33,081 nucleotides of DNA, from positions 1-33,081 of the IMG/VR virus record IMGVR_UViG_3300035670_000821, one strand, 5' to 3'. The stretch comes from a virus. The notes beneath the pieces were generated by a model. That model saw only the letters and a list, made by a program, of their open reading frames with translations. It made no database searches and was not told the origin of the DNA. Of the stretch, positions 1-33,081 are shown piece by piece. The position numbers and the translations under genes were made by a program. Position 1 is the stretch's first letter, and each line of letters starts with the position of its first letter.

Positions 1-698
1 CCGGTAGCACAGGCTTAGCCTATATAAAGTATAACGGTACTACAAAAACTGCAGGAACATTTGATGGTGGCACTACAAATCCATCAAATACAACTCGTCT
101 TAATTATGACGGGAATTTTTATGCTACAAACTTTTATGGTGCATTTCAAGGCACAGTAGGTTCGGGCATACTGGGAGGAGGTACAGCTAATAGTTCAACT
201 TTTCTTAGAGGGGATAGGAATTGGGCAACTGTACCAGACCCCATGCCAGCTGGGACGCAGGTACTATTCGCCCAGGCTTCAGCCCCTACGGGCTGGACCC
301 AAGTTACTACTCATAATGATAAAGTATTACGAGTAGTTTCAGGTACAGGGTATGGATCGGGAGGTTCCACAGCATTTAGTACTTTTAATGCCCAATCATC
401 GGTAGGAGCTACTACATTGACTGCTGCGCAGTCCGGTCTGCCTAGTCATGCTCATGGATTACTATTCAATAATTCAGCAAGTAACTATTGGTGGAACTAT
501 GGTAGTAGCTATATTTATCCAAGCAATGGCTACGTTGCTGGTGGATGCACCCTTTTCTACGACGGTGGAGCCACCACTTACAATACTACTCTTAGTATTA
601 TAAGTAGTGCGGGAGGTAGCTCCGCCTCATCTTCTCACAACCACTCTATAACTACTAGTATTCAATATGTAGATGTTATTATTTGTTCTAAGAATTAA
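1..698 (+). CDS. Tail fibre / receptor-binding protein, C-terminal part (5' end outside window)
   Basis: The frame is open from base 3 with no stop, so the Met at 243 is internal and this is the end of a longer fibre gene. The visible part starts with Gly/Thr/Asn-rich shaft sequence (NFYATNFYGAFQGTVG). It then enters a tip domain with the VLFAQASAPTGWTQ pattern common at phage fibre tips. Two His-x-His motifs (SHAHG, SHNHS) resemble the metal-binding HxH pairs of T4 gp12-type tips. It ends IQYVDVIICSKN, and the next gene starts 3 nt later. Expected role: host recognition at the distal end of a trimeric fibre. The fold is inferred from motifs; receptor and fibre type (side or central) are unknown. 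Confidence 0.85.
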   Translation, partial: GSTGLAYIKYNGTTKTAGTFDGGTTNPSNTTRLNYDGNFYATNFYGAFQGTVGSGILGGGTANSSTFLRGDRNWATVPDPMPAGTQVLFAQASAPTGWTQVTTHNDKVLRVVSGTGYGSGGSTAFSTFNAQSSVGATTLTAAQSGLPSHAHGLLFNNSASNYWWNYGSSYIYPSNGYVAGGCTLFYDGGATTYNTTLSIISSAGGSSASSSHNHSITTSIQYVDVIICSKN

Positions 699-700
699 TT

Positions 701-1006
701 ATGTTACCAGATAAAAATGTAAAATGTCCCTCTACAGGATTTAATAAATCCTGTAGAGAGATAATAGCAGAATGGACCTGCCCAAAGTGGGTAAAAATAA
801 GCGGTATGAATCCAAATACGGGAGAACAGCTAGACGACTATGGCTGTGTAGACTCTTTTCTACCAATGCTACTAATTGAAAATAGTAAGCAGCAACGTAG
901 TACTGCAGCCGCTGTAGAATCTTTTCGTAATGAGATGGTTAATGGAAATCAGCAGTCTATGATGCTTTTAGCTCAACAGTTTAATACCAAGTTATTGGAG
1001 AAATAA
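701..1006 (+). CDS. Small fibre-associated protein of unknown function
   Basis: A 101-aa protein, not recognised. Its N-terminal half holds four Cys (KCPSTGFNKSC, WTCPKW, YGCVDSF), which could bind a metal or form a compact Cys-rich fold. The C-terminal half is helical and Gln/Asn-rich. It follows the tail-fibre stop by 2 nt and its stop overlaps the next start (TAATG). Tight coupling to the fibre gene suggests a role in fibre assembly or the tail tip. A perfect 13-bp inverted repeat lies near its 5' end (730-758). Confidence 0.7.
   Translation: MLPDKNVKCPSTGFNKSCREIIAEWTCPKWVKISGMNPNTGEQLDDYGCVDSFLPMLLIENSKQQRSTAAAVESFRNEMVNGNQQSMMLLAQQFNTKLLEK
730..758. repeat. Perfect 13-bp inverted repeat with 3-nt loop inside a coding region
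   Basis: Arms 730-742 and 746-758 are fully complementary around loop AAT. The repeat begins about 30 nt after the start codon at 701 and 32 nt after the tail-fibre stop. No T-tract follows on either strand, so it does not look like a simple terminator. It could be a processing or translation-control hairpin at the fibre-gene boundary; the function is inferred only. Confidence 0.8.
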
Positions 1007-1332
1007 TGAAAATAACAATTGTTCCAGAAGATTCATGTATATACTTAGATAAGCTTCAAATACTCGGAGTAAATCTATCAGATATGCCAACTGGTATCCA
1101 TGCTGTACAATGGAATGAACGCGGAGAAACAAATACTGGACATATAGAATATACAGATGAAAGAGTTAATGAAACTATAACTGATATATCTATATTTAAT
1201 AAATGGATTAATAGAGCCCTTAATAAGGTAGAGCAAGATAAAATAGAGCAAGATAGAATACAGGAAGAAAATAGTAAAAACCAACCACAACCCCAATCAC
1301 AACCCTTAACTCAAGGAACTGTGGAGTGGTAG
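1006..1332 (+). CDS. Tail-fibre-proximal small protein, unknown function
   Basis: A 108-aa protein. The N-terminal part (MKITIVPEDSCIYLD...GIHAVQWNERGETNTGHIEY) has the look of a small beta-rich protein often found beside phage tail-fibre genes. The middle is charged and helical (NKVEQDKIEQDRIQEE), and the tail is Gln/Pro-rich with alternating PQ. It overlaps the preceding stop by 1 nt and the next gene by 7 nt. A GGAG Shine-Dalgarno sits 6-9 nt upstream. A fibre-assembly role is likely from position only. Confidence 0.7.
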   Translation: MKITIVPEDSCIYLDKLQILGVNLSDMPTGIHAVQWNERGETNTGHIEYTDERVNETITDISIFNKWINRALNKVEQDKIEQDRIQEENSKNQPQPQSQPLTQGTVEW

Positions 1333-1607
1333 TATCTAGAATACGTACACATACGTTCACTTATGCAAGTGCACAAGTCGATGTATACCATGTAAATAGA
1401 GGGGAAGGTATACCTAAGCATGAGCATACTTACTCACATGCTACTTGCTGTATGAATGGAAGAATAAAAGTTACTAAAGAAGGTAAAGAGATAGAGCTTA
1501 CCAAGGTATCCCAACCTGTATCCTTAGTACCAAATGAGTGGCATGAGATAGAGGCTTTAGAGGATAATACAGTATTTATAAATGTATTTGAAGAAGGTAA
1601 GTACTAG
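1326..1607 (+). CDS. Small cupin-fold protein
   Basis: A 93-aa single-domain cupin. Motif 1 is visible as GEGIPKHEHTYSHATCCMNG (residues 26-45), with candidate metal ligands H32, H34 and H38. A second motif with P69-NEW-H73 completes the usual pair. The start is GTG at 1326; no ATG is available in frame and a GGAG lies just upstream. It overlaps the end of the preceding gene by 7 nt and ends directly before the ATG of the next. Cupins this small usually bind a divalent metal or a small ligand. Its role within a fibre operon is unknown; it could be structural or enzymatic. Confidence 0.7.
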   Translation: MVVSRIRTHTFTYASAQVDVYHVNRGEGIPKHEHTYSHATCCMNGRIKVTKEGKEIELTKVSQPVSLVPNEWHEIEALEDNTVFINVFEEGKY

Positions 1608-2084
1608 ATGGCATTCTATTATAATCATCTAGACGAAAATGGTAATTTGGTAGAGGAGAAGGTACGCCTTCTCCCCACCAGTCCGGCCCTGCCAGCAGGG
1701 CACTCGTGGACTCCTTACGTACCTAGTCTAGAACTTCGTAAGCAACAAATTAAGCAACAAATAATGCAGATAAGGGATACCAAACTAGCTAATGGTGGAT
1801 TCAAGGTAGGAGATAAGTGGTTTCACTCCGATACTTTTTCCCGTACACAGCAGTTAGCCCTTACAATGCTAGGAAATAACCTTCCAAATAATATTGACTG
1901 GAAGACTATGGATAAGTCAAAAATACGACTTACTCCCCAGGTCGTTCAACAATTATTTGGGTCAGCTGTAACCCAGGATAATTCTATCTTTAGTTATGCA
2001 GAAACTCTGACGGAGGCAGTAATGGCCGCCGAAGATCCTAGTACTATAGATATTAATGCGGGCTGGCCAGAGACATTTCAATGA
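1608..2084 (+). CDS. DUF4376-like tail-fibre accessory protein
   Basis: A 158-aa protein. The central stretch IRDTKLANGGFKVGDKWF followed by HSDTFSRTQQLALTMLG matches the pattern of DUF4376, a domain common in tail-fibre assembly and adaptor proteins. That pattern is a short helix, a small hairpin with Gly-Phe and a Trp/Phe, then S/T-x(5)-L-x(2)-A. The 5' coding region holds two short stable hairpins: 1655-1674 (8 bp, UACG loop) and 1686-1701 (6 bp). It overlaps the next gene by 4 nt (ATGA). Likely role: fibre assembly or attachment. Confidence 0.65.
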   Translation: MAFYYNHLDENGNLVEEKVRLLPTSPALPAGHSWTPYVPSLELRKQQIKQQIMQIRDTKLANGGFKVGDKWFHSDTFSRTQQLALTMLGNNLPNNIDWKTMDKSKIRLTPQVVQQLFGSAVTQDNSIFSYAETLTEAVMAAEDPSTIDINAGWPETFQ

Positions 2085-2515
2085 AAATAGCTTTCCTTTA
2101 CTCTAGAGACCGTTTTACAGCTAAGCTGACTAAATGGTTTACTGGATCCTACTGTTACCACATAGGCTTCGTCGACGATGCGACGGACTCATTTTATGAG
2201 ATGAGCCTACAACGTCGTATACGAATGTGGTCTAGGTACTCTCTAAATAAAGAGTACAAGTTAATAGATACACCAGTAACTATTACTAAAGACTTTTTAG
2301 ACTATAAACTAAAAACAGATAGTAGTGTATATGGTTTAAGAGATTACTTCCTATTTGCTATAAGACCTATATACCATTTATTTGGTAAATCAACAAGAAA
2401 TGCTGGAGGAATTATATGTTCAGAAATGGTATATAATGATCTAGTCGAATGTGGATGGAGAGAAACTTTTCCTGAAGTCCCTTCTCCAGCCGACCTTGAA
2501 AGAGTACTGCTTTAA
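2081..2515 (+). CDS. Permuted papain-fold (YiiX/NlpC-P60-like) hydrolase
   Basis: A 144-aa protein with a His near the N-terminus (CYHIGFV, H27) and a Cys later (GIICSEMVYNDL, C113). This His-before-Cys order is the hallmark of circularly permuted NlpC/P60-like enzymes such as YiiX, where the Cys sits in a (F/Y)CSE(L/M)V motif. Known members cleave amide bonds in cell-wall peptides or act on lipids. In a tail-fibre operon it could help local cell-wall penetration or protein maturation. It overlaps the preceding stop by 4 nt and is followed by a strong terminator, so it ends the fibre operon. Confidence 0.6.
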   Translation: MKIAFLYSRDRFTAKLTKWFTGSYCYHIGFVDDATDSFYEMSLQRRIRMWSRYSLNKEYKLIDTPVTITKDFLDYKLKTDSSVYGLRDYFLFAIRPIYHLFGKSTRNAGGIICSEMVYNDLVECGWRETFPEVPSPADLERVLL

Positions 2516-2520
2516 ATAAG

Positions 2521-2555
2521 ATAGCACGGATAGACTCCGTGCTATTTTTATTTGT
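2521..2555 (+). terminator. Rho-independent terminator after the tail-fibre operon
   Basis: A 10-bp perfect stem (2521-2530 with 2536-2545) and 5-nt loop TAGAC are followed by ATTTTTATTT. It lies 6 nt after the stop codon at 2515 and separates the fibre operon from the independently promoted cassette that follows. Confidence 0.9.
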
Positions 2556-2575
2556 AGCTATGCTAATTTTTATCA

Positions 2576-2604
2576 TTGACATTTTCTTGCTCCAATAGTA
2601 TAAT
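2576..2604 (+). promoter_or_regulatory. Consensus sigma70 promoter for the PstS-like/porin cassette
   Basis: TTGACA (2576-2581) and TATAAT (2599-2604) both match consensus exactly with a 17-bp spacer. It sits directly after the terminator and points at the gene starting at 2678. Transcription probably starts near 2611, giving a leader of about 65 nt. No phage-specific or Pho-box-like element was seen. Confidence 0.9.
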
Positions 2605-2631
2605 AGAGTAAAATAAAATTATAGTTACACT

Positions 2632-2657
2632 AACAGAAGGGATAACTTTCCGCTGTT
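2632..2657 (+). other. 5' leader stem-loop before the coiled-coil membrane protein gene
   Basis: The leader RNA can fold as AACAG (2632-2636) with CTGTT (2653-2657), and internally GGGA (2639-2642) with TTCC (2648-2651). The Shine-Dalgarno GAGG (2666-2669) lies just outside. It may stabilise the message or tune translation. Evidence is pairing only. Confidence 0.4.
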
Positions 2658-2677
2658 AACTATCCGAGGTTATAAAC

Positions 2678-3235
2678 ATGAATCTTCCACCAGAGAGTAC
2701 ATATATCTATAATAAGATCGAATCTATTGAATCTCGCCTAGAGGGTCATGTTAGCAAGATTGAGCAAAGATTAGATCAACTTGTACATATAATGCAAGCC
2801 GTAGCTGCTCTTCAAGAAAAAGAGACCCGTAACGCCGACTCTATTCGTGAGCTTAAGGTACAGTTAAAAGAATCAGTAGATGCCTTTACTAAGACTGTTA
2901 CTAGAATCCACGATAGATTAGATAATATGGAAGCCGCACAGTTGAGAGAGCACCATATATTAGAAGAGCGGGACGCAGAGCTTGAAAGAAATGTTAAGAG
3001 TGTTGATGATAAGATAGATAAATGGATTAACAGAGCTGCAGGTCTATGGATGGGTCTTTCAGCCATTATTATTATACTACAGGGCATAGGTGGGGTGTTC
3101 CTATCTTCGTTTAAAGAAGAGTATCAAATTACAAAGGTGCAAATAAATGATATTTCAAAACGTCAAACAGAACTTGAGCAGGATCATGGTCGTCTCAGCA
3201 ATACTGTTCGCCAGCTGCATCCCCCAGCTAAGTAA
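2678..3235 (+). CDS. Coiled-coil protein with one membrane segment
   Basis: A 185-aa protein. Residues about 8-120 are charged heptad-like helix (IESIESRLEGHVSKIEQRLDQ and onward). A hydrophobic segment at about 122-145 (LWMGLSAIIIILQGIGGVFL) would cross the membrane, followed by a second short coiled coil (about 150-180). The likely topology is N-terminus in, C-terminus out. It is the first gene after the promoter at 2576, with a GAGG Shine-Dalgarno. The next gene starts inside it (89-nt overlap), so the two are translationally linked. Phage proteins of this shape are often annotated as hypothetical or holin/spanin-like, but the internal position of the membrane segment is not typical of an i-spanin. 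Function unknown. Confidence 0.7.
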   Translation: MNLPPESTYIYNKIESIESRLEGHVSKIEQRLDQLVHIMQAVAALQEKETRNADSIRELKVQLKESVDAFTKTVTRIHDRLDNMEAAQLREHHILEERDAELERNVKSVDDKIDKWINRAAGLWMGLSAIIIILQGIGGVFLSSFKEEYQITKVQINDISKRQTELEQDHGRLSNTVRQLHPPAK

Positions 3236-3608
3236 TGCACAGGACACTATATCTATAGCTAATCCTGAAGTACCAGTAGCTGAACTAGAGGTTGATCTAG
3301 CTATTCAAGTATATACTGGTAAGATGGCATCCTGGCCGAACGGTCAAGCAGTAACTATAGTAGTACTACCTAGAGAGCACCCTACTTCCAGAACTTTTAT
3401 ATTTGAAAAGCTAGGTATTTCTCCGTATCAATTCTACGAATCTCTAGATATTTCTATAAATATTAGAAAGAATAACTCTGTAGTTAAAGTTCCATCAGAA
3501 TCCGAAGTAGTACGTATTGTAGCTAATAAAACAGGTAGTATAGGATATACAAAAGACTACATGTACTATAACTACAAGGATGGTTTAAAGAAAATAAGGA
3601 TATATTAA
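3147..3608 (+). CDS. Short periplasmic PstS-like (PBP-like) protein
   Basis: A 153-aa protein with a Sec signal peptide: n-region to R12, hydrophobic core IMVVSAILFASCI, probable cleavage after PQLSNA (residue 31). The mature part has landmarks of the short PstS-like family common in marine gammaproteobacteria: VYTGKMASWPNGQAVTIVVL, then TSRTFIFEKLGISP, then SESEVVRIVANKTGSIGYT. That family is about half the length of true phosphate-binding PstS, and ligand binding is not established for it. The start at 3147 has AAAGGTG 8 nt upstream; Met at 3186 is an alternative. It ends immediately before the ATG of the outer-membrane barrel gene, so the pair probably acts together in the envelope. A Cys in the hydrophobic core (FASC) is a poor lipobox. 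Probably host-derived. Confidence 0.7.
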   Translation: MIFQNVKQNLSRIMVVSAILFASCIPQLSNAQDTISIANPEVPVAELEVDLAIQVYTGKMASWPNGQAVTIVVLPREHPTSRTFIFEKLGISPYQFYESLDISINIRKNNSVVKVPSESEVVRIVANKTGSIGYTKDYMYYNYKDGLKKIRIY

Positions 3609-4766
3609 ATGAAACTATTTATAATTTTATTAATGGCATTTAATATAGCCCATGCAGGTGAACTATTTGGCTATGTGTCACAAACCGCAGTCCGCGGAAG
3701 CGGAGTAAATATTGGTGGATCTAAAGACTCCAGTTGGTCACTTGCAAAGAATGAAGTAAACTTATCCGGCGACTATCGCAAGTTTGATACTGATTTTAGA
3801 TTTACTATAGGTACTACCGATGAGCCGGGTTTAGAGGATAATCGCTTAGTAGTTAAGTATGCACTAGCAGATAGGCAGTGGGACCTAGGATACAATGCTA
3901 GTCTAGGTGTTAGAGTAGGCCGAGTGCCACATACTTTAGGTTTCTTCAATAATACACGGAATGCACCACAAGCCGGCCAGTTCATATATCTACCAGAAGG
4001 TATTTATAGAGAGCAGTTTAAATGGTTAGCAATGAGTGGTGATGGTGGTCAGGTATATTATAATAAGATATACAATAAAGACCTACAAATCGACTTTACT
4101 GGAACCTGGACAAAGGCTAACTTATCAGCCAATCGCGAAGTAGTATCTGGGCATTTTAATACCCCTACAGTAGGCGAATTTAATTATAATAAGTCCGAAG
4201 TCCGCGGTTTAACTATAGAAGGTAGGTATCAGTGTACTAAGTTCTACTACAACTGGATTAATCTTTACTTCTGGTTAAAACCTGATTTTCCTTTTTCTAC
4301 CTTTGTACAAGAAGGCAGAGCAGATACTAATGTGCACGTAGTAGGTGCTAAACAGTATATAAATCAATTTGAAGTAGGCGCGGAGTATCTTGTTGTTAAG
4401 CTACATGATAAAGTATGGCAGGATATAAGAGCCAACACTTCTAAATACGGTGATCCTACTGGCTGGGTAATTTCAGGCGTATGGCACTATAATGACAAGT
4501 TAGACCTAGCAGCTTACCACTCAGAATATTATACAGCAATCGGTGATAAGTCAGGACAGAATCAATCTACTTTTAGTATGATGCCAGCTGATTGGTTTTA
4601 TGTCAGAGCAGACAGCGTAGCAGCCAAATACAAGATAGACAATAAGTGGACACTACGTACACAATATACTAGAGGTCGAGGTGCTGAGCCTTTTCTAAAG
4701 ACCTTAAATCCTGCAGTTTCGCAAAAGTGGAACTACCTTGCAATGCAAGCAATTTATAGTTTTTAA
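3609..4766 (+). CDS. Outer-membrane beta-barrel (porin-like) protein
   Basis: A 385-aa protein starting with signal peptide MKLFIILLMAFNIAHA (cleavage near residue 16). The mature chain is a series of alternating polar/apolar strands with aromatic belts. It ends LAMQAIYSF, and the terminal Phe preceded by alternating hydrophobics is the BAM-recognised outer-membrane signal. Length and layout fit a 14-18-strand porin; the exact subtype is not recognised. AAGGA sits 8-9 nt before the ATG. It is co-transcribed with the PstS-like gene directly upstream. No terminator follows, so transcripts can run on into the structural genes. Possible roles include altering nutrient uptake or masking phage receptors; these are inferences. 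Confidence 0.75.
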   Translation: MKLFIILLMAFNIAHAGELFGYVSQTAVRGSGVNIGGSKDSSWSLAKNEVNLSGDYRKFDTDFRFTIGTTDEPGLEDNRLVVKYALADRQWDLGYNASLGVRVGRVPHTLGFFNNTRNAPQAGQFIYLPEGIYREQFKWLAMSGDGGQVYYNKIYNKDLQIDFTGTWTKANLSANREVVSGHFNTPTVGEFNYNKSEVRGLTIEGRYQCTKFYYNWINLYFWLKPDFPFSTFVQEGRADTNVHVVGAKQYINQFEVGAEYLVVKLHDKVWQDIRANTSKYGDPTGWVISGVWHYNDKLDLAAYHSEYYTAIGDKSGQNQSTFSMMPADWFYVRADSVAAKYKIDNKWTLRTQYTRGRGAEPFLKTLNPAVSQKWNYLAMQAIYSF

Positions 4767-4772
4767 TACAAT

Positions 4773-5504
4773 ATGACAATAGGAATCTATATATTATTTT
4801 TTAATAACGATAGGTCTAAAGTATATGTGGGATTATCAAAAAATATAGAAAAAAGATTTATACAACATAAATACGCTTTAAAATATAATTATGCTTCCAA
4901 AAAACTACAAGAAGCATACAATAAATTTGGTATACCTAGTATGGAAATACTATTAGAGTGTGAAGCTAATGAGTTAGAAGATAGTGAGTCTAGTGCAATA
5001 GAATTATTTGATTCTATTAATAGGGGTTATAACTCAGTATCGGGTGGATCTATAGGTGCTGGAGCATATGGGGATTTAAATGGTAAATCTATATACTCTA
5101 ATAGTGATATAATTGAAGCTTTTAATTTACTTATTGGAGATAAATACTTAACGTATAGAGATATAGAGAATATATGTGGTGTTAGTAAAGCAGTTATTAC
5201 TAATATTAAAACTGGTAGAAGCCATAAATGGTTAGAACAGTTATATCCTATAGAGTATACAAAATTAATTAGTAGTTGCAGCAGACATAGTATATCCAAT
5301 ATATTAAATAGAGATAAACATTCCGCCTTTTCTAGAGGCATCTCGTATCCTACTATATTTTCTCCGGAAGGTGTAGGATATAGTATAAAATGTCTTACAG
5401 ATTTTGCAAAAGAGCATAATCTTAGTAGCTCAGCTTTATGTAGGGTACTAAAAGGTAAGATATCACATCATAAAGGATGGAGAATATTAAATGAGCCCTG
5501 CTAA
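4773..5504 (+). CDS. GIY-YIG homing endonuclease
   Basis: A 243-aa free-standing homing endonuclease. The N-terminal GIY-YIG domain shows GIY (4-6), YVG (18-20), catalytic R28 and H32, a probable metal-binding E72 (DSESSAIELF), and the closing N-x-x-S-G-G. The middle has helix-turn-helix-like sequence (YRDIENICGVSKAVITNIKT). The C-terminal LSSSALCRVLKGKISHHKGW resembles NUMOD1-type DNA-binding modules. It is inserted between the porin and a virion gene. It has no convincing Shine-Dalgarno of its own, and its 3' end overlaps the next start by 14 nt while supplying that gene's GGATGGAG ribosome site. It is AT-richer than its neighbours. Confidence 0.9.
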   Translation: MTIGIYILFFNNDRSKVYVGLSKNIEKRFIQHKYALKYNYASKKLQEAYNKFGIPSMEILLECEANELEDSESSAIELFDSINRGYNSVSGGSIGAGAYGDLNGKSIYSNSDIIEAFNLLIGDKYLTYRDIENICGVSKAVITNIKTGRSHKWLEQLYPIEYTKLISSCSRHSISNILNRDKHSAFSRGISYPTIFSPEGVGYSIKCLTDFAKEHNLSSSALCRVLKGKISHHKGWRILNEPC

Positions 5505-6078
5505 AATATCGTTCAAAGTATACCAAGGCAGTACTTTTACAGAAGTACTGCGTTGGGAGTCTAGTAAAAAGGTGTATAAACCTATTACAGGAATTACAAA
5601 CGCCGCACCAACCGTAGTAACTGCTACTGATCATGGTGTGCCCGACGGCTGGCGTATTAAAATTACTAACGTCGGTGGAATGACTGATATTAATTCTGCT
5701 GAAGTGTATCATCAAGCTACCAAAGTTGATACAAATACAATAGAACTAAATGCAGTTAATAGTTTAGGGTATAAAGTATATACTAGCGGTGGTGTTGTAG
5801 AATATAACGAACCTATCGATTTAACCGGATATACTGCTAGAATGCAGATTCGTGAAAAGGTTGATAGTACCACTACTATTAAAGAACTAACAACTGAAAA
5901 CGGCGGAATTACATTAGATATAACTAATAGTAAAATTACCGTAACAATAAGTGCAACAGATACTGCAGCATTTACTTTTGCTAGCGCAGTATACAGCCTA
6001 GAATTAGTATCTAGTACAAACGTAGTAACCCCTCTAATTAATGGTAATATCTCTTTAGTGCGTGAGGTTACTAGATAA
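5491..6078 (+). CDS. Virion (tail/baseplate-type) structural protein
   Basis: A 195-aa protein. The N-terminus KISFKVYQGSTFTEVLRW, followed later by PIDLTGYTARMQIRE and a closing NISLVREVTR, resembles the beta-sandwich N-terminal domain of phage baseplate/receptor-binding carrier proteins (BppU-N-like). An insert (about residues 30-105) carries a separate beta-rich module. The start lies inside the preceding endonuclease gene, with GGAG 8 nt upstream. The stop overlaps the next start (TAATG). A 9-bp inverted repeat is at 5528-5551. A structural role is likely; the exact position in the virion is unknown. Confidence 0.6.
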   Translation: MSPAKISFKVYQGSTFTEVLRWESSKKVYKPITGITNAAPTVVTATDHGVPDGWRIKITNVGGMTDINSAEVYHQATKVDTNTIELNAVNSLGYKVYTSGGVVEYNEPIDLTGYTARMQIREKVDSTTTIKELTTENGGITLDITNSKITVTISATDTAAFTFASAVYSLELVSSTNVVTPLINGNISLVREVTR

Positions 6079-6482
6079 TGGACATTATTGTAGCACCTAT
6101 AACAGAAGCGATTGCTGTTGAATCTAATAAGACGGAATCAGTAGTTACAGGTTCTACAGTAAATGCTGTTACTAACCAAGAGATATATAATGTAGTAATA
6201 GAAGTAGAAGCTTCTAATACTATCGTGGCAGGCCAGCCTGGTCCTGCAGGACCAACCGGCCTAAGCGAGGATTCCGTGGCATATGCTAGACAGACAGACT
6301 TTGCAACAGAGAGTCTAATATATAAGGGGGAGGCTGAGGCCGGTACCTCATTTAGTACTGCTGCATGGAGAATAAGACGAATAGTTCTCTCAGAAGATGG
6401 CGATGTGTCAGAAACCTGGGCAGATGGTGATTCAAATTTTGATAATGTATGGGATGATAGAGCCTCACTATCTTACAGTTAA
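6078..6482 (+). CDS. Virion-associated protein with short collagen-like motif
   Basis: A 134-aa protein. It has a beta-rich N-terminus, then a short collagen-like GQPGPAGPTG (about residues 53-62). A conserved-looking module follows: YARQTDFATESLIYKGEAEA, then TAAWRIRRIVLSEDGDVSET. That C-terminal module recurs in many phage structural proteins and likely mediates trimer or fibre contacts. It overlaps the preceding stop by 1 nt. Confidence 0.55.
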   Translation: MDIIVAPITEAIAVESNKTESVVTGSTVNAVTNQEIYNVVIEVEASNTIVAGQPGPAGPTGLSEDSVAYARQTDFATESLIYKGEAEAGTSFSTAAWRIRRIVLSEDGDVSETWADGDSNFDNVWDDRASLSYS

Positions 6483-6494
6483 GGAAGGGTATAT

Positions 6495-6824
6495 ATGCCT
6501 GTAATATTAAATACGCCGATAATACCGGCAGTACCAGAGTATGATAAGGTACATTTAGAACATCTAATTGTAACACTAGAAAAAACTAACTACGCTAAAA
6601 CCCAAATTACTGCTAAGTTACGTCCATACTACCAAGATAGTAATGGTAATAAAATATTTTCTACAGATGCTGTAGATATACTTATCGAAGATGCTGAGCA
6701 GTGGATTACACAATTAGCACTGCAGGGTGATATGCGTGGTGTAGAAGCTAACGATCATATCAAAGCAATAGTTGCCTTTTTAGTAGAGACTAAAACTAAT
6801 TTTGGCACCACAACTATAAGCTAA
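6495..6824 (+). CDS. Small virion-cluster protein, unknown function
   Basis: A 109-aa protein, not recognised. It is mixed alpha/beta with a charged helical centre (DAVDILIEDAEQWITQLAL) and no signal peptide or membrane segment. It has a strong Shine-Dalgarno (AAGGAAGGG) and lies among tail structural genes, which is the only clue to its role. Confidence 0.6.
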   Translation: MPVILNTPIIPAVPEYDKVHLEHLIVTLEKTNYAKTQITAKLRPYYQDSNGNKIFSTDAVDILIEDAEQWITQLALQGDMRGVEANDHIKAIVAFLVETKTNFGTTTIS

Positions 6825-6834
6825 GGGGGATTAA

Positions 6835-8304
6835 ATGGCAACACCAACCCTTACCCCTAGCTTCACTATACTATCGGCATGTGATGCTACTACTGGCTGG
6901 GTGGGTACTAATGCTACAGATACTGAAGTATATAAGCAGAATGGTACAGCAGTTTCTTCAACCCTTCGTACAACTGGTCTTAATCAAAAATATTTAACAG
7001 TTTCCTCCACTAATTTAAGTAATACACATCTTAGACTATGGTTTATGTATGCTTCCGTAGGTTTCTTAGAGACTAAAGCGGCCGGCGGAATAAGAATGAT
7101 GGTATATGATGGCACTAATACTGGTTACTGGTATTTAGGTGGTAAAGATACTTACGGAGGCGGATGGACCCTACTAACTGTAGATACTGCTAGAGCTTTT
7201 GATAGTGGTTCCTGTAATTTAAATGCTGTAACTCGTGTTGGTTTTGCTCTACAATTAACTGGTGCTCCTCGTAATGCTGTTAATACTTGGTTCGATTATT
7301 TTGTATATGGTAATGGTATTAAAATTACCGGCGGTACTAGTGGGGATAAAGTTACTTGGAATGATATAGCTGCGGCTGATCTAACCGCAGGCTATGGGGC
7401 AGTCAACAAAGTAAACTCTGTTTATTTTATTAATACTAATTTAATATTTGGAGACAGTACTACTAGTAGTACTACTAATTGCTATTTTTCTGATACTAAC
7501 CAATTAATAGTATTTGAGGACCAACCAGTTAGTGCCACTTTATATAAAATAGAAGCTACCGGTACATCTACAAATACTACATCATTTGAATTAACTGATT
7601 CCGTTATTAAATCAGCCTCCACCAGTACTAGAGTACAATTGGATTTTACTAATGCTAATTTTGATACTTTAGTATTTACAGGGAATAGTATAGTTAATGC
7701 TGATACTACTAAGTTTAAGGCTGGCCAATCTATATCTGGATGTGGATGGATAGGGTGCAATCAAGTACAGATAAGTACTGCCTCTCTTACTAACTCCTAT
7801 ATTAATAATAGTACAGTGTCTACCGGTGCGTTGTTATTACCAGCAGGTAATACACATACTATAACAGGAACACAGTTTAATAATAACTCAAGAGCAATAG
7901 AAGTATCTTCAGCTGGTACGTATAGTATGAACTCACTATTATTTAGTGGTAATACTTATGATATTAATAATACTTCTGGTGGTTCCGTAACTATTAATGC
8001 TACTAACGGTGCTAATCCTTCTACATATCTAGGTAGTGTTACAATTAACAATACAAAGTATAAGAAATTTACAGGTATACCAACAGGAGCAGAAGTACGA
8101 GTAAGACAAGGAGCCTACACATTAGGTTACCAGGATAATATAACATCTGGTGAGTACCAGTTTAACTATACTGCAACTAATGGAGTAGCTACGGTTAATG
8201 TAAACTTGGCCGGATATGTATTTGAGCCAATTACAGTAACATTAAACGCAACCGATCAGGATATTCAGGTTGTATATTCCCCAGACCCTAGTTATGAAGC
8301 ATAA
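6835..8304 (+). CDS. Large beta-helix-like virion structural protein
   Basis: A 489-aa protein. Residues about 1-170 look like a carbohydrate-binding-type beta sandwich (Trp/Gly-rich, TGYWYLGG). Residues about 190-400 are Asn/Ser/Thr-rich short strands with repeated N-(T/N)-(S/T) turns, the look of a right-handed parallel beta-helix. The C-terminal about 80 residues form a small beta domain ending PDPSYEA; a related ending (ADPSYTAA) closes the next gene. AAGGGG Shine-Dalgarno. Likely a tail appendage or fibre-adapter protein. No enzymatic motif seen. Confidence 0.6.
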   Translation: MATPTLTPSFTILSACDATTGWVGTNATDTEVYKQNGTAVSSTLRTTGLNQKYLTVSSTNLSNTHLRLWFMYASVGFLETKAAGGIRMMVYDGTNTGYWYLGGKDTYGGGWTLLTVDTARAFDSGSCNLNAVTRVGFALQLTGAPRNAVNTWFDYFVYGNGIKITGGTSGDKVTWNDIAAADLTAGYGAVNKVNSVYFINTNLIFGDSTTSSTTNCYFSDTNQLIVFEDQPVSATLYKIEATGTSTNTTSFELTDSVIKSASTSTRVQLDFTNANFDTLVFTGNSIVNADTTKFKAGQSISGCGWIGCNQVQISTASLTNSYINNSTVSTGALLLPAGNTHTITGTQFNNNSRAIEVSSAGTYSMNSLLFSGNTYDINNTSGGSVTINATNGANPSTYLGSVTINNTKYKKFTGIPTGAEVRVRQGAYTLGYQDNITSGEYQFNYTATNGVATVNVNLAGYVFEPITVTLNATDQDIQVVYSPDPSYEA

Positions 8305-8314
8305 GGTATAAATT

Positions 8315-9934
8315 ATGGCAAAAATTACAAGCAAGGCTAGTCTAGTATCTTTACAGGCTAGCAATAACAATCTTGTTCTTCACGTTGTGGATAAACAAGG
8401 AACAGATATAGGTATTACCAAATCTGGAGATACCTATACTATAGCATCTTCTACTACTAATTTTACTAACTCTGCTACTGTTAATGGTATTACTAAGCGC
8501 GGTATTGTAGTAGGCGATCTAATTAAATTATCACATACATCTAGTGCTTCTAACGAAGGTATTCAGATGTACGTTACTACAGCGACCTCTAACTCTTTAA
8601 CCTGTACAACTACTGGTGTAACTCAGACCAGTGGGCAGGCGGGTGCTACAGAAGCAGCGGGTTCTGATATTAATATTACTGCATTCAAGAAGACATATCA
8701 ATTCCTAGAAGTTGGTTCACTAAATTTCGTAGATGGCGTACAAGGTATTATTCTAGCCTCTAAACTAGTTGATATGTGGGATGCCGGGGATCTAGATATA
8801 TATGATCGTGTATTTGCGTCTATTGAACCTCGTGCTAAGTCTATTGCATCTATTAACGGGTGGGAGCCCCACGATACTTCAACACTAAATGCTATTCGTG
8901 ATACAGCCCTAGAGATTCGCCCCAGTGCTTCGGCGGCAGCTACTAAGATTTATGCACTATTCCGTTCAACGGGCAATGCACATGAATCTACCGACCAATT
9001 AACATTCTGGTACGGTGGAGATGCTGCGCTAACAGCTCCGAATAATTTTGTTATGACAGGATATGCCAATCAGCTAGCTCTTATTTATGATTATAATAAC
9101 GGCACACCCGTAGATAAGCGTGGTACCTGGTATACGCGTTTAGCTATTGAATATAAAACAATTATTATGGAACAGCACAGTGTAAACTATGCTGAAATTT
9201 ATCCTATTTCTGCAGCCAATGGCATAGATCCTAAATTAACACTTGATGATGATACTGATTTTACATCTGGTGCTTTTTCTAATATTTTATACTACAAAGA
9301 TATCGATGGAATATACTCACAATCTGTAGATGGTACTCCATATGACTTTGCCGGATATATAGATGCTGATCTACAAACTAATGAGTATGTACATCACAAG
9401 ATACATTGGTTACTACGTCAATCGACTAATATTAATAGTGACGGTACTGGTGCTGTTATGCGCGGTGATAAACAGTGGCCAATTACTTCCTTCTCTGGTG
9501 ACGTTTTCACAGTTAAATCGGGCCTTCTAGATTATAAGACTTCTCAACGTAACTATTTAAGACTAATTGATACTGGTGGCAATACACGTATGTGGCCAAC
9601 AGTATATACTTTATCTATTAAAGGCACTGGATTATCATTAGGTGGTACTTTCTCGGTTATCCATGAAGATAGTTTTGGGGCATCAGGAGCAGTTTATTTA
9701 AAGAATGACGTAGGCACAGATCAGAAAGATCAAACTATTACATCAGATACTGGCATTACTGTAGCCTATTCTACCTATACAACAGGTGGTCATACTGCAA
9801 ATACCCCCCTAGCACTACGTGTAACATATAACCGCCCAGGTTACATTGAACCAGACTCTGTTAGCCTAATTATGGATGGTGATGAAACGGTTACAATTCA
9901 GCCAACAGCAGATCCTTCATACACTGCGGCTTAA
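8315..9934 (+). CDS. Large virion structural protein
   Basis: A 539-aa protein, all-beta in character with Thr/Ser/Asn-rich strands and no signal, coiled coil or catalytic motif seen. The centre (about residues 130-330) is aromatic-rich. The end RPGYIEPDSVSLIMDG to ADPSYTAA resembles the C-terminal module of the gene before it, so both may attach to the same partner. It lies in an uninterrupted structural operon. Probably a tail or appendage component. Confidence 0.6.
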   Translation: MAKITSKASLVSLQASNNNLVLHVVDKQGTDIGITKSGDTYTIASSTTNFTNSATVNGITKRGIVVGDLIKLSHTSSASNEGIQMYVTTATSNSLTCTTTGVTQTSGQAGATEAAGSDINITAFKKTYQFLEVGSLNFVDGVQGIILASKLVDMWDAGDLDIYDRVFASIEPRAKSIASINGWEPHDTSTLNAIRDTALEIRPSASAAATKIYALFRSTGNAHESTDQLTFWYGGDAALTAPNNFVMTGYANQLALIYDYNNGTPVDKRGTWYTRLAIEYKTIIMEQHSVNYAEIYPISAANGIDPKLTLDDDTDFTSGAFSNILYYKDIDGIYSQSVDGTPYDFAGYIDADLQTNEYVHHKIHWLLRQSTNINSDGTGAVMRGDKQWPITSFSGDVFTVKSGLLDYKTSQRNYLRLIDTGGNTRMWPTVYTLSIKGTGLSLGGTFSVIHEDSFGASGAVYLKNDVGTDQKDQTITSDTGITVAYSTYTTGGHTANTPLALRVTYNRPGYIEPDSVSLIMDGDETVTIQPTADPSYTAA

Positions 9935-9947
9935 TAAGGAGTAATTT

Positions 9948-11288
9948 ATGGCTGTTGATGGATTCGTTAGAGTACCACCAGATAGTACTGGTAAAAAGCT
10001 CTACACTCAAGAGCACACTGTAGGTGCCGATACAGTACAAGCACAAGTGGTACATATCGGCAGCGCTGTAAATCCTAGCAATCTACAGATAGTAGATGAA
10101 AGAGGTCAAGCTAATGTACGCTTTGCCGAAGGTAGTCCAAGTATGGACGCCTTCGGTAATCTCAGAGTAGGCGAAGGCTCCGTTCTAGGAGCTTATGAAT
10201 ATACTCTAGATGATATGGCAGATCTATTCCTTGATGAAATAGGTACAGGAGGCTCACTGACGTGGGCTTCTCCTGAAACTGTTATGTCATGTAACATGGC
10301 TGCTACAGCTTCGGTAGTACGTACCACAAATAGGTATCATTACTATCAGCCAGGAGTATCTAATTTAGCTATTATGACTCTAGCTAACGGTGATGTTGGA
10401 AGATTCAATAATGTACGCCGTTGGGGATATTTTGATGCCAATAATGGTATCTTCTTTGAGCTTAATGGTACCACGTTATACGCTGTACTGCGTAATGCCG
10501 GAGTAGATACCAAGGTAGCTAGTACGTCATGGAATCAAGATCCTTTAGATGGAACAGGCGTTTCCGGTATGGATCTAGATATAACTAAAGCTAATTTCTA
10601 CTTTATTGATTTTGCTTGGTTAGGCGTTGGTGAGGTACGATTCGGCGTTCTAGGCCCTAAGGGCGAACGCAATATATGTCACATATTCCAGAACCCTAAC
10701 AATAATGAAGGTGCCTATATGGAAACAGGCACGCTACCATTACGTTGGGAAAACTTTAATACTGGAATTACTGGTGGTACTTCTGATCTACGTTTAATCT
10801 GTGCCGCGGTATATGCTCAATCCAAGATTGATTATACTTACTGGAGATTCTGCGATATTTCTCGTATGACTCCTGTTACATTAACTGATAGTACACCTAA
10901 ACCTGTACTATCTATGAGAGTTAAGCCAGGTACTAGAGTAGGTATATACCCTGAATGCATTAATACTTTCATTGCTGGTGGCGCTATAAAGATGTCAATA
11001 GTAGATGACGCTGTTTTAACTGGTGCAACTTGGGGTATTACTGGAGCTAGCGATGCTCAGGGTGATATAGGGGCTACTGCAGTTTCTGGTGGTTCAGAGT
11101 TTCACTCGAACTGGCAAAATGAAGGTGCCCATCACTGGACAGTGACTGATATCTACGAAACAAATGATGAGGGGTATCATAGACTAGCGGATGATTCAGG
11201 TTCTTACACTTTCACTCTAGTTGCAACAAAATTATCCGGTACATCAGTAACAGTAGCTGCGGAACTTTGCTATAAAGAATTGAGGTAA
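9948..11288 (+). CDS. Virion structural protein
   Basis: A 446-aa protein. The N-terminal stretch VRVPPDSTGKKLYTQEHTV followed later by GSPSMDAFGNLRVGEGSVLG, then a lectin-like beta-sandwich rich in Trp/Tyr/Phe, is typical of large phage virion proteins found in marine phages. No enzymatic residues are recognisable. AAGGAG Shine-Dalgarno. A compact hairpin lies at 10645-10670 (6-bp outer and 4-bp inner stem). The role in the tail or head is not determined. Confidence 0.6.
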   Translation: MAVDGFVRVPPDSTGKKLYTQEHTVGADTVQAQVVHIGSAVNPSNLQIVDERGQANVRFAEGSPSMDAFGNLRVGEGSVLGAYEYTLDDMADLFLDEIGTGGSLTWASPETVMSCNMAATASVVRTTNRYHYYQPGVSNLAIMTLANGDVGRFNNVRRWGYFDANNGIFFELNGTTLYAVLRNAGVDTKVASTSWNQDPLDGTGVSGMDLDITKANFYFIDFAWLGVGEVRFGVLGPKGERNICHIFQNPNNNEGAYMETGTLPLRWENFNTGITGGTSDLRLICAAVYAQSKIDYTYWRFCDISRMTPVTLTDSTPKPVLSMRVKPGTRVGIYPECINTFIAGGAIKMSIVDDAVLTGATWGITGASDAQGDIGATAVSGGSEFHSNWQNEGAHHWTVTDIYETNDEGYHRLADDSGSYTFTLVATKLSGTSVTVAAELCYKELR

Positions 11289-11292
11289 TCAT

Positions 11293-11838
11293 ATGGCTGC
11301 TCTTATCTGGGGTTCTTGGGGAGAAGAGTGGGCACTACAAGAACGAGTATCCTTTGAAGGGGATACTCGTTCTATAGTAGTTCACGATAATGTCACAGAA
11401 TTAGATATTCGTGCTCACGTGTATTCTGCCTGGGTAAGATGGAGGTCTAGAGGTAACGACCACTACTACGAGGCGTTTAGACGTGAAGGTCTAGCTCCCG
11501 TTCCAGGCGGCTTTACTGGAGATACCTACTTCCTATATAATGATTGGAAGTTATATTTAGATATTAGAAAAGTGCGAGTTACTGGCGTTCTTTTTTCAGA
11601 TGATTTTGAAACCGCGTTCTATGATGCTGATACTGGTTTAGCAGTATATCCAATGAAGGTATCTTCAGTTGTTAATACTGTACAGGTGACTACTACAGTA
11701 ACAACTCAAGCAGACCCTGTTGAAATAGCTAACGCAATATTAAATGCTCAAATAGGCACTTCAAGACCTACAGGATCTCTAGGAGAGTTCTTGATTAAGA
11801 AGGTTCTTACTATTGCCAAGTTTATAGGATTAAAGTAA
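11293..11838 (+). CDS. Virion-cluster protein, unknown function
   Basis: A 181-aa protein. The N-terminal half is beta-rich with many Trp/Tyr/Phe (SAWVRWRSRGNDHYYEAFRR); the C-terminal half turns helical (VEIANAILNAQIG, then IKKVLTIAKFIGLK). It begins 4 nt after the preceding stop. A perfect 13-bp inverted repeat (11340-11373) lies about 48 nt inside the gene. Probably a minor structural protein, from context. Confidence 0.6.
   Translation: MAALIWGSWGEEWALQERVSFEGDTRSIVVHDNVTELDIRAHVYSAWVRWRSRGNDHYYEAFRREGLAPVPGGFTGDTYFLYNDWKLYLDIRKVRVTGVLFSDDFETAFYDADTGLAVYPMKVSSVVNTVQVTTTVTTQADPVEIANAILNAQIGTSRPTGSLGEFLIKKVLTIAKFIGLK
11340..11373. repeat. Perfect 13-bp inverted repeat with 8-nt loop inside a coding region
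   Basis: Arms 11340-11352 and 11361-11373 are fully complementary; the loop is TTTGAAGG. It lies about 48 nt after the ATG at 11293. The RNA hairpin would be stable, and no T-tract follows. Regulation or processing is possible but unproven. Confidence 0.8.
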
Positions 11839-11847
11839 CTTAGTATA

Positions 11848-12036
11848 ATGAATACAATAAATACAATCCATGGTGAAATGGATGAAAACCTTCTAGAAAA
11901 GAGGGAAGGTCACATAGATAATGATGTGGAATACACTACTTGGGTAGAGTACTGGTACAATAATGAACTAGTACATAGATCTGCACATGTAACCGTTAAA
12001 GAACTTCCGCCACTATTTGGCGAATTAGGAGAATAA
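11848..12036 (+). CDS. Small acidic protein, unknown function
   Basis: A 62-aa protein, acidic, with a beta-hairpin-like centre (VEYTTWVEYWYNNELVHRSA). It has a weak Shine-Dalgarno and is followed 3 nt later by the next gene. Position in the structural operon is the only hint of role. Confidence 0.55.
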   Translation: MNTINTIHGEMDENLLEKREGHIDNDVEYTTWVEYWYNNELVHRSAHVTVKELPPLFGELGE

Positions 12037-12039
12037 AAT

Positions 12040-12525
12040 ATGGCTAGTACACAAGCAATGTGCACCTCATTTAAGAGAGAGATTCTACAAGGGTATCATC
12101 AACTAGGTGTATCCGCTGGTACAATCACCCTTACTTCCCGTACATCCCTTACAGCCCCAGTTAACGATGCTATAAAAGTTGCATTATATACAAATACTGC
12201 AACCAATGGCGAAGCTACCACAGCTTATACAGCTACTAACGAAATATCCTCTGCGAACTATACAGCCGGTGGATCTACAATTACTAGCTGGCAGAACCCA
12301 GCTAATACTGGTACTACTGTATATGCAGGACCTACATCAGCGTCCACAGTATCTTGGAATAACATTACAGCAGCAAGTATCCAATCTTGCTTATTATATA
12401 ATGATACCCAGGGTGATAGAGCTATTAGTGTCCATACTTTTACGGATCAGAATATTACAAACGGTACCTTTACTATTACATTCCCAACTAATGACGCTAC
12501 TACTGGTCTAATTCGCTTGGTATAA
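12040..12525 (+). CDS. Virion structural protein (all-beta)
   Basis: A 161-aa protein. The pattern MCTSFKREILQGYHQLG near the N-terminus, followed later by DAIKVALYTNTAT and TNEISSANYTAGG, recurs in phage structural proteins. The hydrophobic strand order ends in SVHTFTDQNITNGTFTITFP. GGAG Shine-Dalgarno 8 nt upstream. Likely a tail or decoration component. An overlapping +1-frame ORF at 12179-12511 is a shadow. Confidence 0.65.
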   Translation: MASTQAMCTSFKREILQGYHQLGVSAGTITLTSRTSLTAPVNDAIKVALYTNTATNGEATTAYTATNEISSANYTAGGSTITSWQNPANTGTTVYAGPTSASTVSWNNITAASIQSCLLYNDTQGDRAISVHTFTDQNITNGTFTITFPTNDATTGLIRLV

Positions 12526-12529
12526 TATC

Positions 12530-12742
12530 ATGAGCGAAGTTGAGTTCAACATGCTAAAAGAGCAGGTTGCTGAACTACGACGTAAAATGAAATTAGTTAG
12601 CGACTGGCACGATACTGTTCGCTCTCCTTTCTATAAGAGGATATGGTGGTGGCTCCAGGGATATAGAGTAAATTCTCTAGGTACGTGGTATAAAGCTTCA
12701 TGGAATAAAGCGGCTGGCGAGAAATATAATAAGGAGTTCTAA
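12530..12742 (+). CDS. Small basic helical protein, unknown function
   Basis: A 70-aa protein. An N-terminal coiled-coil-like helix (EFNMLKEQVAELRRKMKLV) is followed by a Trp-rich basic region (KRIWWWLQGYRVNSLGTWYKAS). No signal or clear membrane span. Its stop is immediately followed by the ATG of the next gene, whose AAGGAG Shine-Dalgarno is inside this gene. Not recognised. Confidence 0.55.
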   Translation: MSEVEFNMLKEQVAELRRKMKLVSDWHDTVRSPFYKRIWWWLQGYRVNSLGTWYKASWNKAAGEKYNKEF

Positions 12743-14140
12743 ATGCCTACAACCTTATACCTTCGCAGTACCAGTACTGCGGTCGGTACAAACTCCTTAT
12801 TATTAAGTACTACACCAGGTGCTAGTACTACGACCACAGCAGTAGTAGCTACTACTGCTGGTGGAACAAATATACAGTGGACCAACACTTCCGGTGGTTC
12901 AGCATTAGAATGGGTTACACTACCTTTTTCTAGCGATATAACAGTATCTGGAACAATATCTGTATCTTTGCAGGCAATGGAAGACAACATGTCTGCAAAT
13001 ATAGGTGCCAGGGCTTATATATTTAAGAGGTCTCAAGAAGGTACTTATACTCAAATAGGTACAGGTGATGATGGCGTTGAGTTTGGTACATCCAATACTC
13101 AGATGGACTGGACCCTTACACCTACAAGCACAGATTTTGTAAAGGGTGATAGATTAGTAGTACGTATGTACATTACTAACGTCGGTACAATGAATACCGG
13201 TTATTTAGGTACAATGTACTATGAAGGTGCTGCGGCCAGTGCGTTTGATAGTTATATATCTACTACAGAAACTCTTACATTTGGTGCAGATAGTGATAAG
13301 TATGTAAGTATTACTGGCGTGGAAGAGACTAATGAAGTAGGCTCAGTTACACGTACTCAGTCAGGTAATCAAACACTATCTAATGTCAGCGCCACGGTTC
13401 AAGTAAATAATATAGCTGTAGAAAATATTATTGCCAGAGGCATATCTACTGTATCATCTACCGGTTCAGTAGGCTCAGTTACACGTACTCAGTCAGGTAA
13501 TCAAACACTATCTACCGTTAGTTCTATAGGTAATGTAGGCTCTGTAGCTAGAAGGCAGGATGGTAGCCAATCCATTACTTCCGTATCGACCACTGCTAAT
13601 ATAGGATCGGTACTTAGATCTATATCTGGTGGTTCAATATTATCCACAGTATTTACTACTGGTAATGTAGGTTCAGTTACTACTAGTCAAGCAGTAATTA
13701 AGAATCTTACAACAGTATTTTCTACGGGTAACGTTGGTTCAGTAGCAAGATCTCAGTCAGGTAATAGAACGTTATCAAGTGTAAGTTCTACTGGTAACGT
13801 AGGTTCAGTAAGACCAGGTAAATTAGTTACATTAAGTAGTACTACTGCTACAGGTAGTGTAGGTACCGTCGGAGCACTTAGTTTTGGTAAGGTAGATCTA
13901 ACAGGCGTATCAGCTACTGCATCAGTGGGTTCTTTGAAAATATGGGTACCAAGTGCTTTATTTTACTGGACTACAAAATTTGTACCATATCTAACTACTT
14001 TTACGAGAACACCGACATTTAGTTCAACAGATCATTTATCGGTATTTGAAAGCCCTGATAAGTATCAACTATTAGAACAAGATAGAGATATTTTATTCTT
14101 CTCTACCAAACCTAATCATTATAATAACACAGGTGGATAA
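12743..14140 (+). CDS. Repeat-containing virion surface/fibre protein
   Basis: A 465-aa protein. Residues about 1-185 form a beta-sandwich-like head (strands around SGTISVSLQAMEDNMS and RLVVRMYITNVGT). Residues about 192-397 are a tandem array of units of roughly 22 aa with core G-S-V-x-x-x-Q-S-G-x-x-x-L-S-x-V-x-S-T-G-N-V. The C-terminal 65 residues are a distinct aromatic module. Two repeats are identical at DNA level over 47 bp, which allows repeat-number change by recombination. Early in the gene lie a hairpin (12763-12782) and a 24-bp palindrome (12837-12860). Likely an extended stalk or adhesin-like appendage. Confidence 0.65.
   Translation: MPTTLYLRSTSTAVGTNSLLLSTTPGASTTTTAVVATTAGGTNIQWTNTSGGSALEWVTLPFSSDITVSGTISVSLQAMEDNMSANIGARAYIFKRSQEGTYTQIGTGDDGVEFGTSNTQMDWTLTPTSTDFVKGDRLVVRMYITNVGTMNTGYLGTMYYEGAAASAFDSYISTTETLTFGADSDKYVSITGVEETNEVGSVTRTQSGNQTLSNVSATVQVNNIAVENIIARGISTVSSTGSVGSVTRTQSGNQTLSTVSSIGNVGSVARRQDGSQSITSVSTTANIGSVLRSISGGSILSTVFTTGNVGSVTTSQAVIKNLTTVFSTGNVGSVARSQSGNRTLSSVSSTGNVGSVRPGKLVTLSSTTATGSVGTVGALSFGKVDLTGVSATASVGSLKIWVPSALFYWTTKFVPYLTTFTRTPTFSSTDHLSVFESPDKYQLLEQDRDILFFSTKPNHYNNTGG
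12837..12860. repeat. Perfect 24-bp palindrome inside a coding region
   Basis: Centre between 12848 and 12849, with twelve base pairs each side and no loop. It codes for Ala/Val/Thr codons in a low-complexity stretch, so codon repetition may contribute. It is preceded by a 7-bp hairpin with loop CCAG at 12764-12781. Confidence 0.75.
13316..13932 (+). repeat. Tandem 22-aa coding repeat array
   Basis: About eight or nine degenerate copies encoding G-S-V-x-R-x-Q-S-G followed by TLS-x-V-S-S-T-G-N-V. The stretches 13336-13382 and 13468-13514 are identical over 47 bp at an offset of 132 bp (44 codons, two units). Other copies have diverged. This points to recent internal duplication or gene conversion. 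Confidence 0.85.
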
Positions 14141-14142
14141 AT

Positions 14143-14433
14143 ATGACGATTTTAGGCGTTATTAATAAGCAACCCAGTGAAGTACTGGACTTCGACATTA
14201 GTTATGCACCTGTTTTACAGGGCAGAAATGATACACTTAGTTCAGCAACTGGATTTTCAACCCCTCCAGGCATTACCATAGTTAGTGCAACTGTAAATGC
14301 TTCTAGTCATGTTACACAGACTAAAATTAGTGGCGGTACTGATGGGTTAACATATAAAGTAACAATACAGACTTCAACTACTGGAGGCTTATTGTACGAG
14401 GACGAAGTTACTGTAATTGTGGAGGAAGTATGA
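14143..14433 (+). CDS. Ig-like phage fibre/tail adaptor-type protein
   Basis: A 96-aa single beta-sandwich. The pattern EVLDFDISYAPVL, later STPPGITIVSATVNASSH, then KISGGTDGLTYKVTIQT, ending EDEVTVIVEEV, matches the small Ig-like proteins annotated as fibre-tail adaptors in other phages. The next gene overlaps it by 4 nt. Probable head-tail or tail-fibre connector; exact position inferred. Confidence 0.6.
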   Translation: MTILGVINKQPSEVLDFDISYAPVLQGRNDTLSSATGFSTPPGITIVSATVNASSHVTQTKISGGTDGLTYKVTIQTSTTGGLLYEDEVTVIVEEV

Positions 14434-14738
14434 TTTTAGTATCCAAACCCGGCGAATCTCTCCCTAAAGTGGAGAAGCGCGCCGAAGAAACAATTACGTA
14501 CTCTCTAGATATTGAAAAAATACTAGTACCTAATGAAGTGGCAGTTAGTATTAAAGGGGTAACCTCTAAGCTAAATATCGGTAAATACCGTACTAGAAGA
14601 GGTACTTCCATAGAGTTAACTGTCCTTCCTCACGATATAGGAGCACCACAGTATATGGACTATACTGTTAGTGTATTATTTGAAACAAATATGGGTAATA
14701 CCCGTTCGGCAGTATTTAATATAAGAGTATATAAATAA
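14430..14738 (+). CDS. Small beta-sandwich virion protein
   Basis: A 102-aa protein with alternating beta pattern (EVAVSIKGVTSKLNI, YMDYTVSVLFETN, AVFNIRVYK). It pairs with the adaptor-like gene upstream (4-nt overlap) and probably has a similar Ig-like fold. GGAGG Shine-Dalgarno 6-7 nt before the ATG. An 8-bp hairpin (14648-14668) lies in its 3' half. Role inferred from context. Confidence 0.55.
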   Translation: MILVSKPGESLPKVEKRAEETITYSLDIEKILVPNEVAVSIKGVTSKLNIGKYRTRRGTSIELTVLPHDIGAPQYMDYTVSVLFETNMGNTRSAVFNIRVYK

Positions 14739-14857
14739 TGGCCGAAATAGATGAAGTAATTATTACGTCTGAAAATTCAGCAATAGTTATTTCTTTACCT
14801 ACTGAGTTATTTTTCATCGTCAGACTAGAAGAGCAAGAATACTTAACAAAGGAATAA
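14738..14857 (+). CDS. 39-aa small protein
   Basis: An ORF of 39 codons starting in a TAATG overlap with the preceding stop and ending 1 nt before the holin-like gene. The product is MAEIDEVIITSENSAIVISL followed by an acidic end. It is a short beta-like peptide with no recognised motif. Tight coupling on both sides supports real translation; without it there would be a 120-nt gap in an otherwise packed operon. Confidence 0.55.
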   Translation: MAEIDEVIITSENSAIVISLPTELFFIVRLEEQEYLTKE

Positions 14858-14858
14858 A

Positions 14859-15419
14859 ATGGCCCTACCACTAGCCTTAATAGGCACCCTAATAAAGGCA
14901 GCACCTTCTATTATTGAATTCTTCGGTAATAAGAAACAAGCTGACGTTGCGGAAAAAGTAATAGATATTGCCAAACAAGTCACAGGCGAGACAGAACCTG
15001 AGAAAGCAGTAGAAGCTATATCAGCAAATCCTCAGTTAGCTCTAGACTTTGAAAAAGCTGTAATGGATAACAAGCTAGAACTACGTAAGCTAGATATTGA
15101 AGAGCAGATCATATATGTAAAAGATATTCAAGATGCTCGTAAATATAGAGATGGACGTACTTTCTGGCTAGGTGTTGGTATCTTAGCCATCTTCTGTATT
15201 GCTGTATGTTTAGTCCTAATAGGTGCTTACTTTATTATTGTAGGTACTTTAGTTATAGATGCGGCAATCTTCGCAGCTCTAACAGGTATGATAGGTACTT
15301 TAGTTGGATATACTGCCGCAAATGCCCAGGCCGTAGTTAATTATTTCTTTGGATCCAGTCATGGTAGTATGATTAAATCCGATGAATTAGCAGACTCTGT
15401 AAAGAAGATTGGTAAATGA
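14859..15419 (+). CDS. Holin-like membrane protein
   Basis: A 186-aa protein. Two adjacent hydrophobic segments (about residues 102-126 and 129-150) follow a soluble amphipathic N-terminal region rich in Lys/Glu. An N-terminal hydrophobic stretch (LPLALIGTLIKAA) could be a third, which would fit the 3-TM holin group. The downstream endolysin overlaps it by 4 nt (ATGA), the classical holin-endolysin order. Expected role: permeabilise the inner membrane at lysis. AAAGGA Shine-Dalgarno. Assignment rests on topology and neighbour. Confidence 0.65.
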   Translation: MALPLALIGTLIKAAPSIIEFFGNKKQADVAEKVIDIAKQVTGETEPEKAVEAISANPQLALDFEKAVMDNKLELRKLDIEEQIIYVKDIQDARKYRDGRTFWLGVGILAIFCIAVCLVLIGAYFIIVGTLVIDAAIFAALTGMIGTLVGYTAANAQAVVNYFFGSSHGSMIKSDELADSVKKIGK

Positions 15420-15922
15420 GCAGAGACCTAAATCTACTACATCCTAAGGTTAAAGAACAGGCTCTAGAACTACAGAAACGTGCTAGAGATGTTCATGGCC
15501 TTAGCGTAATATTCACCCAAACTGTGCGAACTGAGGCCGAACAATCGGCCTTATATGCACAAGGGAGGCAGCCTTTAGCAGCCGTAAACGCCTTAAGAAA
15601 GGTAGCTGCACTAGGGCCTATCTCTAAACAGGAAAATACCAAAATAGTTACAAAAGCTAAGACGGCCAAAGATAGTATGCATTACTATGGTTTAGCTTTT
15701 GATATAGCTATTACTAGTCCAAGTGGAAAGGATATAATCTGGAACTCTAAATCAGATTGGAATAGTGACGGAGCCAATGACTGGAGTCAGGTAGGTAAAC
15801 TAGCTGATGATATTGGCTTGGAATGGGGAGGTAACTGGTCATCAATGCCAGATCCCCCACATTTTCAAAATCGTTTTGGGCTGACTTTAGCTGAACTAAA
15901 GTCTGGGAAAAAACCTGCATAA
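15416..15922 (+). CDS. M15-family endolysin (L-Ala-D-Glu / D-Ala-D-Ala-type peptidase)
   Basis: A 168-aa Zn peptidase that cleaves peptidoglycan peptides. The M15 signature is present: TQTVRTEAEQSALYAQGR (residues 34-51), then H89-x(6)-D96 (HYYGLAFDIA) and the third ligand H149 (PPHFQ). Length matches T5-type Lys and CwlK-like enzymes. There is no signal peptide, so release depends on the holin upstream. Two hairpins lie in the coding region: 15533-15552 and 15883-15903. High confidence in family; exact bond specificity not determined. Confidence 0.9.
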   Translation: MSRDLNLLHPKVKEQALELQKRARDVHGLSVIFTQTVRTEAEQSALYAQGRQPLAAVNALRKVAALGPISKQENTKIVTKAKTAKDSMHYYGLAFDIAITSPSGKDIIWNSKSDWNSDGANDWSQVGKLADDIGLEWGGNWSSMPDPPHFQNRFGLTLAELKSGKKPA

Positions 15923-15930
15923 GGGCATTT

Positions 15931-16626
15931 ATGTCTACATCCAAGAAGGCTCGCAAGAGCGCTCCTCAACAAACTACTAGCCAGATTAAGATTAATGGTT
16001 TCGAACCTATTATTGCAAAAAACTACGCTCAAGGTCAATATTTAGAATCTATACGTACTAGACAAATAACGTTTGGTATAGGCTCTGCAGGGACAGGTAA
16101 AACTTATATAGCTACTGCATATGCTGCAGAGCAGCTATACTATAAAAAAGTTGATAAAGTCATACTAACTAGACCAGCGGTAGAGGCTGCTGGAGAAAGT
16201 CTTGGCTTCTTACCGGGGGAATTAATTGAAGGCAAATTACTGCCTTATATGGTACCTTATTTAGAAACTTTCAGTGATCTACTAGGTCAGTCATTTCTAG
16301 CTTATTGTCTAAAGGTAGGATATATAGAACCTGTACCATTAGCTTTCATGCGCGGTAGAAGCTTTAAAAATTGTTTAATATTAGCAGATGAGATGCAGAG
16401 TGCTACATCCCTACAAATGCAACTCCTACTTACTCGTATAGGTGAGAACAGTAAACTAATTATTAATGGCGATATAGCTCAGAGAGATGATAAAAACGTA
16501 AACGGCTTAGAAGATGCTACTAATAGACTAGGCGGTTTACAGGAAGTTGATATAGTTAGATTTCATGATAATGACTGTGTACGTTCTGGATTATGTAAAA
16601 AAGTACTTCAGGCTTATTCATCCTAG
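15931..16626 (+). CDS. phoH: PhoH-like P-loop ATPase
   Basis: A 231-aa single-domain PhoH. Walker A is GSAGTGKT (51-58), followed by TRPAVEAAGESLGFLPGE (80-97). Walker B is LILADE (149-154), and the sensor-like NGDIAQRD follows. The family is related to SF1 helicases; its phage role is uncertain, with RNA metabolism or phosphate response proposed. It is the last plus-strand gene; the stop is followed at once by the bidirectional terminator. AAGGG Shine-Dalgarno. Confidence 0.92.
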   Translation: MSTSKKARKSAPQQTTSQIKINGFEPIIAKNYAQGQYLESIRTRQITFGIGSAGTGKTYIATAYAAEQLYYKKVDKVILTRPAVEAAGESLGFLPGELIEGKLLPYMVPYLETFSDLLGQSFLAYCLKVGYIEPVPLAFMRGRSFKNCLILADEMQSATSLQMQLLLTRIGENSKLIINGDIAQRDDKNVNGLEDATNRLGGLQEVDIVRFHDNDCVRSGLCKKVLQAYSS

Positions 16627-16672
16627 TAAACAAAAAGCCCATACAGATTAATCTGTATGGGCTTTTTGTTTA
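16627..16672. terminator. Bidirectional terminator between converging operons (46-bp perfect palindrome)
   Basis: Perfect palindrome centred between 16649 and 16650. GCCCATACAGATT and its complement are flanked by AAAAA and TTTTT, so each strand forms a stem followed by TTTTTGTTT. It starts right after the phoH stop and contains the stop codon of the minus-strand endonuclease. Confidence 0.95.
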
Positions 16673-17533
16673 TATTTTTACCCACTGCATAAAATGGGTA
16701 TCGGTACCTTTTAAAAACTTAGAGAAAGCTTTTCTTTTTCCCTCTATATTATGCTCTCTACAAAAACCTAATACATTATTAAAAGAGTATATCTCGTTGG
16801 TACTTGTATCCTTTAACGTATGTACTATATGTTTATTAGGAGTATAGGGCACCGGATACTTCAGTACCCAGTTACTTGCGTATTTATACCTACCAGTAAC
16901 CATCCCCGATACTGTGGATTTAGGAATACTGTACTTAGCAGAGAACTCCATAATAGAAGATATTATTTCTTCCTCTCCCGTATCTGTATTTATACAAACT
17001 ATATTTAGTTTACGTCTATTATTTACCATATTCTCTAATTTAGCATACTCTTCAGGGTACTCTAAACTAAGCCAAGTTTTATGTGATACTCCAGTAGATA
17101 TATGCTCTACTATTTGTTCGGATACGCCCCACTTGTCTGATAGGTCTTTGTAAGATAATTTACTATTTAATAAATCAAAAAATACTCCTAAATACTTTTC
17201 TTTATCATACTTTGCTCTTCCATTACTCTCTCCACTAACCCCAATACCTCCTCCAGTAGCTCCACCATCTCTAGAATTAAACCCATTATTAATACTATCA
17301 AATATTTCAATAGCTTCTTTCTCATACCTATCTAAGTCACTTGAACTACATTCACAAATAACTTCGATTTCCGGTAGTCCAAAAGACTGAAAAGCTTCTT
17401 GTAGTTTAACAGGGGATTTCCCTGTTCTCAAGCTATGTAGGTGGTTTCTAAACCTAGCCTCGATATCTACCGAAAGTCCAACGTATACTTTAGTAGTACC
17501 TTTAAATTTTAATATATAAATCCCGCAAGTCAT
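16670..17533 (-). CDS. GIY-YIG homing endonuclease
   Basis: A 287-aa protein from the ATG at 17533; a TTG at 17545 is less likely because GGAG sits 7 nt before the ATG and family members start MTCGIYIL. GIY (4-6), YVG (17-19), the Arg/His of EARFRNH, and Glu in RYEKEAIEIFDSIN give an intact nuclease core. Two or three helix-turn-helix/NUMOD-like modules follow (YKDLSDKWGVSEQIVEHIST; FSAKYSIPKSTVSGMVTG). It has its own consensus promoter and lies alone between the ribonucleotide reductase hairpin and the convergent terminator. Likely targets a nearby gene such as nrdJ or phoH. Confidence 0.9.
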   Translation of the reverse strand: MTCGIYILKFKGTTKVYVGLSVDIEARFRNHLHSLRTGKSPVKLQEAFQSFGLPEIEVICECSSSDLDRYEKEAIEIFDSINNGFNSRDGGATGGGIGVSGESNGRAKYDKEKYLGVFFDLLNSKLSYKDLSDKWGVSEQIVEHISTGVSHKTWLSLEYPEEYAKLENMVNNRRKLNIVCINTDTGEEEIISSIMEFSAKYSIPKSTVSGMVTGRYKYASNWVLKYPVPYTPNKHIVHTLKDTSTNEIYSFNNVLGFCREHNIEGKRKAFSKFLKGTDTHFMQWVKI

Positions 17534-17556
17534 AATATTCTCCAAGTAATATGAAT

Positions 17557-17585
17557 ATTATACACCCGATGCACAAAATTGTCAA
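17557..17585 (-). promoter_or_regulatory. Consensus sigma70 promoter for the homing endonuclease gene
   Basis: On the minus strand TTGACA (17585-17580), a 17-bp spacer and TATAAT (17562-17557) match consensus exactly. It lies 24 nt upstream of the ATG at 17533 and just after the hairpin that closes the ribonucleotide reductase gene. Confidence 0.9.
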
Positions 17586-17604
17586 TAATTAAATTTTTTA
17601 TGCT

Positions 17605-17640
17605 ATAGAGCCCCTTATATGAAAATATAAGGGGCTCTAT
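17605..17640 (-). terminator. Strong hairpin after the ribonucleotide reductase gene
   Basis: A 16-bp perfect stem (17605-17620 with 17625-17640) and 4-nt loop lie 11 nt after the nrdJ stop. On the minus strand the 3' arm is followed by AGCATAAAAAATTTAATT rather than a clean U-run. Termination may therefore be weak, or the hairpin may protect or process the mRNA 3' end. Confidence 0.6.
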
Positions 17641-17650
17641 TATTTAAACA

Positions 17651-19672
17651 CTAGCGTATAGGACAAGAACCTCCTGCGCAGTCCGATTCTAAAACTGAAT
17701 CGTCAATAGCAACTGCATCAAGATTAATTTCTTTAAGCTTTGATACATATTCCATATACGTTTCTTTATCTACTACTTCTTGAGGTAGGTATGGGTAGCC
17801 TAAGTCAGCAGCAGTTTTTGTAGGATCATTTCTAAATAGGAAAGCTACAGCTACATACTCTTCCCAATTATTATATAACCAATCTACTATCTCATCAGTT
17901 TCTTCTAAACTATACGAGATAGTACAGCTAACGTTTTGCTCACAGTAATACTTCATCAGCATTTTATACCTCTCTAGCTGAGATATTGCTGATTCCATAT
18001 TAACTTCTTTACCATCTACTATATCGAATTCTACATCGTTATATTGTACCGGCATAGTAACTAACATAGCTGTATTATCATAAGGGTGTGTTACAACCTT
18101 ATAATTAGCATCTCTCAAAATCTGTACTAACGGATCGTACACTGAGAAAGCAATATTATTGAATATATACTTTCCTAGAGGCTTATGCATACCTTCAGTA
18201 CTATCATAACACTTACTAATCGTACCTTCTGGTTTCTGAGCAGTAATATTCTTAGGATATGGTGTTCCTAACTCATCGGCCATACTGTACCCGGCGTGTA
18301 TAATAGTACGCTCTAATCTAGCATAGTCGTATGGCTGCATATCAGGACGCATTGCAATACCCATCAAGCTAACACCACACAGATGTAGATGCTCGTTATT
18401 AAGATGCCACTTCTCTTGTAGAATACCATCACGGAAGTCTACACAAGTCTGACGATAATTAGCACGAGTTATTAGCTTAGCTGCACGTAATAGACCTGCT
18501 ATATCGCCCTTAAACTTGGCCAAATCAATAGTAACTAGGTTGCAAGTATTGCCATCAGCTAGAAGAATCTCAAAACAAGGATTCAGCCCCTTCGCCCAAG
18601 GAGCTCGGTCAACCATATGCTTCGCATTAACTAGACCAGGTTCTCCGTTACCTCCTTGGTTAATCATCTCGAAGAATTCGCTTAGTTCATCGTGAGTTGG
18701 CTTGTTATAGAATAGTAATGAGTTATTACTCTGAGCACGATGCTCCTTACCGTTCTCCCACATACCTTGCTTGCTTCTAGCAAATTCGCGCCAACGAGGA
18801 TTTTCCTTATGCATAAGAAGTGCCTCAGCCGCGCGACGAGTACTAAGAACTGTACCTAGTAGATTAATAATATCATTAATATCAATCTCTGTCAATAAAC
18901 AGTCTGCCTTAGCATTAAGAATCTCGAAAATCTGTCTGTATGCTTTGCTAAGCCCAGCATCAGATTGAGAAATCCATCCATAGTTGCGTAAGCGTGCTCC
19001 AGGCCCTCTAATATTGCTAAAATCTAGGATTAGCTTCTTAGCCGGATATTTACCTGCCATTAGCTTACCAATTGACTTAGCCCAAGCCTTCGCAGAATCA
19101 CCTACCTTAATAACCCAGGTCTGTGATACAGGATTCCATGACTCAGAATTATCCTCTGGACCTTTTTCCATCGGTCCACGTGTAGTACGAATAATCTCTA
19201 GTTCTGGGATTTTGTTTCTAAATCCTGTAAGTGTGCCCGCCTCTGCCAAGCCAGTAACCCCAGCTCCATTAAGCAGACCCCAGAAAAAGTCAACAACGTC
19301 GTATACAGTACGAACACTAACAAAGCAACAGTTAAACTGACTGAGTTCAATGCGCTTCCCAATGTCAGTGCCACCCAGCCAGAGAGTACGACCAGCTGGA
19401 GCGACCTTACGATCAAGCATAAGTTGTCTAAGTTCTTCAAGTTCATTTTCCTGCTCTACGGTTAGTGACTGCCACTCGTTAAGACCTTCAGTAACATCAT
19501 TAAGTGGCATCTCTGGCATTAGCTTATGAGTAAGGGCTCTCTCCCATAACCAACGCTGATGACTGATAACTCTATTTATTACTTCTTCCCACGTTTCGAA
19601 CTCTGTGCCTTCCTCATTTTTAGGACGGCAGTAGGTACGACGTGTTACAATTTGTGCGCGTGTGCTTGTCAT
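17651..19672 (-). CDS. nrdJ: Adenosylcobalamin-dependent (class II) ribonucleotide reductase
   Basis: A 673-aa monomeric class II enzyme that reduces ribonucleotides to deoxyribonucleotides using B12. The active site is N364-P-C366-F-E368, with C366 as the thiyl-radical Cys. The redox pair is C115 (or C116, FNCCF) with C377 (NTC). The C-terminal shuttle Cys pair is C665 and C670 (DCAGGSCPIR). These spacings match the Lactobacillus leichmannii enzyme (408/419 and 731/736). The usual GCGVG loop reads GAGVTG here. GGAG Shine-Dalgarno. It lies downstream of dUTPase, glutaredoxin and a small Sm-like gene, forming a nucleotide-supply operon, and is followed by a hairpin. B12 must come from the host. 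Confidence 0.93.
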   Translation of the reverse strand: MTSTRAQIVTRRTYCRPKNEEGTEFETWEEVINRVISHQRWLWERALTHKLMPEMPLNDVTEGLNEWQSLTVEQENELEELRQLMLDRKVAPAGRTLWLGGTDIGKRIELSQFNCCFVSVRTVYDVVDFFWGLLNGAGVTGLAEAGTLTGFRNKIPELEIIRTTRGPMEKGPEDNSESWNPVSQTWVIKVGDSAKAWAKSIGKLMAGKYPAKKLILDFSNIRGPGARLRNYGWISQSDAGLSKAYRQIFEILNAKADCLLTEIDINDIINLLGTVLSTRRAAEALLMHKENPRWREFARSKQGMWENGKEHRAQSNNSLLFYNKPTHDELSEFFEMINQGGNGEPGLVNAKHMVDRAPWAKGLNPCFEILLADGNTCNLVTIDLAKFKGDIAGLLRAAKLITRANYRQTCVDFRDGILQEKWHLNNEHLHLCGVSLMGIAMRPDMQPYDYARLERTIIHAGYSMADELGTPYPKNITAQKPEGTISKCYDSTEGMHKPLGKYIFNNIAFSVYDPLVQILRDANYKVVTHPYDNTAMLVTMPVQYNDVEFDIVDGKEVNMESAISQLERYKMLMKYYCEQNVSCTISYSLEETDEIVDWLYNNWEEYVAVAFLFRNDPTKTAADLGYPYLPQEVVDKETYMEYVSKLKEINLDAVAIDDSVLESDCAGGSCPIR

Positions 19673-19963
19673 TTAAACTCCAAAACTTGTTGCAATATCT
19701 AATCCAGTAGTATGTTCGTAGTAGCTCTTTTCCATATCTTCGTCAGGCATTAGATATGTTATAACATCATCAAAGTAAAACTCTAGGTCAGTATCTGTAT
19801 TACTGTATACAAAAGGTAATAGCATAACATGTAGACCTTCTGGACCCTGAACTGGATGCACTGAACGAACTTTAGTTAAAACAAAAGTATCGTCAGTTTC
19901 TTCTAGGAATTCTCCTATAATCTCATTACCAGTCTTTAACTTATATACCCTAATTTCAGCCAT
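19673..19963 (-). CDS. Small Sm/SH3-like barrel protein
   Basis: A 96-aa protein. The opening IRVYKLKTGNEIIGEFLEET followed by FVLTKVRSVHPVQ has the strand-Gly-strand layout of Sm-like phage proteins. Those occur in several T4-like and marine phages and are sometimes compared with Hfq. The later part is acidic (LEFYFDDVITYLMPDEDME). It overlaps the glutaredoxin gene by 8 nt and its stop is next to the nrdJ start. Function unknown; RNA binding or a structural adaptor role is speculative. Confidence 0.6.
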   Translation of the reverse strand: MAEIRVYKLKTGNEIIGEFLEETDDTFVLTKVRSVHPVQGPEGLHVMLLPFVYSNTDTDLEFYFDDVITYLMPDEDMEKSYYEHTTGLDIATSFGV

Positions 19964-20192
19964 TTTTTAAGCCTTTAACAAAATTCTCAATCTGTTCAAA
20001 TCCTGAGGCAATATGATCTTTATTGAAGTAAAGCTGAGGTACTGCTCTATGTCCTTCATTAAGAATAAATTGCTTAGCTTCAGCATTTTTATCAATGTTT
20101 ATTTCAATAAACTGTACTTTGGCATACTTTAGTAATCCTTTTGCCATTTCGCAATACTGGCAACGATTTGCGGAATATATAGTATACATCAT
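19956..20192 (-). CDS. Glutaredoxin
   Basis: A 78-aa thioredoxin-fold protein. The active site is CQYC (residues 11-14), the cis-Pro is in VPQLYF, and the glutathione-site-like GFEQIENF closes the domain. It would reduce disulfides, possibly the C-terminal Cys pair of the reductase encoded nearby. The start at 20192 overlaps the dUTPase stop by 4 nt (ATGA); ATG at 20189 is an alternative. Confidence 0.9.
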   Translation of the reverse strand: MMYTIYSANRCQYCEMAKGLLKYAKVQFIEINIDKNAEAKQFILNEGHRAVPQLYFNKDHIASGFEQIENFVKGLKNG

Positions 20193-20647
20193 CCTGTGCT
20201 TCCGAATCCACCTTCGCCACGTTCAGTATCAGAACTAAATTCTTCTACTACTTTAAAGTCGGGGCGAATAATAGGCATAAATACGAGCTGAGCAAACTTC
20301 TCTAGTGGCTCAATGGTAACGTATACATCAGCATTACGATTCCACATAGATACCATTAGTTGTCCATGATAATCCTGATCGATAACGCCTACTAGATTAC
20401 CTAGTACCTTTCCCTCTTTATGACCTTTACCGGACCTAGGGAAGATGAATGCAGCACACCACTCGTCGATAGTCTGCATATTAATTGAGATACCTGTAGG
20501 AATCAATCTAGCCTGCATTGGAGGAATTTCGATCTTTGTATCAATACATGCGATCAGATCAACGCCCGCTGAGTCCCTGGTTGCATACTTCGGTAACAAC
20601 TTGGGCTCTGCGGCAATTTTAGGGTCTAATATTTTTATCTCTACCAT
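20189..20647 (-). CDS. dut: dUTPase
   Basis: A 152-aa trimeric-type dUTP pyrophosphatase that converts dUTP to dUMP, limiting uracil in phage DNA and supplying dTMP precursors. All five motifs are present: DSAGVDL (25-31), PRSG (70-73), GNLVGVIDQDYHG (83-95), FAQLVF (118-123) and RGEGGFGSTG (143-152). The start lies within the 3' end of the zinc-ribbon gene (29-nt overlap). Complete and probably active. Confidence 0.95.
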   Translation of the reverse strand: MVEIKILDPKIAAEPKLLPKYATRDSAGVDLIACIDTKIEIPPMQARLIPTGISINMQTIDEWCAAFIFPRSGKGHKEGKVLGNLVGVIDQDYHGQLMVSMWNRNADVYVTIEPLEKFAQLVFMPIIRPDFKVVEEFSSDTERGEGGFGSTG

Positions 20648-20786
20648 TTTCTTCTTTCTTAGGGTTAATAGTTCTTACCATTACTGCAGCGCATTGATTA
20701 CAACGTACATAAGGAGTAGCGGCAATTTTATGCTCCACTACTTTAGTTGCATTGCACTTTGGACAGTGATAGTTATAGATTCCCAT
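20619..20786 (-). CDS. 55-aa zinc-ribbon protein
   Basis: A short ORF of 55 codons starting MGIYNYHCPKCNATK. Two Cys pairs, C8-x2-C11 and C29-x2-C32, form a zinc-ribbon layout; the C-terminus is basic then charged. Its ATG overlaps the stop of the upstream endonuclease (TAATG), and its end overlaps the dUTPase start by 29 nt. The endonuclease appears to be inserted between it and the flap-endonuclease gene. Function unknown; nucleic-acid or protein binding is plausible. Confidence 0.7.
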   Translation of the reverse strand: MGIYNYHCPKCNATKVVEHKIAATPYVRCNQCAAVMVRTINPKKEENGRDKNIRP

Positions 20787-21445
20787 TATTTCCATCTCTC
20801 CATTCGGATAATCTTACCTACAGCGGTTTTGTTTATAACATTATCTAAAATATCTGCTATATCTTGATATGTATATTTGCCTGTGCTATAAAGTTCCCTA
20901 ATGAGTATAGCATCGTCCATACTTATTTTATCCCTGGGAGTATTTTTTCTATCTGTAGTATTTTTAATATTATATGGATAATCTGGTATATGTGCCCATA
21001 ATTCGTGGCGTATAATTTTTCCTACCGTAGATTCTGTAATACCATATACCGAAGCTAACCTACCATAAGATAAATTGTTATCCTCTGAATAGAGTCTCCT
21101 AATGCTTATAACATCGCGGTCACTTAACTTTGCAAAACCGTGGTTTTCCCCAAATGTACCACCATTTAATGAACCCCCTCTATTCTTATTGTACATATTA
21201 TTAATATGTAAGAACTTGTCCAAGTAGGCAAATTCCATATCCAAAATGTAGGATTTCTTACCAACACATATAACCTTAGAGGAGAAGTTTACTTTACCGT
21301 ACTTTATTATATCTGGGTTAACCGAACTGTTACTATCTTTTGCATTAAAATGTTCATACATACGTCTTTTGAAGTCTTTTGTTACCCCTACATATTCCCT
21401 ATTATTAATATTATTAGTTATTTTATACAGTACGTAAGTATCCAT
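20786..21445 (-). CDS. GIY-YIG homing endonuclease with tandem HTH repeats
   Basis: A 219-aa protein from the ATG at 21445 (a TTG one codon earlier is less likely). The GIY-YIG core reads YVLYKIT then REYVGVT, with the Arg/His of KRRMYEHF and probable catalytic Glu in DMEFAYLDKF. The C-terminal half has two helix-turn-helix units (YGRLASVYGITESTVGKIIR; YQDIADILDNVINKTAVGKI), each preceded by a similar helix. It starts 23 nt inside the 3' end of the flap-endonuclease gene and shares a 1-nt overlap with the downstream zinc-ribbon gene. No promoter of its own seen. Confidence 0.9.
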   Translation of the reverse strand: MDTYVLYKITNNINNREYVGVTKDFKRRMYEHFNAKDSNSSVNPDIIKYGKVNFSSKVICVGKKSYILDMEFAYLDKFLHINNMYNKNRGGSLNGGTFGENHGFAKLSDRDVISIRRLYSEDNNLSYGRLASVYGITESTVGKIIRHELWAHIPDYPYNIKNTTDRKNTPRDKISMDDAILIRELYSTGKYTYQDIADILDNVINKTAVGKIIRMERWK

Positions 21446-22502
21446 CAAATACTCTTTCTATATCTTTAATATTATCAGCCCCCAGAGCCTCATCACAGTA
21501 CGTTAAAAGATCCATTAGTTGATAGTTTAACAATATACGATCTTTACACTGATTTAAAGACTGTATATATTTATATTTACTCTGAATAGGTATAGCTGCG
21601 GCAATATCGAACGCACTCCCATATTCCTTGACTAGGTCTAAGGCACGTTTAGGTCCAACCCCCTCTACACCTTTAATATTGTCACCGGTATCACCCGTTA
21701 GACATTTGATACTAATATAATCACTTGGATCGCAATCATAGTGAGTATTCCAATTATCTATTGTAGTCTCTTTACGCGTTACATAGGAGAATCTACTAAC
21801 ATTCTCTGACACTAGTAAATCATAGTCTTTATCGGAGGATATTAACCATATATGGTTAATAGGTATGGAAGAGATATTTTTAACAATGTATGCAGCAATA
21901 TCGTCAGCTTCAGTTTGTTCAAATCTTAATACTGGATATATACTAGCAATCTGTAACATGGTAGCTTCAAATTCTTTGAAGAAAGCCTCGAATTCTTGCT
22001 TTTCTTGTTCAGTCTGCTGTTCAAACTTATCTTTACGATTTTGCTTATACTCAGGGTAGATCGCTTTGCGATAACTAGAGCTACCTTTATCACACGCGAT
22101 GATGACTTTAGATGCTTTATAACTACGCTTTAGACTATCTACTACCTTAATATAGTCATCTACGAAATTAACTGATTTAGCGTGTTTATACCTGCAATAT
22201 CTTACGTAGGTTCGTTATTCCTACTCTCTATGTTCCCATAGAAGTTGAGACTATATCATCACCCTATACAGGGGCTGAGCGCTTCGAGTCACTTGACCCT
22301 ACTTCCTTGCGGAATAGTCGTTACACCTTCCCTTGTGGGGCTTGGCTCGGTATTGTCCGTTCTGGAGTTCCACCGAATTCACTCAGTTTTTCTTAGTAAA
22401 TTACCTTACTAAGCCTCCAATATTAAAGGCCAGGTTAAGCCCATCTACAATCATTAGGGTGCCATCGTTAAGTGCTGCAATTCTATCAAAACTTTTACTC
22501 AT
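21423..22502 (-). CDS. 5'-3' exonuclease / flap endonuclease, split by a group I intron
   Basis: Exon 1 runs from the ATG at 22502 to about 22425 (26 codons, LMIVDGLNLAF). Exon 2 runs from about 22190 to 21423 (YKHAKSVNFVDDY onward), giving about 281 aa, near T5 D15 (291). Metal-binding acidic motifs are VDG (D20), EADDIAAYI and SSDKDYD. TGDTGDNIKG followed by GVGPKRALDLVKEYG forms the helix-three-turn-helix. It removes RNA primers and 5' flaps during replication. Unspliced RNA reads into a stop shortly after exon 1, so splicing is required for the full protein. The Shine-Dalgarno AAGGA lies inside the overlapping upstream endonuclease gene. A 22-bp palindrome sits in exon 2. Confidence 0.88.
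21840..21861. repeat. Perfect 22-bp palindrome inside flap-endonuclease exon 2
   Basis: Centre between 21850 and 21851, eleven base pairs each side, no loop (core AACCATATATGGTT). It encodes the NHIW region of the nuclease. A chance match is unlikely but possible in AT-rich DNA. Confidence 0.75.
22191..22424 (-). ncRNA. Self-splicing group I intron (subgroup IA), no internal ORF
   Basis: About 234 nt. All core helices can be drawn on the minus strand. P1: exon GCCTTT (22430-22425) with GGAGGC (22418-22413), with U.G pairs at the splice site. P2: 22412-22406 with 22399-22393. P3: CTGAGTG (22386-22380) with CGCTCAG (22281-22275). P4: TTCGGT (22377-22372) with ACCGAG (22351-22346). P7: GACTAT (22319-22314) with ATAGTC (22254-22249). 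P7.1 has a GCAA loop (22314-22303); P7.2 pairs 22299-22295 with 22290-22286. P8: 22274-22271 with 22264-22261. P9 has a GGAA loop (about 22244-22224). P7.1/P7.2 indicate subgroup IA, like T4 td. The splice site could shift by 1 nt (22192-22425). It joins ...LAF (or LAL) to YKHAK. Confidence 0.93.
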
Positions 22503-23361
22503 AAAATTCCTTTAATATTAACTCTTTATCGGAGTAATCTATTAGTTCTGTTCTTCCTTCAAAGTATAACTTTGATTCATACTTTGTATATTTGCTTAGC
22601 AAATATTGTTCCTTCTTTAAAACCTCTATCCCAGCACTTTCTAACTCAGCCAGTAATAGCACTGTTGGGTATACTTCTTCAAACCTACTCTTGAATTCAT
22701 TAATCCGTTTACTGGTAGGTCTTACAGTAACCCCTACTTTCAGAAACCTTTCACCTCCAGCTACAACTTCAAGTAAATATAGCTTAGCTTTACTCGGCAT
22801 ACTTTCTTTACTTAAACTGTGCCCAAATCCTCTATTACATAGAGGGCAGCCAGACCCTTGTTGTATATAGCTAAATTTGGTTTCCCACATATAGCCACAA
22901 TTTAGGTGCTCAAGTAGTAGTGGTTTCAAGCTACCTCTATACTCACTATGCCTAAGCATCTCAGCCTTATCCAAAATACTATCTATATATTCAATATTAT
23001 TGGTTCTTAGCTTAAGATCACATATGGGGCAGTTAGCTCCCTCTTTTAAAGCATGTTGAGGTCGTGTTAACCACTCGTGTAAGCAAATTTTACATCTATG
23101 TTTTATCGGTGTTGTAGACCCTTTATACTTTTCCATGGATACAAAATTAGTATTTAATAGCTCCTTAACGTACCATTCATCTGTTCTACCCACTCTAATA
23201 TTATTAACAACTTTTAAACCTATTCTATTAGCTTTTAGGCATATAGCCTCTAATCCCCTGTTAGGAAGTAAGTCCTGCAACTCTTTACACCCTCCTATTT
23301 TAGGGTAGGCCTCTTTTAGTATACTAAGTTCAGCTTCAGTCCAGTTGGGTGACCTTACCAT
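22495..23361 (-). CDS. Zinc-ribbon / MUG113 (GIY-YIG-related) homing endonuclease
   Basis: A 288-aa protein. The N-terminal SANT/HTH-like domain (NWTEAELSILKEAYPKIGG, about 6-50) precedes two treble-clef zinc motifs (CKIC with CPIC, and a second CPLC unit). The C-terminal nuclease-like domain has KLYLLEV then FLKVGVTVRPTSKRI, with Glu in KKEQYLL, the pattern of MUG113/T5orf172 GIY-YIG relatives. Strong AGGAGG (23372-23367) and its own consensus promoter lie upstream. The last 8 nt overlap the start of the intron-split flap gene, so it is transcribed with its probable target gene. Likely the cleaving partner of the ORF-less intron. Confidence 0.82.
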   Translation of the reverse strand: MVRSPNWTEAELSILKEAYPKIGGCKELQDLLPNRGLEAICLKANRIGLKVVNNIRVGRTDEWYVKELLNTNFVSMEKYKGSTTPIKHRCKICLHEWLTRPQHALKEGANCPICDLKLRTNNIEYIDSILDKAEMLRHSEYRGSLKPLLLEHLNCGYMWETKFSYIQQGSGCPLCNRGFGHSLSKESMPSKAKLYLLEVVAGGERFLKVGVTVRPTSKRINEFKSRFEEVYPTVLLLAELESAGIEVLKKEQYLLSKYTKYESKLYFEGRTELIDYSDKELILKEFYE

Positions 23362-23386
23362 GTAATCCTCCTAAGTGTAAAATAAT

Positions 23387-23415
23387 ATTATACTACATCA
23401 GGATGATTTTGTCAA
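23387..23415 (-). promoter_or_regulatory. Consensus sigma70 promoter for the endonuclease and flap nuclease genes
   Basis: On the minus strand TTGACA (23415-23410), a 17-bp spacer and TATAAT (23392-23387) match consensus exactly. A second TTGACA is directly adjacent upstream. It is followed by AGGAGG and the ATG at 23361. Confidence 0.9.
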
Positions 23416-23445
23416 TGTCAAAATTTTAGTTATCAAAAGATTTAC

Positions 23446-23712
23446 TCACTTCTTCTCCCAGTGGCTAAACTTAGTACCCTCTGAATTAGTCGTAAAGATA
23501 GCCTCATAATCTTTAGGGATTTCTCCAATTTCTATTTGGTCAAAATCTGGACAAATAGCTACATACTCTACCATATTATTCCAATAAAGCACTTCGGCCC
23601 TAACAATAATAAGTCTAGAGTTTAACTGCATTACAGCTTCATGGTTATCTTCCATGAAGTATTTATCAAGATGAAATCTGCCTATATGTTTAAACAAATC
23701 TTGGTTGCTCAT
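23446..23712 (-). CDS. Small protein of unknown function
   Basis: An 88-aa alpha/beta protein (HEAVMQLNSRLIIVRAEVLY in the middle), acidic in its C-terminal half (CPDFDQIEIGEIPKDYEAIF). It overlaps the preceding nuclease gene by 23 nt and ends about 30 nt before the promoter at 23415. No recognised motif. An 8-bp hairpin lies at 23637-23659. Confidence 0.6.
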   Translation of the reverse strand: MSNQDLFKHIGRFHLDKYFMEDNHEAVMQLNSRLIIVRAEVLYWNNMVEYVAICPDFDQIEIGEIPKDYEAIFTTNSEGTKFSHWEKK

Positions 23713-24142
23713 ATTTTAGCCAATCTTCTAGTTTAGATGTATATACTTCGTGTCCGTTAACATTGATAAACATCCAATTATAATTTGTATAATTTGGCAT
23801 ATCTTTGTATGCACAAAACATTTTACTACGATTAAACTTATAAATCAAGAGTGGTTTTCTTGACACCTGGGCCGCTTCTCTAATAGTTTGTTCCCACCAC
23901 TCTTGAAATTGGGACTTCTTATCTGTTAGGATTTTGCTAGTAAGATGGTCATCTGCATAGTTCTTTACTTCTACACAGTAGATATTCAAAGAATTAGGCA
24001 CATATAAATCACCTTTTAATCCATGAGTGGCGTTTAGAGCACCACTCATGGGAATTCTTTGCCAATTATTACCATCATATGCTTTTAGCACTTTAATAGC
24101 ATCAGTCTCGCCTCTAGCCCCTTTAGCTCTAGGGTCTACCAT
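23690..24142 (-). CDS. PD-(D/E)XK nuclease (resolvase-like)
   Basis: A 150-aa protein. GARGETDAIKVLK (8-20), with probable E12, then KGDLYV (D45) and CVEVKNY (E58-x-K60), forms the restriction-like core seen in phage Holliday-junction resolvase-like and VRR-type nucleases. It would cut branched DNA during recombination or packaging, consistent with its place beside Rad50/Mre11-like genes. Its start overlaps the methyltransferase stop (TAATG). A perfect 10-bp inverted repeat (24021-24051) lies in the gene. Confidence 0.7.
   Translation of the reverse strand: MVDPRAKGARGETDAIKVLKAYDGNNWQRIPMSGALNATHGLKGDLYVPNSLNIYCVEVKNYADDHLTSKILTDKKSQFQEWWEQTIREAAQVSRKPLLIYKFNRSKMFCAYKDMPNYTNYNWMFINVNGHEVYTSKLEDWLKYEQPRFV
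24021..24051. repeat. Perfect 10-bp inverted repeat with 11-nt loop inside the nuclease gene
   Basis: CCATGAGTGG (24021-24030) and CCACTCATGG (24042-24051). It lies about 90 nt after the nuclease start on the minus strand. No T-tract follows. Confidence 0.75.
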
Positions 24143-24702
24143 TACAGTTTCCTTAATATGATCTCAATAGCACATTCAGGACCATCTGCTGGACCAGTTT
24201 GATCTATCATCTTGTCTAACTGCCAATTGAATTTATCTTCAATACGTTTAATACTGATAATTTCAACTTCTTTCCAGACTAGACGAAGCAGATCAAATAC
24301 GTTTAGAGATTTGGGTAAAGATGCATTACCTCTATAGACTCTAAAAGACCACTTATGGTCGTTATTAAACCTGGAAGGCCACATATTGTGCTCATATAGT
24401 TCTTCGTCCGGTATAGTTACTACTATGAATCCACCTTTACGACATACGCGAATCCAGTTCTTTAGCGCAACTTTAGGGTCTACCATATGTTCCAGGCAGT
24501 GAGAGCTGTGAACGAAGTCTACAGATCCATCACTAACCTCTTTTAGATATTGAGCATCACCATCTTTTAGATCCCAATCGTATGCATCAAATCCGTGCTT
24601 GGAGATACAGTCAGGGCCCGCACCGATGTCGATGCCTGCCCCTTTAAATAGTTGCTTATTTAGTTCACCGCGGCGTTTAACCGCTTTTGTAGCTTCGTAC
24701 AT
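24142..24702 (-). CDS. Class I SAM-dependent methyltransferase
   Basis: A 186-aa protein. Motif I GIDIGAGP (23-30) binds SAM. Post-motif acidic residues (DAYDWDLKDGDAQYL) and the HCLEHMVDP motif are typical of Methyltransf_11-type enzymes, followed by RVCRKGGFIVVTIPDE. There is no DPPY/NPPY DNA-adenine or PCQ cytosine motif, so a sugar, small molecule or protein substrate is more likely than DNA bases. It overlaps by 1 nt both the Rad50-like stop and the nuclease start. Confidence 0.75.
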   Translation of the reverse strand: MYEATKAVKRRGELNKQLFKGAGIDIGAGPDCISKHGFDAYDWDLKDGDAQYLKEVSDGSVDFVHSSHCLEHMVDPKVALKNWIRVCRKGGFIVVTIPDEELYEHNMWPSRFNNDHKWSFRVYRGNASLPKSLNVFDLLRLVWKEVEIISIKRIEDKFNWQLDKMIDQTGPADGPECAIEIILRKL

Positions 24703-26501
24703 TATTCTAGCCTTGATATGTTATTTTCTTTTACTACAGTTATTTTCTCTAGTAAAGGATGTGTGAAACCGTGAGATACCAAGAAAGTATTAAGGTGTTC
24801 TTCTTTTAATAATACCTCAATTAACTTTTCTTTTCCGTCTACATCTAAAGCATCCACGGTCTCATCTAATATTAGAAGATTAATTCTAGCATTAGATAAC
24901 GATTGCATTAACCTACGGATTGCCAGTAGTGTAGCTGTATTAACTCTAGCACGCTCTCCTCCAGATAATGCCAGTATGTCGATATCGCGCCCATTATCAG
25001 TAATGATAACATTTAATTTATCTCCTGAACTAACTTTAAAAGTTAATTGGAATCTACCGCCACTAAGTTCAGCTAAGTACTCGTTAGCCAAAGTCTCTAA
25101 GTCTTTTACTAGGCACTCAATCTTATAGGCTATCAAACCATTAGTACTAAATGTTTTTTGTAGCACTTGTACTATACTTAACTTATCGTTCAATTTTAAA
25201 AGTTCTTGGCTATACTGGCCTATTGAACTTTTCATTTCATCCATTTGCGACGTTATTAATTGAACGCGGGCGTTGTTGGCGGAAGCCTTCTGATTGTATT
25301 TTTCCAGTTCCGCTAATTCCTGATTTCTTCTTGAGATTTCATTTTCCAAAGTTTTTAACTTTTTGGAAATATCATCCGGATTAAGAGGCTCCGACTGTAG
25401 GCTAGTATCTATCTGACTATGCAGACTTTCCCACTCTTGTTTTAATCTAGTTAACTTTCTAGCTTCTTCCGCACTTCTATTCTTTACTAGAATTACATCA
25501 TCTAATAATTTTATAGCTCTGCGCGCGTCTGTTCTAATAGTATCTTGTTCAGCTATTAGTTCTTTGACTTTATCCTCGTCAATAGGCTGCATACAGGCGT
25601 GACATACACCATTAAGCTTTGACATCTTATTAATAAGATCTGTGGCAGCCTTAATGGTTTGTTCGTGCGCACCTTTTTCTTTAACTTCTGGAGAAGAATC
25701 AACAACACTAGGTAGAGGTTTAGTTATTTCCTCAATAGGTATGGCTTCTAGCTGCTTCTTTGCTAGTTCATTCTTCGCTATTTTCTTATTAGTGTTATCT
25801 ATGGTAGATAGTTGCACTTTGAGGCTGGAAGCCTCCGTACTAGGGTCATCTTCATATACTGGAAGTCCCTTAATCTCCATTTCTTCTAGAGATTCTTTAA
25901 GATGCTTGTCTAGCCAGGTTTGAGTAGTTTTTACTTTACCTTCTAGTACTGCTACTTCTGTTTCTACCTCTTTACCCAGCTTCTTGAATACTTCAAAAGC
26001 CTCCACGTATTTACTAAGATTAAGAAGGTCTATTAGAAACTTCTTTCTATTAGTATCTGTGGCAGTCAGAAACTCTAAACTAGACCCACTACTTTGGTAT
26101 ACTAATTGGCTAAAAGCCTTATGGTCGAATCCTAGGGTTTCTTCAATGAGTTTAAACGTCGCAGTAGCAGTGTGCGCAGATATATTTTCAGTCTCCTTGA
26201 TAAAGGTAACCGTCTGAGAACTTCCTCGAGTCGTTTGTATGACATAATTCTCCCCATCTTTCTCGAATTCTAACTCGATAGTATAGGACTTATCCTTAAC
26301 GTGTCTATTAAGGATATCTGCTTTCTTAATGCCTTTGGAGTTCTTATTAAAAAGAGCTTCACATAGTACATCAGCAATGCTACTTTTACCATGACCATTT
26401 TTTCCTATTAATTGTACTATAGGATACCTACTAAAGTCTATTTCGTTGTTGATCCCATAAGAGAAACAGTTTGAAAACTTAAGAGTCTTAATAGTTATCA
26501 T
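24702..26501 (-). CDS. Rad50/SbcC-like ATPase subunit (T4 gp46 / T5 D13 type)
   Basis: About 599 aa. Walker A GKNGHGKSS (about 33-41), two long coiled-coil arms, a central zinc-hook CHAC (about 300-303), ABC signature LSGGERAR (about 512) and Walker B LLILDE (about 542-547), ending with the His switch FLVSH. It pairs with the Mre11-like nuclease upstream to process DNA ends for recombination-dependent replication. I prefer the ATG at 26501: it overlaps the endonuclease stop as ATGA and has GGATGG 8 nt upstream. ATG at 26513 is an alternative. Confidence 0.92.
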   Translation of the reverse strand: MITIKTLKFSNCFSYGINNEIDFSRYPIVQLIGKNGHGKSSIADVLCEALFNKNSKGIKKADILNRHVKDKSYTIELEFEKDGENYVIQTTRGSSQTVTFIKETENISAHTATATFKLIEETLGFDHKAFSQLVYQSSGSSLEFLTATDTNRKKFLIDLLNLSKYVEAFEVFKKLGKEVETEVAVLEGKVKTTQTWLDKHLKESLEEMEIKGLPVYEDDPSTEASSLKVQLSTIDNTNKKIAKNELAKKQLEAIPIEEITKPLPSVVDSSPEVKEKGAHEQTIKAATDLINKMSKLNGVCHACMQPIDEDKVKELIAEQDTIRTDARRAIKLLDDVILVKNRSAEEARKLTRLKQEWESLHSQIDTSLQSEPLNPDDISKKLKTLENEISRRNQELAELEKYNQKASANNARVQLITSQMDEMKSSIGQYSQELLKLNDKLSIVQVLQKTFSTNGLIAYKIECLVKDLETLANEYLAELSGGRFQLTFKVSSGDKLNVIITDNGRDIDILALSGGERARVNTATLLAIRRLMQSLSNARINLLILDETVDALDVDGKEKLIEVLLKEEHLNTFLVSHGFTHPLLEKITVVKENNISRLE

Positions 26502-27193
26502 GCTAATTTCCATCCTATATACGATCCTAAATTACCTTTTAATACTCGGCAGATAGCACCACTATGTAGTTTATGCTCTTTGCAAAAGTTGCTTAAATGC
26601 TCTATATAAAATATTTGCCCATTAGGATTAATTAGTGGGGGGTATTCTTTAGTAGAACTTCTCGCTTGGTAACTTCCTCGCAAGTTTTTATTATGTATAT
26701 TCATAAGTAGGGTGTATTTTTCTGGGAACAGATCTTTTAACCAAGTATGCTGTCTTCCATTACTAATGTGTGATACTGAGGATTCCGACATATGTAATAT
26801 ATTGGCAATATTTTTTGGAGAATTTTTATAATCCAGAAGATAGTGAAAACACTCAATTATTATATCTTTTGAGTATTTCGAATTACTATTACTAGTACCT
26901 CTTCCACCCGAAGGGCCCCCAGAATTAATATTTAAACCAGAGTCTATAGAATTAAACTCTGATATCCACTGAATTTCTAATGAATCTAATTCTTCTATGC
27001 TACATATACTTAAAACAGTATACTCTATACTCTTATGTATATTATAGTGTTCCTGAAGTTTAAAATTATAATGTGTATTTTTACTTAACATATACCTATG
27101 TGCATTAACTCTACTCTCTATATCAATAGACTGCCCTATATATACTTTGGACATATCATTTGTACAGTACAGCAAGTATATTCCGCAAGTCAT
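26498..27193 (-). CDS. GIY-YIG homing endonuclease between gp47- and gp46-like genes
   Basis: A 231-aa protein: GIY (4-6), YIG (18-20), Arg/His of ESRVNAH, probable catalytic Glu in SLEIQWISEF, then NINSGG. The C-terminal half has an HTH-like unit (NIANILHMSESSVSHIS) and the LHSGAICRVLKGNLGSYIGW motif shared with the plus-strand endonuclease at 4773. It is inserted 3 nt after the Mre11-like stop and overlaps the Rad50-like start by 4 nt. Its GGATGG codons supply that gene's ribosome site. No own promoter seen. Confidence 0.9.
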   Translation of the reverse strand: MTCGIYLLYCTNDMSKVYIGQSIDIESRVNAHRYMLSKNTHYNFKLQEHYNIHKSIEYTVLSICSIEELDSLEIQWISEFNSIDSGLNINSGGPSGGRGTSNSNSKYSKDIIIECFHYLLDYKNSPKNIANILHMSESSVSHISNGRQHTWLKDLFPEKYTLLMNIHNKNLRGSYQARSSTKEYPPLINPNGQIFYIEHLSNFCKEHKLHSGAICRVLKGNLGSYIGWKLA

Positions 27194-27196
27194 AGG

Positions 27197-28174
27197 TTAC
27201 CCCATTTTAATGTCTTTAATATTATCATGGTAAACTTTTAGAGCCTTTTCAATTGTTTCTTCTGGCAACTCTAATACGAATGCCAGATATTCTGTTATTT
27301 CCTGTTCTATACTCATATCCGGTGATAGTATTAGAGCAGTATCTGTAGTACGCTTAGTTACTTTCTTATCTATTAGCTCATGATCCTCAACTGTAGCAAG
27401 CTCAGTCATGTCGCCTTCTATCTCATATATCGTATGATCTGGACTGGTCGGGAGCATTGGCTCCCCAGCCTGGATGGTTTTACGAAGTAGCTGCGGAAGA
27501 TCTAATTTGACGAACTCATGAGAAAGCGTATCAGTATCCAGTATGATAACACCTGTATCAACCATACTGCGATGGAATGAAGTAGTGACAGGGGATCCTG
27601 GGTATAATATATTACGCTGGCAATTATCATAAGAATGAAGATCACCAGCGAGCACTACTTTCCATCTATCAAATATTTCCAAATCGACTTCAGGCTTAAC
27701 ATGGGGTGGAATCTCTCCGCGAACGTGAGTTACTAGAATAGGTGAGGTCCATACTGCTGTCTTGTGATGTTTTTCAAAGTCTTTTAATTTATTATAGGGA
27801 ATAAAATCAATCGTATTCCCAGCAGGACTCATAACAGTAAGGTAGTCATCCACTATTTCTACATTATCATTAATGCGTTTAGTGATGTTTTTAAGGTAAG
27901 TAAAGAATGTAGTATCTTTCTTTAGTGCCTCATGATTTCCAGGTATAATATAAGTAGGTATACCACATCCACTAACAAAATCGTAGTATAATTCGAGTTC
28001 TTCTAGGCTAGGTACTTTATCAAAAAAGTCACCACCTAGAATATGTATATTTACTTCTTTTTCTAATTCGTGCAGTTTAGCAAATAATGCTTTGAAACGA
28101 TTCTTAGCCCAATCATCTGGGATATTTTTAGTTTTTAGCTTTATATGATGATCTGCTGAAAACAGTATTTTCAT
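27197..28174 (-). CDS. Mre11/SbcD-like nuclease subunit (T4 gp47 / T5 D12 type)
   Basis: A 325-aa calcineurin-like metallophosphoesterase. Motifs: ADHH (D8, H10), GGDFFD (47-52), GNHE (79-82), ILVTHVRGE and AGDLHSY with its His ligands. The C-terminal about 90 residues form the capping and partner-binding region. It forms a complex with the Rad50-like ATPase whose gene follows after an inserted endonuclease. GGAG Shine-Dalgarno. Complete at family-typical length. Confidence 0.93.
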   Translation of the reverse strand: MKILFSADHHIKLKTKNIPDDWAKNRFKALFAKLHELEKEVNIHILGGDFFDKVPSLEELELYYDFVSGCGIPTYIIPGNHEALKKDTTFFTYLKNITKRINDNVEIVDDYLTVMSPAGNTIDFIPYNKLKDFEKHHKTAVWTSPILVTHVRGEIPPHVKPEVDLEIFDRWKVVLAGDLHSYDNCQRNILYPGSPVTTSFHRSMVDTGVIILDTDTLSHEFVKLDLPQLLRKTIQAGEPMLPTSPDHTIYEIEGDMTELATVEDHELIDKKVTKRTTDTALILSPDMSIEQEITEYLAFVLELPEETIEKALKVYHDNIKDIKMG

Positions 28175-28191
28175 TGGTATCTCCGAAGGAC

Positions 28192-28231
28192 AAAAAAGCC
28201 CCCAAGTAGGATAAACCTAAGGGGGCTTTTT
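28192..28231 (-). terminator. Rho-independent terminator after the SSB gene
   Basis: On the minus strand AGCCCCC (28227-28221) pairs with GGGGGCT (28203-28197), with an inner TAGG/CCTA stem, followed by TTTTTT. It lies 9-12 nt after the SSB stop. No promoter was seen before the gp47-like gene, so some readthrough is likely. Confidence 0.9.
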
Positions 28232-28239
28232 CTTAATGC

Positions 28240-28878
28240 TTAACCAAGGTCGCTAATAGCTTCTTTCTCGGAGTCGCTAGGTTCTTCTTCAGTTGCACCT
28301 GAGGCGATCTTTTCAAGAGTCTTTTTAACTTCTTCAGCGGTAGGACGCGGATACTTGGTATCAATATCTTCAGCAGCATCAGCAGCAGCCTTTTCTTCAG
28401 CACCTAGAGCACGCTTCTTGCAACGAAGCACAGAAAGAGTATACTCTACGTTAAAGGGAAGAGGGCCAGTCTTAGCACGCTTGAAAACTACATCCCAACC
28501 AGTGTCGTAGTCGGTGGGGTCACCAAGATCCTCAGCAGCATTAAGAATCTGTTCGAATAGCTTCTTCTTAAGGTTAAGAACCTTAACTTTGCCATCGCTA
28601 GGATCAATACAGTTAATACTGTAAGCCCATGAACACTTCTTATCAGGGAAGAACTCGGGAACGTGATCTGTCTCTAGGTTATTAAATTTTTCAGCCTGAC
28701 GATCAAAAGCTAGACATTCAACAGGAATATCCTTACCATTAGTGCCTTTTAGCCAGTAAACGTAGCGGGGAAGAACTCCACCGATCAAACGAACAGTATT
28801 CTCACCGTCCTTGTACTCAAACGCGTCGATAGACTTCTTTTGTGCCTTGCCTTTAGTGTCGCCGAATTTTAGTGCCAT
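28240..28878 (-). CDS. Single-stranded DNA-binding protein (gp32-like)
   Basis: A 212-aa protein. The N-terminal basic tail leads into an OB-fold-like core: GENTVRLIGGVLPRYVYWLK, then PVECLAFDRQAEKF, then KKCSWAYSINCID. The C-terminal tail is acidic (EEEPSDSEKE), which in SSBs recruits partner proteins. It coats single-stranded DNA at the fork. It overlaps the upstream unknown gene by 26 nt and has its own strong terminator, consistent with high-level expression. An 8-bp hairpin with 3-nt loop lies at 28568-28586. Confidence 0.85.
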   Translation of the reverse strand: MALKFGDTKGKAQKKSIDAFEYKDGENTVRLIGGVLPRYVYWLKGTNGKDIPVECLAFDRQAEKFNNLETDHVPEFFPDKKCSWAYSINCIDPSDGKVKVLNLKKKLFEQILNAAEDLGDPTDYDTGWDVVFKRAKTGPLPFNVEYTLSVLRCKKRALGAEEKAAADAAEDIDTKYPRPTAEEVKKTLEKIASGATEEEPSDSEKEAISDLG

Positions 28879-29248
28879 TTGTTAATTCCTCGTATTTAAA
28901 AATTATGTCTGTTTTAGTTACATTAAGTAACGGATTAGTCTTTATGCTGTCTAGTCTTATATCTGGATAGTATGAAAGCGGTAATGACTTAATTCCGTAT
29001 AGATGATAAAGGGAGTAATCTCTCTGAGATGCCAGCGACAGATATTGGTAGACGTATAATATATCTACATTCTTTTCGGAGAGTATGTTTATAGGATTCA
29101 ATAAGAAACTACTACCCTTTAACTTTCTAAGTAGACCATACTTTAGAATTCTACCATTGTAGAGTTGTAAAAGTAAATCTACAGCTTTGAATGGGTTTGA
29201 TTTAGCTTCTGTTACCACAGATTGCCAATTAAAAAATAAAGTTGTCAT
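28853..29248 (-). CDS. Protein of unknown function upstream of SSB
   Basis: A 131-aa helical protein (AVDLLLQLYNGRILKYGLLRK; VDILYVYQYLSLASQRDYSL), Leu/Tyr-rich, without a signal peptide or known motif. It has a GTGGGAAATG context and a promoter 19-47 nt upstream. It overlaps the SSB start by 26 nt, so the two are probably co-translated. It may act with SSB; this is inferred from coupling only. Confidence 0.6.
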   Translation of the reverse strand: MTTLFFNWQSVVTEAKSNPFKAVDLLLQLYNGRILKYGLLRKLKGSSFLLNPINILSEKNVDILYVYQYLSLASQRDYSLYHLYGIKSLPLSYYPDIRLDSIKTNPLLNVTKTDIIFKYEELTNGTKIRRH

Positions 29249-29266
29249 TTCCCACTCACAAATAAT

Positions 29267-29295
29267 ATTATAGCATAGCCGAATAGATAAATCAA
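29267..29295 (-). promoter_or_regulatory. Sigma70-type promoter (extended -10) for the SSB operon
   Basis: On the minus strand TTGATT (29295-29290), a 17-bp spacer ending TGC, and TATAAT (29272-29267). The TGn before the -10 makes it an extended -10 promoter. It lies in the short gap after the helicase gene and precedes the ATG at 29248. Confidence 0.8.
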
Positions 29296-29303
29296 GTCAA
29301 TTT

Positions 29304-30584
29304 TTAGATTTGCTCCATTTTCCAGCCTTTTTCTAGGTATAACCCAATTCTAGAACTATTCTGCTTCTTCTCCGAAGACCCAGCAAACTGCAAATCTATA
29401 ACTACTGGATCTAGTTTTCCTGGGCTAAGACGCATAACTCTTCCAATAATTTGTTCAAGAGTAGCGGGGTTAGAGATTGGAATGGCCAGAATAACACAAG
29501 AAAGAGAATTAAGAGATATACCTTCGCTAAAGATTTGACGCGAGCCGCAGATGATATCACATTGCCCATTTTCTACTTTCTCCAATTCAGCTTTACGATC
29601 TACTGTCTCACCAATTACTAAAGCAGCCCTACCTTCTAGTAATGTGGAAACATTCTGCAGGAAGTTAACTCTATCTGCAATCACTAATACTTTATGCCCT
29701 TTTCTAGCCTGTACTAGAGCCATACTCGCTATTAGATCTTGGTACTCTTTGTCACTTAGTAGATTAGTTACTCTATCTGCCCAGGTAGGGCCTGGTGGTA
29801 ACTTTATATGTGTCTTTAATAACTTAACGGTAGGATTAACCGTATTATTTTGAGGAGGCTTAAATATCTTATCTCCGAAGTAGTCTCGGAATAGGATATG
29901 TTTGCCATCCTTACGGGTCATAGTACCAGATAAAGCAATCCTATACCTAGCATGGCACTCATTAATAAGATTAGTAAAAGTAGTCGCAGGCGTGTGATGA
30001 GCTTCGTCCATAATGATAGTGCCGTACTCTTTAGCAATTCTATCGACTTGCTTAACAAGGGACTGAATATTTCCCACCACAATAGGACCACTAGAAGAAT
30101 AATTGCCACCGCCAATAATACTAGGTTTAAATCCATAAAGTTTCTCCACTTCTTCTGCCCATTGATCCCTGAGCGCAGTAGTATGTGTTACTACTAGCGT
30201 TTTCATACCTAACTTATGGGCTATATGCAATGCTGTGAATGTCTTACCCCAACCGACTAGGGCATTAATAAAACAGGAACTATCTACTTCATCGTAGACT
30301 ACTCTTTGCTCCGGAAATAAATCGAACTTGGGCGCAGGAAAATCTGCGAACTCCACAACTCTTTTATCTACTATTTCATATCCCTTGGGTATTAAATCCG
30401 TGCGACCTTGAGGGATGGAAATAATAGATGGTGTAACCATTCTATAGTTTCTAACTGTCTCTACTTGCGCGTACCTAGGGTCGGCTCTATTAGTTTCAAT
30501 TCTGTAAGTTAGAGTGTCAAATAGTTCTTTTTTATTTGGTGGTAGATCCATGTATATTCTATTGGATATTACTGCTTTTGGCAT
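29304..30584 (-). CDS. SF2 DNA helicase (DEAH-type, T5 D10 / UvsW-like)
   Basis: A 426-aa protein. Motif I is GWGKT (111-115), with motif Ia VVTHTTALRDQW. Motif II is DEAH (193-196), motif III SGTMTRKD (about 219-226), and motif VI QIIGRVMR (378-385). The two RecA lobes are complete. It likely unwinds or branch-migrates recombination and fork intermediates. It overlaps the preceding small gene by 26 nt. Confidence 0.9.
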   Translation of the reverse strand: MPKAVISNRIYMDLPPNKKELFDTLTYRIETNRADPRYAQVETVRNYRMVTPSIISIPQGRTDLIPKGYEIVDKRVVEFADFPAPKFDLFPEQRVVYDEVDSSCFINALVGWGKTFTALHIAHKLGMKTLVVTHTTALRDQWAEEVEKLYGFKPSIIGGGNYSSSGPIVVGNIQSLVKQVDRIAKEYGTIIMDEAHHTPATTFTNLINECHARYRIALSGTMTRKDGKHILFRDYFGDKIFKPPQNNTVNPTVKLLKTHIKLPPGPTWADRVTNLLSDKEYQDLIASMALVQARKGHKVLVIADRVNFLQNVSTLLEGRAALVIGETVDRKAELEKVENGQCDIICGSRQIFSEGISLNSLSCVILAIPISNPATLEQIIGRVMRLSPGKLDPVVIDLQFAGSSEKKQNSSRIGLYLEKGWKMEQI

Positions 30585-30861
30585 TACACTCTTCCAATAA
30601 TTTTTGTATTAATATCGCCTGCTCTTTAACTCTAGCTTTCAGAGATTTTATATTATCTAACTCTTCTTTACGCTCTAAGTAATCTTTGTACCTACGCTCT
30701 AGAAAAGGCTGTAAAGATATGACTTTTTGATAGTAGTCATATAGTTCTTTATAGTGATCTCTTTGTTGAGTAAGTTTCTTAATACGTTTTTCTAGCCTGC
30801 CTATACGAATATATGATTGACTTGGACGTATATTGGCTCGCAGTATTTCTTCATTATTCAT
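30559..30861 (-). CDS. Small coiled-coil protein
   Basis: A 100-aa, nearly all-helical, highly charged protein (RIGRLEKRIKKLTQQRDHYK; LERRYKDYLERKEELDNIKS). It starts 8 nt inside the preceding gene and overlaps the helicase start by 26 nt. No function recognised; probably a small oligomeric accessory protein. Confidence 0.6.
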   Translation of the reverse strand: MNNEEILRANIRPSQSYIRIGRLEKRIKKLTQQRDHYKELYDYYQKVISLQPFLERRYKDYLERKEELDNIKSLKARVKEQAILIQKLLEECNAKSSNIQ

Positions 30862-31153
30862 TAAAATCCTCCGTCCATTTCAATAAACAGTCTGGACAGG
30901 TGTAATCATACCAGCCATTATTACGCATCTTACCATATTCGTCCTCATCCCATATTTTACGAATATTAGGGTTAAGATGTGGACAAGAACTCCTAATATC
31001 TGCTAGTTCTTCGTACAATTCCTTCTGTCTTTCTAGGTATATGGAATATCTTCTTTTAATTAATTTTCTTTTCTCTGCATTTTTAATTATACTATCTTGG
31101 ACTTCTTCATCTAGTTTAAAAAATGCCTCTAGGAAGGCTTTTTCGTCTTTCAT
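30854..31153 (-). CDS. Small helical protein with possible zinc motif
   Basis: A 99-aa protein. The N-terminal two thirds are helical and charged. Then come SSCPHLNP and, about 25 residues on, YTCPDCLLKW, giving C-P-H and C-P-D-C metal-ligand candidates as in a zinc ribbon. It overlaps its neighbours by 4 and 8 nt. Not recognised; nucleic-acid binding is possible. Confidence 0.6.
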   Translation of the reverse strand: MKDEKAFLEAFFKLDEEVQDSIIKNAEKRKLIKRRYSIYLERQKELYEELADIRSSCPHLNPNIRKIWDEDEYGKMRNNGWYDYTCPDCLLKWTEDFNE

Positions 31154-31653
31154 ATTTTTCTCACCGTATCTTTTAGCTGTTCAGTATAGTATCCATATAG
31201 CACATGGGATTTTGGAGTTATTTGTAAGAATCCAGCATACTTTTGCTCAGCAACTGGAGCATACAGGGCTTTATGTCTGCCCTGTATGCCTTTGGCCTCA
31301 ATAATACAAAAAGCAGCACCTCTAATAACATTAGTAATTTCTCTGAATACTAGAGGTACTCTTTTTGTTTTCGTATAGTTAAATACTTTGCCGCTGGAAT
31401 CAATAAAGTACTGATTAGGAACTCCTAGCTTGACAAGATCCGCTATATAAAATATAGCGTATTTTAACTTATATAGACTAACACCTTCCATATGCATTTT
31501 GAGTCTACGTCTAGCTAGGGAGTTCCCATCTACAGATTTATCATCTATTACTAATAGCTTATCGCGTTTTAGATAGAAGGTAACGCCTTCTTCATCATTT
31601 GGCTTCACTCTGTCTAATTTGTAGACGGGGAATGCTATCTCCAATAACTTCAT
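31150..31653 (-). CDS. Unknown protein overlapping the polymerase 3' end
   Basis: A 167-aa protein from the ATG at 31653; a TTG at 31665 is less likely. Alpha/beta composition: TFYLKRDKLLVIDD, a basic helix SLARRRLKMHM, and later AAFCIIEAKGIQGRHK. No firm motif. It overlaps the polymerase gene by 59 nt, an unusually long overlap. It contains an 11-bp inverted repeat (31259-31289) and an 8-bp hairpin (31441-31459). Confidence 0.6.
   Translation of the reverse strand: MKLLEIAFPVYKLDRVKPNDEEGVTFYLKRDKLLVIDDKSVDGNSLARRRLKMHMEGVSLYKLKYAIFYIADLVKLGVPNQYFIDSSGKVFNYTKTKRVPLVFREITNVIRGAAFCIIEAKGIQGRHKALYAPVAEQKYAGFLQITPKSHVLYGYYTEQLKDTVRKI
31259..31289. repeat. Perfect 11-bp inverted repeat with 9-nt loop inside a coding region
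   Basis: GCATACAGGGC (31259-31269) and GCCCTGTATGC (31279-31289), loop TTTATGTCT. It lies in the 3' part of the gene at 31150-31653. No U-tract follows on the minus strand. Confidence 0.8.
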
Positions 31654-33081
31654 AACGCTTATCAAACTTTCCGAAACTGTAGTCTTGACCTATTTCCTGA
31701 TCTACTCCGATAGGAAAACCTGGTATGTTACATCCACGGTCTCTCTGGGTACATTGCTTAAGTATCTCACAGTAAACGTCAACGTCTTCGTCCTTAACGA
31801 GGCCAACGATTGAGTCATGGACCAACATAAATATTCTAGCATCCAACCCTCGCTCTTTAATTGCTTGTGCAGTTTCGATAGCTCCGAGTAGGTTGATATC
31901 TGAGGCAAGAGATTGAACTTCCATGTTGATACCACTTCTAACTTCGTGAGAGGCAATTCCCTTGTCTGAGCTGAAGACATTAGGTAGTCTACGTTTTCTT
32001 CCAAAGAACGAATAGGTGTATCCGTTGGCAGAAATAAATTCTTTTCTTTCATCTAACCACCTACGCAGGTTTTTAAAAGTGTTGAAGTACTGTTTAATAA
32101 CTCCCTGTGCATCAGATAGGGTCATATTACCTCCTTCTTTATTCACAGTATCTGCCACTTTTTGTGGGCCAGATCCGTATAGAATACCGAAGGATACTGC
32201 TTTAGCAGCTTGACGATCTAGAGGGAATAACTTTTTAACATCTTCTACTGGACAAGATAGATTAAATACCATCTTAGCAATAGTTGAGTGGAAGTCTCCA
32301 CCTTGAGAGAATACAGATTGTAGCGCCTTATCCTTACTAAGAACAGCGGCATAAAACATTTCCGCTGTTGTTAAGTCCTGAGATACAATTTTATATCCAG
32401 GCGGAGCAACTATACAACCTTTAATAATAGGGTCGTCTCTAGGTATTTGTTGAGCGTTGAATTTACCTGAAGAACTGAGGCGACCACTAGTGGTAAATGT
32501 GAGATTAAAATTAGTGCGAATACGATCATCTTTGTCTAGCTCCGGTAGAATCTTACTAATATACGAACTACGAATCTTACCAAGTTGTCTTACTTTTAGA
32601 ATTGCAGCAGGTAAGGGATGTTCTTCTGATAGCTCTTCGAGAACTTCTGCATCTGTGCTAAGTGCTCCCGTTTTTGTAAGCTTTCCTGTAGACGTGAGCT
32701 TGAGGTAGTCAAATAACACAGTTCGGAGTTGTTGAACTGAGTTGGGATTAAAAATCTTTCCGGTATCACGCTCGAAACGCTTGACTTCCTCGAATCCATA
32801 TACTACCTCCTTAGCTTTAGTAATTTGTTCATCAAGATATACCTCTGCAGCTTGCAACCTAGTACGATCCATCGGAATTCCCACTTCTTCCATTTCTAGA
32901 AGAAACTTAACACCTGGGATCATAATGGTATCATAAACAGACTTTAGTTTAGGTGACTTATCAATAATCGGCTTAAACTTGTTATGTAGTTCTAGTGTAA
33001 CCGCGGTATCAATTGCGGCATATGTGCTAATAATATCAAAAGGAATTAGATCATATGTAAAGTCATCTTTTAGTACTCCAT
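31595..33081 (-). CDS. DNA polymerase I family (PolA), N-terminus outside window
   Basis: The frame is open to the window edge, so the Met at 32923 is internal. About 495 residues are visible. The first part is the end of a 3'-5' exonuclease domain (STYAAIDTAVTLEL, the Exo III YxxxD). The polymerase domain follows: motif A SQDLTTAEMFY, motif B RQAAKAVSFGILYGSG with the O-helix Lys and Phe, and motif C LVHDSIVG, where the usual HDE is HDS. It is the replicative polymerase of the phage. The 3' end overlaps the next gene by 59 nt. Confidence 0.95.
   Translation of the reverse strand, partial: GVLKDDFTYDLIPFDIISTYAAIDTAVTLELHNKFKPIIDKSPKLKSVYDTIMIPGVKFLLEMEEVGIPMDRTRLQAAEVYLDEQITKAKEVVYGFEEVKRFERDTGKIFNPNSVQQLRTVLFDYLKLTSTGKLTKTGALSTDAEVLEELSEEHPLPAAILKVRQLGKIRSSYISKILPELDKDDRIRTNFNLTFTTSGRLSSSGKFNAQQIPRDDPIIKGCIVAPPGYKIVSQDLTTAEMFYAAVLSKDKALQSVFSQGGDFHSTIAKMVFNLSCPVEDVKKLFPLDRQAAKAVSFGILYGSGPQKVADTVNKEGGNMTLSDAQGVIKQYFNTFKNLRRWLDERKEFISANGYTYSFFGRKRRLPNVFSSDKGIASHEVRSGINMEVQSLASDINLLGAIETAQAIKERGLDARIFMLVHDSIVGLVKDEDVDVYCEILKQCTQRDRGCNIPGFPIGVDQEIGQDYSFGKFDKRYEVIGDSIPRLQIRQSEAK

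Follow-up and report, generated by a model that had tools for sequence, protein, structure and literature searches.

A probable phage-captured copy of a bacterial pair of binding protein and porin genes that looks like a sensory input unit

Phages change the metabolism and the surface receptors of their hosts, and envelope genes found in a phage genome raise the question of what their products would do in the infected cell. One such locus is contained in the IMG/VR record IMGVR_UViG_3300035670_000821, which was analysed over its complete length of 33,081 bases (hereafter the window). The original prediction for this locus had described a terminator, an exact-consensus promoter and genes for a coiled-coil membrane protein, a PstS-like protein with signal peptide and a porin-like barrel ending in Phe, and had interpreted them as a host-derived cassette that remodels the envelope of the infected cell, for example for nutrient uptake or receptor masking. 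Where do these genes come from, and which role is compatible with their features?

The window is a phage fragment, with a tail-fibre-like gene cut by the left end and a DNA polymerase gene cut by the right end. Tail and structural proteins, endolysin and PhoH are encoded in the plus strand half, and ribonucleotide reductase, dUTPase, SbcCD-like proteins, a helicase, SSB and the DNA polymerase in the minus strand half. The closest relatives of the polymerase belong to large Vibrio and Proteus phages, e.g. pVp-1 (about 51%), and one structural protein resembles counterparts in cyanophages, HMO-2011 and DSL-LC04. No close relative of the phage was found; a distant one (L189) has the structural genes of the segment 6835-11838 and lacks the cassette. 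Elsewhere in the window, a small, weakly cupin-like protein is encoded among tail genes (1326-1607), and a weakly SAM methyltransferase-like gene lies beside an SbcC-like gene (24142-24702).

All predicted elements of the locus, i.e. the terminator, the promoter and the three genes, each of them intact, were recovered (Table 1).

Table 1. Features of the cassette and of genes referred to in the text (positions in the window)
Feature	Position	Strand	Evidence or remark
Intrinsic terminator-like hairpin closing the upstream unit	2518-2548	+	13-bp stem, 5-base loop, T-rich tail
Sigma-70 promoter, TTGACA-17-TATAAT	2576-2604	+	Exact consensus, 12/12
5′ leader without significant RNA structure	2605-2677	+	Fold z-score 0.15
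First gene of the unit; 185-aa coiled-coil protein, single TM segment	2678-3235	+	Hydropathy maximum around residues 124-145
Half-size PBP of PstS fold, exported; family of bacterial PBP-porin pairs	3147-3608	+	Best phmmer E-value against host genes 2.7e-18; Foldseek matches to PstS
Partner of the PBP: outer-membrane porin, 16 strands predicted, C-terminal Phe	3609-4766	+	Best phmmer E-value against host porins 2.1e-19
GIY-YIG homing endonuclease	4773-5504	+	Starts 6 nt past the porin; Pfam GIY-YIG 1.8e-6, PHROG homing endonuclease 1.5e-12
Endolysin	15416-15922		
phoH-like gene	15931-16626		

Exact promoter matches occur three times in the window, at 2576 (+), 17585 (-) and 23415 (-), compared with 0.04 expected from shuffles of the whole 33-kb sequence. 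The two matches on the minus strand lie a short distance 5′ of genes for free-standing homing endonucleases (16670-17545 and 22495-23361), and exact consensus promoters of this phage therefore seem to be a mark of accessory genes. An RNA element in the 5′ leader was rejected on the basis of its fold z-score. Downstream of the porin gene, no terminator between genes was detected on the plus strand from 4766 to 16626, the first one being found at 16627, and a terminator closing the cassette was accordingly rejected. Up to 14738, the genes 3′ of the porin remain tightly spaced (-14 to +13 nt), so that the unit served by this promoter may extend to near 16627. Thus, the cassette does have the promoter that had been ascribed to it, but this promoter is not private and is predicted to read into a unit of 14 kb. 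Compared with a typical moron, a promoter of its own and a bacterial origin are present, and a terminator of its own after the cassette is missing.

The cassette had been described as placed between tail genes, but the direct right-hand neighbour of the porin is the GIY-YIG endonuclease gene. With a GC content of 0.292, the lowest among the genes compared, this gene is an outlier in composition; it is a possible vehicle of mobility and stands outside the pair. GIY-YIG homing endonuclease genes are found four times within the 33 kb (4773-5504, 16670-17545, 20786-21448 and 26498-27193).

The first gene of the unit encodes the coiled-coil membrane protein that had been predicted, with a single hydrophobic segment, and overlaps the PstS-like gene by 89 nt. 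Its product gave just weak coiled-coil matches in Pfam and PHROGs, and no convincing relatives in phage records or IMG/VR. Assignments as spanin or holin, or as a reduced chemotaxis receptor, were rejected, as the matches were biased (best E-value 0.003, with the bias amounting to about half of the score). This protein may be a co-factor of the pair or the product of an unrelated accessory gene.

For the second gene, structure prediction and Foldseek bore out the predicted PstS-like fold, in a protein of about half the size of PstS. The frame is intact (153 aa), with a Shine-Dalgarno sequence AAAGGTG and a hydrophobic N-terminal segment. All 18 PDB matches of the AlphaFold model (pLDDT 86.7, pTM 0.73) at E<=0.001 were phosphate-binding or PstS proteins (best E-value 1.2e-5), with TM-scores to PstS of about 0.55-0.6 by query and about 0.35 by target. 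Likewise, the profile of the bacterial PBP family finds PstS chains (4exl, E-value 2.8e-7). Beyond the shared fold, the phage protein differs from PstS of the Pst transporter, and from cyanophage PstS, in several respects: it lacks the two-lobe architecture of roughly 250-370 aa, and the SGT phosphate motif was found neither in the alignment with PstS chains nor anywhere in the PBP family. It adjoins a porin gene, and no pstCAB genes were seen in the window. The most conserved motif of the PBP family itself is W...SGxGxxP, and this signature is lost in the phage copy, where W, S, G, G and P are replaced at positions 100, 106, 107, 109 and 112; altogether, 9 of 19 strongly conserved family columns are retained.

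The third gene likewise has an intact frame, preceded by the Shine-Dalgarno sequence TAAGGA, and encodes a signal peptide as judged by eye. As had been proposed, the product is predicted to be a porin-like barrel ending in Phe. Its AlphaFold model has 16 strands and is of only moderate confidence (pLDDT 70.7, pTM 0.72), notably at residues 114-133. Foldseek with this model returned 247 matches at E<=1e-3, among them the porins VhChip (2.1e-11, the best E-value) and OprP (4.4e-10). The general porin features, i.e. signal peptide, 16-strand barrel and C-terminal aromatic residue, are thus all found, on the basis of the model and of inspection by eye. With general 16-strand porins (VhChip, OmpT, OmpF, OprP) the phage protein shares the predicted strand number and the C-terminal Phe, at Foldseek E-values from 1e-8 to 2e-11, whereas in sequence it matches neither PDB porins nor any Pfam porin family. 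Among the strongly conserved columns of its own family, 19 of 33 are retained.

Relatives of both proteins were found in bacteria, where they are encoded side by side. In a tblastn search the PstS-like protein had one plasmid relative, from Halomonas (E-value 6e-4), and the adjoining gene was a relative of the window porin. With the window porin as query, 32 of 369 gammaproteobacterial genomes gave matches at E<=1e-3; in all 33 loci a PstS-like gene was located directly 5′ of the porin gene on the same strand, and the PstS-like protein of the window matched each of the 33. Both genes were likewise present at 80/80 loci in Halomonadaceae. When a second family was searched with the PstS-like profile, PBP preceded porin in the best 30 of 30 loci, and the weaker matches represent a lineage II, in which the order is usually porin then PBP. 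The phage pair, a short exported protein of PstS fold adjoining a porin gene on the same strand, has the composition of this bacterial unit. Together with the phmmer matches, these counts support a bacterial origin of the genes as a pair, as the host-derived part of the original prediction required.

What accompanies the pair in bacteria is informative about its role. In 16 of 20 wide loci and in 68 of 74 Halomonadaceae loci, the next gene 3′, in the same orientation, encodes a transmembrane GGDEF(-EAL) c-di-GMP protein; the Halomonas transducer has the architecture dCache_3-PAS-GGDEF-EAL, and GGDEF-EAL, hybrid histidine kinase and MCP architectures occur beside other pairs. At one locus (L128, 1803-6008) the place of the GGDEF protein downstream of the pair is taken by a hybrid histidine kinase (PAS, GAF, HisKA, HATPase, REC, Hpt). 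Close to several lineage II genes, HAMP-MCP chemotaxis receptors or a GGDEF protein are encoded, and in one bacterial genome the porin-PBP pair is present in three tandem copies (L183, 1605-6656), a sign of expansion of the input unit. Signalling proteins, and no pst transporter genes, were found beside the host copies inspected. Since the pair adjoins varied signalling genes, it looks like a modular sensory input unit. A literature search for PstS-like/porin/GGDEF operons under those words found none.

The closest studied system is probably VpvABC of V. cholerae, which consists of the porin VpvA, the periplasmic binding protein VpvB and the diguanylate cyclase VpvC (PMC12456836). In many gamma- and betaproteobacteria vpvAB is present without vpvC and has been proposed to be a conserved sensing unit (PMC12456836); an adjacent transducer is therefore common but not universal. 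The likeness, compared at the level of description, consists in a porin and a small periplasmic binding protein encoded next to each other, whereas in the phage the order is PBP then porin, a transducer is missing and the genes reside in a virus. The pair, which had been suggested as a possible new auxiliary system, accordingly belongs to a type of bacterial sensory input unit that is already known (VpvAB-like), a relationship that the earlier reading of the locus had missed. More directly comparable are the gammaproteobacterial operons of PBP, porin and dCache/PAS/GGDEF/EAL genes (e.g. Halomonas, L004-L083). The phage genes are homologous to them and have the same order and strand, but the third gene is lacking, identity over the alignments is only about 16-28%, and the PBP has lost the family motif. 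No signalling transducer (GGDEF/EAL, MCP or histidine kinase) was found in the window, nor a GGDEF motif in any of its ORFs.

Altogether, the segment 3147-4766 is very probably a divergent, phage-captured copy of the bacterial PBP-porin input unit in the gene order of lineage I. Phylogenetic trees placed the two phage proteins next to lineage I and not within lineage II. Their branches are long (2.2 and 2.7, whereas tip medians are about 0.5), and the lineage I placement has node support of 0.73 for the PBP and 0.10 for the porin, so that the tree position is only roughly known; phmmer favoured lineage I for both proteins. Both genes resemble the phage in GC and GC3, so that the capture must be old or the genes have adapted, and a recent transfer was rejected on the same grounds. 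The search for the gene pair in other genomes, which the original prediction had proposed, thus succeeded in bacteria but produced no second phage among 50,697 phage records. IMG/VR was covered by motif and close-relative scans, which may miss distant copies (the profile alignments A1 and A2 contain no conserved stretch of 7-10 columns), and no second carrier was found there; L137 and L138 from two motif scans were chance matches. Among the phage records and the IMG/VR scans, the pair is hence carried by one phage only.

The reading that we favour, with a probability of about one half, is that the exported pair engages or competes at an envelope sensor of the host. Both proteins would be exported during infection, and the porin would insert into the outer membrane, where it may supply solute access or replace a host porin. 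The altered PBP would then engage the sensory domain of a c-di-GMP protein of the host, or compete there, by which the sensor would be uncoupled from its normal ligand and surface behaviour under c-di-GMP control would be biased. Given the low identity and the lost family residues, the original interaction of the PBP may be gone. A bolder version, namely that the captured and altered input unit, perhaps with the coiled-coil TM protein, takes control of a c-di-GMP or chemotaxis envelope sensor of the host, is tentative, and we would sooner bet against it. If it were true, the host would be reprogrammed by a false sensor input outside the inner membrane, not by an enzyme or a transcription regulator.

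Other explanations place the function in one of the two proteins, or in neither. The porin could be the working part, replacing or masking a host receptor (superinfection exclusion) or restoring permeability, with the PBP as passenger or chaperone-like partner. Lc, a porin encoded by the lambdoid phage PA-2, alters receptor display. According to BFVD, OmpC-like barrels occur in uncultured phages, and marine viruses carry glnK-amtB-ompL cassettes (PMC8115048), which resemble the present locus as virus-captured cassettes of several host genes, one of them for a porin, with a predicted promoter but differ in being an ammonium transporter cassette of inferred Bacteroidetes origin, with a terminator, another porin and no PBP. 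In addition, the porin has retained a larger share of its conserved columns than the PBP. The two genes have, however, been kept together over a long divergence, as at every porin locus found in bacteria, which argues for a joint function, and we regard the explanation by the porin alone as doubtful. A cassette drifting without present role, as the remnant of a captured host operon, would account for the very long branches, the loss of conserved PBP residues and the failure to find other viral carriers. Yet the frames are intact, Shine-Dalgarno sites and signal peptides are present, the folds are predicted and the C-terminal Phe is retained, and this compact phage has a consensus promoter in front of the genes. 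Their phage-like composition means that they have probably been kept for long, and we consider such decay unlikely.

Cyanophage PstS is thought to raise the phosphate supply for replication, and the PstS fold as well as the phoH-like gene of the window would fit a nutrient cassette in which porin and phosphate-binding protein serve phage replication in the same way. This is decidedly improbable for a half-size PBP without N-terminal lobe, from a family that lacks SGT throughout and whose inspected host copies adjoin signalling genes and not pst transporters; true PstS phosphate uptake, one of the roles originally envisaged, was rejected on size, motif and neighbours. Least probable of all, and hardly credible in our view, are parts of the virion or of the lysis machinery. 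The genes do lie in the late structural half, and the overlap of a coiled-coil TM gene with an exported gene recalls a spanin-like lysis pair, or barrel and PBP might be tail proteins. Against this stand the signal peptides, the porin fold with its terminal Phe and the clear homology to bacterial envelope genes, which support the initial assignment to the envelope; moreover, the endolysin is encoded elsewhere, and no significant spanin or holin match was obtained.

The capture of a periplasmic sensing unit consisting of PBP and porin was seen in no other phage record searched. If the pair works as proposed in the favoured reading, engaging or competing at a host envelope sensor, it would provide a viral route to c-di-GMP, and hence to biofilm formation or motility, that starts from the envelope. 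The finding also bears on the role of VpvAB-like porins and binding proteins that occur without a diguanylate cyclase, and for this question the phage pair, which is devoid of the SGxG motif, may serve as a natural, ready-made mutant.
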